Of a stretch of DNA of 64,000 bases, positions 1 through 64,000 are shown piece by piece. Below the pieces are notes generated by a model. The model worked only from the letters and a program-made list of their open reading frames with translations. It had not been told where the DNA came from and made no database searches. Within the stretch, counting starts at the first letter, position 1. Each line of letters begins with the position of its first letter. This DNA comes from Nocardioides agri (GTDB lineage Bacteria > Actinomycetota > Actinomycetes > Propionibacteriales > Nocardioidaceae). Position numbers and translations under genes: made by a program. The stretch lies in assembly GCF_013778305.1 (NCBI RefSeq), contig NZ_JACEIC010000002.1, positions 2,691,669 to 2,755,668 on the forward strand, read 5' to 3'.

Positions 1-2
1 GC

Positions 3-323
3 CGTCGGCACGTGACCCGCCAGGCCATCGCCTCGGGCAAGACCGGCGAGCGGCAGAAGGGCGGCGTCGTCGGCGGCCCCGGTGCAGACAAGCGCCAGGA
101 GAAGATCCTGGCGGTCCAGTTCCACCGCCTGGTGCACACGATGCTGACGTTCGACGTGCCGATCCACTTCCTGAAGTTCCCGGAGTTCGCCAAGGGGCAG
201 CAGGACCTCTACGTCGCGCTCGGCCCGATCATGTCGGAGCACGGCGTCACCCGGGAGGAGTCCGACCAGGCCCTCGGGCTGGTGCTGCGGCCCGACTTCA
301 TCAACGAGTTCAAGCCCAGCTGA
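3..323 (+). CDS. C-terminal end of an unrecognised protein (5' truncated by window)
   Basis: The last 106 codons of a gene that starts upstream of the window; the reading frame is open from the first bases and ends with TGA at 321-323. The visible part is soluble, with a basic Gly-rich stretch (GERQKGGVVGGPGADKRQEK) followed by helices and an aromatic patch (HFLKFPEF). A GTG at 12 could be a start, but the frame continues upstream without a stop, so a truncated longer gene is more likely. I do not recognise the family; the neighbouring methyltransferase and glycosyltransferase-like genes allow a surface-sugar role, but nothing in the sequence proves it. Confidence 0.6.
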   Translation, partial: RRHVTRQAIASGKTGERQKGGVVGGPGADKRQEKILAVQFHRLVHTMLTFDVPIHFLKFPEFAKGQQDLYVALGPIMSEHGVTREESDQALGLVLRPDFINEFKPS

Positions 324-358
324 CGCGTCGGAGCCCGGCACCGCCTGGGTCGCTCCGG

Positions 359-364
359 TAGGTT
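359..364 (+). promoter_or_regulatory. candidate -10 element (leaderless) of the 372 methyltransferase
   Basis: TAGGTT lies 7 nt before the GTG at 372. It overlaps the possible TTG start at 363 and therefore favours 372 as the start. No clear -35 is seen. Confidence 0.4.
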
Positions 365-371
365 GACCGCC

Positions 372-1133
372 GTGCGGTACCTCGAGTTCCTGACCCGTGT
401 CCACGCCCTCCAGCAGCCCGACAACTACCTCGAGATCGGGGTCCGGTTCGGCAACAGCATCGCGCTGGCCAACTGCCGGGCCGTCGGCATCGACCCGGCC
501 TACATGATCGAGGCCGAGCTCTCGGGCGAGGTGCACCTGCGGCGCACCACCAGCGACGAGTACTTCACCCGCCCCGACCCGCTCGAGCCGACCGGCGGCC
601 AGCCGTTCGACCTCGCCTTCATCGACGGCATGCACCTCTTCGAGTTCGCGCTGCGCGACCTGATCAACACCGAGGAGCACTGCCACCCGTGGTCGGTGGT
701 GATCTTCGACGACGTGCTGCCGCGCAACGTGCCGGAGGCGGCGCGGGAGCGGCACACCGGCGCCTGGACCGGCGACGTCTACCCGGTCATCGAGGTGCTG
801 CGCCGCTACCGGCCCGACGTCGCGGTCGTGCTGGTCGACACCCTGCCGACCGGGCTGATGTTCGTGCTAGGGCTCGACCCCGAGGACCGCACGCTGCGGG
901 AGCACTACGACGAGATCATGGCCGAGTACCGCAAGCCCGACCCCCAGCCGGTGCCGCAGCAGGTGCTCGACCGCGTCTCGGTGCAGACCCCGCAGCGGGT
1001 GCTGGACGCCGGGTTCTGGAAGGTGCTCGCCGAGCAGCGCGCGAACCCGGACCTGCCGGACTTCCACCGCCGGCTGCGCGAGCAGCTCGCGGCCGACTTC
1101 GGGCCGGCGTACGGCCCGGACCAGGTCGCCTGA
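372..1133 (+). CDS. class I SAM-dependent methyltransferase (Methyltransf_24-like)
   Basis: A predicted cytoplasmic methyltransferase of 253 residues. A nucleotide-binding type motif I is near the N-terminus (YLEIGVRFGNSIALA), followed by the acidic strand FDLAFIDGMHLFEFALRDL and VVIFDDVLPRN, which resemble the Methyltransf_24 families that act on sugars or small molecules in glycan clusters. The C-terminal third is charged and helical. The start is placed at GTG 372 because the in-frame TTG at 363 falls inside a good -10 hexamer. Substrate unknown; the flanking glycosyltransferase-like gene suggests surface glycan modification. The stop codon lies in a 14-bp tandem repeat. Confidence 0.75.
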   Translation: MRYLEFLTRVHALQQPDNYLEIGVRFGNSIALANCRAVGIDPAYMIEAELSGEVHLRRTTSDEYFTRPDPLEPTGGQPFDLAFIDGMHLFEFALRDLINTEEHCHPWSVVIFDDVLPRNVPEAARERHTGAWTGDVYPVIEVLRRYRPDVAVVLVDTLPTGLMFVLGLDPEDRTLREHYDEIMAEYRKPDPQPVPQQVLDRVSVQTPQRVLDAGFWKVLAEQRANPDLPDFHRRLREQLAADFGPAYGPDQVA

Positions 1134-1156
1134 ACCAGGTCGCCTGAACCAGGTCG
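1121..1156. repeat. short 14-bp tandem repeat over a stop codon
   Basis: The unit CCAGGTCGCCTGAA occurs twice in full (1121-1134, 1135-1148) and again as its first 8 bases. The first copy contains the TGA stop of the methyltransferase (1131-1133), so the end of the gene appears to have been duplicated. Confidence 0.85.
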
Positions 1157-1157
1157 A

Positions 1158-2513
1158 CTAGCCGCGCACCGACCGGAGCGCGCGACCCGCGAGGCGGCGC
1201 GCCTTCGACGCCGGTGCGGCCTCGACCTCGGGCGCCGGCGCCGCGGCAGGTGCCGGGGCGTCCTTGCCGGCCGGCGCCACGGTCATCGCGCCCACCCCGT
1301 CGATGACGAGCCGGGCGCCGACCGGCGCGTACGGCGCGCGGCCGAAGCGGGTGTGCAGCGTGCTCTCGCCGGCGAGGCCGCTCACCCAGGCCCGCAGCAC
1401 CGTCCCGGTGCCGTCGACGTCCTCCAGCCAGGCGACCACGGGCATCTTGCCCAGCCGCAGCCAGCCGGTGACCCGGGCGCCGGGCGCGAGGTCGAGGTTG
1501 CGGATCGGGCTGGTGAGCAGGCTGCCGCGCGAGTCCTCGACCACCGTGGTGCGGGCCGGGTCCAGGCGCCGGATCGGCTGCCGGGCGCCGGCGCCCACGT
1601 CGAGGCCGAGCCGGCGGTCCTCCACGAAGGAGACCGTGGTGCGGTCGCGGAACGTCGCACCGTGGGCGCGGGCCGCGGTGGCCTCGACCAGCGCCGGAGC
1701 GCCCGCGTCGCCGACCCGGAGCGTCGGCCACCAGGTGCCGGTCGGGAGCGGGCCGAGGCCGGGCACGTCCTCCGGGTCGAGCCCGAACGACACGTTGCCA
1801 CCGTCGACGGTGCCCTCGCCCAGCGGCCACTCGACGCCGGTGGCGGCGGAGTAGACGCTGGCGCGGACCGGCCCGGAGGCGGCGAACGTGAGGTGCAGGA
1901 CGCCGTCGCGCCAGGTCGCCTCGGCGGCGGCCACGGGCTCGGCGACGTCGGCCGGCGTGGCCGGGTCGGCGGTGTCGGGTGCGTCGAGGAAGCACAGCGT
2001 GGTGACCGCGGCGGCGCCGGCCTCTGCCGGGGCGGCGGCGAGGTCGTCGGCGAGGTCGGCCGCGCTGGTCGACGCGCGGCGGCGCAGCCGGCCGGCGGTC
2101 GCCGGGAGTGCGCCGGCGGGGTCCTGCGGGGTCTCGGGGCGTACGCCGACCCGCCCGGTCAGACCGGCGACCAGGTCCGCGCCCGTGGTGTCGGCGAGCT
2201 CGCTCAGCACGGCGAGCGCGGTCGGGGTCAGTGACCGCCCGGCGGGCACGCCGACGACGTACTCGCCCGTGGCCCGCGCCAGCAGCGCGTCCTCGGCACC
2301 GTCGGTCACCGGGACCCGGACCAGGTTGGTCCGGTGACGCGCGATGTCCTCGAGCCGGGCGGTGAGCTCCGGCGAGCGCTCGTCGTCGCCGACGAGGATC
2401 TCGAAGTCCGCGGCCGGCAGTGTCTGCCGGTCGAGGCTCGCGAGCAGCTCGCGGGAGCCGGCTGCGCTGGGAGGGACGATGACGGTGACGCGCGACTGCG
2501 AGGGACCCGGCAT
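1158..2513 (-). CDS. glycosyltransferase family 2-like protein, probably degenerate
   Basis: 451 residues if started at the ATG at 2513. The N-terminus has a GT-A fold beginning (RVTVIVPPSAAGSRELLASL, then QTLPAADFEILVGDDE around residues 30-45), like GT2 enzymes. Where GT2 enzymes have the metal-binding DxD after a GEY motif, this protein has GEYVVGVPAGRS with no aspartates, so activity is doubtful. The remainder is beta-rich and resembles the linker region of the large GT2-TagF proteins of this window. It is convergent with the methyltransferase and divergent from folP. It may be a non-catalytic paralogue from the polymer locus. Confidence 0.55.
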   Translation of the reverse strand: MPGPSQSRVTVIVPPSAAGSRELLASLDRQTLPAADFEILVGDDERSPELTARLEDIARHRTNLVRVPVTDGAEDALLARATGEYVVGVPAGRSLTPTALAVLSELADTTGADLVAGLTGRVGVRPETPQDPAGALPATAGRLRRRASTSAADLADDLAAAPAEAGAAAVTTLCFLDAPDTADPATPADVAEPVAAAEATWRDGVLHLTFAASGPVRASVYSAATGVEWPLGEGTVDGGNVSFGLDPEDVPGLGPLPTGTWWPTLRVGDAGAPALVEATAARAHGATFRDRTTVSFVEDRRLGLDVGAGARQPIRRLDPARTTVVEDSRGSLLTSPIRNLDLAPGARVTGWLRLGKMPVVAWLEDVDGTGTVLRAWVSGLAGESTLHTRFGRAPYAPVGARLVIDGVGAMTVAPAGKDAPAPAAAPAPEVEAAPASKARRLAGRALRSVRG

Positions 2514-2560
2514 GGCGTCATTGTGCACGACGGGCGGGAACGGACGTCCGACACGCACGC

Positions 2561-2566
2561 TACCTT
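2561..2566 (+). promoter_or_regulatory. candidate leaderless -10 of folP
   Basis: TACCTT ends 6 nt before the ATG of folP at 2573. There is no Shine-Dalgarno sequence before the start, so transcription probably begins at or next to the start codon. Confidence 0.45.
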
Positions 2567-2572
2567 CGGCGC

Positions 2573-3412
2573 ATGGTCCTGCCGCGGCTCATGGGTGTCG
2601 TCAACGTGACACCCGACTCGTTCTCCGACGGCGGCCGGTGGCTCGCGCCGGAGTCGGCGGTCGCGCACGGACTCGACCTGCTCGCCGACGGGGCGGACAT
2701 CCTCGACATCGGCGGGGAGTCCACGCGGCCCGGCGCCACCCGCCCGCTGGTGGCCGAGGAGCTGGACCGGGTGATCCCGGTCGTCACCGAGCTCGCCCGC
2801 CGGGGCGCGACGGTCTCGGTCGACACGATGCGCGCGGAGGTGGCGGTCGCTGCCGTCGCGGCCGGGGCGACGGTCGTCAACGACGTCTCCGGCGGGCTGG
2901 CGGACCCCGACATGCTCACGGCGGTGGCCCGGACGGGCGCGACGTACGTCGCCATGCACTGGCGCGCGCACGCCGACCACATGCGCGACTTCGCGGTCTA
3001 CGACGGGCCGGGCGGTGTCGTCGCCGCGGTGCGCGAGGAGCTCGCCGGCCGGGTGGCGGCGGCGCTCGCCGCCGGCATCGCGCCCGACCGGCTGGTGCTC
3101 GACCCGGGACTCGGCTTCGCGAAGCGCCCCGAGCACAACTGGGAGCTGCTGCGCGACCTCGGCCCGCTGCGCGAGCTCGGCCACCCCCTGCTCGTGGGTG
3201 CCAGCCGCAAGTCGTTCCTCGGTAGGCTCCTCGCCTCCGGCGGGTCTCCACGCCCGGTCGGGGAGCGGGAGCACGCCAACACGGCGCTCACGGTGCTGCT
3301 CGCCCAACAGGGCGTGTGGGGCCTGCGGGTGCACGACGTGCGCGCGGCTCGCGATGCGCTGAGCGTGGTGGAGCAGGTGCTCGGGCCGCTGACGGGAGAG
3401 GACGACCGATGA
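2573..3412 (+). CDS. folP: dihydropteroate synthase
   Basis: Condenses 6-hydroxymethyl-7,8-dihydropterin pyrophosphate with p-aminobenzoate to give dihydropteroate in the cytoplasm; the sulfonamide target. 279 residues, the usual length. All family motifs are present: GVVNVTPDSFSDGG at residues 8-21, DIGGESTRPGA, VSVDTMRAEVA, VNDVSGG, DPGLGFAKRPEHN and VGASRKSFLG. First gene of the folate group; its stop overlaps the start of folB (ATGA at 3409-3412), indicating translational coupling. The usual upstream actinobacterial neighbours folE and ftsH are not adjacent here. Confidence 0.97.
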   Translation: MVLPRLMGVVNVTPDSFSDGGRWLAPESAVAHGLDLLADGADILDIGGESTRPGATRPLVAEELDRVIPVVTELARRGATVSVDTMRAEVAVAAVAAGATVVNDVSGGLADPDMLTAVARTGATYVAMHWRAHADHMRDFAVYDGPGGVVAAVREELAGRVAAALAAGIAPDRLVLDPGLGFAKRPEHNWELLRDLGPLRELGHPLLVGASRKSFLGRLLASGGSPRPVGEREHANTALTVLLAQQGVWGLRVHDVRAARDALSVVEQVLGPLTGEDDR

Positions 3413-3774
3413 CCGACGAGCTCGCGGTGCTGGGCATCGAGTGCTACGGGCACCACGGGGTGTTCGAGTTCGAGAAGCGCGAGGGCCAGGTGTTCGTCAT
3501 CGACCTCGTGCTGGGCATCGACACCGCCCCGGCGGCGGCGAGCGACGACTTGCAGGACACGGTCGACTACGGAAGTCTCGTGGCCTCGGTGAAAGCCGCC
3601 GTGGAGAAGGATCCGGTCGACCTGATCGAGACCCTCGCCCAGCGGATCGCGGACGTCTGCCTCTTGGGCGACCGTGTTGAATGGGCGCGGGTGACGGTTC
3701 ACAAGCCGGACGCACCCATCGACGCGACGTTCTCGGACGTCGCGCTGACGATCACCCGGAAGGGCCGCCCGTGA
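3409..3774 (+). CDS. folB: dihydroneopterin aldolase
   Basis: Cleaves 7,8-dihydroneopterin to 6-hydroxymethyl-7,8-dihydropterin and glycolaldehyde. 121 residues, normal for the octameric T-fold enzyme. Visible are the N-terminal GIECYGHHGVFEFEKREGQ segment with the pterin-binding glutamate region, DTVDYGSLVASVK, LIETLAQRIAD and the catalytic lysine region VTVHKPDAPI. The start is the ATG in the ATGA overlap with folP, which excludes longer upstream frames. Its own stop overlaps the GTG of folK. Confidence 0.96.
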   Translation: MTDELAVLGIECYGHHGVFEFEKREGQVFVIDLVLGIDTAPAAASDDLQDTVDYGSLVASVKAAVEKDPVDLIETLAQRIADVCLLGDRVEWARVTVHKPDAPIDATFSDVALTITRKGRP

Positions 3775-4340
3775 CTGAGACCCCGAACCCCCACGTCGTC
3801 GACGCCGACACCCTCAGCGGCCAGATGCGTCCGATCCGTCGCGCGGTGCTGGCGCTGGGCTCCAACCTCGGGGAGCGGATGGCGAGCCTCCAGGGCGCGG
3901 TCGACGCGCTCGCCGACACCCCGGACGTGTGGATCACCGGCGTCTCGCCCGTCTACGAGACCGAGCCGGTCGACTGCCCGCCCGAGGCGAAGACCTACCT
4001 CAACGCGGTCGTCCTCATCGACACCACCCTGGCGGCGTCCCGCCTCATGGATCGCGCACTCGCGATCGAGGATGCCTTCGACCGCGAGCGCAGCGAGGTG
4101 CAGAACGCGCCGCGCACCCTCGACGTCGACCTGATCGTCGTCGGCGACCGGCGCAGCGACGAGGACTCGTTGCGGCTGCCGCACCCGCGTGCGCACGAGC
4201 GGGCCTTCGTGCTCCGCCCGTGGCTCGACGTCGACCCCGGTGCCGAGTTCCCGGACCTCGGTCCGGTGGCCGGCCTGCTCGAGCGGACCGACGAGAGCGG
4301 CATCAAGCTCCGCGACGACCTGGCCCTCGAGTTCCAGTGA
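3771..4340 (+). CDS. folK: 2-amino-4-hydroxy-6-hydroxymethyldihydropteridine diphosphokinase (HPPK)
   Basis: Transfers pyrophosphate from ATP to hydroxymethyldihydropterin, the step before FolP. 189 residues. Motifs: LALGSNLGERMASLQGAV, VSPVYETEPVDCPP, YLNAVVLIDTTL, the HPPK signature PRTLDVDLIVVGDR with its metal-binding aspartates, and LPHPRAHERAFVLRPWLDV. Start chosen at GTG 3771, coupled to the folB stop (GTGA). An ATG at 3825 would remove a poorly conserved 18-residue leader and is a possible alternative. Confidence 0.96.
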   Translation: MTETPNPHVVDADTLSGQMRPIRRAVLALGSNLGERMASLQGAVDALADTPDVWITGVSPVYETEPVDCPPEAKTYLNAVVLIDTTLAASRLMDRALAIEDAFDRERSEVQNAPRTLDVDLIVVGDRRSDEDSLRLPHPRAHERAFVLRPWLDVDPGAEFPDLGPVAGLLERTDESGIKLRDDLALEFQ

Positions 4341-4347
4341 CGGCTCG

Positions 4348-4836
4348 GTGAGCGCGGGCCCCACCGAGCCCGAGCAGCGCCCGGGCCGGCTGCGGCCGAC
4401 GTCCGCGGGCGCGATCACCGCCTGGTCCGTGGTCGGTCTCCTCGGCGGGTGGCTGGTGCACGCCGTCGTCGACCGCACCGGCGGCACCCCGCCGGTGGTG
4501 ACCTGGGCCCAGCCACTCGCACTGCTGCTGGTGGCCGCGATCCTCGGTGCCACGGCCTACCTCACCTGGCGGGCGGTGCACGTGCACGAGACCCGGCTCG
4601 ACCCGCAGCAGGCGGTCAACCGGCTCGTGCTGGCCCGGGCGTGCGCGCTGGTGGGCGCGCTGATGGCGGGGGGCTACCTCGGCTACGCCCTGAGCTGGCT
4701 CGGGGTCGACACCGACCTGGCGGACCAGCGGCTGTGGCGCTCGCTGGTCGCCGCGGCCGCCGGTGCTGCGATCGTCGTCACGGCGCTGCTGCTCGAGCGA
4801 GCGTGTCGCGTCCGATCCGACGAGGATCCCCCCTAA
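4348..4836 (+). CDS. DUF3180 family membrane protein
   Basis: 162 residues with four hydrophobic segments (AITAWSVVGLLGGWLVHAVV, PLALLLVAAILGATAYL, LVLARACALVGALMAGGYL, LVAAAAGAAIVVTALLL) and a conserved VHVHETRLDPQQAVNRLVLARAC stretch between segments two and three. This is the DUF3180 family, which in actinobacteria almost always follows folK. Function unknown. GTG start 8 nt after the folK stop, so it is probably the last gene of the folate operon. Confidence 0.85.
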   Translation: MSAGPTEPEQRPGRLRPTSAGAITAWSVVGLLGGWLVHAVVDRTGGTPPVVTWAQPLALLLVAAILGATAYLTWRAVHVHETRLDPQQAVNRLVLARACALVGALMAGGYLGYALSWLGVDTDLADQRLWRSLVAAAAGAAIVVTALLLERACRVRSDEDPP

Positions 4837-4839
4837 CCT
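4834..4839 (+). promoter_or_regulatory. candidate leaderless -10 of the 4846 gene
   Basis: TAACCT, whose first three bases are the stop codon of the DUF3180 gene, ends 6 nt before the ATG at 4846. Confidence 0.4.
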
Positions 4840-4845
4840 GCTCGC

Positions 4846-5463
4846 ATGGCATCCGTGCAGGCTCGTCCTGGTCGGCGCCGGCAGCGCAGCACTCGGCTGA
4901 CCGTCGCCGCCCTCCTGCTCGCGCTGGCCGCCCTCGCGGTGGTCGGCGCTCTCACGAGCGGCTCCTGGCCCCTGTTGGCCGGCGCCGCCGTGCTCGGTGT
5001 GCTCCTCGGAGCCGCCGCCACCCGGATCACCCACCAAGAGCTGATGACCGCCCGCCGTGAGGCGGCGCGGGACCGCGCGGAGCAGGCCCGGGCCTACCGG
5101 CGGCTGACCGAGGAGCGGACCGCCGAGCAGGCGGTGTTCGCGACTACGATGCAGCGGCGGATCGCCTACCACCAGGGCGTGGTCCTCGAGCTCGAGGAGG
5201 CGCTGGCCAACGCTCAGCAGCGGGCGAGCGAGGCGACCCGCAAGGTCAACGCCGAGGCGCGGCGCGCCGACGCCGCCGAGCGGCGGGTCAGCGACGCCAC
5301 CGAGCGGTTCGGTGCCGACCTCTCCGCCGCCGAGGACCGGGCGTCCGCGGCGGCGCTGCGGGTCGTGGAGCTCGAGCAGGAGCTCGACGTCGTGCGCTCC
5401 CAGCTCGCCGCCGCCACCACCGCGTGGCGGGCCGCCGAGCAGGCCCAGCGCCGTCGCGCCTGA
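4846..5463 (+). CDS. membrane-anchored coiled-coil protein, function unknown
   Basis: 205 residues: a basic N-terminus (RPGRRRQRS), two transmembrane helices at about residues 19-37 and 43-62 separated by a very short turn, then a long charged Ala/Glu/Arg helix from about residue 65 to the end with heptad-like spacing, i.e. a cytoplasmic coiled coil. Similar short membrane/coiled-coil proteins are common next to the folate genes in Nocardioides-type genomes. No enzymatic motif is visible; a scaffolding or envelope-related role is only a guess. Confidence 0.7.
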   Translation: MASVQARPGRRRQRSTRLTVAALLLALAALAVVGALTSGSWPLLAGAAVLGVLLGAAATRITHQELMTARREAARDRAEQARAYRRLTEERTAEQAVFATTMQRRIAYHQGVVLELEEALANAQQRASEATRKVNAEARRADAAERRVSDATERFGADLSAAEDRASAAALRVVELEQELDVVRSQLAAATTAWRAAEQAQRRRA

Positions 5464-5532
5464 CCCCGGCTGAGGCCTGCGCCACGTCCGCAGGACGTTT
5501 CCGCTGCCCGAGACGGCGGGCATGCTCGAGCC

Positions 5533-6618
5533 GTGAAGCCCCCGCAGAACCGGTTCGTGAGTGACCCCGCCCGGCTGCTCGGCGTACCCGCGAGCCTGCC
5601 CGAGGGGTGGAACGTCGGTGCCCCGGACCCGACCGACCGCTTCGACGTCGCGAGGCTGACGCACCTGCTGCGCGCCCACGAGCGGCACGGGCGCGGCTGG
5701 GCCGGCTCCGGCGTCGACGACGTGCTCGTCGAGGTCTCCGAGCACGGGCTCCGCACCCGCGAGAACGTCGTCGTGCGCGACCCCTCCGGGGAGATCCAGG
5801 CGTGGGGCAGCGTCCACGACCGCTCCGTCGGCCGGATGCTCTTCGTGCACGTCGTCCGCCGTGACCTGCCCGCCGGCGTGGCCGACGCGTGCTCGGACGT
5901 GCTCATCGCCTGGGCCGAGGCGCAGGCGCGCGAGGTCGGGGCGGCCCGCGGGCTGGAGACCCAGCAGATCGACACCGGTGCCTTCGCCGGCGACGAGCGG
6001 CAGGCCCGCTGGCTCGCCGGCGCCGGCTTCGAGCGGGTCCGGACCTGGTGGCAGATGAGCCGGTCCGTCGACCCCGAGGAGGCGACCCTCGTCGAGTCCC
6101 CGGAGCGCTGGGAGGCCGACGGCGTCGTGATCCGCCTGGTCCGGCGTACCGGCGCGGGGCTGCCCGACGAAGGCGACCTCCGCGAGGCGCACGACGTGCT
6201 CGAGAGCGCGTTCGCCGACCACTTCAACTCCAGCGAGGAGACCTTCGAGGAGTTCCTGCACCGGCTGCGGGAGGACCCGGGCCACCGGTGGGACCACTGG
6301 TGGCTGGCCGAGCTCGTCGACGAGGGCGCCGAGCCGCAACCGGTGGCCGCCCTGATCGGCACCGTCTCGGAGTCGACCGGCGGCCAGGACGGCTCGTACG
6401 TCGCCTACCTCGGCGTCCTCGAGGCGGCCCGCGGCCGCGGGGTCGCCAAGCGGCTGCTGCGGACCGTCATCGCCGACGCCGCCGCCCGCGGGCGGGACCG
6501 CGTCGGCCTCGAGGTCGACGCCGACTCCCCGACCGGTGCCGCCGGCCTCTACACCTCGATGGGCTGGGTCACCCGCTACGTCACCCAGTCCTGGCACCGC
6601 GACGTCCCCGTCGGCTGA
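5533..6618 (+). CDS. tandem-domain GNAT N-acetyltransferase
   Basis: 361 residues holding two GNAT folds (about residues 1-185 and 195-361), an architecture shared with mycothiol synthase and other actinobacterial acetyltransferases. The C-terminal half has a clear acetyl-CoA signature (YLGVLEAARGRGVAKRLL) followed by ADSPTGAAGLYTSMGW. The N-terminal half has weaker motifs and may be structural. It is not obviously MshD, since mycothiol-synthase-specific sequence is not recognisable, so the substrate is left open. GTG start; convergent with the importer ATPase 4 bp away. Confidence 0.75.
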   Translation: MKPPQNRFVSDPARLLGVPASLPEGWNVGAPDPTDRFDVARLTHLLRAHERHGRGWAGSGVDDVLVEVSEHGLRTRENVVVRDPSGEIQAWGSVHDRSVGRMLFVHVVRRDLPAGVADACSDVLIAWAEAQAREVGAARGLETQQIDTGAFAGDERQARWLAGAGFERVRTWWQMSRSVDPEEATLVESPERWEADGVVIRLVRRTGAGLPDEGDLREAHDVLESAFADHFNSSEETFEEFLHRLREDPGHRWDHWWLAELVDEGAEPQPVAALIGTVSESTGGQDGSYVAYLGVLEAARGRGVAKRLLRTVIADAAARGRDRVGLEVDADSPTGAAGLYTSMGWVTRYVTQSWHRDVPVG

Positions 6619-6622
6619 CCCC

Positions 6623-7621
6623 TCAGGGGCTGTCGGACTCGGCCATCTCGGCGAGCGCGGCACGCAGGGCCCGGTGCACGCCGTTGGGGGTGAGCACGCC
6701 GACGAACCGGGCGCCGTCGCGGACGCCCACCATGCCGCGGTCGTCGCGCAGGAGGACGGCCAAGGCCTCACCGAGCGTGATGTCGGCGTCGACGGCGGCG
6801 CCGAGGTCCCCGGCGCGTACGCCGTCCAGCGGCTCCACGTGCACGGGGTCGAGCGGGGTCACGGTCAGCCGCCGCAGCCCCGACGTGGAGCCGACGAACT
6901 CGGCCACGAAGTCGTCGGCGGGCCGGCCGAGCAGCCGCGCGGGGGTGTCGAACTGCGCGAGCCGGCCGCCGCCGGCGAAGACCGCGACCCGGTCGCCGAG
7001 GCGGACCGCCTCGTCGATGTCGTGGGTGACCAGCACGACCGTGACGCCGACCTCGTCCTGGAGTCGCAGGAACTCGTCCTGCAGGCGCAGCCGCACGACC
7101 GGGTCGACGGCGCCGAACGGCTCGTCCATGAGCAGCACGGCCGGGTCGCCGGCGAGCGCTCGCGCGACGCCGACGCGCTGCTGCTGCCCACCGGAGAGCT
7201 GGTGCGGGTAACGCCCGGCGTACCGGGCGGGGTCGAGGCCGACGAGCTCGAGGAGGTCCCGGGCCCGCTCGCGGGCCTTCGCCCGGGGCACGCCCTGGAG
7301 CGTGGGCACCGTCATCACGTTGTCGACCACCTTCTGGTGCGGGAAGAGGCCGACCTGCTGGATCACGTAGCCGATCCGCCGGCGGAGCTGGACGGGGTCC
7401 TGCCGGGTGACGTCCTCGCCGTCGATCTCGATGGTCCCGCTGGTCGGCTCGATCAGCCGGTTGACCATCTTGAGCGTCGTGGACTTCCCGCAGCCGGAGG
7501 GGCCGACGAGGCAGACCAGCTCGCCGCGCGCCACGTCGAGGTCGAGGTCCTGCACGGCGACCGTGCCGTCGTCGTAGGTCTTGCCGACGCCACGCAGCCG
7601 GATCATCGGGGTAGCGTCCAT
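6623..7621 (-). CDS. glycine betaine/choline/proline-type ABC importer, ATP-binding protein
   Basis: 332-residue ATPase of the ProV/OpuCA class that energises quaternary-amine (osmoprotectant) uptake. Walker A GPSGCGKST at residues 40-48, the family-specific TLKMVNRLIEPTSG, signature LSGGQQQRVGVARAL, Walker B VLLMDEPFGAVDP and the switch histidine in VLVTHDIDEAV. The C-terminal 80 residues form a CBS-like regulatory module (GVRDGARFVGVLTPNGVHRAL), which in OpuA-type systems senses ionic strength. Divergent from the permease, only 3 bp separating the start codons; a TAGGGT hexamer 6 nt upstream of the ATG supports this leaderless start. Confidence 0.93.
   Translation of the reverse strand: MDATPMIRLRGVGKTYDDGTVAVQDLDLDVARGELVCLVGPSGCGKSTTLKMVNRLIEPTSGTIEIDGEDVTRQDPVQLRRRIGYVIQQVGLFPHQKVVDNVMTVPTLQGVPRAKARERARDLLELVGLDPARYAGRYPHQLSGGQQQRVGVARALAGDPAVLLMDEPFGAVDPVVRLRLQDEFLRLQDEVGVTVVLVTHDIDEAVRLGDRVAVFAGGGRLAQFDTPARLLGRPADDFVAEFVGSTSGLRRLTVTPLDPVHVEPLDGVRAGDLGAAVDADITLGEALAVLLRDDRGMVGVRDGARFVGVLTPNGVHRALRAALAEMAESDSP
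7612..7617 (+). promoter_or_regulatory. candidate leaderless -10 of the first importer permease
   Basis: TAGCGT ends 7 nt before GTG 7625. It lies inside the first codons of the divergent ATPase gene. Confidence 0.5.
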
Positions 7622-7624
7622 GCG

Positions 7625-8338
7625 GTGACCCTACTCGTGGCGGCCGCCGCGGCCGAGGAGCCGAGCTGCTACAGCCGCCTGACCAACGAGTGGTTCTGCT
7701 GGCAGTACGTCGTGGACCGCCAGGACCAGCTCGAGTCCGCCACCGTGGAGCACCTCCAGATCACGCTGGCGGCCGTGCTGGTCGGCGTGCTGCTCGCCTT
7801 CCCGCTGGCCCTGCTCGCCCGCGGCGTGCCGCGGCTGGAGACCGCGATCCTCGGCACGTCGACGATGCTCTACACGATCCCCTCGCTCGCCCTCTTCCCC
7901 CTGCTGGTGCCGTTCACGGGGCTCTCCGCCACGACGGTCGTGATCGGCCTCGCCCTCTATGCGCTCACGATCCTGGTGCGCAGCATGCTGGAGGGCCTGC
8001 GCGGCGTGCCGGCCGAGGTCCGCGAGTCGGCCGCCGGCCTCGGCTACGGCCCGGCCCGCCGGCTGCTCCGTGTCGAGCTCCCGCTGGCGCTGCCGGTGCT
8101 GATGGCCGGCCTGCGGGTCGCGACCGTCTCGACGGTCGCCCTCACGACCGTCGGCACGATCGTGTCGTACGGCGGGCTCGGCGACCTGATCAGCGACGGG
8201 GTGCTGACGAACTTCCGCGCCGAGCTGATGACCGCCTCGGTGCTCTGCGTGGTGCTCGCGGTGGTGCTCGACCTCGCCATCGTCGGCACCCAGTGGCTGC
8301 TCACGCCGTGGGCCCGAGGGAGGGCGACCGCGCGATGA
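7625..8338 (+). CDS. glycine betaine/choline/proline-type ABC importer, permease 1
   Basis: 237-residue inner-membrane permease of the ProW/OpuCB class with five to six hydrophobic helices. The N-terminal YSRLTNEWFCWQYVVDR segment precedes HLQITLAAVLVGVLLAFPLALLARG; the ATPase-contact EAA loop reads EVRESAAGLGYGPARRLLRVELPLALP. The start is GTG 7625, supported by a -10 hexamer 7 nt upstream; there is no room for a leader because the ATPase start lies 3 bp away. Its stop overlaps the ATG of permease 2 (ATGA), so the two are translationally coupled and likely form a heterodimer. Confidence 0.92.
   Translation: MTLLVAAAAAEEPSCYSRLTNEWFCWQYVVDRQDQLESATVEHLQITLAAVLVGVLLAFPLALLARGVPRLETAILGTSTMLYTIPSLALFPLLVPFTGLSATTVVIGLALYALTILVRSMLEGLRGVPAEVRESAAGLGYGPARRLLRVELPLALPVLMAGLRVATVSTVALTTVGTIVSYGGLGDLISDGVLTNFRAELMTASVLCVVLAVVLDLAIVGTQWLLTPWARGRATAR
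7628..7633 (-). promoter_or_regulatory. candidate leaderless -10 of the importer ATPase
   Basis: On the minus strand TAGGGT ends 6 nt before the ATG at 7621. It lies inside the first codons of the divergent permease gene, so the two promoters overlap. Confidence 0.5.
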
Positions 8339-9114
8339 ACGTGCTCACCGACGTCTGGGACTACCTCACGACCGCCGCGAACTGGACGGGCGAGGGCGGC
8401 ATGCTCCAGCTGCTCGTCGAGCAGCTCCTGCTGACGTTCACCGCGCTCGGGCTGGCGATCCTCGTCGGGCTGCCGATCGCGCTGTGGCTGGGCCACCTCG
8501 GCCGGGGCAGCCTGCTCGCGATCAACATCTCCAACGTCGGCCGAGCGGTGCCGACGTTCGCGCTGCTCGCCCTGCTCGTGGTGGCGGACTGGCCGGGGAC
8601 CCGGGACTTCGGGCCGTACGGCCGCGCGGGGCTGGCGACGATCATCGCGCTGACGCTGTTCGCGCTGCCGCCGATCATCACCAACGCCAACGTCGCGGTC
8701 CGCGAGGTCTCGCCGGCCGCGCGGAGCGCGGCGGACGGCATGGGGATGACGGGCTGGCAGAAGTTCCGACGCGTCGAGCTGCCGCTGTCCGCGGCGCTGG
8801 TGCTGCTCGGCGTCCGCCTCGCCCTCGTGCAGGTGTGGGCCACGGCGACCATCGCGGCGCTGGTGGCCGGGCCGGGCCTCGGACGGGTCATCACCGACGG
8901 CTTCTACCGCACCAACTACGGGAAGGGCATCGCCGGCGCGGTCGTCGTCGCGGCGGTCGCCCTCGTGCTGGAGGGCGGCGCGGCGCTCACGCAGCGCGCG
9001 CTCGACCCGGTGCCGCGGCAGGACCCCGACCGGTCCCGGTCCGCGAAAGGGTCCAGGGGAATGTCGGCGGACACGCCTACGGTTGTCGAGGAGACCGACG
9101 CCGTCGGCCGCTAG
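8335..9114 (+). CDS. glycine betaine/choline/proline-type ABC importer, permease 2
   Basis: 259 residues, homologous to permease 1 but with a longer N-terminus (LTDVWDYLTTAANWTGEGG). Membrane helices begin at LLVEQLLLTFTALGLAILVG; the EAA loop is EVSPAARSAADGMGMTGWQKFRRVELP. About five to six helices, ending with a short charged tail. Coupled to permease 1 by an ATGA overlap and followed 54 nt later by the receptor gene. The pair of permeases plus a separate lipoprotein receptor matches OpuB/OpuC architecture rather than a permease-receptor fusion. Confidence 0.92.
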   Translation: MNVLTDVWDYLTTAANWTGEGGMLQLLVEQLLLTFTALGLAILVGLPIALWLGHLGRGSLLAINISNVGRAVPTFALLALLVVADWPGTRDFGPYGRAGLATIIALTLFALPPIITNANVAVREVSPAARSAADGMGMTGWQKFRRVELPLSAALVLLGVRLALVQVWATATIAALVAGPGLGRVITDGFYRTNYGKGIAGAVVVAAVALVLEGGAALTQRALDPVPRQDPDRSRSAKGSRGMSADTPTVVEETDAVGR

Positions 9115-9168
9115 CTAGGACCGGACACGCGCGAGCACCTGCCTCGCGGGACACAGAAGGTGACGTAG

Positions 9169-10122
9169 ATGAACGTTCGACGATCCCTGGCCGCGGCACT
9201 CGCCGTCGGCTCCCTCTTCCTCGGCGCCGCGTGCGCCGGCGACGACCTCGACGACGAGGCTGCCGACGACGAGACCACGTCGGCGGCCCCGACCGACAAG
9301 GGCGCCGTCAGCATCTCGGGGCAGTCCTTCCCCGAGGCGGCCCTGGTCGCCGCCATGTACGACGAGCTCCTCACCAACGCCGGCTACGACACCGACGTCA
9401 AGCTCGTCGACACCCGGGACGCCTACATGGCGACCTTCCCCGGCAGCATCGACGTGGTGCCGGAGTACGTCGGCGGCATCGTCAACTTCCTCAACTCCAA
9501 GGCCAACGGCGACAACGCCGAGCCGTTCGTGGCCGGTGACGGCGCGGAGCTCGCCGACCAGGGCCAGGCGCTGCTGGACGACGCGGGCATCACCCTCCTC
9601 GACCAGTCGGCCGCGACCGACACCAACGCGTTCTTCGTGACGAAGGAGTACTCCGAGTCCGAGGGCGTCACCAAGCTCTCCGACCTGTCCGGGAAGTCGG
9701 TCGTGCTGGCCGCGGCCCCGGACTGCGAGGGGCGTCTCGACTGCGCCGGCGGCCTCACCGACACCTACGGCATCAAGATCACCAAGGTCCTGCCGCTCGG
9801 CTTCGCCAGCGACCAGACCTACCAGTCGGTCCTCGACGGTGAGTCCCAGCTGGGCCTGACCAGCACCACCGACGGCACCCTCGACTCCCAGGGGCTGGTC
9901 GTCCTCGAGGACGACAAGCAGATCCAGCCCGCGCAGAACCTGGTGCCGGCGGTCAGCAGCGACTTCCTCGAGGAGCACTCCGACGTCGCCGACGTGCTCA
10001 ACGGCCTGATGGCCGCGCTCACCACCGAGAAGCTCACCGAGCTCAACGGCCGGATCGCGGTCGACCGCGAGACCCCGGAGGACGTCGCGCACGCGTTCCT
10101 GCAGGAGGCCGGACTCCTCTGA
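9169..10122 (+). CDS. osmoprotectant ABC importer, substrate-binding lipoprotein (OpuAC/OpuBC type)
   Basis: 317 residues. A signal peptide with lipobox LGAAC places the lipidated cysteine at residue 22, so the mature protein is tethered outside the membrane. The OpuAC fold is recognisable from VSISGQSFPEAALVAAMYDELLTNAGY, VVPEYVGGIVNFLNSKANG and LVPAVSSDFLEEHSDVADVLNGL. Substrates of the family are glycine betaine, choline, carnitine or proline betaine; the exact one cannot be read here. A GAAGG ribosome site precedes the ATG, and a strong terminator follows, closing the operon. Confidence 0.9.
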   Translation: MNVRRSLAAALAVGSLFLGAACAGDDLDDEAADDETTSAAPTDKGAVSISGQSFPEAALVAAMYDELLTNAGYDTDVKLVDTRDAYMATFPGSIDVVPEYVGGIVNFLNSKANGDNAEPFVAGDGAELADQGQALLDDAGITLLDQSAATDTNAFFVTKEYSESEGVTKLSDLSGKSVVLAAAPDCEGRLDCAGGLTDTYGIKITKVLPLGFASDQTYQSVLDGESQLGLTSTTDGTLDSQGLVVLEDDKQIQPAQNLVPAVSSDFLEEHSDVADVLNGLMAALTTEKLTELNGRIAVDRETPEDVAHAFLQEAGLL

Positions 10123-10160
10123 CGCCGGGCCCGCGCCGGGGCCGAGGCGCACCGACGGCA

Positions 10161-10193
10161 CCCCAAAGCGGCCACGAGCTGGCCGCTTTGGGG
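10161..10193 (+). terminator. strong hairpin terminator of the importer operon
   Basis: A perfect 14-bp stem (CCCCAAAGCGGCCA and its complement) with a CGAGC loop, 38 nt after the receptor stop. There is no long U tract, as is common in high-GC actinobacteria. Confidence 0.85.
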
Positions 10194-10326
10194 AGCCGGG
10201 AGGCGCCCTCGTGAACCGCCGTGGGGGGCGCGCCGTCCGGACGTGTGATTCGTCGCGGGTGCGCTCGCACCGATAGCATGACGGCCCGGCTGGGCGACAA
10301 CCGATCGCCGCTCTCAGGGGGAACGG

Positions 10327-12423
10327 ATGAGTTACGGGATGTCAGACCCGCTGCTCTCCGTCGTCGTCCCCACGTGCCGGGGCGCCGAGCGCATCGTCGA
10401 GACGCTCCGCTCCCTGGCCCAGCAGACGCTGTCGGCCGACCTCTTCGAGGTCGTCGTCGTCCTCAACGGACCGCGTGACGACACCCCGGCGCGGCTCGCC
10501 GACGTGCGCCGGGCGTACCCCGCCCTCCGGCTGCGCAGCATCCGGGTCCCGGAGGTCGGCGCCAGCCACGCCCGCAACGCGGGCATCGCCGCGGCCGCCG
10601 GCGCGCACCTGACCTTCGTCGACGACGACGACTGGGTCTCCCCGACGTTCCTCCAGGCGCTGGTCGACGGGATCGAGGAGGGCGTCGTCCCGCTCGCGAT
10701 GGTCGCCGACGTCGTCACCGACACCGCCGAGCCGGTCGCCGAGTACGACAACTACATCAACCGCCGGATCTCGGTGCACGCGGGCAAGCAGGTCCCCGGC
10801 GAGGTGCTCAACACGGCGCTGGGGTTCGTCGCGGCCAAGCTGGTCCCGACGGCGCTGGCCCGGTCCGCCCGCTTCGACGCGGACCTGCGCAGCGGCGAGG
10901 ACGTCGTCTACTGGTTCGACCTCTTCAACCGCGCGCCCTTCCTCTTCCGCGTGGTGGAGACCAGCACCGACGCCGCCTACCACCGCTCGATCCGCGTCGG
11001 CTCGCTGTCGCGGCAGATGGCCAGCTACGACTTCAGCGTGAGCCAGCGGCTCGAGGTGATCGAGCGGCTCGCGGCCCGGGAGGTGTCCCACCCGGCGGCG
11101 GAGAAGGTCCGACTCAAGATGGTCACCGCCCAGACCGACCTCATCAACGGCTACCTGCGTGAGACCCGCGACGAGCACCGGCGGGCCATCGAGGAGATCC
11201 GGGACCGCGGCCTCGAGCGCGTGATCCCCTACGACGTGCTCAACGCGGGCCTCGCCCGCGACCTGGCGATCTGCTACGCCTTCCCGCCGTACGCCGACAC
11301 CAGCGCCCTGGTCGCGGCTCGCCGGATCCGGCGGCGCGGCGAGATCGTCGACGTGGTCTCGCACTCGATGCGCGCGATCCGCGGCAAGGACGCGTCCGGT
11401 CAGATGATCGCCCAGGAGTTCATCGGCGAGCAGCTGCAGATCCCGGGCAAGCCGGGGGCGTTCAACTGGCGGCGCATCGAGCGGTTCGTCGAGGCCGGCC
11501 TGGAGCAGATCCGCACCTGGGAGCAGACCAAGGGCCACTACCGCTCGGTCTACAGCCGCACGATGTGGCCCGCGTCCCACGTGCTCGCGGCTCTCTACAA
11601 GGCGCGCCGCCCGGCGACCACCTGGATCGCGGAGTTCTCCGACCCGCAGCTGTGGGACAGCCTCGGCCAGCGGCGCTCCTCGGTGGCGGTGCCCGGGCCG
11701 CTGCTCGACGAGCTGACCGCGGCGCTGGAGGCGGTCGGCGTCGAGATCGACGCCGAGGTGAGCATCGCCGAGCTGGTCGAGCTGGTCGCCTACGCGCTCG
11801 CCGACGAGATCGTCTTCACCAACGAGAACCAGCGCGAGGTGATGCTCGGCTACCTCGGCGACGCCGAGCTGGCGACCCGCGTCCGGGGCCTGTCGACGGT
11901 GAGCGAGCACCCGACGCTGGAGCCCAACTTCTACCACCTCGAGACCGTCGACTACGCGCTGGACCCGCGTGTGATGAACCTCGCGTACTTCGGGGTCTTC
12001 TACCAGACCCGTGGCCTCGACGAGGTGCTCGAGGCGCTCGGCCAGCTCACCCCGGAGCAGCGCGGAGTGGTGCGCCTGCACGTGTTCACCGTGCAGCCGG
12101 AGGAGCTCACGGCGGCGGCCCACGCGGCCGGGCTCGGTGACGTCATCATCGCGAACCCCTACGTCTCGTACCTCGCCGCGCTCAACCTCGCCACGCGCAT
12201 GGATGTGCTTCTCATCAACGACGCAAGTACCGTGGGTCTGCACGCCCGGAACCCGTACCTGCCCTCCAAGTGGGCGGACTACGCCGGGAGCGGCACGGAT
12301 GTGTGGGCGATCGTCGAGCCCGGCAGCGTGCTGTCGACCAAGAAGAGTCGCTACCAGTCGCGCATCGGGGACGTCGACGCCGCGCGCGCCCAGCTGGTCG
12401 CGATGATCGAGGACCACCTGTAA
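10327..12423 (+). CDS. two-domain glycosyltransferase (GT2 plus C-terminal GT-B-like)
   Basis: 698 residues. The N-terminal ~230 residues form a GT2 GT-A domain: LSVVVPTCRGAERIVETLRSL, EVVVVLNGPRDD, GASHARNAGIAAAAGAHLTFVDDDDW with an intact DxD-type motif. From about residue 315 a second domain begins with DLAICYAFPPYADTSALVAARRIRRRGEIVDVV, typical of the first strands of GT-B (GT4-like) enzymes, and continues through AEFSDPQLW and FTNENQREVM, ending in ASTVGLHARNPYLPSKWADYAGSG. Predicted cytoplasmic and likely to add two different sugars. A ribosome site (GGGGGA) precedes the ATG. First gene of the polymer locus. Confidence 0.8.
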   Translation: MSYGMSDPLLSVVVPTCRGAERIVETLRSLAQQTLSADLFEVVVVLNGPRDDTPARLADVRRAYPALRLRSIRVPEVGASHARNAGIAAAAGAHLTFVDDDDWVSPTFLQALVDGIEEGVVPLAMVADVVTDTAEPVAEYDNYINRRISVHAGKQVPGEVLNTALGFVAAKLVPTALARSARFDADLRSGEDVVYWFDLFNRAPFLFRVVETSTDAAYHRSIRVGSLSRQMASYDFSVSQRLEVIERLAAREVSHPAAEKVRLKMVTAQTDLINGYLRETRDEHRRAIEEIRDRGLERVIPYDVLNAGLARDLAICYAFPPYADTSALVAARRIRRRGEIVDVVSHSMRAIRGKDASGQMIAQEFIGEQLQIPGKPGAFNWRRIERFVEAGLEQIRTWEQTKGHYRSVYSRTMWPASHVLAALYKARRPATTWIAEFSDPQLWDSLGQRRSSVAVPGPLLDELTAALEAVGVEIDAEVSIAELVELVAYALADEIVFTNENQREVMLGYLGDAELATRVRGLSTVSEHPTLEPNFYHLETVDYALDPRVMNLAYFGVFYQTRGLDEVLEALGQLTPEQRGVVRLHVFTVQPEELTAAAHAAGLGDVIIANPYVSYLAALNLATRMDVLLINDASTVGLHARNPYLPSKWADYAGSGTDVWAIVEPGSVLSTKKSRYQSRIGDVDAARAQLVAMIEDHL

Positions 12424-12488
12424 CGGAGCGCGGCGGACGACCGCTGTAGAACCCGTAGCAGGACTGTCACGCGAGAGAGAGGAACTCT

Positions 12489-13712
12489 GTGTTCGGAACA
12501 GCCAGGATCGTCAAGCTCCGCCCGATGGCCATCGCCATCGTGGCGCCCCTGATGATCGGACTGACCGTGCAGGCGCTCGGCGGCAGCCCCGCTGACGCTG
12601 CGAACAAGCAGGTCGAGAAGGCCGAGGCCGCCGCGCGGGAGACCGTGGCGAAGCGCTCGGGCTCGGCCACCCTCACCTTCGCGGGAGCCCCGATCGGGCA
12701 GTCCGCGTCCGGCAAGACCGGTCTGACCCCGGGTGTGGCGACGTTCGAGCCGGCGCGGCCCGGCCGCACCGTCCTCATCGAGGCGCAGTACGACGACGGC
12801 TGGCGGACCGTGGTCCGCACGGTGCAGGACAACGCCGGCCAGGCGTCGTTCAACGTCGTCGCGACCGACAAGGGTGAGCCGCTGACGTTCCGCGCCGTCA
12901 CCACCCACAACGGCTTCGAGCGGGGCGTCGCCAGCGCCACCGCCAAGGCGACCACCTTCCCGGTCCTGTGGAAGGACGAGTTCACCGGCTCCGGCAAGCT
13001 CGGTCCCCGGTGGATCCACCGCCAGGTCGGCGAGCGCGTCAAGCCGCGCCGCCTGTGCTCCGAGGTCCGCACGCCGAACGCCCGCCGCAAGGGCGGCTCG
13101 GCCGTGCTCGAGGTCCGCAAGCTCGGCGGCAAGCCCAAGAAGGCCTGCCGGAAGCACGGCGAGTACACCAACGCGATGGTCGCCGCCAGCAACCCGGCCG
13201 ACCACGTCAAGTACGGCATCGTCGCGGCCCGGATCAAGTTCCAGTCCAACCGGGGTCAGCACAGCGCGTTCTGGCTGCAGGTCCCCGACGGCCAGGTCTC
13301 GAACAACCCGCCGTCGACCGGCGCCGAGATCGACATCGCCGAGTACTTCGGTGACGGCCGCGGCAAGGGCGGGCTCGCCAGCTACGTCCACTGGCTCGAC
13401 AAGCGCAAGAGGGACGTCTCCATCGGTGGCGAGGCGGACATCTACAAGAAGACCAAGAAGCTCCTGAAGCGCAACAAGGAGTGGTCCGACGCCTGGCACG
13501 TCTACTCCGTGGAGTGGACCCCGACCCGCTACATCTTCCGGGTGGACGGGCACGTCACGCTCACCACGAAGCGGGGCATCTCCAACAGCCCCGAGATGGT
13601 CGTGCTGAGCGCGCTGAGCTCTGACTGGGAGACGCCGGCGATGAACGCGCGCCGGTTCCCGACCACCACCAAGTACGACTGGGTGCGAGTCTGGGCCAAC
13701 CCGGCGTACTGA
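12489..13712 (+). CDS. secreted glycoside hydrolase family 16 protein
   Basis: 407 residues. The N-terminus (basic, then MAIAIVAPLMIGLTVQAL, then ADAANK) is a signal peptide. Residues ~55-155 form an Ig-like beta module; the GH16 jelly roll begins at LWKDEFTGSGKLGPRWIH. The catalytic motif EIDIAE lies at residues 280-285, with nucleophile E280 and acid/base E285 both present, followed by SYVHWLDK and WHVYSVEWTPTRYIFRVDG. Such enzymes cleave or transglycosylate beta-glucans or galactans; here it may process the polymer made by the locus or an external polysaccharide. GTG start with GAGAGAGAGGA upstream. Confidence 0.88.
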   Translation: MFGTARIVKLRPMAIAIVAPLMIGLTVQALGGSPADAANKQVEKAEAAARETVAKRSGSATLTFAGAPIGQSASGKTGLTPGVATFEPARPGRTVLIEAQYDDGWRTVVRTVQDNAGQASFNVVATDKGEPLTFRAVTTHNGFERGVASATAKATTFPVLWKDEFTGSGKLGPRWIHRQVGERVKPRRLCSEVRTPNARRKGGSAVLEVRKLGGKPKKACRKHGEYTNAMVAASNPADHVKYGIVAARIKFQSNRGQHSAFWLQVPDGQVSNNPPSTGAEIDIAEYFGDGRGKGGLASYVHWLDKRKRDVSIGGEADIYKKTKKLLKRNKEWSDAWHVYSVEWTPTRYIFRVDGHVTLTTKRGISNSPEMVVLSALSSDWETPAMNARRFPTTTKYDWVRVWANPAY

Positions 13713-13730
13713 TCGTCGAGCCGTGCGTCT

Positions 13731-13776
13731 GACGCCCGGTGGGACCGTGCCCGCGTGGCCGGTTCCGCCGGGCGTC
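13731..13776 (+). terminator. possible terminator after the GH16 gene
   Basis: A 9-bp perfect inverted repeat (GACGCCCGG at 13731-13739, CCGGGCGTC at 13768-13776) separated by 28 nt, 19 nt after the stop codon. The loop is long, so this is tentative. Confidence 0.4.
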
Positions 13777-13850
13777 CGCTGTTTACTACGCTCAGGGCTG
13801 AGGCGCCCGCCCGCGCGGTCGTCTCGCGTCGGATCACGGAAGGATCTCCG

Positions 13851-14897
13851 GTGTCGAGCAGCTCACCGTCCAACATGTCAGTCACCGCGGTCTCCGGCCG
13901 GGCACTGCTGGTGGCCGCCGACCCGTCCGCGAGCCTGGCCGCGCTCGGCCCCGTCTTCGACGACCTGGTCGTCGCCGAGGTCGACCACCTCGCCGAGGAG
14001 CTCGCGGAGCTCGGGTCGTCGGGCGTCGTGGTGGTCGACGGACCGCTCGGCGAGTCAGTCACCGACGCCATCGTCCAGCACGTCGCCACCTGCCCCGGCA
14101 GCCGCCTCGCGCTCGGTGTCTCCCGCCAGCTGACCTCGCTCGACGGGACCGAGCTCGCCGGCCTGCGCATCGTGGGCGGTGGCCGGCTCGGTGACCTGCC
14201 GGTCACCTGGTGGGCCGCCGCCGACGCACCGCCCGCCGCGGCGGCGCCGCCGGCCGAGGCGTCCGCCCCGGCGCGCCTGCGCGGTCCGGCGGAGTCCGAC
14301 GACGCGTTCGCCGCCCACGCCCACCTCCTGCGCGCCAACCTGGAGCTCGCGACGCCGGCGGACGACCGCACCGGCGACGCGCAGCCGGGTGGACCGGCAC
14401 CCGCAGGCACCGTCACGCCGTTCTTCAACGCCGAGGGCGCGGCCGGAGCCGCCGTCGCCTCCCCGCCCGGCGAGTCGCCCAGCCGGCGGACGATGCTGGG
14501 CTACCGGCTCCCGCTGCTGCTGGTGTTCCTGGCGATCGGGGTCGCGCTCGGCGTCTCGCTCAGCCAGCTCTGGGAGGGCGACGTCCAGGCCGCCGCGACG
14601 CTGCTGCTGCTCGTCGCCGTCGCGCTGCTGCTGGCCTGGGGCGTGCGCGCGATCCGGGGCCTGACCGTGCAGCTGCAGGGCCACGCCGACCACTCCGCGC
14701 GTCTCGGCGACGAGCTGGACCGGGGCATGCGCCAGCTCACCAAGCGAGCCCAGGCCAACGACGTCCGCACCGTGCGGATGCGCGACTCCCTCCGCGAGAT
14801 CGAGGCCCGCCTCGCGGTCGTCAGCAGCGCCAGCGCGAGCGCGAACGCCGCCCGAGCCCGGCTCGCCGCCGCGGACGCCGCCACCGACGACGAGTGA
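13851..14897 (+). CDS. membrane protein with C-terminal coiled coil, function unknown
   Basis: 348 residues from GTG 13851, which has AAGGA upstream; an in-frame start at 13755 would add 32 residues in a region that looks non-coding and holds a -10 hexamer. Residues 1-120 resemble an alpha/beta receiver-like or Rossmann-like domain (RALLVAADPSASLAALG, GVVVVDGPLGESV) without clear catalytic residues, followed by an Ala/Pro-rich linker, two transmembrane helices (about 215-240 and 247-265) and a charged helical tail with many Arg and Glu. Position between GH16 and the sugar dehydrogenase suggests an envelope role. I do not recognise the family. Confidence 0.6.
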   Translation: MSSSSPSNMSVTAVSGRALLVAADPSASLAALGPVFDDLVVAEVDHLAEELAELGSSGVVVVDGPLGESVTDAIVQHVATCPGSRLALGVSRQLTSLDGTELAGLRIVGGGRLGDLPVTWWAAADAPPAAAAPPAEASAPARLRGPAESDDAFAAHAHLLRANLELATPADDRTGDAQPGGPAPAGTVTPFFNAEGAAGAAVASPPGESPSRRTMLGYRLPLLLVFLAIGVALGVSLSQLWEGDVQAAATLLLLVAVALLLAWGVRAIRGLTVQLQGHADHSARLGDELDRGMRQLTKRAQANDVRTVRMRDSLREIEARLAVVSSASASANAARARLAAADAATDDE

Positions 14898-14918
14898 GCG
14901 CCTGACGGCGCGGCCGGC

Positions 14919-16178
14919 TCAGAGGCGCTCGACGTTCTCCCCGGCGGTGACGCCGCGCAGGTCGAAGAGGCACCGGGCCTTGTCGGCGATCGCGTCGACG
15001 TCGAAGTCGCGGTGCTGCTGGAGCAGGACGGTGATGTCGGCCTCCGCCGCGGCGAGGGCCGGGTCGTCGGCGCGGTTCGTGCCCTCGACCAGCCACTGCG
15101 CGACGTGCGGGTCGGCGTAGGAGACCTCGGCGCCCATCGAGAGCAGCAGGCGGGCCAGCGGGATCGCCGGAGACTCGCGCTGGTCGGCGATGTCGGGCTT
15201 GTAGGTCACGCCGAGCAGCAGGATCTTCGCGCCCTTGACCGGCAGGCTGCGCTCGTTGAGCAGCGACTGGATGCGCTGGGCGACGTAGCGCGGCATGCCG
15301 GAGTTGATCTCCTGGGCGAGCTCCACGAAGCGGAACGGGTAGCCGAGCTGCTCCTGGACGCGGTGGGAGAGGTAGTTGGGGTCGATCGGGATGCAGTGCC
15401 CGCCGACGCCGGGGCCGGGGTAGAACGCCTGGAAGCCGAACGGCTTGGTGCGGGCCAGCCGGATCACGTCCCAGAAGTCGATCGAGAGCTCGTGGGAGAA
15501 GCGGGCCATCTCGTTGACCAGCGCGATGTTGACCTGGCGGTAGGTGTTCTCCAGCAGCTTGGACATCTCCGCCTCGCGGGTGCCCTTGGCCACGACGACG
15601 GTCTCCGCGAGCCGGCCGTAGAACTCCGCCGCCCTGCGCGAGCACTCCTCGGTGGCGCCGCCGACCACCTTCGGGGTGTTGTGGATGCCGAAGGTGGGGT
15701 TGCCGGGGTCGACACGCTCGGGCGAGAACGCGAGCGCGAGCCCGTCGGGGACGCCGACCCTCAGCCCCGAGCCCTCCTCGAGGATCGGGCCGAGCACCTC
15801 CTCGGTCGTGCCGGGGTAGGTGGTGGACTCCAGCACCACCAGGGTGCCGGCCGTCAGGTGCGGCGCGATCGAGCGGGCGGCGGACTTCACCATCGACAGG
15901 TCGGGCCCGCCGGCGGGGTCCAGCGGCGTCGGTACGCAGATCACGACGGTCTCGACGCCGGCGACGACGGCCGGGTCGGTGGTCGCGGTGAACCCGCCCG
16001 TCACCATCGCGGCGACGTCGGCGTCGCTGAGGTCGTCGATGTGCGACCGGCCCGCGTTGAGGCCGGCCACGGTGCGCTCGGAGGTGTCCAGGCCGGTCAC
16101 CTGCAGACCGCGGGCGACCGCCAGCTGGGCAAGCGGCACGCCGACATAACCGAGACCGACGACGACTACACTGCTCAC
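14919..16178 (-). CDS. wecC: UDP-N-acetyl-D-mannosamine dehydrogenase (nucleotide-sugar 6-dehydrogenase)
   Basis: Probable NAD-dependent four-electron oxidation of UDP-ManNAc to UDP-ManNAcA. 419 residues with all three family domains: N-terminal Rossmann VVVVGLGYVGVPLAQLA, central LLENTYRQVNIALVNEMARF, catalytic cysteine C262 in GPGVGGHCIPIDP, and a C-terminal UDP-binding domain (LLLGVTYKPDIADQRESPAI). Assignment as WecC rather than UDP-glucose dehydrogenase rests on the adjacent epimerase and on the GHCIPIDPNYL form of the active site. GTG start with AAGGAG 11 nt upstream; an alternative GTG lies at 16190. Divergent from the epimerase across 87 bp. Confidence 0.88.
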   Translation of the reverse strand: MSSVVVVGLGYVGVPLAQLAVARGLQVTGLDTSERTVAGLNAGRSHIDDLSDADVAAMVTGGFTATTDPAVVAGVETVVICVPTPLDPAGGPDLSMVKSAARSIAPHLTAGTLVVLESTTYPGTTEEVLGPILEEGSGLRVGVPDGLALAFSPERVDPGNPTFGIHNTPKVVGGATEECSRRAAEFYGRLAETVVVAKGTREAEMSKLLENTYRQVNIALVNEMARFSHELSIDFWDVIRLARTKPFGFQAFYPGPGVGGHCIPIDPNYLSHRVQEQLGYPFRFVELAQEINSGMPRYVAQRIQSLLNERSLPVKGAKILLLGVTYKPDIADQRESPAIPLARLLLSMGAEVSYADPHVAQWLVEGTNRADDPALAAAEADITVLLQQHRDFDVDAIADKARCLFDLRGVTAGENVERL

Positions 16179-16265
16179 TGCTTCGCGCACTCCTTCTTGA
16201 GCTCGACCAGTGGAAAGAGTCTCATGCCAGCCCCGGAGCCGGAGCCACGCCCCGAGAGGAACTGC

Positions 16266-17342
16266 ATGCCGTCGCTGGTCCTGCACGTCACCGGTGCCCG
16301 CCCGAACTTCCCCAAGGCGGCCCCGGTGCTCGCCGCGCTGGAGAAGCGCGGCGTGCGGCAGCTGCTCGTCCACACCGGCCAGCACTACGACGCCAACATG
16401 TCCGAGGTCTTCTTCCGCGACCTCGGCCTGCCCGCCCCCGACCTCAACCTCGGCGTCGGCTCCGGGTCGCACGCGGTGCAGACCGCCGCGATGATGACCG
16501 CGCTCGAGGAGACGTTCCTGGCCGAGCGGCCCGACCTGGTCCTCGTGTACGGCGACGTGAACTCCACCGTCGCCGCCGCGCTGGTCGCCGCCAAGCTCGG
16601 GATCCGCTGCGCGCACGTCGAGGCCGGCCTGCGCAGCTTCGACTGGTCGATGCCCGAGGAGGTCAACCGGGTGGTCACCGACCGCCTCAGCGACCTGCTC
16701 TTCGCCACCAGCGCCGACGCGCTCGTTCACCTCGCCCGCGAGGGCGTCGACCCCGACCGGATGCACTTCGTCGGCAACCCGATGATCGACACGCTGCTGC
16801 GGCTGCGCGACCGCTTCGACGGCTCGCGCGTTGTCGCGGAGGTCGGGCTGCCCGACGAGTACGCCGTCGCGACGCTGCACCGGCCGGGCAACGTCGACGA
16901 CCCCGCCGCGCTCGACCGGCTCGTCGCGGCGCTGCGCGCGACGGCCGACCGGATCGACGTGGTGCTGCCGGTGCACCCGCGCGGCCGGGAGCGGCTCGCG
17001 GCCTCGGGCCTCTTCGACCACCCGCGGATGCACGCCACGGAGCCGCTGGGCTACCTCGAGTTCCTCGGCCTGGTCGAGAAGTCACGCCTGGTCGTCACCG
17101 ACTCCGGCGGCATCCAGGAGGAGACCACGGTGCTGGGCGTCCCCTGCCTGACGCTGCGCCCCAACACCGAGCGCCCGGTGACGATCACCCACGGCACCAA
17201 CCGGCTGGTCACCCCCGACACGCTCGCCGACCACGTCGACGGGGTGCTCGACGGCACCCTCGCGATCGGCGACCAGGTCCCCCCGCTGTGGGACGGCGCC
17301 GCCGGCGAGCGGATCGCCGGGATCGTCGTCGACCAGCTCTGA
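16266..17342 (+). CDS. wecB: UDP-N-acetylglucosamine 2-epimerase (non-hydrolysing)
   Basis: Interconverts UDP-GlcNAc and UDP-ManNAc, supplying the neighbouring dehydrogenase. 358 residues, GT-B-like fold. Motifs: VTGARPNFPKAAPV, LLVHTGQHYDANMSEVFF, VYGDVNSTVAAALVAAKLG, HVEAGLRSFDWSMPEEVNR, TLHRPGNVDD and VVTDSGGIQEETTVLGVP. The conserved histidines and acidic residues of the non-hydrolysing class are present. The ATG at 16266 has GAGAGGA at good spacing; a longer form from 16224 is possible. It ends 9 bp before the convergent GT2-TagF gene, with no evident terminator between them. Confidence 0.95.
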   Translation: MPSLVLHVTGARPNFPKAAPVLAALEKRGVRQLLVHTGQHYDANMSEVFFRDLGLPAPDLNLGVGSGSHAVQTAAMMTALEETFLAERPDLVLVYGDVNSTVAAALVAAKLGIRCAHVEAGLRSFDWSMPEEVNRVVTDRLSDLLFATSADALVHLAREGVDPDRMHFVGNPMIDTLLRLRDRFDGSRVVAEVGLPDEYAVATLHRPGNVDDPAALDRLVAALRATADRIDVVLPVHPRGRERLAASGLFDHPRMHATEPLGYLEFLGLVEKSRLVVTDSGGIQEETTVLGVPCLTLRPNTERPVTITHGTNRLVTPDTLADHVDGVLDGTLAIGDQVPPLWDGAAGERIAGIVVDQL

Positions 17343-17351
17343 CCCCGAGGC

Positions 17352-20300
17352 TCACACCAGGCCGAGCACCCGCCCGGCGGCGCGACCGTCGTGGTGGGCG
17401 TGCCACTTGGCGTTGAACGCGGCGACCTCGGCGTCGTACCGCTCCCGTAGGGCCGCCCGGTCGCGCAGCGCGTCGACCAGGTCGTCGACGTCGGCGACCT
17501 GAGGGCCGACCGCCGTGCTGTCGAAGTCGAGCGGTGGCCGCACGACCTCGAGGTAGTCGTCGTGGTCGGGCACGTGGAAGACGGCCGGCCGACCGGTCAG
17601 CGCCCAGTCGAAGCGCAGGTCGGAGTAGTCGAGCACCGCGGCGTCCGCGGCCAGCAGGAGGTCGCTGACGTCGGCGTACGTCGTGACGTCGACGACCCGG
17701 CTGCCCCCGGCGTACGGGACGCCCAGCGCCAGCACCACGTGGTCCCGGCCGAGGCCCTCGGCGAGGCGCTGCAGGTCGAGCTCGTCGACGTCCTTGACCC
17801 GGGCACGGGTCGCCCGGTCGCGGAAGGCCGGGGCGTAGAGCGACAGGACGGCGTCGTCGGACAGGCCGAGCCGGGCCCGCACCCGGGCACCCGCTGCGGC
17901 GCGGTCGGCGTCGACGAGGAGGTCGTAGCGCGGGTGGCCGGTGACCAGCACCTCCGGCAGGTCGAGCTCGGTGCGGTAGATCGCGGCGACGTCCTCGTGG
18001 GGGGCGACGGCCGTGTGCCACTGCTGCCGCCGGCGGGCGAGCTCGAGCGCGACGGCCCGCTCGCTGAGCCCGCGCGACCGCCAGAAGGAGCGGCCCACGG
18101 CGGCCGCCGGGAAGCCGGCGAACGCCTGCACGACGCGCTGGCCGGGGCTGGGGACGAAGAAGTCCGGCAGGTCGCCGCAGGCGAGCACGGCGCCGGCCGT
18201 CGACAGGACGTCGTGCCAGTGCCGGCTGCCGGCCAGCACGGGCGTCGCGCCCTCGGGGACCGCGACGCCGAGGTCGCGCACCGCCCAGTAGCGGGTCACC
18301 TCCGGACGGGTGCGCGCGAGCTCACGGTCGAGGGCGAGCAGGCCGGGCGTGCGACCGCCGTCGGAGGTCAGCAGGACCGCACCGGCGCCGACCTCGACGG
18401 CGCGGGCCCGGTGGGCGCGCCTGAGTGCCTCCTGACCCGCAGGGGAGCGCTCCTCGTCCGTCAGCGGCCCGGCGATGTCGGCCGCGACCGTCCGGTCGGC
18501 CCGCATCCGCAGCGAGAGCCGCAGCTCGTCGGTGCGCTGCGACCCGGGCAGCTGCTCGCCGAGAGCATCGTCGGGCACGGCCTCGATCTCGACGCCGTCG
18601 GCGGTGCGCACGATGAGCAGGTAGGGCCCGCTCGGCGCCGCGCCGACCGGTGTGGTCAGGGTGGTGCCGCCGACGGCGTCGAGATCAAGGTCGGTCGCGC
18701 GCAGCTCGAGGTGCCGGCCGCGCCACACCGCGCCCCGCAGCTCGGCCTCGGTGATGCCCGGGGCGACGACCTCGGTCACGATCGCCCCCGGTCGCAGCTC
18801 CACGTGGCGGATCCGCACCTGCCGGCCGTCGGCGACCGCGCGCACCATGCCGACGTGGTTGACCCGCCAGACCAGCCGACCCGGTCCGGTCGCGCCGTAC
18901 GGCGCCTCCGGGTCCGGGCCCGGGACCGGCCACAGCAGCGGCTGGGGCGCCAGGCCGGTGCCGGAGACCCGCAGCGCCCAGTCCCCGCGCACGGGCAGGT
19001 CGAGCACCACGGTACCGTCCGGTCCCGGTCGGGCCTCCACGGCCTCCTCCGGCGAGACCCGGGCCACGACCTTGGCCGCGGGCGGGAGCTCGCCGTCCAG
19101 GCGCAGCGTCATCGGGCCGCCGGTCGGCTCGTCGAGCGCGCCCACCACCAGGGTCGCCGGGAGGAACGCGACCTCGAAGCCACCGGCGGGGTGGAAGCGC
19201 GGCTCCAGGCGCCATCGGCGCCCGCCCAGCTCGACGACCTCGTGCCGGGGCTTCGCGGCGAGCGAGGCCTCGACGGCGTCGTGGACCGCCGACTCGCGCA
19301 CCACGCCCTCCTGCTCGACCCGCACCCGCAGCCGCCACGCGACCGGGTCCGGGCCGGCCGGGGCGAGCGCGGCGAGGTCGAGGATGACGGCGAAGCCGGA
19401 GTGCGGGTAGCTCGTGGCCTCGTCGTCGACCCAGGTGTCGATCTCCGGCTCGTGCACCGGCTCCACGGCCAGTGGGCGAGTGGCGCCGGACGCGGGGTCC
19501 ACCAACCACGCGGCGATGTCGGGAGCCCCTGCCTCCGTCGCCAGGCCCGGCACCAGCGCGTAGCCGGTCACCCGGATCGTCTCGCCGGTGCGGCGCACCG
19601 AGCGCAGCGCGGCCCGCAGCGTCGTCTCGGCCGGCGAGAGGATCCACGCCGAGTCCGGCACCAGGGCCACGACATCGGCCGGGAGCTCCGGCACGGCCAT
19701 CAGGTGCCCGCCGGCGACCCGCACCTGCGGGTCGCGGCCCCGGCCGAACCACTCGTCGGCGGTGGCCAGTGCGTCCCAGTGCTCGCCCGCGCACAGCCAC
19801 GCCTCGACCAGGCGGTCGTGGCGCACGTGCTCGAGCGCGCGCTCGGTGGCCCGCTCGAGGAACGTGCGGTACGTCGCCGCCAGCGCCGCGCGGTAGTCGT
19901 GGTCGCCGCCCAGGGCATGGGTGAGGAACGGCGGGAAGTCGACGTCGAGGCAGCGGCCCACCCACGCGTCGTACGCGATCTCGGAGGCCTCGGCGCGCAG
20001 CAGCGCGTGGGCCTCCTCCTTCACCTCGATCCGGTCACGCAGGTTGCGCAGCGTCGCCTTCTGCTGCCCGGTGCTCGTGTGGTCCTCGCGCAGCCGCCAG
20101 TTGTAGGTCACCCGGGCGAGCACGTCGAAGCGCTCCGCGCGCACGTACGCCGTCAGCATCGGCACGTGGTCCTCGTAGGCGATCCCGCCCCGGAACCCGC
20201 CCACCCGCGTGCGCCAGAACTCGGTCCGGAACATCCGGTTGCACGCGATGATGTCCTGCATCGCGGCGGGGAACTCGTCGATGGTCGTCGCGAGCCGGTC

Positions 20301-20807
20301 GAACTCGTGGACGGTCTCGCCCCACGCCACGTGGCGGTGCTTGTCGTGCTTCACGCGGCGCGCGGCGCCGACCACGAAGTCCGAGCCCGTGCGCCGCAGC
20401 GTCCGCACCATGTGCTCGTAGGCGCGCCGGGGCACGGTGTCGTCGGAGTCGCAGAACGTCACGTACTCGCCGCGAGCCACCTCGAGCGCCCGGTTGCGGG
20501 CCGGGCCCTGGCCGGCGTTCTCCTGCCGCAGCACCCGCAGCCGCGGGTCCCGGGCGGCGTACGCCGCCAGCACGGCCGGGCAGCCGTCGGTCGAGCCGTC
20601 GTCGACCGCGATCACCTCGAGGTCGGTGAAGGACTGACCCAGGACGCTGTCGAGGCACTCGGGCAGGTACTGCGCGACGTTGTAGACCGGGATGACGACC
20701 GTGAGGGTCGGGCGGTCCTCGGCGGCGGCCGGGTCCGCCGCGGACCGGAGCCGGCCGCGGACGCCACGGACGACGGTGCCGAGGCGGCGGGGAGCGGCGG
20801 GAGGCAT
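17352..20807 (-). CDS. GT2-TagF fusion protein with a degenerate TagF domain
   Basis: 1151 residues. N-terminal GT2 domain (about 35-260) is intact: TVVIPVYNVAQYLPECLDSV, EVIAVDDGSTDG, GEYVTFCDSDD. A middle beta-rich region (about 450-750) joins a C-terminal domain of the CDP-glycerol/CDP-ribitol glycerophosphotransferase (TagF) family, recognised by LLTSDGGRTPGLLALDRELARTRP, LYAPAFRD and AAVLDYSDLRFDWALTGRP. Both histidines essential in that family are replaced: FAGFP has A897 where HG is expected, and LALGVPY has V1030 where RGH is expected. The TagF half is therefore probably inactive as a polymerase. Leaderless -10 six nt upstream of the ATG. Confidence 0.85.
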   Translation of the reverse strand: MPPAAPRRLGTVVRGVRGRLRSAADPAAAEDRPTLTVVIPVYNVAQYLPECLDSVLGQSFTDLEVIAVDDGSTDGCPAVLAAYAARDPRLRVLRQENAGQGPARNRALEVARGEYVTFCDSDDTVPRRAYEHMVRTLRRTGSDFVVGAARRVKHDKHRHVAWGETVHEFDRLATTIDEFPAAMQDIIACNRMFRTEFWRTRVGGFRGGIAYEDHVPMLTAYVRAERFDVLARVTYNWRLREDHTSTGQQKATLRNLRDRIEVKEEAHALLRAEASEIAYDAWVGRCLDVDFPPFLTHALGGDHDYRAALAATYRTFLERATERALEHVRHDRLVEAWLCAGEHWDALATADEWFGRGRDPQVRVAGGHLMAVPELPADVVALVPDSAWILSPAETTLRAALRSVRRTGETIRVTGYALVPGLATEAGAPDIAAWLVDPASGATRPLAVEPVHEPEIDTWVDDEATSYPHSGFAVILDLAALAPAGPDPVAWRLRVRVEQEGVVRESAVHDAVEASLAAKPRHEVVELGGRRWRLEPRFHPAGGFEVAFLPATLVVGALDEPTGGPMTLRLDGELPPAAKVVARVSPEEAVEARPGPDGTVVLDLPVRGDWALRVSGTGLAPQPLLWPVPGPDPEAPYGATGPGRLVWRVNHVGMVRAVADGRQVRIRHVELRPGAIVTEVVAPGITEAELRGAVWRGRHLELRATDLDLDAVGGTTLTTPVGAAPSGPYLLIVRTADGVEIEAVPDDALGEQLPGSQRTDELRLSLRMRADRTVAADIAGPLTDEERSPAGQEALRRAHRARAVEVGAGAVLLTSDGGRTPGLLALDRELARTRPEVTRYWAVRDLGVAVPEGATPVLAGSRHWHDVLSTAGAVLACGDLPDFFVPSPGQRVVQAFAGFPAAAVGRSFWRSRGLSERAVALELARRRQQWHTAVAPHEDVAAIYRTELDLPEVLVTGHPRYDLLVDADRAAAGARVRARLGLSDDAVLSLYAPAFRDRATRARVKDVDELDLQRLAEGLGRDHVVLALGVPYAGGSRVVDVTTYADVSDLLLAADAAVLDYSDLRFDWALTGRPAVFHVPDHDDYLEVVRPPLDFDSTAVGPQVADVDDLVDALRDRAALRERYDAEVAAFNAKWHAHHDGRAAGRVLGLV

Positions 20808-20813
20808 GTCCGC

Positions 20814-20819
20814 ACCGTA
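20814..20819 (-). promoter_or_regulatory. candidate leaderless -10 of the 20807 GT2-TagF gene
   Basis: On the minus strand TACGGT ends 6 nt before the ATG at 20807, in the 46-bp gap to the divergent GT61 gene. Confidence 0.4.
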
Positions 20820-20853
20820 TCGGCGGGGCGCGTTGTGGCAGACTCGGGCCGCG

Positions 20854-22545
20854 ATGAGAAGCCCCCTCGACGTCCTGCGCCGCCGCCGGCGCGCCGCCGG
20901 TGGCGACGAGGCGGATGCTCCCGGGATCGCCGCCGTGAGCGACCAGCGTGCCGCCCGGCTGCTCGCCCTCGCTGTCCGGCCTCTCGAGCGCGGCCACGCG
21001 CGGGTGGTGGTGCTCGCTGCCGACCAACCGACCTGGCTGGTCGACGCGGTCCGTGCCGCGAGCCGGAGCCCTCGGGTCACGGTGCTCGATCCGGCCGTCG
21101 GACCCGCCGGCCTGCACGTCGAGCTCGCGGCGCGCGGTCCGCTGGACCTCCTCGTCGACCTGACCGAGGACCCGGCCGAGGTGCGGGCCGAACGCGCGCG
21201 CGCCACGCTCCTCCACCTGCGTCCCCACGGCGTCCTCGTGGTCGCGGACGCCGCGCGGGGCGGCGGCGCCGAGCTGGTCGCCCAGCTCGACGAGGCGCTG
21301 CGGGCGGCGCTCGCTCCCGACCAGGCCGGCCTCGACCACCACCAGCGGTTCTGGGGACGCGCGGTCGACACCGTGACCGTCCGCGACGGCCACGTCGCGA
21401 TCACCAACCGGCTCCGCGCCTTCGCCCAGCTCCGCGAGGAGCAGGCCGCCGACTACCTGCGGCTGCGCGGCGCGGACGCCGGCGCCGTGCTGGCCGAGCG
21501 GCCGGGCACTGTCGTCGACAACCCGGCGCCGATCCTGGCGAGCGAGCACGACGACGCGACGACGTACGCCACCCACTTCGAGGCGCCGCCGATGCAGCTG
21601 CGCGAGTACCGCGACGTCGTCTGCTGGCCCGGTCAGGTGGTCACCCAGGGCCACGTGCTGCTGCCCGAGACCTACCGGCACGGCGCCCGGGCCAAGCTCG
21701 GCAACCGTTTCCTCGACGATCTGGCCTTCGACTTCGGCCGGCCGTCGACCGACGCGCGACCCGAGGCGCTCGAGGGGACCTACTTCCACCTCGACTCCGA
21801 GTTCCGCGGCCACTTCGGGCACGCCCTGACCGAGCAGATCGCCCGGCTGTGGGCCTGGCCGGAGGCCAAGCGCCGCCACCCGGACCTCAAGGCGCTGATG
21901 CTGACCAACCGCAAGCGCACCACGGTCGCCGGCTGGGAGCACCGGCTCTACCAGGCCGCCGGCGTCGCGCCCGAGGACCTGGTGCTGGCCGAGCGGCCGG
22001 TGCGGGTGGAGCGGCTGCTCGCCGGGACGCCGATGTTCACGCAGCCGGAGTACGTCCACGCCGACATCACCGAGGTCTACCGCCGGATCGGGGACGACCT
22101 GGCGGCCGAGGCGCCCGACAAGGCCTACCCCGAGCGGATCTTCTGCTCGCGACGCAACGACAAGCGCTCCTGCCACAACACCCCGGACGTCGAGGCGTTC
22201 TTCGCCGAGCGCGGCTTCGAGGTCGTCTACCCCGAGGACCACCCGCTGGCGGAGCAGGTCCAGATGTTCCGCAGCGCGACCGAGCTCGCCGGCTTCGGCG
22301 GCAGCGCGATGTTCACGATGGCGTTCGTCCCCGAGCCGAAGCGCGTCTTCCTGGTCTCCTCGGAGAACTACCGGGCCCAGAACGAGGCGCTCATGGCGGC
22401 CGTCCTCGGTCACCAGCTCAACGTGGCCTGGTGCCGACCGGACAAGACGCGGGCCGCGGGCTACAAGGGCCGCGAGGCGATGCACTCGCAGTTCACCTTC
22501 GACCCCGACCGCGAGGGCCGCTTCCTCGCGGGGCTGCTCGACTGA
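20854..22545 (+). CDS. glycosyltransferase family 61 (DUF563-type) protein
   Basis: 563 residues. The N-terminal ~170 residues form a Rossmann-like region (LLALAVRPLERGHARVVVL, VRAASRSPRVTVLDP, HLRPHGVLVVADAARGG) reminiscent of a methyltransferase fold but without a clear SAM motif. The C-terminal ~330 residues are GT61-like: FHLDSEFRGHFGHALTEQI, RIFCSRRNDKRSCHNTPDVEAFF, GFEVVYPEDHPLAEQVQMF and ELAGFGGSAMFTMAFVPEP, the conserved RxxxKR...N...E and late Gly-Ser motif. Predicted cytoplasmic. It faces away from the GT2-TagF gene and leads into the second fusion protein, so it is probably a sugar transferase for the same polymer. Confidence 0.78.
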   Translation: MRSPLDVLRRRRRAAGGDEADAPGIAAVSDQRAARLLALAVRPLERGHARVVVLAADQPTWLVDAVRAASRSPRVTVLDPAVGPAGLHVELAARGPLDLLVDLTEDPAEVRAERARATLLHLRPHGVLVVADAARGGGAELVAQLDEALRAALAPDQAGLDHHQRFWGRAVDTVTVRDGHVAITNRLRAFAQLREEQAADYLRLRGADAGAVLAERPGTVVDNPAPILASEHDDATTYATHFEAPPMQLREYRDVVCWPGQVVTQGHVLLPETYRHGARAKLGNRFLDDLAFDFGRPSTDARPEALEGTYFHLDSEFRGHFGHALTEQIARLWAWPEAKRRHPDLKALMLTNRKRTTVAGWEHRLYQAAGVAPEDLVLAERPVRVERLLAGTPMFTQPEYVHADITEVYRRIGDDLAAEAPDKAYPERIFCSRRNDKRSCHNTPDVEAFFAERGFEVVYPEDHPLAEQVQMFRSATELAGFGGSAMFTMAFVPEPKRVFLVSSENYRAQNEALMAAVLGHQLNVAWCRPDKTRAAGYKGREAMHSQFTFDPDREGRFLAGLLD

Positions 22546-22607
22546 CGTCCGCAGGCCACCGGATACGATCGGCCGGGTCCACCGGCTGAAAAGAGGAGCA
22601 CGCCCAC

Positions 22608-25600
22608 GTGCGTTCACGGCAACGCGTCGAGCGAGTCCTGGTTCGGGTCGGCAAGGCCACCCCGGTCGCCGTCCGCGGGCCGCTCGGCCGGGCGACGCGC
22701 GCGCTGCGCGGACGCTGGTCCGGACCCCGGGTCACGGTCGTGGTCGCGATCAGCGACACCGAGACCCGCCGCGTCGCGCCCTGCCTGATGTCGCTGCGGG
22801 CGCAGACGCACCGCAACCTCGACATCGTCGTCGTCCCGTACGCCGCCGCAGCGGGCGCGGTCGCCGCCGCGCGCGAGCAGGCGGCCCAGGACTGGCGGAT
22901 CCGCATCGAGCCGCCGGTCGCCGACCGGGCCGCTGCCTGGACGGCGGGCGCCGCCCGGGCCAGGTCCGGCTACCTGGTCTTCGCCCAGGGCGGCGACGAC
23001 TTCCCCTACGGCGCCCTGGAGCGGCTCGCCACGTCGCTGGAGGAGAGCGGCTCCGACATGGCGGTCGGCCGGATCGAGCCGCCGCTGACGCTCCACGCCT
23101 CGGTCGACTCGCCGTTCGAGGCCGCGCACCAGACCGAGATCCGCAGCACCACGCTCGCCGAGTCTCCCGTCGCCATCACCGACCTGGCCGTCGGCAACCG
23201 GATGCTGAGGCAGGAGTTCTGGGCGTCGTCCGGGCTGGGCTTCGACGCAGCCGACCGGCTCGGCACCGAGTTCGCGCTCGCGACGTACCTGCGCGCCCGC
23301 TCCTTCGACCTGCTCAAGGACCCCGCCTACATCCCGACCAACCGGCGCGAGGGCGTCAGCGTCGGCGCGATGCGCGACGTGCTCTCCGAGCTCGACCAGT
23401 GGGTCACCGAGCACGCCGCGACCCAGCGCTCGGTCGCCGCGCTCGGCCTGCCCGACGTCCTCGACTGGTGGCTCTGGGGCACCCTCGACGCCGCGATCCA
23501 GCCGTTCATCGGCGACGTCGAGCGGGCCACCCCGGAGCAGTGGGATCATCTCCGCGAGCTGGTCACCGAGCTCCTCGACGCCGGCGGCGAGAGCGCGTGG
23601 CGCACCCTGCGGGCCGACTCGCGGGTCAAGCTCTGGCTGGTCAGCCACGACCAGCGCGACCGGCTGGAGGAGTACGTCGCCGCCCGGCTCTTCGAGCGGT
23701 CCCACCGAGCGACGGAGGTGCGCGACGGCGTCGTCGTCGGCCACCTGCCGTTCTACCGCGACCCGCAGGTCGGGATCCCGGACGACGCGTACGAGATGAC
23801 GGACAACGAGACCCCCATGTGGGCCGTCGTCCACCGGATCACGTGGCGCGACCCCGAGCGCCTCGAGCTGCACGGGTACGCCCGGATCGAGCACGTCGAC
23901 CTGTCCGAGGGGTGCGAGGTGCGGGCCTGGCTCGTCGAGCGGGGCACCGGCACCGAGATCGCCCTGCCGGTCGAGCAGCGCGTCGACATCCGCGCCAACC
24001 AGTTCGAGGGCTCGCGCCACCAGGACTACGCCGCAGGTGCGTTCACGCTCACCCTGGACACGGCGGCGCTGGCCGCCCGGGCTCTCGAGCGCGGCCGCCA
24101 GGCGCGCTGGACCGTCGACGTGGCGGTCACCGCCCGGGGGCTCACCCGCCGCGGTCAGCTCTCCGAGATCGACGACCGCGCCTCCGCCGGCATGATCGAG
24201 ACCGGGCACCTCGGCGATCGCCTCGTGGCCGGTGCCCGGGTCGGCGTCCGCGGCCGGGTCGCGAGCCGGTTCGCCCTCGTCGCCCGTCCCGACACGCCCC
24301 CGGTGCTCGAGGAGGCCACCGTCGCCGGCGGCACCGTCTCCGTCCGGGTGCGTCCCGGCGCGGCGCCGGTCACCGAGCTGCGCGCCGTCGACCAGGTCGG
24401 CACCGTGGCGCGGGCCCGGGTCGCCGCCGCGTCGGACTCCGTCGACGCCACGCTGGAGCTGCCCCGCCCGCGGCCGGGCGACCCGGTCCGCCGCTTCCGC
24501 CTGGTCGCGGTCGTCGGCGGCTCCGACGTACCCGTCGCGTGGCCCGCGGAGGCGTCGCAGTGGCTGGGCGCCGGCACCGGCGACGTCGTGCTGAGCCGCT
24601 CCGAGACCGGCGACGTGGACATCATGGACGCGCTCGGCACCCTCGTGGTCGAGGATGTCGAGCTGACCAGCGACACCCTCGACCTGCGCGCCCGCTGGCT
24701 GGGCTCCCCGCCGGCCGGCGCCCGGTTCCGGCTCGTCCGCAAGCAGGTCGAGCTCGACGTCGAGGTCGCGGGCGACGGCCCCGACGGCCTGTTGCTACGC
24801 GCCCCGACCCGCTGGGACCCGTGGGGCCTCGGACCGACCCGCCTGCCGGTCGGCAACTACAAGGTGATGGTCGACTTCGGCCCCGGTGGCCGGGCCCACG
24901 AGGGGCGGGCGCTGGTCGGCGAGGCGCTGCTCGACCGGCTGCTCGACTTCACCATCGACCACGGCTTCCGGATGCGCGCCGCGCGCACCGGCCGCGAGGC
25001 GTGCGTGGTGCTGCTGCCGCCGCTGACCGAGGAGGACCGCGGCCAGCTCGCCCAGGCGAGGCTCCAGGAGTGGTACCGCACCTGCGACCTGCCGATCGAC
25101 GGCACGGCCGTCTACCTGCAGTCCTACGCCGGCGCCACCGCGACCGACAGCCAGCTGGCCATCCACCACGAGCTGCGGCGCACCCGGCCGGACCTGACGC
25201 TCTACTGGGGCATCGCCGACGCGGCGTCGACCGTGCCCGAGGGCGGCGTACCGGTCCTCATGCACTCGGCCGAGTGGTACCGCCTGCTCGCCACGGCCCG
25301 CTACCTCTGCTTCAACATCGACCCGGACCGGTGGTTCTCCCGCCGTGAGGGCCAGCAGGTCCTGCAGACCTTCCACGGCTACCCGGCGAAGTCGATGGGC
25401 ATCCGGATGTGGCAGGCGAAGGGCTACACGCCGAAGCGGATCGACCTCGAGCTGGTGCGCACCTCCCACGACTGGTCGACGATCCTCACCCCGGCGCCGG
25501 AGATGGACGAGCACTACCGGCGCGAGTACCGCTACGACGGTCCGATCCTCAACGAGGGCTACCCCCGCGACGACCTGCTGGTCTCCCCGGAGGCCGAGCA

Positions 25601-26180
25601 GGTCCGCGCCGACACCCGCAGGCGGCTCGGGATCGCCGCGCATCAGAAGGTCGTGCTCTACGCCCCGACCTGGCGCGACGACCTGGCCACCAACTGGCGC
25701 CGCGCCGAGGTCGTGCACCACCTCGACGTGGTCGCCGCGAGCCGCAGGCTCGGCCCGGAGTACGTCCTCCTCATGCGAGGGCACCGCTTCCACGGACCGA
25801 GCGAGGAGCTCGAGGGCGGCGCGCAGCTCATCGACGTCACCGACTACCCCGAGATCAACCATCTGATCCTGGCCTCGGACGCGGCGGTGCTCGACTACTC
25901 CTCGCTGCGCTTCGACTTCGCCCTGACGGGGCGGCCGATGCTCTTCCTGGTGCCCGACCTGGCGACCTACACCGGCGGCGTGCGCGGCTTCCTCTACCCC
26001 TTCGAGGAGTCCGCCCCCGGCCCGCTGCTCGACACCGCGGACGAGGTGATCGCCCGGCTGCGCGACCTCGACGGGCTGTCGGAGGAGTACGCCGGCGCGC
26101 AGGCCGCCTTCCACCAGCGGTTCAACTACCTCCAGGACGGCCGGTCCGCCGAGAAGGTCGTCGCGGCGTTCTTCAGCTGA
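22608..26180 (+). CDS. GT2-TagF fusion protein with intact TagF domain (teichoic-acid-type polymerase)
   Basis: 1190 residues. The N-terminal GT2-like domain (about 40-260) has lost key motifs: VVVPYAAAAG replaces the usual DDGSTD, and LVFAQGGDDF replaces the DxD motif. Middle beta-rich region, then a C-terminal TagF/TarL domain: ELRRTRPDLTLYWGIADAA, LQTFHGYPAKSMG (H923), VVLYAPTWRDD, LLMRGHRFHG (H1059) and DAAVLDYSSLRFDFALTGRP. Both family-essential histidines are present, so it likely transfers polyol-phosphate units from a CDP-polyol to a growing chain at the inner membrane face. GTG start with AAGAGGAG upstream. Ends 8 bp inside the convergent GNAT gene. Confidence 0.88.
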   Translation: MRSRQRVERVLVRVGKATPVAVRGPLGRATRALRGRWSGPRVTVVVAISDTETRRVAPCLMSLRAQTHRNLDIVVVPYAAAAGAVAAAREQAAQDWRIRIEPPVADRAAAWTAGAARARSGYLVFAQGGDDFPYGALERLATSLEESGSDMAVGRIEPPLTLHASVDSPFEAAHQTEIRSTTLAESPVAITDLAVGNRMLRQEFWASSGLGFDAADRLGTEFALATYLRARSFDLLKDPAYIPTNRREGVSVGAMRDVLSELDQWVTEHAATQRSVAALGLPDVLDWWLWGTLDAAIQPFIGDVERATPEQWDHLRELVTELLDAGGESAWRTLRADSRVKLWLVSHDQRDRLEEYVAARLFERSHRATEVRDGVVVGHLPFYRDPQVGIPDDAYEMTDNETPMWAVVHRITWRDPERLELHGYARIEHVDLSEGCEVRAWLVERGTGTEIALPVEQRVDIRANQFEGSRHQDYAAGAFTLTLDTAALAARALERGRQARWTVDVAVTARGLTRRGQLSEIDDRASAGMIETGHLGDRLVAGARVGVRGRVASRFALVARPDTPPVLEEATVAGGTVSVRVRPGAAPVTELRAVDQVGTVARARVAAASDSVDATLELPRPRPGDPVRRFRLVAVVGGSDVPVAWPAEASQWLGAGTGDVVLSRSETGDVDIMDALGTLVVEDVELTSDTLDLRARWLGSPPAGARFRLVRKQVELDVEVAGDGPDGLLLRAPTRWDPWGLGPTRLPVGNYKVMVDFGPGGRAHEGRALVGEALLDRLLDFTIDHGFRMRAARTGREACVVLLPPLTEEDRGQLAQARLQEWYRTCDLPIDGTAVYLQSYAGATATDSQLAIHHELRRTRPDLTLYWGIADAASTVPEGGVPVLMHSAEWYRLLATARYLCFNIDPDRWFSRREGQQVLQTFHGYPAKSMGIRMWQAKGYTPKRIDLELVRTSHDWSTILTPAPEMDEHYRREYRYDGPILNEGYPRDDLLVSPEAEQVRADTRRRLGIAAHQKVVLYAPTWRDDLATNWRRAEVVHHLDVVAASRRLGPEYVLLMRGHRFHGPSEELEGGAQLIDVTDYPEINHLILASDAAVLDYSSLRFDFALTGRPMLFLVPDLATYTGGVRGFLYPFEESAPGPLLDTADEVIARLRDLDGLSEEYAGAQAAFHQRFNYLQDGRSAEKVVAAFFS

Positions 26181-26913
26181 CCGACGTCCGGTGCACCACC
26201 CACACGTTGGGCTCGACGTACGTCGCGACGCCGTGCTCGAGGTCGCAGTGGACCGGTGCCAGCGCCTTCGGCACGACGACCGAGCCGGTGCGGTCGAACG
26301 GCAGGCCGGTCCACTCGCGCCACTCGTCCAGGGTGCCCGGAATGGTCATCGAGCGCGGGGCGACCTTCTCGATCCGACCACCCGCGCGCACGTGCACGCG
26401 CAGCCACGGGTCGACGGGCAGCCCGTCGTCCCGCACCCGGAAGGCATAGGACGACATCGGCTCGTGCGGGTCCGTCTTCCCGTTCGGGCGGACCGGCGCG
26501 ACCAGTCGGGCGAAACCCCGCCGGCCGGCGTTCTCGCGCATCGCCGCGAGCATCTGCCCGGAGAGGCCGGTGCCCTGCAGGTCGGGCCGGACCGCGATCT
26601 CGACCGCGGAGACGGCGTCGGGCTCCTCGCCGCGGAGGCTGGCCAGCAGCCCGCTGCGGATCACGAAGTCCCACCCGTTGACCGGCAGCGGATCGTCGCC
26701 GAGCACGAACGGGATGGAGTAGGCGCACGCGACGACCTCGCCGCCGTCGTCCTGGGCGATCAGCACGTAGTCGGCGAACCGCGCCTCGACGTTGTTGTAG
26801 AACAGCCCGCCGATCGGGTCGTGGCGCATGAACTCCGGCCACGAGTTGGGCATGGCCCACATCGACCCCACGAGGTCGGGGCGGTCGGCGAGGACGGAGA
26901 TCGCGAGCGGCAC
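26173..26913 (-). CDS. GNAT-family acetyltransferase
   Basis: 246 residues from GTG 26913. The acetyl-CoA-binding motif VSAVEIAVRPDLQGTGLSGQMLAAMRENA is clear, preceded by VLIAQDDGGEVVACAYSIPF and followed by LVAPVRPNGKTDP. The C-terminal third is unusual for a plain GNAT (RIEKVAPRSMTIPGTLDEWREWTGLPF) and occurs in a group of actinobacterial proteins of unknown substrate. It converges on the TagF-type polymerase gene with an 8-bp overlap. A role in acetylating a polymer precursor is possible but unsupported beyond location. Confidence 0.75.
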   Translation of the reverse strand: MPLAISVLADRPDLVGSMWAMPNSWPEFMRHDPIGGLFYNNVEARFADYVLIAQDDGGEVVACAYSIPFVLGDDPLPVNGWDFVIRSGLLASLRGEEPDAVSAVEIAVRPDLQGTGLSGQMLAAMRENAGRRGFARLVAPVRPNGKTDPHEPMSSYAFRVRDDGLPVDPWLRVHVRAGGRIEKVAPRSMTIPGTLDEWREWTGLPFDRTGSVVVPKALAPVHCDLEHGVATYVEPNVWVVHRTSVS

Positions 26914-26971
26914 CCGAGCATCGTGCCGGGTGCCGACCGTCCGGGTCGCTCTATTTTCGCTGCCGCCGGTG

Positions 26972-28387
26972 TCAGGAGAGGCTGTCGGCGTCGCCGAGCT
27001 GGAGGGCCTCCATGGGGTCGAGGCGGCGCAGGTCGACGACGTGGCCGGTGCCGCTGGAGACCAGGGTCTCGAGGGAGGCCTTCGCGACCGCCGCCGACTC
27101 GAGCAGCGAGTCGGCCGGCTCGTCGCCGAACGCCTTGGTGCGCATCGGGGTGCCGGTGCGCTCGGGGTTGATGCAGTTGACCCGGATGCCGTCGGCGGCC
27201 CACTCGTCCGCGAGCGCCTGGGTCAGGTTGACGGTCGCCGCCTTCGCCGAGGAGTAGAGGCTGTAGCCGCTGCGGCCACGGGTGTAGGAGCTCGACGTGA
27301 AGAGCAGCATGCTGCCACCGCTGGCGCGCAGCAGCGGGTGGAAGATCTGGGCGATGAGCACCGGCGCGATGTAGTTGATCTCGGTCGCGCTCCAGATCGT
27401 CTCGTCGGAGGTGTCGACGAGGCTGCCGATCGGGAGGACCCCGGCGGTGTTGACGACGAAGTCGACCGAGCCGAAGCGCTCGACCGCGTCGCGGGCCGCG
27501 GTGGTCACGTCCTCACGGCGCTGGACGTGCGTCTGGGTCGTCGACCGGCTGTACGACGCGACGTTGGCGCCGTACGACGCGGCGAGCTCGGCGATGTCGG
27601 CGCCGATGCCGTAGCTGCCCCCGAAGACCACGACCGTCTTGCCCGACAGCGCGGCGCGCATCGCGTCGTCGCTGCGCACAGCGGGCGCGTCGTTGCCGGT
27701 GAGCTGGAAGAGCTTGTCGGCGAGGTAGATGTCGATCGGCTCGGTGACCTTCATGTTCCGCTCGTCGCCCGGCACGACCCAGATCGGGACGTCGGGCTGG
27801 TAGCGCAGCACCACGGTGCAGTCGTCCGTCGCCTCGAACGCCGGGTCCTGGCGCGCGATCCGGTAGGCGTCGCGGATCGTGCTGAGCCGGAAGGCCTGCG
27901 GGGTCTGGCCGCGGCGCAGGTTGGCGCGGGGCGGGATGTCGCGGATCGTGTTGTCCGGGCCGACCTCGATGATCGTGTCGGCGGAAGGGATGGCGACGTC
28001 GACCGCGGCGTACTCGTCGAGCGCGGCGAAGCAGTCGGTGATGATCCGCGCGCTGACCAACGGGCGGACCGCGTCGTGCAGCAGCACCTTGCAGTCCTCG
28101 TCGCCCAGAGCGTCGAGCGCGCGCTGCGTGGTGTCGTTGCGGGTCCCGGCGCCCTCGAGGATCTGGGTGACCTTCGCGTAGCCCCCGTCGCGCACCATCT
28201 TGTGCACCGCGTCGAGGTGGCCGGGCGCCATCATCACGACGATCTCGTCGACGTCCGCGTGCCGGTCGAGGATCGCGAGCGTGTGCTCCATGATCGAGTG
28301 CCCGGCGATCTTGATGAGCTGCTTGGGGACACCGAGCCCGACTCGGACGCCGACACCTCCGGCGAGCAGCACGGCCACGTTCTTCAT
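26972..28387 (-). CDS. IspD/TarI-like cytidylyltransferase fused to SDR reductase; probable CDP-ribitol synthase
   Basis: 471 residues with two catalytic domains. Residues 1-230 form an IspD/TarI-type nucleotidyltransferase: LLAGGVGVRVGLGVPKQL, LLHDAVRPLVSARII, KVTEPIDIYLADKL. Residues 247-471 form a short-chain dehydrogenase: GGSYGIG at 256-262, NTAG at 313-316, catalytic Ser-rich strand 365-367 and Y378-x-x-x-K382. The same order occurs in Haemophilus Acs1/Bcs1, which reduces ribulose 5-phosphate and then makes CDP-ribitol. Next to TagF-type proteins this role is more likely than MEP-pathway IspD. It ends well short of the GNAT gene; AGGA precedes the ATG. Confidence 0.82.
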   Translation of the reverse strand: MKNVAVLLAGGVGVRVGLGVPKQLIKIAGHSIMEHTLAILDRHADVDEIVVMMAPGHLDAVHKMVRDGGYAKVTQILEGAGTRNDTTQRALDALGDEDCKVLLHDAVRPLVSARIITDCFAALDEYAAVDVAIPSADTIIEVGPDNTIRDIPPRANLRRGQTPQAFRLSTIRDAYRIARQDPAFEATDDCTVVLRYQPDVPIWVVPGDERNMKVTEPIDIYLADKLFQLTGNDAPAVRSDDAMRAALSGKTVVVFGGSYGIGADIAELAASYGANVASYSRSTTQTHVQRREDVTTAARDAVERFGSVDFVVNTAGVLPIGSLVDTSDETIWSATEINYIAPVLIAQIFHPLLRASGGSMLLFTSSSYTRGRSGYSLYSSAKAATVNLTQALADEWAADGIRVNCINPERTGTPMRTKAFGDEPADSLLESAAVAKASLETLVSSGTGHVVDLRRLDPMEALQLGDADSLS

Positions 28388-28508
28388 CGGGTCCTCATCA
28401 CATCTCGGGTCGCGGACAACCGAGGTAGTTTCCCACAGCGCGGGTCCTGCACCCGCCTCGGCTAGGCTGGCGCGCGCCGGGCACTGAGAGCGAAGGACCG
28501 AAGTTTCG

Positions 28509-28841
28509 ATGGGGAGCGTCAACGCGGACGGTGCACGTCTGCTGGGGCTGGTCCACGACGAGATCGCCCAGCTCGGTCTCACCGACACCGCGCTCGTGGC
28601 CGCGCTCGAGGAGCAGGTCGCGAGGACCGTCGCCGAGGTGTTCCCGCACGACCGGTCGACGACCGACGGCGACCTCGTGCTCACCGACGAGGAGGCCGGC
28701 CGCGTCGCGCTCGCCGTGATGACCGCCGCCGCGTCCCTGGGCACGGCCCCGGCCGCCGGCACGCCGACCGGCCCGCTCGCCGCCGACCTGACCACCGGCG
28801 AGCTCCTGCGCGCCGCTCTCGGGGCGAGGCCGCGTGGCTGA
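28509..28841 (+). CDS. small acidic protein, function unknown
   Basis: 110 residues, mostly helical, no signal peptide or membrane segment: LGLVHDEIAQLGLTDTALVAALEEQVARTVAEVF, then an acidic link and EEAGRVALAVMTAAASLG. The ATG at 28509 follows a GAAGGA site and a TAGGCT hexamer about 40 nt upstream. Its end overlaps the GTG of the following sulfotransferase-like gene by 8 bp, so the two are co-translated; it may be a partner protein. No family recognised. Confidence 0.6.
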   Translation: MGSVNADGARLLGLVHDEIAQLGLTDTALVAALEEQVARTVAEVFPHDRSTTDGDLVLTDEEAGRVALAVMTAAASLGTAPAAGTPTGPLAADLTTGELLRAALGARPRG

Positions 28842-30102
28842 GACGACCGCGCCCTTCGCCGACGGCACCCGGGTGCTGCACATCGGCCCGCACAAGACCG
28901 GCACGACCGGCCTCCAGCGCGCCTTCTGGGCCAGCCGCGACCTGCTCGCCGAGCACGGGGTGCTGTGGGCGGGCGGCACCGCCCACCCGATGGCGGCCGC
29001 GATCGCCGGCGCGACCGGAGGCCAGATCGCGACCGCGCGGCCGGGCTCCGGCGAGCACCGCTGGCTCGACCTGCTGGCGGAGCTCGACGCCAGCACGGCG
29101 CGGGTCTCGGTGCTGAGCAGCGAGTTCTTCTCCGACGCCCCCGCCGAGCGGATCCCGCAGATCATCGGGCAGCTCGGCGCCGACCGCACCCAGGTCGTCG
29201 TGACGCTGCGCCCGCTGACCCGGATCCTGGCCTCCCAGTGGCAGCAGTACATGCAGAACCAGCCCCAGGTCCGCTACGGCGACAACCCGAGCTACGAGGG
29301 CTGGCTCGACATCGTGCTCAACGACCCCGAGCAGACCGCGATCACCCCGACCTTCTGGCGGCGGCACCGCCACGACCGGCTGATCCAGCGCTGGGTCGAG
29401 CAGGTCGGCGCCGACCGGCTGTCGGTCGTGGTCGTCGACGACGCGCACCCGCGCGGGGTGCTCGCGTCGTTCGAGCGCCTGCTCGGGCTGCCCGACGGGC
29501 TGGTCCGCGAGCCCGAGGCCACCGCCAACCGCTCGCTCACCCTCCCTGAGGTGGCGATGGTGCGCGGCTTCAACGCCGGGTGGATCGAGCGCGGCTGGTC
29601 CGACGCCGACTACACGCGGTTCGTCCGCTTCTCCTCCGTGCGGCACCTGATGGAGCGCACGCCGCTGCCGGACGAGCCGAAGATCAAGACCCCGCAGTGG
29701 GCCGTCGACCGGGCCAACGAGATCGGCGCCGAGATGGTGGCCGCGATCAGCGACCTCGGGGTCCGCGTCGACGGCGACCTGGCGCTGCTGCACACCGCCG
29801 TACCGCGCGGGGTCGGGGACAACCCGGTCGAGGTCGCGGTGCCCGCCGACGCCGTCGCCCGCTTCACGGCCGGACTCGTCAAGGTCGTCGCGACCACCCC
29901 GGCGCGCGGCGCGGTCGACACGCGCCGGCTGGGGCCGATCGAGACCGCCGTTCGCGAGGACAAGATCCGCCGCGGCGTGCGCGACGAGCCCGCCCACGGC
30001 CCGGTGCCGCCGGCGGAGCGGCCGGTCGCGGAGCTGAGCCGGGGCGCGCTGCTGCGGCTCGCGCTGGGGCGGGTACGCCGCCGGCTGCGCCGCGGCCGCT
30101 GA
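28834..30102 (+). CDS. sulfotransferase-like P-loop protein
   Basis: 422 residues from GTG 28834. The N-terminal VLHIGPHKTGTTGLQ (residues 14-28) is the 5'-phosphosulfate loop found in PAPS-dependent sulfotransferases, followed by VSVLSSEFFSDAP and VVVTLRPLTRILASQWQQYMQ, which matches the 3'-phosphate-binding Arg/Ser motif. The C-terminal 60 residues are Arg-rich. Probably modifies the polymer or a glycolipid with sulfate; the acceptor is unknown. Last gene of the polymer locus, followed by a repeat-rich intergenic region. Confidence 0.75.
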   Translation: MAETTAPFADGTRVLHIGPHKTGTTGLQRAFWASRDLLAEHGVLWAGGTAHPMAAAIAGATGGQIATARPGSGEHRWLDLLAELDASTARVSVLSSEFFSDAPAERIPQIIGQLGADRTQVVVTLRPLTRILASQWQQYMQNQPQVRYGDNPSYEGWLDIVLNDPEQTAITPTFWRRHRHDRLIQRWVEQVGADRLSVVVVDDAHPRGVLASFERLLGLPDGLVREPEATANRSLTLPEVAMVRGFNAGWIERGWSDADYTRFVRFSSVRHLMERTPLPDEPKIKTPQWAVDRANEIGAEMVAAISDLGVRVDGDLALLHTAVPRGVGDNPVEVAVPADAVARFTAGLVKVVATTPARGAVDTRRLGPIETAVREDKIRRGVRDEPAHGPVPPAERPVAELSRGALLRLALGRVRRRLRRGR

Positions 30103-30447
30103 TCGCCGGCGCGTCGTCACCCGGGCGCTTCATCAAGGGATGAAGGCGGAGTCGCGCCTCCCTCGCCGAGCTCGGCCGGGGGAGCGGGGTTTCATCAAGG
30201 GATGAGGGCGAAGCAACCCGGCATCCGCGTCGCTTCACCTTCATCCCTTGATGAAACGTCGCCGGCGTCCCGACACCCGCGCCGACGCACGCGCAGATGT
30301 GACTCACGGCACGCCGCCGTCCCGTGTGTACGCACCTCCGCGCGGCGTACCCTCACAGCGTCAGCAACACAACGTCCGGTACCCACACCGGCTCGCCCCG
30401 CCGCGGCAGGGGGAGTGGTCGGAGGGACTGGAACGAAAGGTTCTTTC
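30103..30447. repeat. 345-bp intergenic region with a three-copy repeat forming a long hairpin
   Basis: Three copies of the motif TTCATCAAGGGATGA lie at 30129-30144, 30189-30214 and, inverted, 30232-30257. The last two form a 26-bp hairpin with two mismatched positions and a 17-nt loop. Each motif core is itself partly palindromic (TTCATC-AAGG-GATGAA). It follows the end of the polymer locus and may act as a terminator or be a dispersed extragenic element. The remainder, 30258-30447, shows no gene; the GAAAGG ribosome site of the next gene is at 30435-30440. Confidence 0.85.
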
Positions 30448-31371
30448 ATGACGCGTGACTCCCGGCAGCCACGGCTGCGCGTGGGTGTGGTCGGCGCTGG
30501 ACGCGTCGGTGCCGTCCTCGCGGCCGCTCTGCGCGCCGCCGGCCACGACGTGGTCGCCGCCGCGGGCGAGTCCGACGCCTCCCGGCGCCGGATCGCCGAC
30601 CTGCTCCCCGGCGTGCCCACCCTCAAGCCGACCGCGGTCGCCCGCGGGTGCGACCTGCTGCTGCTGACCGTCCCCGACGACATGCTGGCCAACGTCGTCA
30701 CCACGCTCAGCGATGCGGGCGCGCTGCGCCCCGGGCAGTACGTCGTGCACACCTCGGGCCGGCACGGCCTCCAGGTGCTCGCCCCTGCCACGGCCGTCGG
30801 CGCGCGGGTCGCGGCGATGCACCCGGCGATGACGTTCACCGGCACCGCGATCGACCTCGACCGCCTGGCGGGCTGTGTCTTCGGCCTGACCGCCGGCGAG
30901 GGTGAGCGCGACCTCGTTGCCGGCCTCGTCGCCGACCTCGGCGGCCGCCCGATGTGGGTGCCCGAGGAGATGCGCACGCTCTACCACGCCGGCCTCGCCC
31001 ACGGTGCCAACCACCTCGTCACGCTCGTGACCCAGGCGATGGAGCTGCTCGCCGCGGCCGGCGCCGACGACCCCGCCGGCACCCTGCGCCCCCTGCTGAC
31101 CGCCGCCCTCGACAACGCGCTCGAGCACGGCGACGCCGCCCTCACCGGCCCGATCGTGCGCGGGGATCTCAACACCGTCCGCGCGCACCTCGACGAGGTC
31201 GTGCGCACCGCACCGCACACGCTGCCGTCGTACGTCGCCCTCGCGCGCAGCACCCTGGCCCGCGCCGTGACCGACGGCCGGGTGCTGCCGATCCGCGCCG
31301 CCGCCATCGAGCGGGCGCTCGCGGCCGCCGAGCGCGTGGTCGCCTCGCCCACCGAGGTGCGCCGCCGATGA
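30448..31371 (+). CDS. Rossmann-fold/DUF2520 protein (6-phosphogluconate-dehydrogenase-like)
   Basis: 307 residues. N-terminal dinucleotide-binding motif [25 protein letters not shown], then [26 protein letters not shown] and MHPAMTFTG, all typical of the DUF2520 family; the C-terminal half is all-helical ([21 protein letters not shown]). The family is nearly always beside panC in actinobacteria and has been suspected of a ketopantoate-reductase-like role, but that is not proven. The ATG has GAAAGG 7 nt upstream; the stop overlaps the panC start (ATGA). Confidence 0.85.
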
Positions 31372-32267
31372 GCGCCGTCCCCGACGTCGCCGGCACCCGC
31401 TCCGAGCTGGCGACGCGGCTCGACGACGCCCGCGCCGCCGGCCGTCGGATCGCGCTGGTGCCGACGATGGGCGCCCTCCACGAGGGCCACGCGAGCCTGC
31501 TCCGCACCGCCCGGGAGCGGGTGGGTGACGGGCTGGTCGTCGTGTCGGTCTTCGTCAACCCGCTCCAGTTCGGGGCCGGGGAGGACCTCGACCGCTACCC
31601 CCGCACCCTCGCCGAGGACCTCGAGGTCTGCGGCCGCGAGGGCGTCGACCTCGTGTTCGCGCCGACCGTGGAGGAGATGTACCCGGACGGGGAGCCCCAG
31701 GTGAGCGTGAAGCCGGGGCCGCTCGGCAAGGTGCTCGAGGGCAAGACGCGCCCGGGCCACTTCCGCGGCGTCCTGACGGTCGTCGCGAAGCTCCTCGGGC
31801 TGGTCCGGCCCGACGTCGCGGTCTTCGGCCAGAAGGACTACCAGCAGCTCACGCTGATCCGCCGGATGGTGGCCGACCTCGACCTCGGCGTCGAGATCGT
31901 CGGCGCCGAGACGGTCCGCGAGCCCGACGGGCTCGCGCTCTCCAGCCGCAACCGCTACCTCGACCCCGACGAGCGCAACGCCGCCGTGGCCCTGAGCCGG
32001 GCCCTCCGAGCGGCGCAGGACAACGCCGCGTACGGGCTCGACGTCGCGCTCCGTGAAGCGCGCACCGAGCTGCGCGAGCACCTCGTCGACCTCGACTACC
32101 TGGTGGTGACCGACCCCGGCCTCGGCGAGCTGCCGGCCTGCCCCCCGCCCGGGACCCCGGCCCGCATCCTCGTGGCCGCCCGGGTCGGCACGACCCGGCT
32201 CATCGACAACCTGCCGCTCGTCCTCGGGCGGCCCACCGGCACCCACGCGACAGAAGGGGAGTCCTGA
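31368..32267 (+). CDS. panC: pantoate-beta-alanine ligase (pantothenate synthetase)
   Basis: ATP-dependent condensation of pantoate with beta-alanine to pantothenate, in the cytoplasm. 299 residues. Motifs: [15 protein letters not shown] (HIGH-type ATP site), [46 protein letters not shown] and [10 protein letters not shown] (KMSKS-like). Start in the ATGA overlap with the DUF2520 gene; its stop shares a base with the panD start (TGATG). PanD supplies its beta-alanine, so the two are a functional pair. Confidence 0.97.
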
Positions 32268-32695
32268 TGCTCCGCACGATGATGAAGAGCAAGATCCACC
32301 GGGCGACGGTCACCCAGGCCGACCTCCACTACGTCGGCTCGGTGACGGTCGACGAGGACCTCCTCGATGCCGCCGACCTCCTGCCCGGCGAGCTCGTGCA
32401 CATCGTCGACGTCACCAACGGCGCCCGGCTGGAGACCTACACGATCGCCGGCGAGCGCGGCTCCGGGTTGATCGGGATCAACGGCGCCGCGGCCCGGCTC
32501 GTGCACCCCGGCGACATCGTGATCCTGATCGGCTACGGGCAGATGGAGACCGTCGAGGCGCGCGCGCACCAGCCGCACGTGGTGTTCGTCGACGCGGGCA
32601 ACAAGATCGTCGCGACCGGCGTCGACCCCGCCGAGGTGCCGGCGGCGGGAGCGGACACCGGGCTGGTGCGCGGCGACCACTTGGTCGGGCGCTAG
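32267..32695 (+). CDS. panD: aspartate 1-decarboxylase (pyruvoyl enzyme precursor)
   Basis: Decarboxylates aspartate to beta-alanine for pantothenate. 142 residues. Self-cleavage site Gly24-Ser25 in HYVGSVTVD, giving the pyruvoyl group; the catalytic lysine is in [11 protein letters not shown] and the Tyr/Asn region in [21 protein letters not shown]. The N-terminal spacing to G24-S25 equals that of the E. coli enzyme, which supports the start at 32267 over the internal ATGs. The tail beyond residue 120 is variable. Coupled to panC by TGATG. Confidence 0.97.
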
Positions 32696-32698
32696 CCT
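32693..32698 (+). promoter_or_regulatory. candidate leaderless -10 of nadB
   Basis: TAGCCT, overlapping the panD stop codon, ends 6 nt before GTG 32705; nadB has no ribosome site. Confidence 0.45.
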
Positions 32699-32704
32699 TC
32701 GTCA

Positions 32705-34384
32705 GTGGCCGCATCCGCCCGGGACCTCGATGCGCCGGTACGCCGGCTGCCTGGTCGCCTGCTCGCGCCCGAGCCGGGGTGGACGACGACGGCCGACGTG
32801 GTCGTCGTCGGGTCCGGGATCGCCGGGCTGACGGCCGCGCTGCGGCTGCGTGGCCACGTCGACAAGGTCCTCGTCGTCACCAAGGACGTGCTCGCGGCCG
32901 GCTCCACCCAGTGGGCGCAGGGCGGCATCGCCGCCGCGCTCGGGCCGGAGGACACCCCCGAGGAGCACGAGCAGGACACGCTGGTCGCCGGCGCGGGCGC
33001 CTGCGACCGCGAGGCCGTCCGGGTGCTGGTCACCGAGGGCCCCGACGCCGTGCGCGAGCTCATCGCGCTCGGCACCGTCTTCGACCACGACCCCGACGGC
33101 GAGCTGTCGCTGACCCGCGAGGGCGGCCACCACCGCGACCGGATCGCGCACGCCGGCGGCGACGCGACCGGGGCGGAGATCCAGCGGGCGCTGATCGCCG
33201 CGATCGAGCGGGCGCCCGAGATCGAGGTCGTCCAGCACGCGCTCGCCGTCGACCTGCTGCTCGCCGAGGACGGCGGCGTGGCCGGGCTCACCCTGCACGT
33301 GATGGGGGAGGGTCAGCGTGACGGCGTCGGCGCGGTGCTGTGCCGGGCCGTGGTGCTCGCCAGCGGCGGGCTGGGCCAGGTGTTCTCGCAGACCACCAAC
33401 CCCGCCGTCTCGACCGGTGACGGGATGGCGGTCGCGCTCCGCGCCGGCGCGGTGCTGCGCGACCTGGAGTTCGTGCAGTTCCACCCGACGGTGATGTACC
33501 TCGGCGCCGACTCACACGGCCAGCAGCCGCTGATCTCCGAGGCGGTGCGCGGTGAGGGTGCCTTCCTCGTGGACTTCGAGGGCCACCGCTTCATGCAGGG
33601 GGTGCACGAGCTCGCCGACCTCGCCCCGCGCGACGTGGTCGCGAAGGCGATCATGCGCCGGATGCTGGAGACCGGCCACCCGCACATGTGGCTCGACGCC
33701 CGGCACCTGGGCCGGGAGTTCTGGGAGCGGCGCTTCCCCACGATCCTGGCGACGGCCCGCAGCCACGGCGTCGACCCGGTGAGCGAGCTGATCCCGGTCG
33801 CTCCGGCCTGCCACTACGCCTCCGGCGGCGTGCTCACCGACCTGTGGGGTCGCAGCAACGTGCCGGGCCTCTACGCCACCGGCGAGGTCGCCTGCTCGGG
33901 CGTGCACGGCGCCAACCGGCTCGCGTCCAACTCGCTCCTCGAAGGACTGGTCTTCTCGCGCCGGATCGCGGAGGTGCTCCCCGGTGAGCTGCGCGACCTC
34001 CAGCCGCCGGCACCCGACCGGCGCACCGCCGGACTCGTCGCGGGCGGCGTACGCCGGGACCTGCAGGAGGTCATGACCTCGCGGGTCGGCGTGCTCCGCA
34101 ACGCCACGGGACTCGACGACGCGGCCAGGCTGCTCGACAAGCTGGCCGGCGAGGTCACCGAGTCGGTCGACCAGGAGTCGTGGGAGACCACCAACCTGCT
34201 CACGATCAGCTCCGCGCTCACCAGTGCGGCCGCGGTGCGTGAGGAGACGCGCGGCTCCCACTGGCGCGAGGACTTCCCCGAGCGCGACGACGCGCGGTTC
34301 GCCGCCCACCTCGACCTCGTCATGGACGCCGGCGACTGCACGCTCGAGCTGGTGCCCGCGGCGCCGACGGACGGAGCGCGATGA
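32705..34384 (+). CDS. nadB: L-aspartate oxidase
   Basis: FAD enzyme that oxidises L-aspartate to iminoaspartate, the first step of de novo NAD synthesis. 559 residues. FAD site VVVVGSGIAGLTAALRL, STQWAQGGIAAAL, the substrate arginine/histidine region LEFVQFHPTVMYLG, VACHYASGGVLTD-like segment, and GEVACSGVHGANRLASNSLL. The C-terminal helical domain (residues ~430-559) is complete. No nadA is adjacent in this window. Its stop overlaps the next gene (ATGA), which is unexpectedly a sulfotransferase-like gene rather than nadC. Confidence 0.96.
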   Translation: MAASARDLDAPVRRLPGRLLAPEPGWTTTADVVVVGSGIAGLTAALRLRGHVDKVLVVTKDVLAAGSTQWAQGGIAAALGPEDTPEEHEQDTLVAGAGACDREAVRVLVTEGPDAVRELIALGTVFDHDPDGELSLTREGGHHRDRIAHAGGDATGAEIQRALIAAIERAPEIEVVQHALAVDLLLAEDGGVAGLTLHVMGEGQRDGVGAVLCRAVVLASGGLGQVFSQTTNPAVSTGDGMAVALRAGAVLRDLEFVQFHPTVMYLGADSHGQQPLISEAVRGEGAFLVDFEGHRFMQGVHELADLAPRDVVAKAIMRRMLETGHPHMWLDARHLGREFWERRFPTILATARSHGVDPVSELIPVAPACHYASGGVLTDLWGRSNVPGLYATGEVACSGVHGANRLASNSLLEGLVFSRRIAEVLPGELRDLQPPAPDRRTAGLVAGGVRRDLQEVMTSRVGVLRNATGLDDAARLLDKLAGEVTESVDQESWETTNLLTISSALTSAAAVREETRGSHWREDFPERDDARFAAHLDLVMDAGDCTLELVPAAPTDGAR

Positions 34385-35436
34385 GCGTCCTGGTGCTGGT
34401 GACCGGGGCCGCGCGCAGCGGCACGAGCACGATGGCCGGTGCCCTGCACCACCTCGGTCTCGACGTGCCCGGCCCCTACCTGCGCGCCAACGCGTCCAAC
34501 CCCAAGGGGTTCTACGAGTCCCGCTGGGCGGTCCGCTTCCACAACCGGCTGATCGTGCGGGCCGGGATCAACGTGGTCGACGGCCGCCCCGACGCCTTCG
34601 ACCGCGTGCAGGCCGTCATCGACGGCAAGGCGCGCCGCCAGCTCGCCGGCTACCTGGCCCGGCACGACCGCGCACCGCAGCTGGTCGTCAAGGACCCGCG
34701 CACCGTGTGGGCCCAGCAGCTGTGGCGTGACGTCGGGCGCGACGAGGGCCGCGAGGTCCGCTACCTGTCGATGCTGCGCCACCCGGCCGAGGTGGTCAGC
34801 AGCCGCACGACGTACTACGCGCGCGGCACCAGCGCCAACGAGATCCGCCAGCAGTCCACGCTGAACCTGATGCGCTGGATCAACACCTCGCTGGTCAGCG
34901 AGCGCGAGACCAGGGGCGCCGTGCGCAGCTTCGCCGGGTACGCCGAGCTGCTGCAGGACTGGCGGGGCACGATGGCCCGCGTCGGTGCCGAGCTCGGGCT
35001 GCGCTTCGACCCCCCGGTCGACCAGAAGCCGCACCCCGTCGACGACTTCATCGACCCCGGGCTGCGCCGGCACACGCCGTCGTGGGACGGCATGCGGGTG
35101 CCCGACGTGCTCCGGTCGATGGCCCAGGAGGTGTGGGACGCCCAGGTCGCGCTGGCCGGCTCCGGCGGCTCCGACGCCGAGGCGTGGGCGACGCTCGACC
35201 AGGTCGGCGCGGCCTACCACCGGCTGGTCGACGACGGGCTGCTGCTCTCCCAGGAGACCATCCAGGAGGCCGTGCGGGCCGCCCGCGCGGCCGGCATCCG
35301 GCAGGGCCGCCGCGACGCTCGCGCCACGGCCGTCCCACCCCCCGCCGGGCCCGAGGCCCGCCCCGTCGGCGACGTGCGCAGCCGGGAGCTGCTCGGCGTC
35401 GTGACGCACCGGCTCATCAACCGCTCGCGTCGATAG
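34381..35436 (+). CDS. sulfotransferase-like P-loop protein inside the nad operon
   Basis: 351 residues. P-loop VLVTGAARSGTSTMAGALHHLG (residues 5-26) and PKGFYESRWAVRFHNRL, VVKDPRTVW and RYLSMLRHPAEVVSSR match the sulfotransferase family, with the conserved Arg/Ser of the 3'-phosphate site in RHPAEVVSS. The ~80 C-terminal residues are disordered and Arg-rich. Coupled to nadB by ATGA, while nadC after it has its own leaderless promoter. The gene therefore looks inserted between nadB and nadC; sulfation of an envelope glycan is the most likely role. Confidence 0.75.
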   Translation: MSVLVLVTGAARSGTSTMAGALHHLGLDVPGPYLRANASNPKGFYESRWAVRFHNRLIVRAGINVVDGRPDAFDRVQAVIDGKARRQLAGYLARHDRAPQLVVKDPRTVWAQQLWRDVGRDEGREVRYLSMLRHPAEVVSSRTTYYARGTSANEIRQQSTLNLMRWINTSLVSERETRGAVRSFAGYAELLQDWRGTMARVGAELGLRFDPPVDQKPHPVDDFIDPGLRRHTPSWDGMRVPDVLRSMAQEVWDAQVALAGSGGSDAEAWATLDQVGAAYHRLVDDGLLLSQETIQEAVRAARAAGIRQGRRDARATAVPPPAGPEARPVGDVRSRELLGVVTHRLINRSRR

Positions 35437-35439
35437 GCT
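35434..35439 (+). promoter_or_regulatory. candidate leaderless -10 of nadC
   Basis: TAGGCT overlaps the sulfotransferase stop codon and ends 6 nt before GTG 35446. Confidence 0.45.
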
Positions 35440-35445
35440 CCCCGG

Positions 35446-36318
35446 GTGAAGACGCTGCTCGACGAGCTGACCGCGGCCGGCCTCGACCCGGACGCCCTGG
35501 TGCGCCAGATCGCCGACGCCCTGCTCGAGGACGCACCCGACGGCGACGTCACCAGCGAGGCCACGATCCCGCCCGGCGCACGCGGCACGGCGCTCTTCGC
35601 GACCCGTGTGGACGGCGTGGTCGCCGGCCTCGGGGTCGCCGCGCTGGTCTTCCACCACGTGCTCGGCGACGACGTCGAGATCGCCGACCGGCTGCCCGAC
35701 GGCAGCCGGGTCTCGGCCGGCGACGTCGTGATGCGGGTCAGTGGTCCGACCCGCGGCCTGCTCACGGCCGAGCGCACGGCCCTCAACTACGCCAGCCACC
35801 TCTCGGGCATCGCGACCGCCACCGCGGCCTGGGTCGACGCGCTGAGCGGCACCCGCGCCCGGGTGCTCGACACTCGCAAGACGCTGCCGAACTACCGCGC
35901 CCTGCAGAAGTACGCCGTGCGCTGCGGCGGCGGCGTCAACCACCGCTTCAGCCTCTCCGACCGCGCGATGGTCAAGGACAACCACGTGGTGGCCGCCGGC
36001 GGCGTGGTGCCCGCCTACGAGGCCGTGCGCGCGGCGTACCCCGGCCTGCGCGTCGAGGTGGAGGTGACCGACCTCGACCAGCTGCGCGAGCTGCTGGAGG
36101 CGGGGTGCAGCGAGATCCTCCTCGACAACATGGACACCGCGACGATGGCCGAGGCGGTCCGGATCACCGACGGCCGCGCGACGCTGGAGGCCTCCGGCGG
36201 GCTCACGATCGAGCGCGCGCGCGAGGTCGCGGAGACCGGCGTCGACTTCATCTCGGTCGGCGCACTCACCCACTCGGTGAAGGTCTTCGACCTCGGCCTG
36301 GACCTCCTGGACGACTGA
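35446..36318 (+). CDS. nadC: nicotinate-nucleotide pyrophosphorylase (carboxylating, quinolinate phosphoribosyltransferase)
   Basis: Converts quinolinate and PRPP to nicotinate mononucleotide, CO2 and PPi. 290 residues. Motifs: ALLEDAPDGDVTSEATIP, GLLTAERTALNYASHLSGIAT, RVLDTRKTLPNYRALQKYAV, CGGGVNHRFSLSDRAMVKDNH, EVEVTDLDQLRELL, EILLDNMD and LEASGGLTIE. All basic PRPP and quinolinate-binding residues are visible. GTG start supported by the -10 hexamer. The stop shares one base with the coaX start. Confidence 0.97.
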   Translation: MKTLLDELTAAGLDPDALVRQIADALLEDAPDGDVTSEATIPPGARGTALFATRVDGVVAGLGVAALVFHHVLGDDVEIADRLPDGSRVSAGDVVMRVSGPTRGLLTAERTALNYASHLSGIATATAAWVDALSGTRARVLDTRKTLPNYRALQKYAVRCGGGVNHRFSLSDRAMVKDNHVVAAGGVVPAYEAVRAAYPGLRVEVEVTDLDQLRELLEAGCSEILLDNMDTATMAEAVRITDGRATLEASGGLTIERAREVAETGVDFISVGALTHSVKVFDLGLDLLDD

Positions 36319-37091
36319 TGGCCCTGCTCGCCGCCGACATCGGCAACGCCCACACCGTGCTCGGGCTGATCCGCGACGGCGACGTCACGGCCGACTGGCG
36401 GGTCGCCACGGTCGATCGGCACACGGCCGACGAGTGGGCGGTGCTGCTGCGCGGCCTGCTCGGCCCGGCACTCGCCGAGGTCGACGGCATCGTCGTCTGC
36501 TCGACCGTCCCGGCCGTCCTGCACGAGTGGCGCGACATGCTGGCCCGGCACTTCGCCGAGCTGCGCAGCCTCGTGGTCGAGCCGGGCGTGCGCACCGGCG
36601 TGCCCGTCCTGATGGACAACCCGCGCGAGGTCGGCACCGACCGGATCGTCAACGCCCTGGCTGCGAGCCACGAGTACGGCGGACCCGCGATCGTCGTCGA
36701 CTTCGGTGGCACCGCCACGACGTTCGACGTGGTGAGCGGCCAGGGTCAGTACGTCGGCGGCGCGATCGCGCCCGGCATCGAGATCTCCCTGGAGGCACTC
36801 GGCCGGCGCGGTGCCCAGCTGCGCAAGGTCGAGCTGGCCCGGCCCCGGACGGTGATCGCCAAGAACACCGTCGAGGCGCTGCAGTCGGGGATGGTCTTCG
36901 GCGTCGCCAGCCAGGTCGAGGGCATCGTGTCGCGGATGATCGAGGAGCTCGGCGCCGTCCCCGACGACGTCACCGTCGTCGCCACCGGCTACCTCGCGCC
37001 GCTCGTTGTCGAGGAGTGCCGGAGCTTCACGCACCACGACCCGTGGCTCACCCTGCGCGGGCTCGAGCTGGTCTACGCGCGCAACGTCTGA
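36318..37091 (+). CDS. coaX: type III pantothenate kinase
   Basis: Phosphorylates pantothenate, the first step of CoA synthesis, linking the pan genes to CoA. 257 residues; ASKHA fold with LLAADIGNAHTVLGLI (phosphate 1), VVCSTVPAVL, NPREVGTDRIVNALAA (catalytic Asp in GTDR), VVDFGGTATTFDVV (phosphate 2) and GGAIAPGIEISLEALG (adenosine). Type III kinases are insensitive to CoA feedback and need a monovalent cation. Start coupled to nadC (TGATG). Confidence 0.96.
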   Translation: MALLAADIGNAHTVLGLIRDGDVTADWRVATVDRHTADEWAVLLRGLLGPALAEVDGIVVCSTVPAVLHEWRDMLARHFAELRSLVVEPGVRTGVPVLMDNPREVGTDRIVNALAASHEYGGPAIVVDFGGTATTFDVVSGQGQYVGGAIAPGIEISLEALGRRGAQLRKVELARPRTVIAKNTVEALQSGMVFGVASQVEGIVSRMIEELGAVPDDVTVVATGYLAPLVVEECRSFTHHDPWLTLRGLELVYARNV

Positions 37092-37172
37092 GCGGCCCGC
37101 TCCTGTAGAGTCGCGCGCGATCACGTCGGGGATCGCTTCGGTGTGCCCCGTCCAGCACCGAGCGGAGACAGT

Positions 37173-38144
37173 GTGAAGCAGGACAGCGCGGACAGCGAGC
37201 CCCTGGGCAGCCCGACCAGCCAGGACCTGGTGGTCGAGCTCGTCGGCTCTGGTCACGACGTCCTCCTCGTCGGCTGTGCCGACGGAGCCGTCGCCCGCGG
37301 GCTGGCCGCCGCCGGGTGCCGGGTCACAGGTCTCGACATCGACGAGTCCGTCGCCAGCGAGGCCGTGGAGTCCCTCGACCGGCTCGTCGTCCTCGACCTC
37401 GACGGCGGCGGGATCCACGACGCGCTGTCACCGGCGACGTTCGACGTGCTGGTCCTTGCTGGCACGCTCGGCCGCCTCGTCGACCCCGCCGGTGTGCTGC
37501 GCGACGCCGCCCGTCTGCTGCGCGAGCACGGCCGGGTCGTCGCCTCGGTCCCCAACGTCGCGCACGGCTCCGTGCGCCTGGCGCTGCTCCAGGGCCGGTG
37601 GGGCGCGGACGAGCAGCTGCATGGCTTCACCGACCGGAGCCTGCTCGACCTCCTCGAGAGTGTGGGCTTGGCCGCCGACGCACTGCGCTCGACCGTCGCG
37701 GACCCGCTCGAGGGCCCCGTGGCCGTCGACGACGCGATCGTGCTCCCGCGCGTGATCGAGTGGGTGCGCCACCAGCCGACCGCGCTCGACCGGGACTACG
37801 TCGTCGCAGCCCGGCGCGCCGGCGAGGCAGGCCCGCGGCCCGCGGTCGAGCCGGCGGCGTCGTACGCGTCGGTGCGCCGTCACGACCGGTACTCCGAGCA
37901 GATGGAGCAGGACCAGAAGGCCCGCTACGACCTGCTCACGATGCGCGACCACATCATCGGGCTCGAGGCGTCCGTCGCTGCCGCCCAGGCGCGCGAGGCC
38001 GACGCGAGGTCGCGGCTCCGCGCGGCCAACAAGCGGCTCCGGGAGCAGGCCGAGGAGAAGGTCGTGGCGGGCGACGCGGCCTCGGACAGCGAACGCGGCG
38101 GCGTCCGATCGGCGCTGCGCCGACGCGGCACCCGGAACGTCTGA
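37173..38144 (+). CDS. class I SAM methyltransferase with C-terminal coiled coil
   Basis: 323 residues from GTG 37173, which has GGAG upstream; a GTG at 37143 would add 10 residues. Residues ~20-180 are a methyltransferase fold: DVLLVGCADGAVARGLAAAGCRVTGLDID (motif I), FDVLVLAGTLGRLVDPAGVLR and GRVVASVPNVAHGSVRL. The last ~90 residues are a charged helical coiled coil. Methyltransferases of this type with coiled-coil tails act on long-chain glycans. A -10 candidate TAGAGT at 37106-37111 starts this three-gene group; its stop overlaps the next start (TGATG). Confidence 0.78.
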   Translation: MKQDSADSEPLGSPTSQDLVVELVGSGHDVLLVGCADGAVARGLAAAGCRVTGLDIDESVASEAVESLDRLVVLDLDGGGIHDALSPATFDVLVLAGTLGRLVDPAGVLRDAARLLREHGRVVASVPNVAHGSVRLALLQGRWGADEQLHGFTDRSLLDLLESVGLAADALRSTVADPLEGPVAVDDAIVLPRVIEWVRHQPTALDRDYVVAARRAGEAGPRPAVEPAASYASVRRHDRYSEQMEQDQKARYDLLTMRDHIIGLEASVAAAQAREADARSRLRAANKRLREQAEEKVVAGDAASDSERGGVRSALRRRGTRNV

Positions 38145-39805
38145 TGGACGAGTCCCGGCCCACGTTCTCGATCGTCACCCCGGTCTACAACCCGCCGCTG
38201 GACATCCTCCGGTCGACGATCGCCTCCGTGCGGGCCCAGGCGTTCAGGGACTGGGAGCTCATCCTCGTCGACGACCGATCGCCGGACGACGCCGTGCGCG
38301 AGGTGCTCCGGGCCGAGGCCGCGACCGACCCGCGCATCCGCGTCATCGAGCGGGAGACCAACGGGCACATCGTCGCCGCCTCCAACGACGGCATCGAGGC
38401 GGCCCGCGGCGAGTTCATCGCGCTGCTCGACCACGACGACCTGCTCGTCCCCCAGGCGCTGCGCGTGGTGCGCCGGGCGATCGAGCAGTACCCCGACGCG
38501 GACTACCTCTACTCCGACGAGGAGATCGTCGACGCCGACGGCGCGCGGCTCGGGCAGTTCCACAAGCCGGTCTGGTCGCCGGAGCGGCTCCGCGGCCAGA
38601 TGTACACCGGGCACCTCTCCGTGCTGCGCACGTCCGTCGTCCGCGAGGTCGGCGGCTTCCGCGAGGGCTTCGACGGATCGCAGGACCACGACCTGGTGCT
38701 GCGGGTGACCGAGCGCGCCCGAGTGATCGTCCACGTGCCGCGCGTGCTCTACCACTGGCGGGGCGCGCCGGGCTCGGTCGTGCACGACCCGGAGGCGAAG
38801 CCGTACGCCTGGGAGGCCGGCCGCCGCGCGGTGCAGGAGCACCTCGACCGGGTCGGCATCGCTGCGACCGCGGAGCTCGGTCGGACTCGCCACTCGATGC
38901 GCCTCCAGCGTCGGCTCGACCCCGAGGTCACGATCAGCGTCGTGATCCCGACGCGGGGCAGCCAGGGTCTCGTCTGGGGCAAGCGCCGCACCTTCGTGGT
39001 CGACGCGATCCGCTCGATGCGCGAGCGAGGTGGCCACCAGCGGGTCGAGTTCGTGGTCGTCTACGACGAGGACACCGATCCCGACCGGCTCGACGAGGTG
39101 CGCGCGGTGGGCGGTCCGGACGTCAATCTCGTGCCCTACCGACCGCCGTTCAACTTCAGCGCGAAGTGCAACGTCGGCGTCGCCGCGTCGTACGGCGACG
39201 TGATCGTGTTGCTCAACGACGACGTCGAGATCGCCTCCGACGGCTTCCTGGTCGACCTCGTCGCGCCCCTCTACGAGGAGGGCGTCGGTGCGACCGGAGC
39301 GCGGCTGCTCTTCTCCGACAGCACCATCCAGCACGCGGGCGTCGTCGTGTTCGACGGAGGTCCCGGCCACGCGATGTACAAGATGCGCGGCACCACCCCC
39401 GGCCCGTTCAGCGCCCTGGTCCTCAACCGTGAGGTCTCCGCCGTCACGGGCGCCTGCATCGCGCTGAAGCGGTCGACGTACGAGCGGATCGGGGGCATGT
39501 CCGAGCAGTTCCCGCTCAGCTACAACGACGTCGACTTCTGCAACAAGATCACGGCGGCCGGCTTGCGGATCCTGTGGATCGCGTCGGCGACGGCCTACCA
39601 CTTCGAGTCGAAGTCGCGCGACCCCGAGGTGCGGCCGTGGGAGAAGCAGCTCCTGGCCGAACGCTGGATCCCGCCCCTGCAGGACCTCTATCTGCCGACG
39701 TACCGACGGAACGGCCGCTCGGAGATCGGGGTGGCTCGGGGCAGCGCGCCGCGCGGGCACGACGCGGCCGGCCGTCCGGTGGCGCCGCGGGGTGACCAAG
39801 CGTGA
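38144..39805 (+). CDS. double GT2 glycosyltransferase
   Basis: 553 residues with two complete GT-A domains. The first (about 1-230): FSIVTPVYNPPLDILRSTIASV, LILVDDRSPDD, GEFIALLDHDDLL and QDHDLVLRVTERA. The second (about 260-510): SVVIPTRGSQGLVWGKRR, DVIVLLNDDVEIA, VTGACIALKRSTYERIGG and YNDVDFCNKI. Both retain DxD and ED/DD motifs, as in bifunctional rhamnosyl- or galactofuranosyl-type transferases that build a repeating unit. Coupled to the methyltransferase before it and to the membrane protein after it (GTGA). Confidence 0.86.
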   Translation: MDESRPTFSIVTPVYNPPLDILRSTIASVRAQAFRDWELILVDDRSPDDAVREVLRAEAATDPRIRVIERETNGHIVAASNDGIEAARGEFIALLDHDDLLVPQALRVVRRAIEQYPDADYLYSDEEIVDADGARLGQFHKPVWSPERLRGQMYTGHLSVLRTSVVREVGGFREGFDGSQDHDLVLRVTERARVIVHVPRVLYHWRGAPGSVVHDPEAKPYAWEAGRRAVQEHLDRVGIAATAELGRTRHSMRLQRRLDPEVTISVVIPTRGSQGLVWGKRRTFVVDAIRSMRERGGHQRVEFVVVYDEDTDPDRLDEVRAVGGPDVNLVPYRPPFNFSAKCNVGVAASYGDVIVLLNDDVEIASDGFLVDLVAPLYEEGVGATGARLLFSDSTIQHAGVVVFDGGPGHAMYKMRGTTPGPFSALVLNREVSAVTGACIALKRSTYERIGGMSEQFPLSYNDVDFCNKITAAGLRILWIASATAYHFESKSRDPEVRPWEKQLLAERWIPPLQDLYLPTYRRNGRSEIGVARGSAPRGHDAAGRPVAPRGDQA

Positions 39806-41217
39806 GCACCACGGATCCCACCGGTCTCGCGTCCGGAGCGGCGCGGCCGGCTGCCGCGGCCGAGCCCCCGGAGACGCCGATGCCCTCGGGAGCATCCGCC
39901 AGCTGGGGACGCCGACTGCTCGTGCTCGCGGGTCTGGTGGCCATCGCCGCCACCCTGGTGCTGGCGCACGTCAAGGAGTACCCGCTCCTCTCGCCGATCG
40001 ACGAGCTCCAGCACATCGACTACCTCGACCAGGCCAGCCGGTTCGACCTCGTCGAGGGCGGCGAGCGCGTGCACCGGACGGCGATGCGCGAGCAGTCGTG
40101 CCGGGGCATCGACTCCCCGGGCTTCGTGAGCCCCCCGTGTGCCCAGCGGCACCTCGACCCGGCTGCCTACCAGGAGTCCGGCTTCAACACCGCCGCCGCC
40201 GACCCGCCGGTCTACTACTACGCCACCGGTCTGACCTCGCGCGCGCTGGCGGCGATCCTGCCCGGCACCGACAGCATCGTCACCATCGGGCGGTCCCTCG
40301 GCACCCTGTGGCTCACCGCCGGGCTGCTCGTCACGTTCCTGCTGACGCGACGCCTCGGCGGCTCGACGGCCGCGGGCATGGCGGTCTGCCTGCTGGTCGC
40401 CAGCACGCCGGCGGTCCTGCACCCGAGCGCGACGATCACCAGCGACGCCCCGGCGCTGCTCGTCGGGGGCATGCTCGCCCTCGTCGCCTGGGCGGTGGTC
40501 CACGGACGCGCGCACCCCGCGTGGGCCGGTGCGGCCGCGCTCGTCGCGACCCTGGTGAAGGTCACGAGCATCGCGCCGATCGGGCTCACCCTGCTGTTCG
40601 TGCTGCTGATGATGCTGCCGATCGGGAACCGCGACGGCGCGGGAGCGGTGACGCCGCTCGCTCGCCGCCGTGGCCTGCTCACCATGGCGTCCGTCGTCGC
40701 CGGGACCCTCGTCGGGCTCGCGGGCTGGACCGCGGTCACCAGGATCATCACGCCGGCCGACGCCGAGCGCAGCCCGATGGCGCGGTTCGACGTCAGCTCC
40801 ATCGGCTCCGACCAGCTGTTGACCAACGCCTTCGCGACCGTCACGCCCGTGGTCAACCCCTACGTGCCGGCCATTTTCGCGACGATGCTGCTGCTGGTGC
40901 TCGTCGCGGTGCTCAACCTGCTGCTGATCTCCGCGACGATCGGCGCTGCCTGGAGCCGCACGACCCACCGCTCCGTCCAGCTGCTGTCGCTCTCCACGCT
41001 CGTGACGATGCTGGTGGCGGGTGATGTGTTCGTGGGCGTCTACTTCTTCATCGCCCACGCCTATGTCCCCATCCCCGCGCGGTACGCGCTGGGGGTCCTG
41101 CCCATGGCCGCGGCCGTGCTCGCCAGCGTCGCGAGCCAGCGCCGGCACTGGGACTACGTACTCCTCGGACTCGGCCTGCTGAGCTTCGTGGTGACCCTCA
41201 AGAACGTGCTGACCTGA
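39802..41217 (+). CDS. polytopic membrane protein (DUF2142/GT-C-like)
   Basis: 471 residues with about nine to ten membrane helices, beginning at LLVLAGLVAIAATLVLAHV. The first outside loop is acidic (SPIDELQHIDYLDQASRFD), the feature of GT-C enzymes that bind a lipid-linked sugar donor, and DPPVYYYATGL follows. Together these fit the DUF2142 family of presumed lipid-linked sugar transferases. With the double GT2 and methyltransferase it forms a compact glycan-modifying operon. Ends immediately upstream of the AT-rich lsr2 promoter region. Confidence 0.75.
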   Translation: MSTTDPTGLASGAARPAAAAEPPETPMPSGASASWGRRLLVLAGLVAIAATLVLAHVKEYPLLSPIDELQHIDYLDQASRFDLVEGGERVHRTAMREQSCRGIDSPGFVSPPCAQRHLDPAAYQESGFNTAAADPPVYYYATGLTSRALAAILPGTDSIVTIGRSLGTLWLTAGLLVTFLLTRRLGGSTAAGMAVCLLVASTPAVLHPSATITSDAPALLVGGMLALVAWAVVHGRAHPAWAGAAALVATLVKVTSIAPIGLTLLFVLLMMLPIGNRDGAGAVTPLARRRGLLTMASVVAGTLVGLAGWTAVTRIITPADAERSPMARFDVSSIGSDQLLTNAFATVTPVVNPYVPAIFATMLLLVLVAVLNLLLISATIGAAWSRTTHRSVQLLSLSTLVTMLVAGDVFVGVYFFIAHAYVPIPARYALGVLPMAAAVLASVASQRRHWDYVLLGLGLLSFVVTLKNVLT

Positions 41218-41355
41218 CAATTCCCCGGCGGAATTCCTCCGGTCGGGCAATTCCCGCGTGAATCGCGAAATGGCGTTTTTTGCGAGCCGAATTATGCGCG
41301 CGGTTTTTGATATGTATTCTGGCTCCGTCTTTTTGTCTGGTGGTGGAGGGTGAAT
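41218..41355 (+). promoter_or_regulatory. AT-rich upstream region of lsr2
   Basis: Visibly richer in A/T than the surroundings (runs such as AATTCC, TTTTTT, GATATGTATTCT). Contains an inverted repeat AATTCC-CCGGC-GGAATT at 41219-41235, possibly the terminator of the membrane protein. A -10 candidate TATTCT lies at 41315-41320; the -35 is unclear. Lsr2-type proteins bind AT-rich DNA, so autoregulation is plausible. Confidence 0.55.
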
Positions 41356-41688
41356 ATGGCGCAGAAGATCCACATCGTGCTCGAGGACGACATCGACGGC
41401 AGCGAGGCCACCGAGACGGTGACGTTCGGCCTCGACGGCACGACGTATGAGATCGACCTCAACGACAAGAACGCCGCCAAGCTGCGCGACGCGCTCGCGC
41501 CGTACGTCGGCCACGGTCGCAAGGTCGGCGCGGCCCCGCGCCGGAGCGGCGGTCGCAAGGCCACGGCCACCGGCGCCGGCCCCACCGCGAAGGAGATCCG
41601 CGACTGGGCCCGCGAGAACGGCCACGACGTGCCCGACCGCGGTCGGGTCTCCGCGGACGTGCGCTCGGCGTACGACGCCGCCCACTGA
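41356..41688 (+). CDS. lsr2: Lsr2 nucleoid-associated xenogeneic silencer
   Basis: 110 residues. N-terminal oligomerisation domain (QKIHIVLEDDIDGSEATETVTFGLDGTTYEIDL), basic linker with RRSGGRK, and C-terminal DNA-binding domain with the AT-hook-like RGR in VPDRGRVSADVRSAYDAA. Silences AT-rich foreign DNA in actinobacteria. The ATG at 41356 has GGAGGG 5 nt upstream; a GTG at 41350 would overlap that site. Followed by a strong terminator, then clpC, the order also seen in mycobacteria. Confidence 0.95.
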   Translation: MAQKIHIVLEDDIDGSEATETVTFGLDGTTYEIDLNDKNAAKLRDALAPYVGHGRKVGAAPRRSGGRKATATGAGPTAKEIRDWARENGHDVPDRGRVSADVRSAYDAAH

Positions 41689-41698
41689 CGCTGACGGG

Positions 41699-41732
41699 CA
41701 GCCCCGCACCGGTCCGGACCGGTGCGGGGCTG
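41699..41732. terminator. perfect 34-bp palindrome, terminator of lsr2
   Basis: A perfect palindrome centred at TCCGGA, 10 nt after the lsr2 stop; it folds into a hairpin of up to 15 pairs with a four-base loop and is G/C-rich. Its right end overlaps the ClgR-like site. Confidence 0.8.
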
Positions 41733-41748
41733 TTCGCTGTGAGCGGAC
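41732..41748 (+). promoter_or_regulatory. candidate ClgR operator upstream of clpC
   Basis: GTTCGC-TGTGA-GCGGAC: the CGC-N5-GCG core with flanking GTT and GAC, one mismatch from palindromic. ClgR activates clp genes in Streptomyces and Corynebacterium through such a site. Confidence 0.4.
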
Positions 41749-41771
41749 TCGGACTGATTCGGTGGCGATCG

Positions 41772-41798
41772 GGGAACGCGTAGGCTGTCCGTGGGGTT
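41772..41798 (+). promoter_or_regulatory. candidate SigR/SigH-type promoter of clpC
   Basis: GGGAAC at 41772-41777 and GTT at 41796-41798, separated by 18 nt, fit the disulfide-stress sigma consensus GGAAY-N18-GTT. It lies 43 nt before the clpC start. Confidence 0.5.
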
Positions 41799-41841
41799 GG
41801 AGTACTCGTAGCCCCACCAGATGCTTTCAGGAGAGATGCGC

Positions 41842-44406
<2,565 letters not shown>

Positions 44407-44411
44407 GACCC

Positions 44412-44503
44412 GCGAGTCGGCGCGTCTTGCCCGGCTGAGAGGCGCGAGTCGGCGCGTCTTGCCCGCCCCTCTGGGGATAGAACGGGCAAGACGCGCCGAC
44501 TCG
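44412..44503. repeat. two direct and one inverted copy of a 21-22 bp element; convergent terminator
   Basis: GCGAGTCGGCGCGTCTTGCC begins copies at 44412 and 44444; its reverse complement lies at 44483-44503. The second and third copies form a 21-bp perfect stem with a 17-nt loop that itself holds CCCC-TCT-GGGG. It sits between the convergent clpC and mutY genes and probably terminates both. Confidence 0.85.
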
Positions 44504-44508
44504 GCATT

Positions 44509-45375
44509 TCAGGGCAGCGCGTAGGTCTCCGGGCCGACGCGGGCGACCAGGCCGTCGTCGACCAGGCTGGCCAGGCACCGCACCCGCTGGGCCTCGTCGG
44601 ACCAGGCGGCGTCGAGCCGGCTGCGGTGCACCGGGCCGTCGCTGTCGCGGAGGACGCCGAGCAGGCGGCCCCGGCACTGGCGGTCGGTGCCGGCCCACGC
44701 CTGCACCTTGCGCGGCGGCCCGTCGTACGCCGGCCGCCCGGCGGCCCGCCAGGCGCACTGGTCGGCGATCGGGCAGGCGTCGCAGCGCGGGCCGGCGGCC
44801 GTGCACACCAGGGCGCCGAGCTCCATCACCGCGACCGACCAGGTGGCTGCGGTCGCCTCGTCCTCCGGGAGCAAGCCGCGGGCGACCTCCCGCTCGGCCT
44901 TGGTGACCGAGGGCGCCGGGAACTCCACGCCGGCGATGGCGCGGGCGAACACCCGGCGCACGTTGGTGTCGAGCACGACGTGGCGCCGCCCGTGGGCGAA
45001 GCTGGCGATCGCGGCAGCCGTGTAGTCGCCGACGCCCGGCAGCGCCAGCAGGTCGTCGTACGACGCCGGCACCTGCCCGCCGTGCTCCTCGACGATCGCA
45101 GTCGCGGCGGCGTGCAGGCGCAGGGCGCGGCGGGGGTAGCCGAGCCGGCCCCAGGCCCGGACCGCCTCGCCGCTCGACTCCGCCGCGAGGGCGGCCGGCG
45201 TGGGCCAGCGCTCCAGCCACTGCTCGTGGACGGGCAGCACGCGGGCGACCGGTGTCTGCTGGAGCATGAACTCCGAGACCATCACCGACCACGCCGACGC
45301 GTCCGGCCGGCGCCACGGCAGGTCGCGGGCGTGTTCGTCGTACCAGCGCAGGATCGGCTCGTGCAGGTCACTCAT
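44509..45375 (-). CDS. mutY: A/G-specific adenine glycosylase
   Basis: Removes adenine mispaired with 8-oxoguanine. 288 residues from ATG 45375 (a longer form from 45387 is possible). Catalytic glutamate in MVSEFMLQQTPVARVLP, helix-hairpin-helix LPGVGDYTAAAIASFA, catalytic aspartate in VVLDTNVRRVFAR, and a complete 4Fe-4S loop C-x6-C-x2-C-x5-C (CTAAGPRCDACPIADQC). The long MutT-like C-terminal domain of E. coli MutY is replaced by a short winged-helix-like tail, as in other actinobacterial proteins. Confidence 0.93.
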   Translation of the reverse strand: MSDLHEPILRWYDEHARDLPWRRPDASAWSVMVSEFMLQQTPVARVLPVHEQWLERWPTPAALAAESSGEAVRAWGRLGYPRRALRLHAAATAIVEEHGGQVPASYDDLLALPGVGDYTAAAIASFAHGRRHVVLDTNVRRVFARAIAGVEFPAPSVTKAEREVARGLLPEDEATAATWSVAVMELGALVCTAAGPRCDACPIADQCAWRAAGRPAYDGPPRKVQAWAGTDRQCRGRLLGVLRDSDGPVHRSRLDAAWSDEAQRVRCLASLVDDGLVARVGPETYALP

Positions 45376-45428
45376 GGCGGTGCCCATCCTGCCCGGTGTG
45401 GCACCACCACCGGCGGCGGGGCGCTGAC

Positions 45429-45434
45429 TAGCGT
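45429..45434 (+). promoter_or_regulatory. candidate leaderless -10 of the 45441 gene
   Basis: TAGCGT ends 6 nt before ATG 45441, in the gap to mutY. Confidence 0.45.
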
Positions 45435-45440
45435 GACCCC

Positions 45441-46256
45441 ATGCCTCCGATGACTCGTGGTCCGCTGCCCGCGCGGACCTACTGGGTCCGGCGGTTGATG
45501 GTGCTCGGCACCGCGGTGCTGCTGGTCTTCGCGATCGGCAGGATGCTCGGCAGCGGGAGCGACGGCTCGGACGGCGACGACGCCGCTCAGCTGAGCGCGG
45601 ACACCCCGACGTCCTCGGCGCCGACGACCACCGGGACGTCCACCGCTCCCACCGCGACCGCCACGAGGACCGGGAAGCCGAGGAAGGGCCGCACCAGCGC
45701 GGCGCCCGTGCTCGCGACCCCGACCGGCCCCTGCCTGGGCTCCGACGTCGTCGTCGAGCCACAGGTCCGCAACGCCGTCGCCGGCCGCGACGTGCTGGTG
45801 GGCCTCCGGCTGCGCACCATCACCTCCGAGGCGTGCACCTGGCGGGTGTCCCCGGACACGCTGACTCTCAACATCACCTCCGGCGACGACCGGATCTGGT
45901 CGAGCCGCGACTGCCCGCGCGCGATCGTGCGGCGCGACGTCGTCGTCCGCAGGGCGGTCACCACCAAGGTCGGCGTGATCTGGTCGGACGCGAAGCGCTC
46001 GGACGAGGACGGCTGCACCGCGCGCACCGACTGGGCGGGCGCGGGCTGGTACCACGTGACCGCCGCGGCGCTGGGCGGGGAGCCGTCCGACCTGCAGTTC
46101 GAGCTGACCCTGCCGACCGCGGCGACGATCACCAGGACCGCGACGCCCAAGCAGACCCCCACCCAGAAGCCCTCCGGCAAGCCGAGCGGCAAGGCCACCG
46201 GGAAGCCGAAGGGGAAGCCGAGCGGCTCGCCCTCCGGCGCGGTCGAGCCGGACTGA
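45441..46256 (+). CDS. membrane-anchored extracellular protein, function unknown
   Basis: 271 residues. One N-terminal membrane helix (LMVLGTAVLLVFAIGRML) anchors a Thr/Ser/Pro-rich linker and an extracellular beta domain with four cysteines (GPCLGSDVVVEPQV, EACTWRV, SRDCPRAIV, EDGCTARTDWAGAGWYHVTA), probably disulfide-linked. The C-terminal tail is a low-complexity repeat of Lys/Pro/Ser/Gly (KPSGKPSGKATGKPKGKPSG), like wall-spanning regions. Placed between mutY and disA in several Nocardioides-like genomes as far as I recall. No catalytic motif recognised. Confidence 0.7.
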   Translation: MPPMTRGPLPARTYWVRRLMVLGTAVLLVFAIGRMLGSGSDGSDGDDAAQLSADTPTSSAPTTTGTSTAPTATATRTGKPRKGRTSAAPVLATPTGPCLGSDVVVEPQVRNAVAGRDVLVGLRLRTITSEACTWRVSPDTLTLNITSGDDRIWSSRDCPRAIVRRDVVVRRAVTTKVGVIWSDAKRSDEDGCTARTDWAGAGWYHVTAAALGGEPSDLQFELTLPTAATITRTATPKQTPTQKPSGKPSGKATGKPKGKPSGSPSGAVEPD

Positions 46257-46261
46257 CGGTT

Positions 46262-46326
46262 CGATACCCACAGACGAAACGGTCGGTCCGATCGGTCGGG
46301 AACGACCACTACGTCTGTGGGTATCG
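46262..46326. terminator. bidirectional stem-loop between the 45441 gene and disA
   Basis: A 15-bp perfect stem (CGATACCCACAGACG and its complement at 46312-46326) with a 35-nt loop that holds a second GGTCG/CGACC pairing. It lies between two convergent genes. Confidence 0.75.
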
Positions 46327-46337
46327 CAGCGGGGCCG

Positions 46338-47420
46338 CTAGACGTAGCGCTCGAGGATCGTCGACTCGGCCAGTCGGGAGAGGCCCTCGCGCACGCTGCG
46401 GGCGCGGAGCTCGCCGACGCCCTCCACGGCCTGGAGGTCGTCGATGCCGGCGGAGAGCAGCTTCTGGAGAGTGCCGAAGTGCTCGACCAGCCGGTCGACC
46501 ACGGCGCTGGGCAGGCGCGGCACCTTCGCGAGCAGGCGGTAGCCGCGCGGGGCGACCGCGCCGTCGAGGTGCTCGCCGGTGCCGAGGCCGAGCGCCTTCG
46601 CGGCGGCGGCCGGGTCGACGAGCTCGGTCGACGAGAGCGACTCGAGCCGCGCCAGCACCGACTCGGGGCTGCGGGAGCGGCGGCCGATGGGCAGGTAGTC
46701 GCGGATCACCAGCTCGCGCTCGGTGTCGACGCCGGTGATGAGCTCCTCGAGCTGGAGCGAGAGCAGTCGGCCGTCGGTGCCGAGCTCGAGCACGTAGTCC
46801 TCGATCTCGCGGGCGATCCGGGTGACCATCTCGAGCCGCTGTGCCACGACCGCCACGTCGCGGACGGTGACCAGGTCCTCGATCTCCAGCGCCGACAGGG
46901 TGCTGGACACCTCGTCGAGCCGGAGCTTGTAGCGCTCGAGCGTGGCGAGCGCCTGGTTGGCCCGGGAGAGGATCTGGCCAGAGTCCTCGAGGACGTGCCG
47001 GGTCTCGCCGACGTACGCCGCGATGATCTGCATCGACTGCGACACCGAGATCACCGGGAACCCGGTCTGGCGGGCCACCCGGTCGGCGGTGCGGTGCCGG
47101 GTGCCGGTCTCCTCGGAGGGGATCGTGTGGTCGGGCATCAGGTGCACGGCCGCCCGCGAGATGCGGGTGACGTCCTTGTCGACGATGATCGCGCCGTCCA
47201 TCTTCGCCAGCTCACGCAGCCCGGTCGCCGTAAAGGGCACGTCGAGCATGAAGCCGCCCGTCGCGATCGACTCCACGACCTTGTCGTGGCCGAGCACGAT
47301 GAGGGCGCCGGTGCGGCCGCGCAGGATGCGCTCGAGCCCGTCGCGGAGCGAGGTGCCCGGGGCGATCGAGGCGAGCGTGGCGCGCAGCCGCAACTGCTCG
47401 TCGGAGCGGTCGATGGCCAC
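46338..47420 (-). CDS. disA: DNA integrity scanning protein DisA, diadenylate cyclase
   Basis: Makes cyclic di-AMP from two ATP and senses branched DNA. 360 residues, octamer family. DAC domain with D75-G76-A77 ([11 protein letters not shown]) and R108-H109-R110 ([11 protein letters not shown]), the two catalytic motifs; a long helical spine (residues ~150-290); and a C-terminal HhH DNA-binding domain ([19 protein letters not shown]). GTG start with GGGAGG upstream and a TAGACT -10 candidate further up. Paired with radA upstream on the same strand, as in many actinobacteria; RadA inhibits DisA in Bacillus. Confidence 0.97.
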
Positions 47421-47541
47421 CTCGGGGTCCCCTCCCGGTGCTGGAGTGCCGCGACGTCCCTGGCCGCGCGCGCTCAGTCTAGGGTCTGCGGCCGCCCGCT
47501 GAGGTCACAGAACGCTCACGGCTGGACACCTCGGCCCGACG

Positions 47542-48978
47542 TCAGAACCCCGGCAGGTCGTTGTCGTCGACCGCCCGCAGGTCCTGCCGGCGCCGGTCGG
47601 GCAGGAGGTCGAGCATCCTGATCGCGCCACTGACGTCGGCGACGTCGACCACCCGCATGCCCTCGACGGTCCAGGACTCGGGGCTCCGCGGGCGCTTCGG
47701 CCCCGCCTCGGTGGGCACGACGGCGAGCTGGAAGCCGAGCCGGGCGGCCTCGGCGAGCCGCTGCGGCAGGTCGCGCACCCTCCGGAGCTCGCCGGCGAGA
47801 CCGATCTCGCCCATCGCGACGACGCCCCGCGGGGTGGGCAGTCCGCGGCTGGCGGAGGCGAGGGCGACCGCGACGGCGAGGTCGCTGGCCGGCTCCACCA
47901 CGCGGGCACCCCCGACGGTCGAGGCGAACACGTCCATCGTCTGCAGCCGGATCCCGCAGTGCTGGTGGAGCACCGCCATCACCATCGCGACCCGCGAGGA
48001 GTCGAGCCCGGACGTCGTACGCCGGGGGCGCTCGGACGCGCTGTGGGTCACCAGGGCCTGCACCTCGGCCAGCATCGGGCGACGCCCCTCCATCGTCACG
48101 GCCACGCAGGTGCCGGGGACCTGGTTGTGGTGGCTCTCGACGAAGAGGCCGGTCGGGTCGGTGACGGCGGTGATGCCGTCGGGTCCGAGGTCGAAGCAGC
48201 CGACCTCGTCGACGGGGCCGAAGCGGTTCTTCATCGCCCGCACCATCCGGAACCGCGAGTTGCGGTCGCCCTCGAAGTGGAGCACCACGTCGACGAGGTG
48301 CTCGAGCACTCGCGGGCCGGCGATCGAGCCGTCCTTGGTGACGTGGCCGACGAGCACCGTGGTGATGTTGCGGGTCTTGGCCATCCGGATCAGCGCGGCG
48401 GCGACCTCCTTGACCTGGGTGACGCCGCCGGGCACGCCCTCGACGCCGGAGGCGCCGATCGTCTGGACGGAGTCGACGACCAGCAGGGTCGGCCGGGCCT
48501 GCTCGATGTGGGTGAGCACCGCGCCGAGGTCGGTCTCGGCGGCGAGGTAGAGCTCGTCGTGGACGCCGCCGGTGCGGTCGGCGCGGAGCCGGACCTGCGC
48601 GGCGGACTCCTCGCCGGTGACGTAGAGGGTGCGTCGCTGGTAGCGAGCGGTCTGCGCGGCGACCTCGAGCAGCAGGGTGCTCTTGCCGACGCCGGGCTCG
48701 CCGGCGAGCAGGATCACCGCCCCGGGCACCAGCCCCCCGCCGAGCACCCGGTCGAGCTCGGGCACGCCGCTGGAGCGGAACTGCGACTCCTCGACCGACA
48801 CCTGGCCGATCGGCACCGCCGGTGCGGTGACCGGGCTCGCCGCGGTGCGGCCGACGGGCGCGGCAGCAGCCTCGGCGACCGAGCCCCAGGCCTGGCACTC
48901 ACCGCAGCGGCCGACCCACTTCGCGGTCTCCCATCCGCACTCGGAGCAGCGGTAGGCGGACCTGGGGGGCTTGGGCAT
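47542..48978 (-). CDS. radA: DNA repair protein RadA (Sms)
   Basis: RecA-like branch-migration ATPase/helicase for recombination intermediates. 478 residues. N-terminal C4 zinc finger (YRCSECGWETAKWVGRCGEC), Walker A GEPGVGKST, Walker B TLLVVDSVQTI, the RadA-specific KNRFG (RAMKNRFGPVDEVG) and a Lon-like C-terminal domain with GEIGLAGELRRV. Start ATG 48978 with a leaderless -10 hexamer upstream. The gap to disA (120 bp) holds a -10 candidate for disA, so the two may be separate units. Confidence 0.97.
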   Translation of the reverse strand: MPKPPRSAYRCSECGWETAKWVGRCGECQAWGSVAEAAAAPVGRTAASPVTAPAVPIGQVSVEESQFRSSGVPELDRVLGGGLVPGAVILLAGEPGVGKSTLLLEVAAQTARYQRRTLYVTGEESAAQVRLRADRTGGVHDELYLAAETDLGAVLTHIEQARPTLLVVDSVQTIGASGVEGVPGGVTQVKEVAAALIRMAKTRNITTVLVGHVTKDGSIAGPRVLEHLVDVVLHFEGDRNSRFRMVRAMKNRFGPVDEVGCFDLGPDGITAVTDPTGLFVESHHNQVPGTCVAVTMEGRRPMLAEVQALVTHSASERPRRTTSGLDSSRVAMVMAVLHQHCGIRLQTMDVFASTVGGARVVEPASDLAVAVALASASRGLPTPRGVVAMGEIGLAGELRRVRDLPQRLAEAARLGFQLAVVPTEAGPKRPRSPESWTVEGMRVVDVADVSGAIRMLDLLPDRRRQDLRAVDDNDLPGF

Positions 48979-48985
48979 GGGCGAC

Positions 48986-48991
48986 ACGCTA
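48986..48991 (-). promoter_or_regulatory. candidate leaderless -10 of radA
   Basis: On the minus strand TAGCGT ends 7 nt before the ATG at 48978. Confidence 0.5.
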
Positions 48992-49003
48992 GGCGCAGGC
49001 GCC

Positions 49004-49032
49004 GACAACGCGACGACAACGATCCGACAACG
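49004..49032. repeat. three GACAACG repeats at 11-bp spacing
   Basis: GACAACG begins at 49004, 49015 and 49026, one helical turn apart, in the gap between divergent radA and the LacI gene. It could be a protein-binding array upstream of either promoter. Confidence 0.6.
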
Positions 49033-49082
49033 GTCGCGCAAGAGGCAGCGAGCAACCGTTCGGGCCGGGCAATGTGGTCTCA

Positions 49083-49096
49083 TTGGAACGATCTAG
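49083..49096 (+). promoter_or_regulatory. possible operator for the LacI regulator
   Basis: TTGGAACGATCTAG is semi-palindromic around a central CG, as LacI-family operators often are (GA-n-CG-n-TC core); it lies about 30 nt before the regulator gene. Weak evidence. Confidence 0.3.
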
Positions 49097-49126
49097 CGGT
49101 CGCCCTGCTGAGTCGAGGAGGTACGG

Positions 49127-50206
49127 GTGTCCCGACGTGACGACGCGAGCGCGGCTCGGTCCCACCACCTGCCGTCCGTTGCGCGCACCGGTCCGGTGTC
49201 GGTCAGCCCCCCGACCCTCGCCGACGTCGCCGAGCGCGCGGGCGTGTCGAGGCAGACCGTCTCGAACGCCGTCAACAACCCCGACCTGCTCCGCCCCGAC
49301 ACCCTGGCGCGGGTGCAGGAGTCGATCGAGGCGCTCGGCTACTCGCCCAACCGCGCCGCCCGCAACCTGCGCACCCGGGCCTCGCACCTCATCGGCATGC
49401 GCATCGGCCCGGCCCAGGAGGGCACGGCCAACGCCACCATGGACCGGTTCGTGCACTCGCTGGTGGAGACCTCCCGCGAGGCCGGCTACCACGTGCTCCT
49501 CTTCGCCGGCGACGGCCACGACCCCGAGGCCGGGTACGCCGACCTGCTGCGCTCGACCGCCGTGGACGCCTTCGTCGTCACCGACACCTACCTCGGCAAC
49601 CCCCAGGCCTCCTGGCTCGAGGAGCGGCGGGCGCCGTTCGTCGCGTTCGGCCGCCCCTGGGAGGCCCTGAACTCGCGGCACCCCTGGGTCGACGTCGACG
49701 GTGCCGCCGGCACCGAGCTCGCCACCCGGCACCTCCTCGACAAGGGCCACGAGCGGATCGCCTGGATCGGCTGGCGCAAGGACTCGCGCATCGGCGAGGA
49801 CCGCCGGTCGGGCTGGACCCGCGCCATGCACGAGCGCGGCCTGCCCACGACCGGCCTCGCCTCGCGGGTCGAGGACACGATCAGCTCCGGACGCGAGGCC
49901 AGCGCCCACCTGCTCGACAGCGCCCGGCCCTCGGCGTTCGTGTGCGCCTCCGACACCCTCGCGATGGGCGTGCTGCACACGCTCCGCGACCGGCACCTGC
50001 GGGCGGGCGACAACATCGCCGTCATCGGCTTCGACGACTCCCAGGTCGCCCAGGTCGTGCCTCCGGGCCTCACCTCGGTGCGGCAGCCGCTCGAGCAGGT
50101 CGCGGTCGAGGTCGTGAAGGCCCTGGAGGGCCTGCTGGCCCACCCGCCGCTCGTCGGCACGGGCGTGATGCTCACGCCGACGCTGGCCGTGCGCGGGTCG
50201 TCCTAG
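49127..50206 (+). CDS. LacI-family transcriptional regulator
   Basis: 359 residues. HTH TLADVAERAGVSRQTVSNAVNNPD at about 30-53 with the LacI hinge helix LRPDTLARVQESIEALGYSPNRAARNLRTR, then a periplasmic-binding-protein-like sensor (GMRIGPAQEGTANATMDRFV, ARRSTAVDAFVVTD-type strand, VAFGRPW, VDVDGAAGTELATRHLLDKGH, VCASDTLAMGVLHTLRDR, IGFDDSQVAQVVPPGLTSVRQP). Effector sugar unknown. GTG start with GAGGAGG. The regulated genes are not obvious, since no sugar catabolic operon adjoins; autoregulation is likely. Confidence 0.92.
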   Translation: MSRRDDASAARSHHLPSVARTGPVSVSPPTLADVAERAGVSRQTVSNAVNNPDLLRPDTLARVQESIEALGYSPNRAARNLRTRASHLIGMRIGPAQEGTANATMDRFVHSLVETSREAGYHVLLFAGDGHDPEAGYADLLRSTAVDAFVVTDTYLGNPQASWLEERRAPFVAFGRPWEALNSRHPWVDVDGAAGTELATRHLLDKGHERIAWIGWRKDSRIGEDRRSGWTRAMHERGLPTTGLASRVEDTISSGREASAHLLDSARPSAFVCASDTLAMGVLHTLRDRHLRAGDNIAVIGFDDSQVAQVVPPGLTSVRQPLEQVAVEVVKALEGLLAHPPLVGTGVMLTPTLAVRGSS

Positions 50207-50898
50207 AAGCTCCGCCACCAGACGTTCACGGCGTAGTCGACCTCCGTGCCGGCGTGCTCGGAGAGCACGGCCGCGGCGACAGCGGGGTCGAGCTCGATGC
50301 GCACCACCGACTCCAGGTCGGCGCGAGAGCCGAAGGACCAGCGCATGTCGACCGGGATCCGCGTCCAGCCCTGGGTCGACCAGAAGCGCTCGACCGCGAC
50401 CGGGTCCACGTCGGGGTAGCCGCGGCGGAACCAGGAGCCGAAGGTCGAGCGGCTCGCGTCGTTGTCGATCACGTACGCCGTGCCCCCGCGTCGTACGACG
50501 CGGTCGAGCTCGGCGAGACCCGGCTCGCAGCCGGGCCCGAAGAAGTACGCCCAGCGGGCGTGCACGACGTCCACGGAGGCGTCCGGCAGCGGCAGCGACT
50601 GGGCGGTGCCCTGGTGCACGGTGACGTGGGCCAGCCTCCGGGTGCGGCGCCGGGCGAGCGCCACCAGGTCGGCGTGCGGCTCGACGCCGATCACCGCGCC
50701 GGCGGTCGCGGCCAGCCACGGCAGGTGGAAGCCGCTCCCGCAGCCCACGTCGAGGACGGTCCGGCCGTCCCAGGACGCGACCGACCGCATCGCGGCCTCG
50801 ATCGCGCCGTCAGGGTCGACCGCGCGGTTCTCGACCTCGTAGGTCGCCGTGTGGTGCCAGATGTTGGGGCTCGGCCGAGCCCCGGGAGAGACGGTCAG
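50203..50898 (-). CDS. class I SAM methyltransferase with an uncertain start
   Basis: 231 residues if read from a CTG at 50898 that overlaps the TGA of the upstream VOC gene. Motif I TVLDVGCGSGFHLPWLAATAGAVIGVEPHADLV, then VTVHQGTAQSLPLPDASVDVVHARWAYFFGPGCEPGLAELDRVVRRGGTAYVID, a normal small-molecule methyltransferase. The frame has no ATG, GTG or TTG near that overlap; a GTG at 50970 would overlap the VOC gene by about 75 bp, and an internal ATG before motif I would cut the conserved IWHHTATYEVENRAVDPDGA segment. The gene ends with a 4-bp overlap on the LacI gene. Confidence 0.75.
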   Translation of the reverse strand: MTVSPGARPSPNIWHHTATYEVENRAVDPDGAIEAAMRSVASWDGRTVLDVGCGSGFHLPWLAATAGAVIGVEPHADLVALARRRTRRLAHVTVHQGTAQSLPLPDASVDVVHARWAYFFGPGCEPGLAELDRVVRRGGTAYVIDNDASRSTFGSWFRRGYPDVDPVAVERFWSTQGWTRIPVDMRWSFGSRADLESVVRIELDPAVAAAVLSEHAGTEVDYAVNVWWRSF

Positions 50899-51533
50899 AG
50901 CCGGACGAGCCCGTTGGGCGTCTGGAACTGCGCGGCGAGGATGCCGGGCGTGCCGTTGGGCGCGACCCACTCGACCTTGACGTCCTCGAGCGGCGCCTCG
51001 ACCGACTCGCCGAGCCACTCGCTGACGCGCTGCGGGTCGCCGGCGATCTCCAGGCAGGCCAGGGAGAAGTCGGCGTCGGCGCCGGCGCTCGGGTGCATCT
51101 CGCGCGGCACCTCCCACTGGATGAAGAACGGCAGCTGCGGGTCGGCGATCAGGCCGTTGACGCCGATCTGCCGCCACAGCAGCTCGGAGCCGTCCGGCCG
51201 GCGCCGGTTGCCCTTGGCCGCCTCGCGACCGAGGCGCTGCTCGACCGTGCTGATGTCGGACACCGCGACGACCCACCCGAGCCAGCCGCCACCGAGGGCG
51301 GAGCGGGCGCGCACGGCCTGCCCGAAGGGGGCCTTGTCGGAGGCCGGGTGGTCGAGCACCTCGACGATCTCGAGGTAGGTGTCACCGGCGAGCGGCAGGA
51401 TCATGTTGCGGGTGCCGAAGCGAGGGTGGACGCCGCCGTCCACGAAGTCCTTGCCGAGCAGTCCCCCCAGACGTTGGGCAGTGCTGGCGAGGCCATCCGG
51501 TCCTGCGGCGAAGGAGAGGTGGTCCAGGCGCAT
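50895..51533 (-). CDS. VOC (glyoxalase-like) superfamily protein
   Basis: 212 residues with two beta-alpha-beta-beta-beta halves: RLDHLSFAAGPDGLASTAQRLGGLLG with the N-terminal metal-ligand-type histidine, FGTRNMILPLAGDTYLEIVEVLDH with a glutamate in the canonical position, and GWLGWVVAVSDISTVEQRLG. Related to the Glyoxalase_3-type proteins; substrate unknown. Coupled to the methyltransferase behind it, so the two may act on the same metabolite. Upstream is a 62-bp gap without a clear ribosome site. Confidence 0.82.
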   Translation of the reverse strand: MRLDHLSFAAGPDGLASTAQRLGGLLGKDFVDGGVHPRFGTRNMILPLAGDTYLEIVEVLDHPASDKAPFGQAVRARSALGGGWLGWVVAVSDISTVEQRLGREAAKGNRRRPDGSELLWRQIGVNGLIADPQLPFFIQWEVPREMHPSAGADADFSLACLEIAGDPQRVSEWLGESVEAPLEDVKVEWVAPNGTPGILAAQFQTPNGLVRL

Positions 51534-51614
51534 GCTCAGATTGTGTGCGTGTGCGGACCGTCACTGGACACCGGGGTCCCGGTTTCTTGACGTCGAGACG
51601 AATCCCCGCGCGGG

Positions 51615-52379
51615 TCAGTGCGGGTCAGCCGGGTGGAGCGCCAGGGCCGACCGCGACCGCACGTGCGCGTCGCAGTGCCGCACCAGCTCGTCGTACGCCG
51701 CCCTGCCCATGAGGGCGACGAGCTCGGCCTCGTGGGTGACGTAAACCGGCTCCACGGCGACGTGGGCCTCGGTGTTGCCCGAGCAGTACCAGTCGAGGTC
51801 GTGCCCGCCGGGGCCCCAGCCGCGGCGGTCGTACTCGCCGATCGAGACCTCCGTGTACGTCGTGCCGTCCTGGCGCTCGACCGTGCGGAACGTGCGCCGG
51901 ATCGGCAGCTGCCAGCACACGTCGGGCTTGGTCTCGACGGGGTTCTTGCCGATCACGTACGCCAGCGCGTGCAGCGCGCAGCCGGCGCCGAGGTGGAAGT
52001 CGTTGCGGTTGTGGAACACGCACGCCTGCTGGCCGTCGACGATCGTGGTGAGCGTCTTGCGCTCGCCGTCCTCGTCGACCTCGACCCAGTCGTTGGTGCG
52101 GACCTTGCGGCCCTTGGGCTTCTGCTGCCACAGCTCGTCGTCGAGCATCCCGACGTACGCCGCGACGCGCTTCTCGTCGTCCTTGTCGGCGAAGTGCGCG
52201 CCGAGCGTGCAGCAGCCGACGTCGGGTGCGTCGGCGTAGATGCCCTGGCAGCCCTGGCCGAAGATGCACATGAAGCTCGACGTGAGCCAGGTCAGGTCGC
52301 AGCGCAGGACCTCGGACTCGTCGGCCGGGTTCACGAACTCGACGTACGCGCGGGGGAACACCAGGTCGACTTCGGGCAC
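51615..52379 (-). CDS. Cys-rich DUF3109/YkgJ-like protein (probable metal-binding)
   Basis: 254 residues from GTG 52379. Multiple cysteines in a conserved-looking arrangement: [46 protein letters not shown] and [10 protein letters not shown], followed by [21 protein letters not shown]. This resembles YkgJ/DUF3109 proteins, which bind Fe or Zn through a CxxC cluster; no enzymatic role is known. Leaderless -10 TAGGGT six nt upstream. Divergent from the small lipoprotein gene across 35 bp, both genes having their own -10 candidates. Confidence 0.7.
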
Positions 52380-52385
52380 ACCCCA

Positions 52386-52391
52386 ACCCTA
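52386..52391 (-). promoter_or_regulatory. candidate leaderless -10 of the Cys-rich protein gene
   Basis: On the minus strand TAGGGT ends 6 nt before GTG 52379. Confidence 0.45.
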
Positions 52392-52402
52392 CGGGCTGGG
52401 GC

Positions 52403-52408
52403 TACGCT
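52403..52408 (+). promoter_or_regulatory. candidate leaderless -10 of the 52415 lipoprotein gene
   Basis: TACGCT ends 6 nt before GTG 52415. Confidence 0.45.
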
Positions 52409-52414
52409 GCCCGC

Positions 52415-52897
52415 GTGCCAGGACGCATGCTGGCGACGACCGCCGCGGCCGCGGTGCTGCTCGCCGGCGCCTGCTCCTCGGACACCGACGATCCGCAGCC
52501 GGCCCGGAAGGCCGCCGCGACGAAGTCGTGCGAGGTGACCCTCGACCTCGAGGAGCTCGATCGCTCGGCGCTCCATCCCATCGACGGCGGGAGCACCGTG
52601 CTCGACCGGGACCTGCGCGCCACCCGGTCGCCGGAGGGCTACCTCTGCCTGGACATCGTGACCGACCACGCCGACTACGGCTCGGAGGCGGTGTCCTACC
52701 GCATCGTGGCGCGTCAGGGCGACCACGAGTGGCGCAAGGAGGGCGAGGAGCCGTCCGGGAAGCCACCCATGCGCGTCGAGGCCTCCGGTTGCGTCACCGC
52801 GACCGCGGCGCTCACGGCCCTCGGCGCCGGCGACCGGACCTATCGGTACCGGGCGCGGCTGCGGGTCGACTGCGACGGCGCGACGTCGCCGCCCTAG
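52415..52897 (+). CDS. small secreted lipoprotein, function unknown
   Basis: 160 residues. Signal peptide [20 protein letters not shown] with lipobox LAGAC (lipidated C20). The mature part is a small beta-rich domain with Cys in [24 protein letters not shown] and VDCDGAT, so two disulfides are likely. No family recognised. It stops 13 bp before the Ppx/GppA start, whose -10 hexamer overlaps its stop codon region. Confidence 0.72.
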
Positions 52898-52903
52898 TAG
52901 CGT
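52898..52903 (+). promoter_or_regulatory. candidate leaderless -10 of the Ppx/GppA gene
   Basis: TAGCGT ends 7 nt before ATG 52911. It contains the GTG at 52902, arguing against that codon as a start. Confidence 0.45.
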
Positions 52904-52910
52904 GGGCTCC

Positions 52911-53846
52911 ATGCGGCTGGGCGTCCTCGACATCGGGTCCAACACCGGGCACCTCCTCGTCGTCGACGCCCACCGTGGCGCGGCCCCGCTGCCGGCCTTC
53001 TCGCACAAGGAGCCGCTGCGCCTCGCCGAGCACCTCGACGCCGACGGCGCGGTCACGCAGGCGGGGATCGACGCGCTCGCCGACTTCACCTCGCAGGCCC
53101 AGCGGGTCGCGGAGGAGAAGGGCTGCGAGGACATGCTGGCGTTCGCGACCTCGGCGGTCCGCGACGCGGGCAACTCCGAGGCGGTGCTGGCCGAGGTCGA
53201 GGAGCGGACGGGGTGCTCGATCGCCGTGCTGTCCGGCGGCGACGAGGCCCGCCTGACGTTCCTCGCCGTACGCCGCTGGCTGGGCTGGTCCGCGGGCCGG
53301 CTGTGGGTCTTCGACATCGGCGGCGGTTCGCTCGAGATGGCCGGTGGCGCGGACGAGGAGCCCGACGTCGCCTGGTCTCTGCCGCTCGGCGCGGCCCGGC
53401 TCGCACGCCAGCACTTCGCCTCTGGGGAGCTCGACGAGGAGGTGCTCCACGCGCTGCGCAAGACGGTCCGGGCCGAGATCGCCCGCGACGCCGGCCGGCT
53501 GCTGCGCCTGGGGGCACCCGACCACGCATCCGCGACGTCCAAGACGTTCCGGTCCCTCGCTCGCATCTGCGGGGCGGCGCCCTCGGCCGAGGGGCCGCTG
53601 GTCGCCCGGTCGCTGCCGCTCGCCGAGCTCAGCGAGTGGATCCCCAAGCTGACGGCGATGTCGCGCGACGAGCTGGCGGCGCTGCCCGGGGTGTCGGCCA
53701 ACCGCGCCCACCAGATCGTGCCCGGAGCGCTCGTCGCCGAGGCGGTGATGGACCTGTTCGGCCTGTCTGCGTTGGAGATCTGCCCCTGGGCACTGCGCGA
53801 GGGCGTGATCCTCGAGCGGCTCGACCAGCTCGACGGGCTGGTGTGA
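52911..53846 (+). CDS. Ppx/GppA-family phosphatase (exopolyphosphatase or guanosine pentaphosphatase)
   Basis: 311 residues, ASKHA fold. [20 protein letters not shown] (phosphate 1), [36 protein letters not shown] (E of the catalytic site), [16 protein letters not shown] (phosphate 2) and [16 protein letters not shown]. It is the short actinobacterial form without the C-terminal HD-like domain of E. coli Ppx, as in Mycobacterium Ppx1. Followed at 8 bp by the isomerase gene; the same order (ppx, isomerase, proC) is found in Mycobacterium, which supports the assignment. Confidence 0.92.
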
Positions 53847-53853
53847 GGCGACG

Positions 53854-54648
53854 GTGACGACGATGCCCAGGGTCGGCCTGTCGACGGTCTCGGTCTATCC
53901 CGAGTCCTCGGCGCACGCCTTCACCTACGCCGCCGAGCTCGGCTACGACGCGATCGAGGTGATGGTCGGGATCGACGCGATCAGCCAGCAGACGTCGGCG
54001 ATCAGGCAGCTCTCCGAGCACCACGAGATGCCGATCGCGGCCGTGCACGCACCGTGCCTGCTCTTCACCCAGCGGGTCTGGGGCACCGAGCCGTGGGGCA
54101 AGCTCGAGCGGTCCGCCGAGATGGCGCAGGCGGTCGGCGCCGAGGTGGTCGTCGTGCACCCGCCGTTCCGCTGGCAGAAGACCTACGCCCGGGACTTCGT
54201 CGACGGCATCGCGGCGCTGGAGGCGTCGACGGGGCTGATGTTCGCGGTCGAGAACATGTACCCCTGGCGGGCCTCCGGCCGGAAGATGGAGATGTACCTC
54301 CCGGGCTGGGACCCCTCCGACCACCCCTACGCCAACACCACGATCGACCTCTCGCACGCGTCGATCGCCCATGACGACGTCGTGGCGATGGCCGAGCGGC
54401 TCGGCGACCGGCTGCGGCACATCCACCTGACCGACGGCAACGGGTCGGCCAAGGACGAGCACCTCGTGCCGGGTCGCGGGTCCATGGGCGCCGACCGCTT
54501 CCTGAGGCACCTGGCGCAGACCGGCTTCAGCGGCGAGGTGGTGCTCGAGATCAACACCCGCAAGTGTGCCGACCGGGCAGAGCGGGAGCGCGACCTGCGC
54601 GAGTCGCTGGAGTTCACCCGCCAGCACCTGGCGGTCGGTACGCCGTGA
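53854..54648 (+). CDS. sugar phosphate isomerase/epimerase (AP endonuclease 2-like TIM barrel)
   Basis: 264 residues, xylose-isomerase-like TIM barrel: TVSVYPESSAHAFTYAAELGYDAIEVM, IAAVHAPCLLFTQRVWG, VVVVHPPFRWQKTYARDFVDG, MFAVENMYPW (metal-ligand Glu), TIDLSHASIAHDDV (Asp), HIHLTDGNGSAKDEHLVPGRG and VVLEINTRKC (last Glu). The metal-binding Glu, Asp, His, Glu set is complete. GTG 53854 start after GAGG; an ATG lies at 53863. Substrate unknown. Its stop overlaps the TetR start (GTGA). Confidence 0.88.
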   Translation: MTTMPRVGLSTVSVYPESSAHAFTYAAELGYDAIEVMVGIDAISQQTSAIRQLSEHHEMPIAAVHAPCLLFTQRVWGTEPWGKLERSAEMAQAVGAEVVVVHPPFRWQKTYARDFVDGIAALEASTGLMFAVENMYPWRASGRKMEMYLPGWDPSDHPYANTTIDLSHASIAHDDVVAMAERLGDRLRHIHLTDGNGSAKDEHLVPGRGSMGADRFLRHLAQTGFSGEVVLEINTRKCADRAERERDLRESLEFTRQHLAVGTP

Positions 54649-55244
54649 CCGGGCCCCCGCGGCGGGGCCGCCGGCCCGGTGCGCCCGACACCCGCGCCGC
54701 GATCCTCGCGGCGGCGCGCGCCCGCTTCGCCGAGCACGGGTTCGCGAGCACGTCGGTCCGCTCGATCGCCGCCGACGCCGGTGTCGACCCGGCGCTCGTG
54801 CACCACTACTTCGGCACCAAGGACGACCTCTTCGTCGCCGCCCTCGAGCTGCCGGTCGACCCCCGCGAGCGGCTGGCGGGGGTGATCGCCGAGGGACCGG
54901 ACGGCGCGGGGGAGCGGATGCTCCGGGTCTTCCTCTCGGTCTGGGACGACCCCGACCTGCGGCTCCCGCTGCTGGGGCTGGCCCGCAGCGTCCTCGACCC
55001 GTCCGGGCAGCGGCTGCTGCGCGACGGCTTCGTGCCGGCGGTGCTGCACCCGGTCGGCGTGGCCCTCGGCATCGACCGGCCCGAGGTCCGGATGCCGCTG
55101 GTCGCCAGCCAGGTGATCGGCCTGATCCTGACCCGCTACCTGCTCGAGGTCGAGCCGATCGCCTCGATGCCGGCCGACGACGTGGTCGCCGTCTACGGAC
55201 CCACGATCCAGCGCTACCTCACCGGCCCGCTGCCCTCCGCCTAG
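54645..55244 (+). CDS. TetR-family transcriptional regulator
   Basis: 199 residues. HTH domain: RAAILAAARARFAEHGFASTSVRSIAADAGVDPALVHHYFGTKDDLF (residues ~15-60). The ligand-binding half contains two helical stretches typical of QacR-like regulators (ERMLRVFLSVWDDPDLRLPLLGLARSVL). It is coupled to the isomerase and is followed by an ABC exporter 59 bp later, so it probably represses that exporter. Start GTG 54645. Confidence 0.9.
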   Translation: MTGPPRRGRRPGAPDTRAAILAAARARFAEHGFASTSVRSIAADAGVDPALVHHYFGTKDDLFVAALELPVDPRERLAGVIAEGPDGAGERMLRVFLSVWDDPDLRLPLLGLARSVLDPSGQRLLRDGFVPAVLHPVGVALGIDRPEVRMPLVASQVIGLILTRYLLEVEPIASMPADDVVAVYGPTIQRYLTGPLPSA

Positions 55245-55303
55245 CGGAACCGGCCGGCCGTACCCCCTTGCCCAAGCGCCGCCGCAGGACCACAATTCAT
55301 CGC

Positions 55304-56017
55304 ATGGTGAAAAACGCGGTCGAGATCCACGACCTCCACGTCGTCCGCGGGGGACGCACCGTGCTCGAGCACCTCGGCGTGAGCATCGGCGGCGGCGTGA
55401 CGGGACTGCTCGGTCCGAGCGGCTGCGGCAAGTCGACGTTGATGCGCTGCCTGGTCGGCGTCCAGCAGGTCGAGGCCGGCAGCGTCACCGTCTTCGGTGA
55501 GGACGCCGGCAGTCCGGGGCTGCGCGCGCGGGTCGGCTACGTCACCCAGGCCGCGAGCGTGTACGACGACCTCTCGGTCGACGAGAACCTGCGGTTCTTC
55601 GCCCGCGTGCTCGGCGTCGGCCGTGAGCACGTCGACCGGGTCGTCGACGCGGTCGACCTCGGCGACCACCGCGGCCAGGTCGTCGGCCGGCTCAGCGGCG
55701 GGCAGCGCAGCCGGGCCAGCCTGGCGGTCGCGCTGCTCGGCGAGCCGGACCTGCTGGTGCTCGACGAGCCGACGGTCGGCCTCGACCCGGTGCTGCGCGA
55801 GGACCTGTGGGCGCTCTTCCACCGCCTGGCCGAGCGCGGCGCCGCGGTCTTCGTCTCCAGCCACGTCATGGACGAGGCGGAGCGGTGCGACCGGCTGCTG
55901 CTGATGCGGGAGGGCCGGATCATCGCCGACGGGACCCCCGGCGAGATCAAGGAGAAGGCCGGCGCCGAGACCGTCGAGGGCGCGTTCCTCGCCATCGTGA
56001 GGCGGGATGCGGCATGA
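55304..56017 (+). CDS. ABC-2 exporter ATP-binding protein
   Basis: 237 residues: GLLGPSGCGKSTLMRCLVG (Walker A), LSGGQRSRASLAVALLGEPDLLVLDEPTVGLDPVLREDLW (signature and Walker B), VFVSSHVMDEAERCDRLLLM (switch His). DrrA/CcmA type, energising the permease next to it. The ATG at 55304 has no strong ribosome site, and about 60 nt lie between the TetR stop and this start, room for an operator. ATGA overlap with the permease. Confidence 0.94.
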   Translation: MVKNAVEIHDLHVVRGGRTVLEHLGVSIGGGVTGLLGPSGCGKSTLMRCLVGVQQVEAGSVTVFGEDAGSPGLRARVGYVTQAASVYDDLSVDENLRFFARVLGVGREHVDRVVDAVDLGDHRGQVVGRLSGGQRSRASLAVALLGEPDLLVLDEPTVGLDPVLREDLWALFHRLAERGAAVFVSSHVMDEAERCDRLLLMREGRIIADGTPGEIKEKAGAETVEGAFLAIVRRDAA

Positions 56018-56745
56018 CGCCCACGACGACCCTCGCCGTCAGCGGCCGGGTGCTGACCCAGATCCGCCGCGACCGGCGCACGCTGGCGATGCTGCTCGTG
56101 CTCCCGTGCCTGCTGATCACCCTGCTGTGGTGGATGTTCGAGGACACCCCGGTCTTCGACGAGGTCGGCCCGGCGCTGCTCGCGATGTTCCCCTTCATCG
56201 TGATGTTCCTGGTCACCAGCGTCACCACGCTCCGCGAGCGCAGCGGCGGCACGCTCGAGCGCCTGCTGGCGATGCCGATGGGCAAGCTCGACTTCCTCCT
56301 CGGGTACGGCGTGGCGTTCGGCGTCATCGCCGCCGTCCAGTCGGTCCTCGCCGTGGCGCTCAGCGTCGGCCTGCTCGGCCTCGACGTGCAGGGCCCGGTC
56401 TGGCTGCTCACCGTCGTCGCGATCGTCGACGCCGTGCTCGGCACCGCGCTCGGCCTGTTCGTCAGCGCGTTCGCGCAGACCGAGTTCCAGGCGGTCCAGT
56501 TCATGCCCGCGATCGTGATCCCGCAGATCCTGCTCTGCGGGCTCTTCGTGCCGCGCGACCAGCTGCCGACCGTCCTGGAGTGGGTCAGCAACGTCCTGCC
56601 GCTCAGCTACGCCGTCGACGCCATGCAGACGCTGACCCGGACCGCCGAGACCGGCGACGTCTGGCGCGACCTGGCGGTGGTCGCGGGGTACGCCGTGGCC
56701 GGCCTGGTCCTCGGGGCAGCGACCCTGCGCCGGCGTACCCCGTGA
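56014..56745 (+). CDS. ABC-2 type exporter permease
   Basis: 243 residues with six membrane helices, starting TQIRRDRRTLAMLLVLPCLLITLLWWMF; the ABC-2 signature segment is RERSGGTLERLLAMPMGKLDFLLGYGV, followed by AQTEFQAVQFMPAIVIPQILLCGLFVPRDQLP and LSYAVDAMQTLTR. Coupled by ATGA to the ATPase. Such TetR-controlled two-gene exporters often expel antibiotics or other toxic compounds, but the substrate is unknown. Confidence 0.93.
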   Translation: MTPTTTLAVSGRVLTQIRRDRRTLAMLLVLPCLLITLLWWMFEDTPVFDEVGPALLAMFPFIVMFLVTSVTTLRERSGGTLERLLAMPMGKLDFLLGYGVAFGVIAAVQSVLAVALSVGLLGLDVQGPVWLLTVVAIVDAVLGTALGLFVSAFAQTEFQAVQFMPAIVIPQILLCGLFVPRDQLPTVLEWVSNVLPLSYAVDAMQTLTRTAETGDVWRDLAVVAGYAVAGLVLGAATLRRRTP

Positions 56746-56771
56746 ATTCCGTGAGCGGGGCAGGCCCGTCG

Positions 56772-56777
56772 TAGCCT
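56772..56777 (+). promoter_or_regulatory. candidate leaderless -10 of the proline dehydrogenase gene
   Basis: TAGCCT ends 6 nt before ATG 56784. Confidence 0.45.
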
Positions 56778-56783
56778 GAACGC

Positions 56784-57719
56784 ATGTCCTTGCTCCGTCA
56801 GCCGCTCCTCCTCCTGTCCCGCAGCGCCGCGGTGCAGAAGCTGGTCAGCACCATGCCGGTCTCGGCCGGCATCGTCCGCAGCTACGTCCCCGGCGAGTCC
56901 ACCGACGCGGTCGTCGACGCCACCGCCCGCCTCGCCGACGACGGCCTGCTGGCCACGCTCGACTTCCTCGGCGAGGACACCCTCGACGCCGACCAGGCCG
57001 AGGCGACGACCCAGGCCTACCTCGAGCTGCTGCAGCGGCTCGCCGAGCGCGGTCTGACCCGCAGCGCCGAGGTCTCGGTCAAGCTCAGCGCGATCGGCCA
57101 GTTCCTCCCTGACAACGGCCACAAGGTCGCGCTCGAGAACGCCCGCACGATCTGCCGCGCCGCGCGCAACGCGGGCACCACGGTCACCCTGGACATGGAG
57201 GACCACACCACCACCGATTCGACGCTGACGATCCTGCGCGAGCTGCGCAAGGACTTCCCGGAGACCGGTGCCGTCCTCCAGGCGATGCTCCACCGCACCG
57301 AGGCCGACTGCCGCGCGCTGGCCCACGAGGGCTCCCGCGTCCGCCTCTGCAAGGGCGCCTACCTCGAGCCCGAGGACGTCGCGTTCCAGGACCGCATCGA
57401 CGTCGACAAGTCCTACGTGCGCTGCCTCAAGGTGCTGCTCGCCGGCGAGGGCTACCCGATGATCGCGACCCACGACCCCCGGATGGTCGAGATCGCCTCG
57501 TCGCTGGCCAGCCGCAACGGTCGCGAGCCGGGCAGCTACGAGTTCCAGATGCTCTACGGCATCCGACCCGAGGAGCAGCGCCGGCTGGCCGCCAAGGGCG
57601 AGAAGGTGCGCGTCTACGTGCCCTACGGCACCGAGTGGTACGGCTACCTGATGAGAAGGCTCGCCGAGCGTCCGCAGAACCTGACATTCTTCGTGCGGTC
57701 CCTGATCTCCAAGAAGTAG
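56784..57719 (+). CDS. putB: proline dehydrogenase (monofunctional)
   Basis: FAD-dependent oxidation of proline to pyrroline-5-carboxylate (P5C). 311 residues, the length of monofunctional PutB/ProDH. Motifs: EVSVKLSAIGQFL, VTLDMEDHTTTDSTL, VRLCKGAYLEPEDVAFQD, MIATHDPRMVEIA, YEFQMLYGIRPEEQRRLAAKG and RVYVPYGTEWYGYLMRRLAERPQNL, the ProDH signature with its substrate-binding arginines. Twelve bp before proC; the two catalyse opposite directions of the proline/P5C step, so joint control is of interest. No P5C dehydrogenase gene adjoins in the window. Confidence 0.95.
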   Translation: MSLLRQPLLLLSRSAAVQKLVSTMPVSAGIVRSYVPGESTDAVVDATARLADDGLLATLDFLGEDTLDADQAEATTQAYLELLQRLAERGLTRSAEVSVKLSAIGQFLPDNGHKVALENARTICRAARNAGTTVTLDMEDHTTTDSTLTILRELRKDFPETGAVLQAMLHRTEADCRALAHEGSRVRLCKGAYLEPEDVAFQDRIDVDKSYVRCLKVLLAGEGYPMIATHDPRMVEIASSLASRNGREPGSYEFQMLYGIRPEEQRRLAAKGEKVRVYVPYGTEWYGYLMRRLAERPQNLTFFVRSLISKK

Positions 57720-57731
57720 GAGCCGCTGCCC

Positions 57732-58535
57732 ATGTCTCAGACCGCCATCATCGGCGCCGGGGTCATGGGCGAGACCCTGCTCTCCGGCCTGGTCCGCGCC
57801 GGCCGCCGCGTCGACCACCTGCTCGTCGGCGAGAAGCGCCCCGAGCGCGCGCAGGAGCTCGAGGAGCGCTACGGCGTCGCCGTGGTCGGCAACGTCGAGG
57901 CCGCGACCAAGGCCGACACGGTCGCCCTGGTCGTCAAGCCGCAGGACATGGGCGAGGTGCTCGAGGAGATCGCCGGCGCGCTGCGTCCCGGCCAGCTCGT
58001 GGTGTCCCTCGCCGCCGGCATCACGACGGCGTTCATCGAGTCCCGGGTGCCCGACGGCGTCGCCGTCGTCCGCGTCATGCCCAACACACCGGCCCTCGTC
58101 GACGAGGGTATGGCCGCCATCTCGCCCGGCTCGCACTGCTCCGAGGAGCAGCTCGGCGAGGCCGAGGCGCTGATGGGCTCGGTCGGCAAGGTCGTGCGGA
58201 TCCCCGAGCGCCAGCAGGACGCGGTCACCGCGATCTCCGGGTCCGGCCCGGCCTACATCTTCTTCGTCGTCGAGTCGATGATCGAGGCCGGCGTCCACCT
58301 CGGGCTGCCGCGGACCACCGCCACCGAGCTCGTGATCCAGACCCTGGTCGGCTCCGGGAAGATGCTGCGCGAGACCGGCACCCACCCGACCGTGCTGCGC
58401 GAGCAGGTCACGTCGCCCGGCGGCACCACCGCGGCCGCCCTGCGCGAGCTCGAGGTGCACAAGGTGCGCGCGGCGTTCCTGGCCGCGATGGAGGCCGCCC
58501 GCGACCGGTCGCGGGCCCTGGCCGAGGGCAGCTGA
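57732..58535 (+). CDS. proC: pyrroline-5-carboxylate reductase
   Basis: Last step of proline synthesis. 267 residues. N-terminal TAIIGAGVMGETLLSGLVRAG, VVKPQDMGEVLEEI, RVMPNTPALVDEGMAAI, the ProC signature around TAISGSGPAYIFFVVESMIEAGVHLGLPR, and LREQVTSPGGTTAAALRELE. All decamer-interface and active-site residues are in place. Start ATG 57732; stop shares a base with the next gene start (TGATG). Confidence 0.96.
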   Translation: MSQTAIIGAGVMGETLLSGLVRAGRRVDHLLVGEKRPERAQELEERYGVAVVGNVEAATKADTVALVVKPQDMGEVLEEIAGALRPGQLVVSLAAGITTAFIESRVPDGVAVVRVMPNTPALVDEGMAAISPGSHCSEEQLGEAEALMGSVGKVVRIPERQQDAVTAISGSGPAYIFFVVESMIEAGVHLGLPRTTATELVIQTLVGSGKMLRETGTHPTVLREQVTSPGGTTAAALRELEVHKVRAAFLAAMEAARDRSRALAEGS

Positions 58536-59050
58536 TGCTCCCGCTCGTCTGGGGCGCGGACCCGGACGAGCACGCGCGTGCCTACCCCGCCGACACGATG
58601 GTCGACGGGCCGGTGCTGCGGATGACCCGGGCGGTCCACGTCGACGCGCCACCGGCGCACGTCTGGCGCTGGCTGTGCCAGATGGAGGTCGCGCCGTACT
58701 CCTACGACTGGATCGACAACCGCGGCCGCCGCAGCCCCCGCGAGCTCACGCCGGGCGTCACCGACCCGCTCGTCGGGCAGCGGGTGCAGGTCTTCCGGGT
58801 CACCGACGTCCAGCCCGGCCGGCAGTGGAGCGGCTTCACGATCCCGCCGGTCTTCGGCCGCACAGCGGTGACGTACGCCGTCGAGCCCGATGTCCGGGGC
58901 AGCCGGCTGGTCTGCCGGATCCTGACCAGCCAGCGCGGTCCCGCGGCATGGGTCGGGTCGCGGCTGCTCGCCTGGGGCGACCTGGTGATGATGCGCAAGC
59001 AGCTGCTCACCCTCAAGAGGCTGGCCGAAGCGGCTAGGGTCGAACCGTGA
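58535..59050 (+). CDS. SRPBCC-type ligand-binding protein
   Basis: 171 residues. MTRAVHVDAPPAHVWRWLCQMEVAPYSYDWIDN starts a START/Bet-v-1-like fold, followed by QRVQVFRVTDVQPGRQWSGFTI, TYAVEPDVRGSRLVCRI and a C-terminal helix (RLLAWGDLVMMRKQLLTLKRLAEAA). Probably binds a small hydrophobic ligand; function unknown. Coupled to proC upstream (TGATG) and to the TerD gene downstream (GTGA). Confidence 0.75.
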   Translation: MLPLVWGADPDEHARAYPADTMVDGPVLRMTRAVHVDAPPAHVWRWLCQMEVAPYSYDWIDNRGRRSPRELTPGVTDPLVGQRVQVFRVTDVQPGRQWSGFTIPPVFGRTAVTYAVEPDVRGSRLVCRILTSQRGPAAWVGSRLLAWGDLVMMRKQLLTLKRLAEAARVEP

Positions 59051-59592
59051 TCGAGCTGGGCATCGGCCAGGAGCTGCCACTCACCGGCAGGCTGCGGATG
59101 GGCGTGGGCTGGGACAAGACCCCCAACGCGGGGCCGCTGAGCACCGGGGTGCGCAACGTCGACCTCGACGCGTCGGCGGTGCAGTTCGGCGGCGGGCGGC
59201 TCTTCGACATCGCGTTCTACAACAACGCCAGCACGCGCGACGGCTCCGTCGTGCACCTGGGCGACAACCAGACCGGGGCCGGTGAGGGCGACGACGAGGC
59301 GATCACGATCGACCTCGACCAGGTCCACCGGCAGATCGACACCATCTTCCTGCTGGTCACCAGCTACCAGGGCCAGACGCTCGAGTGGGTCGACAACGCC
59401 TACTGCCGCGTCGTCGACGCCGAGGACGTGGAGATCGCCCGGGTCACGCTCACCCTCGGCATCCCGGAGACCGGTGTCGTGCTGGCGCGGATCAGCCGGG
59501 ACGGCGAGGGCTGGGTGCTGCGGGCGCTGGGCGAGCCGGTGCCGGTGAAGATCCCGACCGAGTCCGAGCGCGCGCTCGCCGCGCTCCTCTGA
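59047..59592 (+). CDS. TerD-family protein
   Basis: 181 residues. Conserved TerD pattern MGVGWDKTP, NVDLDASAVQFGGGRLFDIAFYNNAS, VVHLGDNQTGAGEGDDEAITIDLDQVHRQIDTIFLLVTSYQGQTLEWVDNAYCRVVD and RDGEGWVLRALGE. The two Asp/Asn-rich motifs bind calcium in the family, which is linked to stress and tellurite resistance. As a single copy without other ter genes it is likely a general stress protein. Convergent with trpS, the stop codons 2 bp apart. Confidence 0.88.
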   Translation: MIELGIGQELPLTGRLRMGVGWDKTPNAGPLSTGVRNVDLDASAVQFGGGRLFDIAFYNNASTRDGSVVHLGDNQTGAGEGDDEAITIDLDQVHRQIDTIFLLVTSYQGQTLEWVDNAYCRVVDAEDVEIARVTLTLGIPETGVVLARISRDGEGWVLRALGEPVPVKIPTESERALAALL

Positions 59593-59594
59593 GC

Positions 59595-60563
59595 TCACAA
59601 CCCGATCGCCGCCTCGGCCGCGGCCAGCACGGGCGCGGTGACCTGGCGGCACCGCTCGGCCCCGGCGCGGAACACCGCGTCCACGTGCGCCGGGTCGGCC
59701 GCGAGCTCGACGTACCTCTTCTGCAGCGGCTCGAGCTCGGCGACCACGGCGTCGGTGACCGCGCGCTTGAGAGCGCCGTACGTCGTGAGCCCGTCGGCGC
59801 TGGCGCCGCACGCGGCGAGGATCTCCAGCAGGTTCGTCACGCCCGGCTTGTCGGGGGAGCGGCGGACGGCGTCGGCACCGGCGTCGGAGTCGGTGACCGC
59901 GCGCGCGACCTTGCGGCGCACGACGTCCGGGCTGTCCAGGAGGGCGATGACGCCGGCCGCCGAGGCGTCGGACTTGCCCATCTTGCGGGTCGGCTCGTCG
60001 AGCCGCATCACCCGCGCGCCGACCGGCGGCACGGTCACCTCGGGGACGGTGAAGACCGGACCGTAGGCGCTGTTGAAGCGGATCGCGAGGTCGCGGGTCA
60101 GCTCGACGTGCTGGCGCTGGTCCGCGCCGACCGGCACCTGCTGCGGGCGGTAGAGCAGGATGTCGGCCGCCATCAGCGCGGGATAGGTGTAGAGCGAGAC
60201 CCGGGTCGAGTCGACGCCGCGGCCCTTCTCCTTGAACTGGATCATCCGGTTCAGCTCGCCGGTGTGTGCCGTGCACTCGAGCAGGTAGGCGAGCTGGGCG
60301 TGTGTCGGCACCCGGCTCTGCACGAAGAGCGTCGACTCGTCGAGGCCGGCGGCCAGCAGCAGGGTCGCTGTCTCGCGGACGGTGTCGCGCAGCCGGGCAG
60401 GGTCGTGCGGCGTGGTCAGCGCGTGCAGGTCGGCGATGCCGTAGAAGCAGTCGGCCTCGTGCTGCCCGGCCGCCATCGGCCGCAGCGCGCCGAGCAGGTT
60501 GCCGAGGGTGAGGTGGCCGCTCGGGGTGAGCAGCGAGAGGGTGCGTCGGTCGGGGTGGTTCAT
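59595..60563 (-). CDS. trpS: tryptophan-tRNA ligase, SCO3334/TrpRS1-like type
   Basis: Charges tRNA-Trp. 322 residues, typical of class I TrpRS. HIGH-type motif TPSGHLTLGN at 13-22; IADLHALT with the conserved His47; PVGADQRQHVELTRDL; and KMGKS at 194-198 instead of KMSKS. The surrounding order (proC on one side, acuC and the HTH/bS22 genes on the other) matches the region of Streptomyces coelicolor SCO3334, an auxiliary, indolmycin-resistant, attenuation-controlled TrpRS as I recall from the literature. The leader upstream carries tandem Trp codons and a terminator, so expression probably rises when charged tRNA-Trp falls. Indolmycin resistance is inferred only. Confidence 0.93.
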   Translation of the reverse strand: MNHPDRRTLSLLTPSGHLTLGNLLGALRPMAAGQHEADCFYGIADLHALTTPHDPARLRDTVRETATLLLAAGLDESTLFVQSRVPTHAQLAYLLECTAHTGELNRMIQFKEKGRGVDSTRVSLYTYPALMAADILLYRPQQVPVGADQRQHVELTRDLAIRFNSAYGPVFTVPEVTVPPVGARVMRLDEPTRKMGKSDASAAGVIALLDSPDVVRRKVARAVTDSDAGADAVRRSPDKPGVTNLLEILAACGASADGLTTYGALKRAVTDAVVAELEPLQKRYVELAADPAHVDAVFRAGAERCRQVTAPVLAAAEAAIGL

Positions 60564-60603
60564 GGGATCTCCTGGGATGAGAGCCCACGGGCAGAAATGA
60601 CGA

Positions 60604-60625
60604 ACGGCCGCCCGTGGGCGGCCGT
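60604..60625 (-). terminator. attenuator terminator of trpS
   Basis: A 10-bp perfect stem (ACGGCCGCCC, AC spacer, GGGCGGCCGT on the minus strand), followed on that strand by TTCGTCATTTCTG. It lies 40 nt before the trpS start, between the leader peptide and the gene. Confidence 0.8.
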
Positions 60626-60664
60626 CGAGGTGGGTGTGCTGAGAGGCGGGCCGCCGTCAGGCGG
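60617..60664 (-). promoter_or_regulatory. antiterminator and leader hairpins of the trpS attenuator
   Basis: On the minus strand, GGCGGCC at 60655-60649 can pair with GGCCGCC at 60623-60617, the left arm of the terminator. The same GGCGG can pair with CCGCC at 60664-60660 within the leader codons (loop TGAC). These are the 1:2, 2:3 and 3:4 alternatives expected of ribosome-mediated attenuation. Confidence 0.7.
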
Positions 60665-60695
60665 GCCACCACTGGGTGGTACGGGTCGTCAGCAC
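60657..60695 (-). CDS. trp leader peptide, 12 residues with tandem Trp codons
   Basis: GTG-started peptide VLTTRTTQWWPA ending in TGA (the first residue is Met in the product), minus strand. The two adjacent TGG codons sit just before the 1:2 hairpin, where a ribosome stalled for lack of Trp-tRNA would free the antiterminator. It lacks a strong ribosome site. Too short to be found by ordinary gene callers. Confidence 0.75.
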   Translation of the reverse strand: MLTTRTTQWWPA

Positions 60696-60711
60696 GCACC
60701 CAGGGTAGCGG

Positions 60712-60717
60712 TAGCGT
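60712..60717 (+). promoter_or_regulatory. candidate leaderless -10 of acuC
   Basis: TAGCGT ends 7 nt before ATG 60725. The trpS leader begins only 29 bp away on the other strand, so the two promoters must overlap or lie inside acuC. Confidence 0.45.
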
Positions 60718-60724
60718 CCGTCAC

Positions 60725-61924
60725 ATGTCGCAGTCGTCGGTCGAGTGTCCGGGGCCGGCGTCCGTCGTCTTCGACGCGAGCCTGACCGAGTACGACTTCG
60801 GCCCCGCGCACCCGATGTCGCCGCTGCGCGTCGACCTCACCATGCGCCTGGCGACCGAGCTCGGCATCGTCGGTGACCGCCTCCGCGTCGTGCCCGCGCC
60901 GGTGGCCAGCGACGACCTCATCGCCACCGTCCACGACCCCGCGCTGATCGAGGCGGTCATGCGCGCCGGCCGCGACCCGAGGGCCGTCGACGGCGCCCAC
61001 GGCCTCGGCACCGACGACAACCCGGTCTTCCGCGACATGCACCACGCGACCGCGCACATCGTCGGGGCGAGCGTCGAGGCGTTCCGCCAGGTGTGGAGCG
61101 GGGAGTCGCTGCACGCCGCCAACATCACCGGTGGCCTGCACCACGCGATGCCCGACCGGGCCAGCGGCTTCTGCATCTACAACGACGTCGCTGTCGGGAT
61201 CCGGAGCCTGCTCGACCAGGGCGCCACCCGGGTCGCGTACGTCGACGTCGACGTCCACCACGGCGACGGTGTCGAGCGGGTGTTCTGGGACGACCCGCGC
61301 GTGCTCACGATCTCGCTGCACGAGACCGGCCAGATGCTCTTCCCCGGCACCGGCTTCCCCCGTGACGTGGGCGGCCCGGAGGCCGAGGGGTACGCCGTCA
61401 ACGTGGCGCTCCCCCCGGGCACGGCGGACGCCGGGTGGCTGCGCGCCTTCCACGCCGTCGTCCCGCCGCTCCTGCGCGAGTTCAAGCCGCAGATCCTGGT
61501 CACCCAGCACGGCTGCGACTCCCACGCGGACGACCCGCTCGCGCACCTGATGCTCAGCGTCGACGGCCAGCGGGCGGCGTACCTCGCCCTGCACGAGCTC
61601 GCCCACGAGCTCTGCGAGGGGCGCTGGGTGGCGACCGGTGGCGGCGGCTACGCGCTCGTCGAGGTGGTGCCCCGGGCCTGGAGCCACCTGCTCTCGATCG
61701 TGTCGGGTGCGCCGCTGGACCCGCTGACGGAGACGCCGGGCGCGTGGCGCGAGCACGTGCGCGAGAGCCTCGGCCGGGTGGCCCCGATGCGGCTCACCGA
61801 CGGCCGGAGCCCGGCGTACCGCGACTGGCGCGACGGCTACGACCCGGAGACCTGGCTGGACCGCACGATCCACGCCACCCGGATGGAGACCTTCCCCCTG
61901 CACGGCCTCGACCCGCTGCCCTGA
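60725..61924 (+). CDS. acuC: AcuC-type zinc deacetylase (histone deacetylase superfamily)
   Basis: 399 residues. Class I/II HDAC-like fold: AHPMSPLRVDLTMRLATELG, GGLHHAMPDRASGFCIYNDVAVGI (catalytic His pair), VAYVDVDVHHGDGVERVFW (zinc-binding Asp and His), GCDSHADDPLAHL (second zinc Asp) and VATGGGGYAL. Bacillus AcuC deacetylates acetyl-CoA synthetase, so a role in controlling acetate activation is likely; no acs gene is adjacent. Divergent from trpS. A small hairpin (CCGTGG/CCACGG, 61946-61964) follows and may terminate transcription. Confidence 0.92.
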   Translation: MSQSSVECPGPASVVFDASLTEYDFGPAHPMSPLRVDLTMRLATELGIVGDRLRVVPAPVASDDLIATVHDPALIEAVMRAGRDPRAVDGAHGLGTDDNPVFRDMHHATAHIVGASVEAFRQVWSGESLHAANITGGLHHAMPDRASGFCIYNDVAVGIRSLLDQGATRVAYVDVDVHHGDGVERVFWDDPRVLTISLHETGQMLFPGTGFPRDVGGPEAEGYAVNVALPPGTADAGWLRAFHAVVPPLLREFKPQILVTQHGCDSHADDPLAHLMLSVDGQRAAYLALHELAHELCEGRWVATGGGGYALVEVVPRAWSHLLSIVSGAPLDPLTETPGAWREHVRESLGRVAPMRLTDGRSPAYRDWRDGYDPETWLDRTIHATRMETFPLHGLDPLP

Positions 61925-62114
61925 CCTGACCCCGCAGGAACGACACCGTGGGGATTCGCCACGGCGATGCAAGCGGACACGCCGCGTCGCATTGGCTTCT
62001 TTGGTGAACCCCTTCCCCACGAGTCACAACAGGCCCTATTCTCACGGATGCGTGACGCGTGCGATCACCGGTGGGGAAGCCGGTGGCGCGTCAGACAGAA
62101 AGAATCGGTGCACG

Positions 62115-62318
62115 ATGGCTACCAGCTCTGGGGACATCTCCGAGTCGAAGTTCCTCACCGTTGCCGAGGTGGCGGCGATGATGCGGGTCTCGAAGATGAC
62201 CGTCTACCGGCTCGTCCACGGCGGCGAGCTCCCTGCCGTCCGGGTCGGCCGTTCGTTCCGCGTCCTCGAGTCCGACGTGGACGAGTACCTCCGCAAGAGC
62301 TTCTACAACGCCGGCTGA
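62115..62318 (+). CDS. small HTH (excisionase/MerR-like) DNA-binding protein
   Basis: 67 residues from ATG 62115. KFLTVAEVAAMMRVSKMTVYRLVHGGELPAVRVGRSFRVLESDVDEYLRK is the HTH_17 (excisionase-type) domain in nearly full length. Matches Mycobacterium Rv0500A, which lies in the same order before a 33-residue ribosomal protein. It probably regulates transcription in the envelope-related genes downstream. AGAAAG upstream serves as ribosome site. The 190-bp gap before it (61925-62114) holds the acuC terminator candidate and a possible -10, TATTCT, at 62037-62042. Confidence 0.88.
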   Translation: MATSSGDISESKFLTVAEVAAMMRVSKMTVYRLVHGGELPAVRVGRSFRVLESDVDEYLRKSFYNAG

Positions 62319-62436
62319 CGGCGCTCCCGGTCCGGAACGACCGGCCGATTCTGCCCGCTCGCGCTGCGGCGGATAGGCTGGGCCGGTCCTCCGGCCGATC
62401 CGGGGGGCAGCTGTACGGCTGTTGAAAGGTTTCCCC

Positions 62437-62538
62437 GTGGGTTCTGTCATCAAGAAGCGACGCAAGCGCATGGCCAAGAAGAAGCACCGCAAGCTGCTGA
62501 AGAAGACGCGCGTCCAGCGTCGCAAGCTCGGCAAGTAG
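62437..62538 (+). CDS. bS22-type ribosomal protein / AURKAIP1-COX24-domain peptide (33 residues)
   Basis: A GTG-started frame of 33 codons encoding an extremely basic peptide ([20 protein letters not shown] at residues 2-21, then [12 protein letters not shown]). This is nearly identical to the mycobacterial 33-residue protein (Rv0500B) found in the small ribosomal subunit and named bS22. GAAAGG lies 7 nt upstream of the start, and a -10 candidate TAGGCT is at 62374-62379. Usually missed because of its length. The order HTH, bS22, epimerase is conserved with Mycobacterium. Confidence 0.92.
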
Positions 62539-62559
62539 TAGGCCACCCGCTCGTCGCTG

Positions 62560-63600
62560 ATGGGCAGCGCCGGCAAGGTCGTCCTCGTCACCGGGGTCTC
62601 GCGTGACCTCGGTCGGCGTTTCGCGCGCGCGCTCGCGGACGACCCGCGGATCGCGCGGGTCATCGGCGTGGACGCCGTGCCGCCGCGCGGCGACATCGGC
62701 GAGGTCTCCTTCATCCGGGCCGACATCCGCAACCCGGTCATCGCGAAGATCATCGTCAAGGAGGACGTCGACACCGTCGTCCACATGGCGGTGATCTCCA
62801 CCCCCGGCAGCGCCGGCGGGCGGAACACGATGAAGGAGCTCAACGTCATCGGGACGATGCAGCTCCTGGCCGCCTGCCAGAAGGCGCCGGGGCTGCAGGC
62901 GCTGGTCGTGAAGTCGACGACCACCGTGTACGGCGCGTCGAGCCGCGACCCCGCGATGTTCACCGAGGACATGGGCCCGCGGCGCTCGCCCCGGTCGGGC
63001 TACGCCAAGGACGTCGCCGAGATCGAGGGCTACGTCCGCGGCTTCGCCCGCCGGCGCCCCGACGTACGCGTCACGACCCTGCGGATGGCCAACGCCATCG
63101 GCCCCGAGGTCAGCAGCCCGCTCACGACGTACTTCCGGCTCCCGGTCATCCCGACCGTGCTGGGCCACGACGCGCGGCTGCAGTTCCTGCACGACCGCGA
63201 CCTGATGGCCGTGCTGCGGCACGCCACGCTCACCGAGACCGCCGGCACCTACAACGTCGCCGGTGACGGCATCCTGATGCTGAGCCAGGCGGTCCGCCGG
63301 CTGCAGCGGCCCGCGCTGCCGCTGCCGACCTTCATGATGGGCAACATGGGCTCCGCGCTGCGCAGCGCCCGGCTCGCGGACTTCTCGCCCGAGCAGACCG
63401 CGTTCCTCACGTTCGGGCGCGGCGTCGACACCACCCGGATGCGCACGTCGCTCGGCTTCGAGCCCGAGCACACCACCGCGAGCGCCTTCGCCGACTTCGC
63501 CGCCTCGCTCACGCCGACCGGCGGGCACCTCGAGCGGGCGCTCGCCCGAGCCAGCGCCCGGCTGCCCGAGCCCGCCGCGGGAGGTGGCCCGCATGGGTGA
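62560..63600 (+). CDS. NAD-dependent epimerase/dehydratase (Rv0501/GalE2-like)
   Basis: 346 residues, extended SDR: VVLVTGVSRDLGRRFARALA (the glycine motif is the variant TGVSRDLG), GVDAVPPRGDIGEVSFIRADIRN, VVHMAVISTPGSAGG, VVKSTTTVYGASSRDPAMF, and YxxxK as SGYAKDVAEIEGY. The C-terminal half has VSSPLTTYFRLPVIPTVLG. Substrate unknown; the mycobacterial relative is annotated galE2 without proof. ATG 62560, 21 bp after bS22. Its end overlaps the next gene by 8 bp. Confidence 0.88.
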   Translation: MGSAGKVVLVTGVSRDLGRRFARALADDPRIARVIGVDAVPPRGDIGEVSFIRADIRNPVIAKIIVKEDVDTVVHMAVISTPGSAGGRNTMKELNVIGTMQLLAACQKAPGLQALVVKSTTTVYGASSRDPAMFTEDMGPRRSPRSGYAKDVAEIEGYVRGFARRRPDVRVTTLRMANAIGPEVSSPLTTYFRLPVIPTVLGHDARLQFLHDRDLMAVLRHATLTETAGTYNVAGDGILMLSQAVRRLQRPALPLPTFMMGNMGSALRSARLADFSPEQTAFLTFGRGVDTTRMRTSLGFEPEHTTASAFADFAASLTPTGGHLERALARASARLPEPAAGGGPHG

Positions 63601-64000
63601 CGCCGAGATCATCCCGATCGGCACGCGGGGCCGCCCGGGCCGCGGCACCGGCGCGTCGTCCCCGTCCTCGGCCGCGCGCGGGCTGGCGCCCGCCAAGAAG
63701 CCAGCGCCCGCGACGAAGCCGGCGCCCGCCAAGAAGGCCGCGCCCCCCACGGCCGCGGTCAGGCCCAGGCCGAAGTCCAAGCCCAAGCCCGCGGCGGAGA
63801 CCGTGGAGGCGCCGGTGGCGGCGCCGCGCGCGCCGGTGACCACCGAGGTCCCGACCGCCGCCGACGGGATCCCCGCAGCCGAGTGGCTGGCGGCCGTGCA
63901 GGGCGCGGCGCTGGAGGTGTTCGGCGACGACTGGGAGCCGCAGCTCGCCCGGTTCCTCGCGTTCCTGCGGCGTCGGGTGTCCGGCCAGTACGTCGTGGAC
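63593..64000 (+). CDS. N-terminal part of a probable acyltransferase (Rv0502-like), truncated by window end
   Basis: The frame is open from ATG 63593 to the window edge (136 codons). It begins MGDAEIIPIGTRGRPGRG, then a long low-complexity Ala/Pro/Lys linker (APAKKPAPATKPAPAKKAAP), and ends in AEWLAAVQGAALEVFGDDWEPQLARFLAFLRRR, the helical lead-in of PlsC-type acyltransferases. The catalytic HX4D motif lies beyond the window. Assignment rests on synteny with Mycobacterium Rv0500-Rv0502 and on this start. GGGAGG upstream as ribosome site. Confidence 0.65.
   Translation, partial: MGDAEIIPIGTRGRPGRGTGASSPSSAARGLAPAKKPAPATKPAPAKKAAPPTAAVRPRPKSKPKPAAETVEAPVAAPRAPVTTEVPTAADGIPAAEWLAAVQGAALEVFGDDWEPQLARFLAFLRRRVSGQYVVD

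Follow-up and report, generated by a model that had tools for sequence, protein, structure and literature searches.

Opposite active-site motif losses in two paralogous GT2-TagF fusion proteins of Nocardioides agri, and a possible division of labour in wall teichoic acid synthesis

In Staphylococcus aureus, ribitol-phosphate wall teichoic acid is polymerised and glycosylated by separate proteins, namely TarL on the one hand and TarS and TarP on the other; RmlT is a glycosyltransferase of Listeria monocytogenes. The folds of these enzymes match those of the pair of proteins described here, and their GT2 motifs match its minus-strand member. However, unlike TarL, TarS and TarP, each protein of our pair still carries both halves, one of which looks inactive. 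The TagF domain is also shared with S. epidermidis TagF (PDB 3l7i and variant entries), a teichoic acid polymerase that keeps both histidines and whose entries were soaked with CDP-glycerol, whereas we read the polyol of our pair as ribitol. Residues 4-166 of the S. epidermidis chain show a sequence match to GT2, including NDGSTD and DADD motifs, and this N-terminal part lies outside the aligned structure ranges.

Like each protein of our pair, Cps1B and other TagF-like capsule polymerases combine two domains in a single chain, GT-A first and TagF-like second. According to the sections of the Cps1B report used here, a DxD mutant and histidine mutants of the protein are inactive individually and complement each other in trans, and K4CP was the template for its GT-A domain (PMC5974469). 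In Cps1B both domains are active and were split by mutation, whereas our pair consists of two natural paralogues with opposite losses; Cps1B further differs in belonging to a Gram-negative capsule system, in its TPR domain and in its sugars. Similarly, in the part of the study consulted, Haemophilus influenzae type b Bcs1 makes CDP-ribitol and separated Bcs3 domains work in trans, although Bcs3 joins ribose and ribitol phosphate through other domains and for a capsule (PMC10299916). Among actinobacteria, the excerpted description of the S. griseus wall locus places TagF with TarIJ for a ribitol-phosphate teichoic acid, and UtrC, a TarS-like transferase, is proposed to link a uronic-acid glycan to ribitol phosphate (PMC13274773).

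Two fusion proteins with opposite motif losses

The window, that is, the whole 64,000-nucleotide stretch of N. agri DNA that was analysed, encodes the pair on either side of a GT61 gene:

17352..20807, minus strand: minus protein of 1151 aa, made up of a TarS-like GT2, beta domains and a histidine-less TagF-like domain
19638..20711, minus strand: its TarS/RmlT/TarP-like glycosyltransferase part (residues 33-390), which keeps its motifs
17355..18449, minus strand: its TagF-like domain (residues 787-1151); A897 and V1030 stand where the two histidines would be, and DYSS reads DYSD
20692..22545, plus strand: GT61 gene (Pfam), with the limits of the listed open reading frame; the actual start is probably close to 20806 or 20854
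22608..26180, plus strand: plus protein, 1190 aa, motif-less GT2-like domain, beta domains and an intact TagF-like domain
22725..23801, plus strand: its domain of TarS-like fold (residues 40-398), where VVVPYAAAAG and AQGGDD replace the GT2 motifs
25041..26177, plus strand: its TagF/TarL-like domain, residues 812-1190, with H923, H1059 and DYSS

The minus protein is numbered from an ATG at 20807, a start chosen for this analysis that agrees with the residue numbers of the initial annotation (the mechanical open reading frame is longer, 1351 aa from a TTG), and the plus protein starts with a GTG at 22608. The initial annotation had claimed that the minus protein keeps its GT2 motifs and has lost the TagF histidines, and that the plus protein shows the reverse; all four statements hold in the translated frames. 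The minus protein reads DDGSTD at 69 and CDSDD at 119, together with an ED that aligns under the ED of TarS, and its TagF places read QAFAGFP, with A897, and LALGVPY, with V1030. Alignment by phmmer with S. epidermidis TagF and the family alignment both put these residues where the two catalytic histidines belong. In the plus protein the GT2 region reads VVVPYAAAAG at 74 and AQGGDD at 126, so that P replaces the first D and Q the D of DxD, and ED is absent. Its TagF motifs are FHGYPAK, with H923, and RGHRF, with H1059, and phmmer alignments place both histidines at the two positions altered in the solved S. epidermidis TagF variants, as given in the titles of the structure entries. Family alignments of the minus TagF and the plus GT2 domains were also inspected for a substitute histidine or DxD at the lost places, and none was found, which removes the relocated active site that might have undone the original claim.

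The Pfam scores are 128.8 bits for GT2 and 165.6 bits for Glyphos_transf in the minus protein and 28.4 and 261.2 bits in the plus protein, both proteins lying above the curated PF04464 cut-off of 22.1 bits. Structure models and fold searches show each protein to be a TarS/RmlT/TarP-like glycosyltransferase fused to a TagF/TarL-like domain. The minus model has a GT-A fold with the helical extension, and the best fold match of its glycosyltransferase part is TarS (Z 32.5, rmsd 4.2, 336 residues aligned), followed by RmlT (Z 31.2), TarP (Z 29.8) and K4CP (Z 23.4). The two proteins share 30-31% identity.

Recurrence and unequal spread of the losses

Homologues were searched in 147 genomes of the genus, 149 of the family, 245 of the order and 394 of the class; these samples overlap, and the best few candidates per genome were scored. 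The genus set comprises 58 fusions from 76 TagF frames (TagF above 300 bits, GT2 above 100 bits). Seventeen have both sites (including four, G135, G086 and one each from G136 and G024, whose first GT2 motif is partly eroded and which have no ED), 33 have lost GT2 and kept TagF, eight have kept GT2 and lost TagF, and within these 58 none has lost both, a limit of scope that matters because G173 and G227, outside the minus family, combine a weak GT2 (57 and 60 bits) with an altered TagF. Motifs of one of the two sites are thus missing from 41 of 58 genus fusions, which calls for caution in annotation by domain alone.

All eight fusions with a lost TagF are minus-type, and all eight genus genomes in which a minus-type fusion occurs contain a GT2-dead, TagF-intact protein as well, so that the complementary losses recur in other Nocardioides, and a one-off or a sequencing accident is ruled out. 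Conservation runs in opposite directions in the two genes. Among 21 pairs, formed from seven of these eight genomes, each holding both genes (G067 being shown apart), the minus GT2 is better conserved than the minus TagF in every pair (mean 65.9% versus 43.0%) and the plus TagF better than the plus GT2 in every pair (71.5% versus 55.9%), and we therefore conclude that the complementary losses are not due to chance. By eye, genomes seem to have either the minus-type or the other bifunctional type, with one overlap (G067).

The losses are nevertheless unequal in spread: that of the plus GT2 is broad, being common to the 33 genus proteins, and that of the minus TagF is narrower and repeated. Together with the low identity of the two proteins, this rules out a symmetrical decay of recently duplicated sisters. 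In addition, 25 of the 33 genomes lack a minus-type gene in the stretch read, so that a need of the plus protein for the minus protein is not supported; some of these 25 carry other GT2 genes nearby.

The same numbers bear on the idea of an alternating co-polymerase acting in trans, in which the minus protein would add a backbone sugar and the plus protein a polyol phosphate to give a poly(glycosyl-ribitol phosphate). Bifunctional TagF-like capsule polymerases alternate in this way within one chain, Cps1B has the same domain order, its DxD and histidine mutants reaching wild-type level when mixed, as far as the portion of that report used here goes (PMC5974469), and in other genera relatives of the minus family retain both sites. 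Against this stand the many plus-only genomes, even allowing for the GT2 genes near some of them, and a glycosyltransferase fold nearer to the poly(ribitol phosphate) enzymes TarS, RmlT and TarP than to K4CP. We consider this arrangement unlikely, if the most serious of the competitors.

Across genera the minus family has 30 members, with G617 as a later 31st. All three GT2 motifs are kept in 30/30. As to TagF, 14 members have both histidines, another 14 have lost the first, and two (G105 and G108) have no such domain. A plus comparison row of 73 proteins had been picked for both histidines, giving 73/73 by construction, and was not used. The tree of the minus family requires five changes of TagF state, four of them forced by starred branches, but the inner Nocardioides branches are weak (85/94, 91/94 and 89/94), which makes any number of losses within the genus tentative. 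The wider set of 140 TagF frames from 88 genomes includes 31 frames whose TagF is intact but that lack a GT2 match above 90 bits, some of them cut at contig ends (for example the partner in G179) or of stand-alone TagF types. Outside the minus family we also observed a GT2-positive fusion with Ser at the first histidine place (G156), a TagF frame with Arg there (G189) and a 250-aa TagF fragment (G163).

Fate of the altered TagF domain

In the 14 altered minus TagF domains the H444 place is lost in 14, the H584 place in eight and the S614 place in 11, and in the 14 intact domains none of the three is lost. Loss at the H444 place does not by itself prove inactivity, as Cps7A is an active glycerol-3-phosphate transferase with Y94 at that place in the part of the study drawn on here (PMC11666461). 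The claim of inactivity is thus safest for the eight domains without both histidines, which include that of the window. Cps7A also lends some plausibility to the idea that the minus TagF has changed rather than died, transferring another group or using another catalytic residue, as do the Asp of DYSS, kept in 14/14, the H584 histidine, kept in 6/14, and dN/dS values well below 1. Yet across the altered domains the H444 place is filled by seven different residues and the H584 place by four, never Tyr, which is unlike a new conserved site, and G105 and G108 lack the domain altogether; we regard a changed activity as improbable.

The missing domains could also be taken as a sign of plain degeneration, with the dead domains as functionless leftovers under removal. 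In G216 different, overlapping frames hold the GT2 and the TagF part, and in close altered pairs TagF is less conserved than GT2 (77.6/91.3, 76.5/87.0, 64.4/87.9 and 53.3/74.0%, TagF first), whereas in close intact pairs it is not lower (88.0/86.1 and 76.6/74.0%). However, the other members have long open frames, and dN/dS of the altered TagF stays below 1, at 0.22-0.29 in three close pairs, two of which share G210, and 0.55 in G000/G038 (Nei-Gojobori, uncorrected for codon bias). With 0.21 and 0.29 for intact TagF, altered and intact domains were not separated, and dN/dS was dropped as a sign of relaxed selection. The dead domains also fold confidently in models, a weak argument since the underlying alignments include relatives with intact sites. 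Degeneration without any remaining function seems to us very improbable.

All 16 genomes in which the minus TagF is altered or missing hold another protein with both histidines. For 27 of the 30 minus-family members, a TagF-intact protein without a working GT2 lies in the stretch read. In G192 (altered) an intact TagF gene starts 0.2 kb outside it, and in G199 (minus TagF intact) a further intact TagF is found elsewhere in the genome. G276 and G617 have no second strong TagF in the genome, and both retain an intact minus TagF. The intact TagF of G192, G205 and G210 is of another type (HGTP motif), about 4-8 kb away. The partner in G105 has no GT2 by Pfam, and a purpose-built GT2 profile still picks up remnants in the partners of G105 (40 bits) and G108 (27 bits). 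As an altered minus TagF always has an intact TagF elsewhere and the plus-type often occurs without the minus-type, the dependence looks one-sided rather than mutual. The suggestion that each protein supplies one active site thus stands as far as complementarity of the losses goes, in the window and in homologous pairs, and is not supported in its implication of mutual dependence.

A proposed division of labour and its genomic setting

Three neighbouring genes are relevant here:

26972..28387, minus strand: fusion of an IspD-like cytidylyltransferase with a short-chain dehydrogenase, resembling CDP-ribitol synthase
14919-16139, minus strand: wecC-like gene, near the minus gene
16266-17342, plus strand: wecB-like gene, adjoining the minus gene

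Taken together, we somewhat favour a division of labour in ribitol-phosphate wall teichoic acid synthesis. The plus protein would be a TagF/TarL-like polyol-phosphate transferase that builds the ribitol-phosphate chain, its TarS-like domain being an old, presumably inactive remnant. The minus protein may descend from a bifunctional ancestor of which only the TarS/RmlT-like transferase still works, acting in trans to furnish the ribitol-phosphate chain with a sugar side chain. The TagF domain of the minus protein might have become redundant and lost catalysis because the plus protein already supplied that step, and could be retained as a folded module, perhaps holding the chain or the partner.

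CDP-ribitol would come from the IspD-SDR neighbour, a reading based on its domain arrangement, with IspD (159.5 bits) and adh_short (107.6 bits) in one chain. Its IspD part scores 99.4 bits against ribitol-5-phosphate cytidylyltransferase and 95.5 bits against IspD, a small gap, and a second IspD-like frame (230 aa, 125 bits) lies elsewhere in the genome. Of the 16 genomes whose minus TagF is altered or missing, 13 carry an IspD-SDR gene within the stretch read; none was found in the stretches of G192, G205 and G210.

More speculatively, and in our view doubtfully, the pair might assemble into a hetero-complex, with each dead domain docking the live one of the other protein, and so rebuild the ancestral bifunctional glycosylating polymerase. 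In genomes with wecB- and wecC-like genes next to the minus gene, the minus GT2 would attach a glycan of ManNAcA type, similar to teichuronic acid, to the ribitol-phosphate chain, an idea modelled on UtrC, which is proposed to act with another uronic sugar in S. griseus; the two loci are likened by description, as given in the excerpt of that study (PMC13274773).

Under the division of labour favoured above, the pair would represent a natural, repeated version of the laboratory trans-complementation of a glycosylating polyol-phosphate polymerase. Older chemical work on Nocardioides walls exists; titles and abstract openings from a literature search excluding subscription papers contained nothing on this pair or on Nocardioides teichoic acid genes. 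Related soil bacteria thus offer matched orthologues with intact, altered or missing TagF, plus their partners, with which it can be tested why dead domains persist and whether a single polypeptide is needed for chain building and glycosylation, and which also open up how Nocardioidaceae make wall teichoic acids.

An association of wecB and wecC with TagF loss is not claimed, the counts being too few. By eye, both genes are in the stretch in four of 14 altered-TagF genomes (G000, G038, G420 and G192) and in one of 14 intact-TagF genomes (G166), and G276 has wecC alone.

The locus and its two fusion proteins

Contig C2 of the 4.79-Mb genome carries the window, in which a GT61 gene is flanked by the two large fusion proteins, and the set is bounded by wecC-/wecB-like genes and by the gene of an IspD-like cytidylyltransferase fused to a short-chain dehydrogenase (IspD-SDR).

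Features of the locus in the window
14919-17342: wecC- and wecB-like genes, adjoining the minus gene
17352-20807, minus strand: minus protein (1151 aa); GT2 motifs DDGSTD, CDSDD and ED pair; A897 and V1030 at the TagF histidine places
22608-26180, plus strand: plus protein (1190 aa); H923 and H1059; no GT2 motifs
26972-28387, minus strand: IspD-SDR

All residues quoted in the initial annotation, among them A897, V1030 and the GT2 motifs of the minus protein and H923 and H1059 of the plus protein, were found in the sequence. That A897, V1030, H923 and H1059 stand at the TagF histidine places comes from aligning the proteins with solved TagF and with its variants at the two histidines. Within the TagF family, H444 is described as the likely base and H584 as binding pyrophosphate (PMC11666461).

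The models of the minus protein (mean pLDDT 90.0, pTM 0.84) and of the plus protein (87.8 and 0.85) share one plan, in which a GT-A domain with a helical extension is followed by beta-rich domains and then by a TagF-like domain. In fold searches, residues 33-390 of the minus protein matched TarS of S. aureus (Z 32.5, rmsd 4.2, 336 aligned), RmlT of L. monocytogenes (Z 31.2) and TarP (Z 29.8), and residues 787-1151 matched TagF (Z 38.5, rmsd 2.9, 362 aligned), while the plus protein matched both TagF (Z 40.2, rmsd 3.0, 371 aligned) and TarS (Z 25.5, rmsd 6.4, 322 aligned). TarL with CDP-ribitol also matches the minus (Z 30.7) and plus (Z 32.0) proteins, with an rmsd near 15. Both proteins therefore join a TarS-like half to one that resembles TagF/TarL. 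A good fold of a dead domain is weak evidence, since relatives stand in the alignments behind the models. S. epidermidis TagF (PDB 3l7i) itself has a GT2-like N-terminal sequence at residues 4-166; it contains NDGSTD and DADD and falls outside the aligned parts of the structure.

Sulfotransferase-like proteins are encoded at 28834-30102 (no Pfam match at E 0.1) and at 34381-35436 (a Pfam match below its cut-off), and genes for proteins related to them often lie next to these loci.

Site loss in the genus and beyond

Each protein was used as a query against 147 genomes of the genus; besides the window, the reading covered 51 stretches, none longer than 20 kb, drawn from 48 genomes. Among the 58 fusions counted (TagF above 300 bits and GT2 above 100 bits), 17 have both sites, 33 have lost only the GT2 motifs and eight only the TagF histidines, and none has lost both. 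All eight are minus-type, and each of their genomes also has one of the 33 GT2-dead proteins; 25 of the 33 genomes with the GT2-dead type have no minus-type in the stretch read, though in some of them a stand-alone GT2 gene or a different bifunctional protein is present. Over the 21 pairs of seven genomes, the minus protein is better conserved in GT2 than in TagF (65.9% vs 43.0% identity) and the plus protein in TagF than in GT2 (71.5% vs 55.9%), the direction being the same in 21 of 21 pairs.

Wider searches took in overlapping samples at the level of the family (149 genomes), the order (245) and the class (394), and 40 further stretches were read. The minus family so delimited has 30 members, whose N-terminal 525 residues score at least 369 bits, against at most 260 for the next relatives. 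All 30 carry all three GT2 motifs. Their TagF domain has both histidines in 14, all from other genera or another family of the order, and is absent in two (G105 and G108); in 14 the first histidine is replaced by A, P, R, S, Q, G or F, and in eight of these the second is missing as well. The tree of the N-terminal part requires five changes of TagF state, four of them forced by starred branches; a losses-only count by eye on the best tree gives seven, some inner branches being weak. In the G105 partner Pfam finds no GT2, although a GT2 profile built here still detects weak remnants in the G105 and G108 partners. In these two genomes the two activities have nearly ended up in one protein each.

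A TagF-intact protein with a dead or unrecognised GT2 lies in the stretch read in 27 of the 30 minus-family genomes. In G192 (altered), the start of an intact TagF gene falls 0.2 kb beyond the stretch, and a further intact one, which is bifunctional, lies elsewhere; G199 (intact) has a second TagF elsewhere in the genome; in G276 (intact), no second TagF-intact protein was found. A 31st member found later and outside the tree, G617, has an intact TagF, and a second strong TagF was not found in its genome. Thus, wherever the minus TagF is altered or missing (16 genomes), the genome encodes a protein with both histidines; in the two genomes that lack a second strong TagF, the minus-type TagF is intact. 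G192, G205 and G210, whose intact TagF belongs to another type with an HGTP motif, are the three of the 16 without an IspD-SDR gene in the stretch. The picture of decay after a duplication is not borne out by the relatives; the two proteins may plausibly work together, as was also proposed initially.

Several TagF genes of the locus occur with identical scores on G210 contigs C1 and C8 (duplicated region or assembly artefact). In G216 (L176:7093-11083), the GT2 part and the TagF part of the minus-type occupy two different frames that overlap, through either a frameshift or an assembly error. G173 (L173:3449-6469) encodes a TagF-fusion relative of 1007 aa whose TagF residues are altered and whose GT2 match is only weak; beside it lie an intact TagF protein and a bifunctional one that has both sites. 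Another family of about 850-880 aa (L098:2013-4754; also L089, L097, L099, L100, L101 and L102) joins GT2 to a very divergent TagF-like domain with PHPN and DYSS motifs but lacking the first histidine motif; its genes lie in the same loci, often near a minus-type gene.

Constraint on the altered TagF domain

Three close pairs with altered TagF gave dN/dS values of 0.22, 0.24 and 0.29 for that domain, and the pair G000/G038 gave 0.55; two intact pairs gave 0.21 and 0.29, and three plus TagF pairs 0.09, 0.14 and 0.27. The altered domain is therefore still constrained, and dN/dS alone does not show relaxation. Relaxation does show when TagF identity is set against that of the GT2 in the same protein: TagF is the lower of the two in all four altered pairs and slightly the higher in both intact ones. 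All 14 altered domains keep the Asp of DYSS, and six keep H584. Active Cps7A, of the TagF family, is reported to have Tyr at the H444 place (PMC11666461), which calls for caution in calling these six dead.

A putative division of labour

The enzyme kinds are already known. Among open papers, the titles and abstract openings searched gave no natural paralogue pairs with opposite dead sites and no repeated site loss within one family. Likely, the plus protein would polymerise ribitol phosphate and the minus protein would glycosylate the chain, the minus TagF having become redundant. Litschko et al. 2018 report that the DxD mutant and the histidine mutants of Cps1B, whose domain order is that of the window pair, are inactive singly and restore synthesis to wild-type level when combined (PMC5974469); by analogy, the pair looks like nature's version of this mutant-mixing experiment. 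Retention of a dead domain would fit the report that an inactive Cps7A mutant still stimulates long chains (PMC11666461).

Of the 52 genus stretches, counting the window, 38 carry a gene labelled IspD-SDR, as do 22 of the 40 further ones. This gene has the domain arrangement given for CDP-ribitol synthases such as Bcs1 (PMC10299916), and in the S. griseus wall locus TarIJ, of the same arrangement, is described beside TagF (PMC13274773). Another IspD-like frame exists in the window's genome; IspD-SDR itself looks like a TarIJ/Bcs1-type CDP-ribitol synthase and an additional IspD. The wecC-/wecB-like genes may provide the wall polymer with a uronic amino sugar; such a pair also occurs in stretches of four other genomes (G038, G420, G192 and G166).
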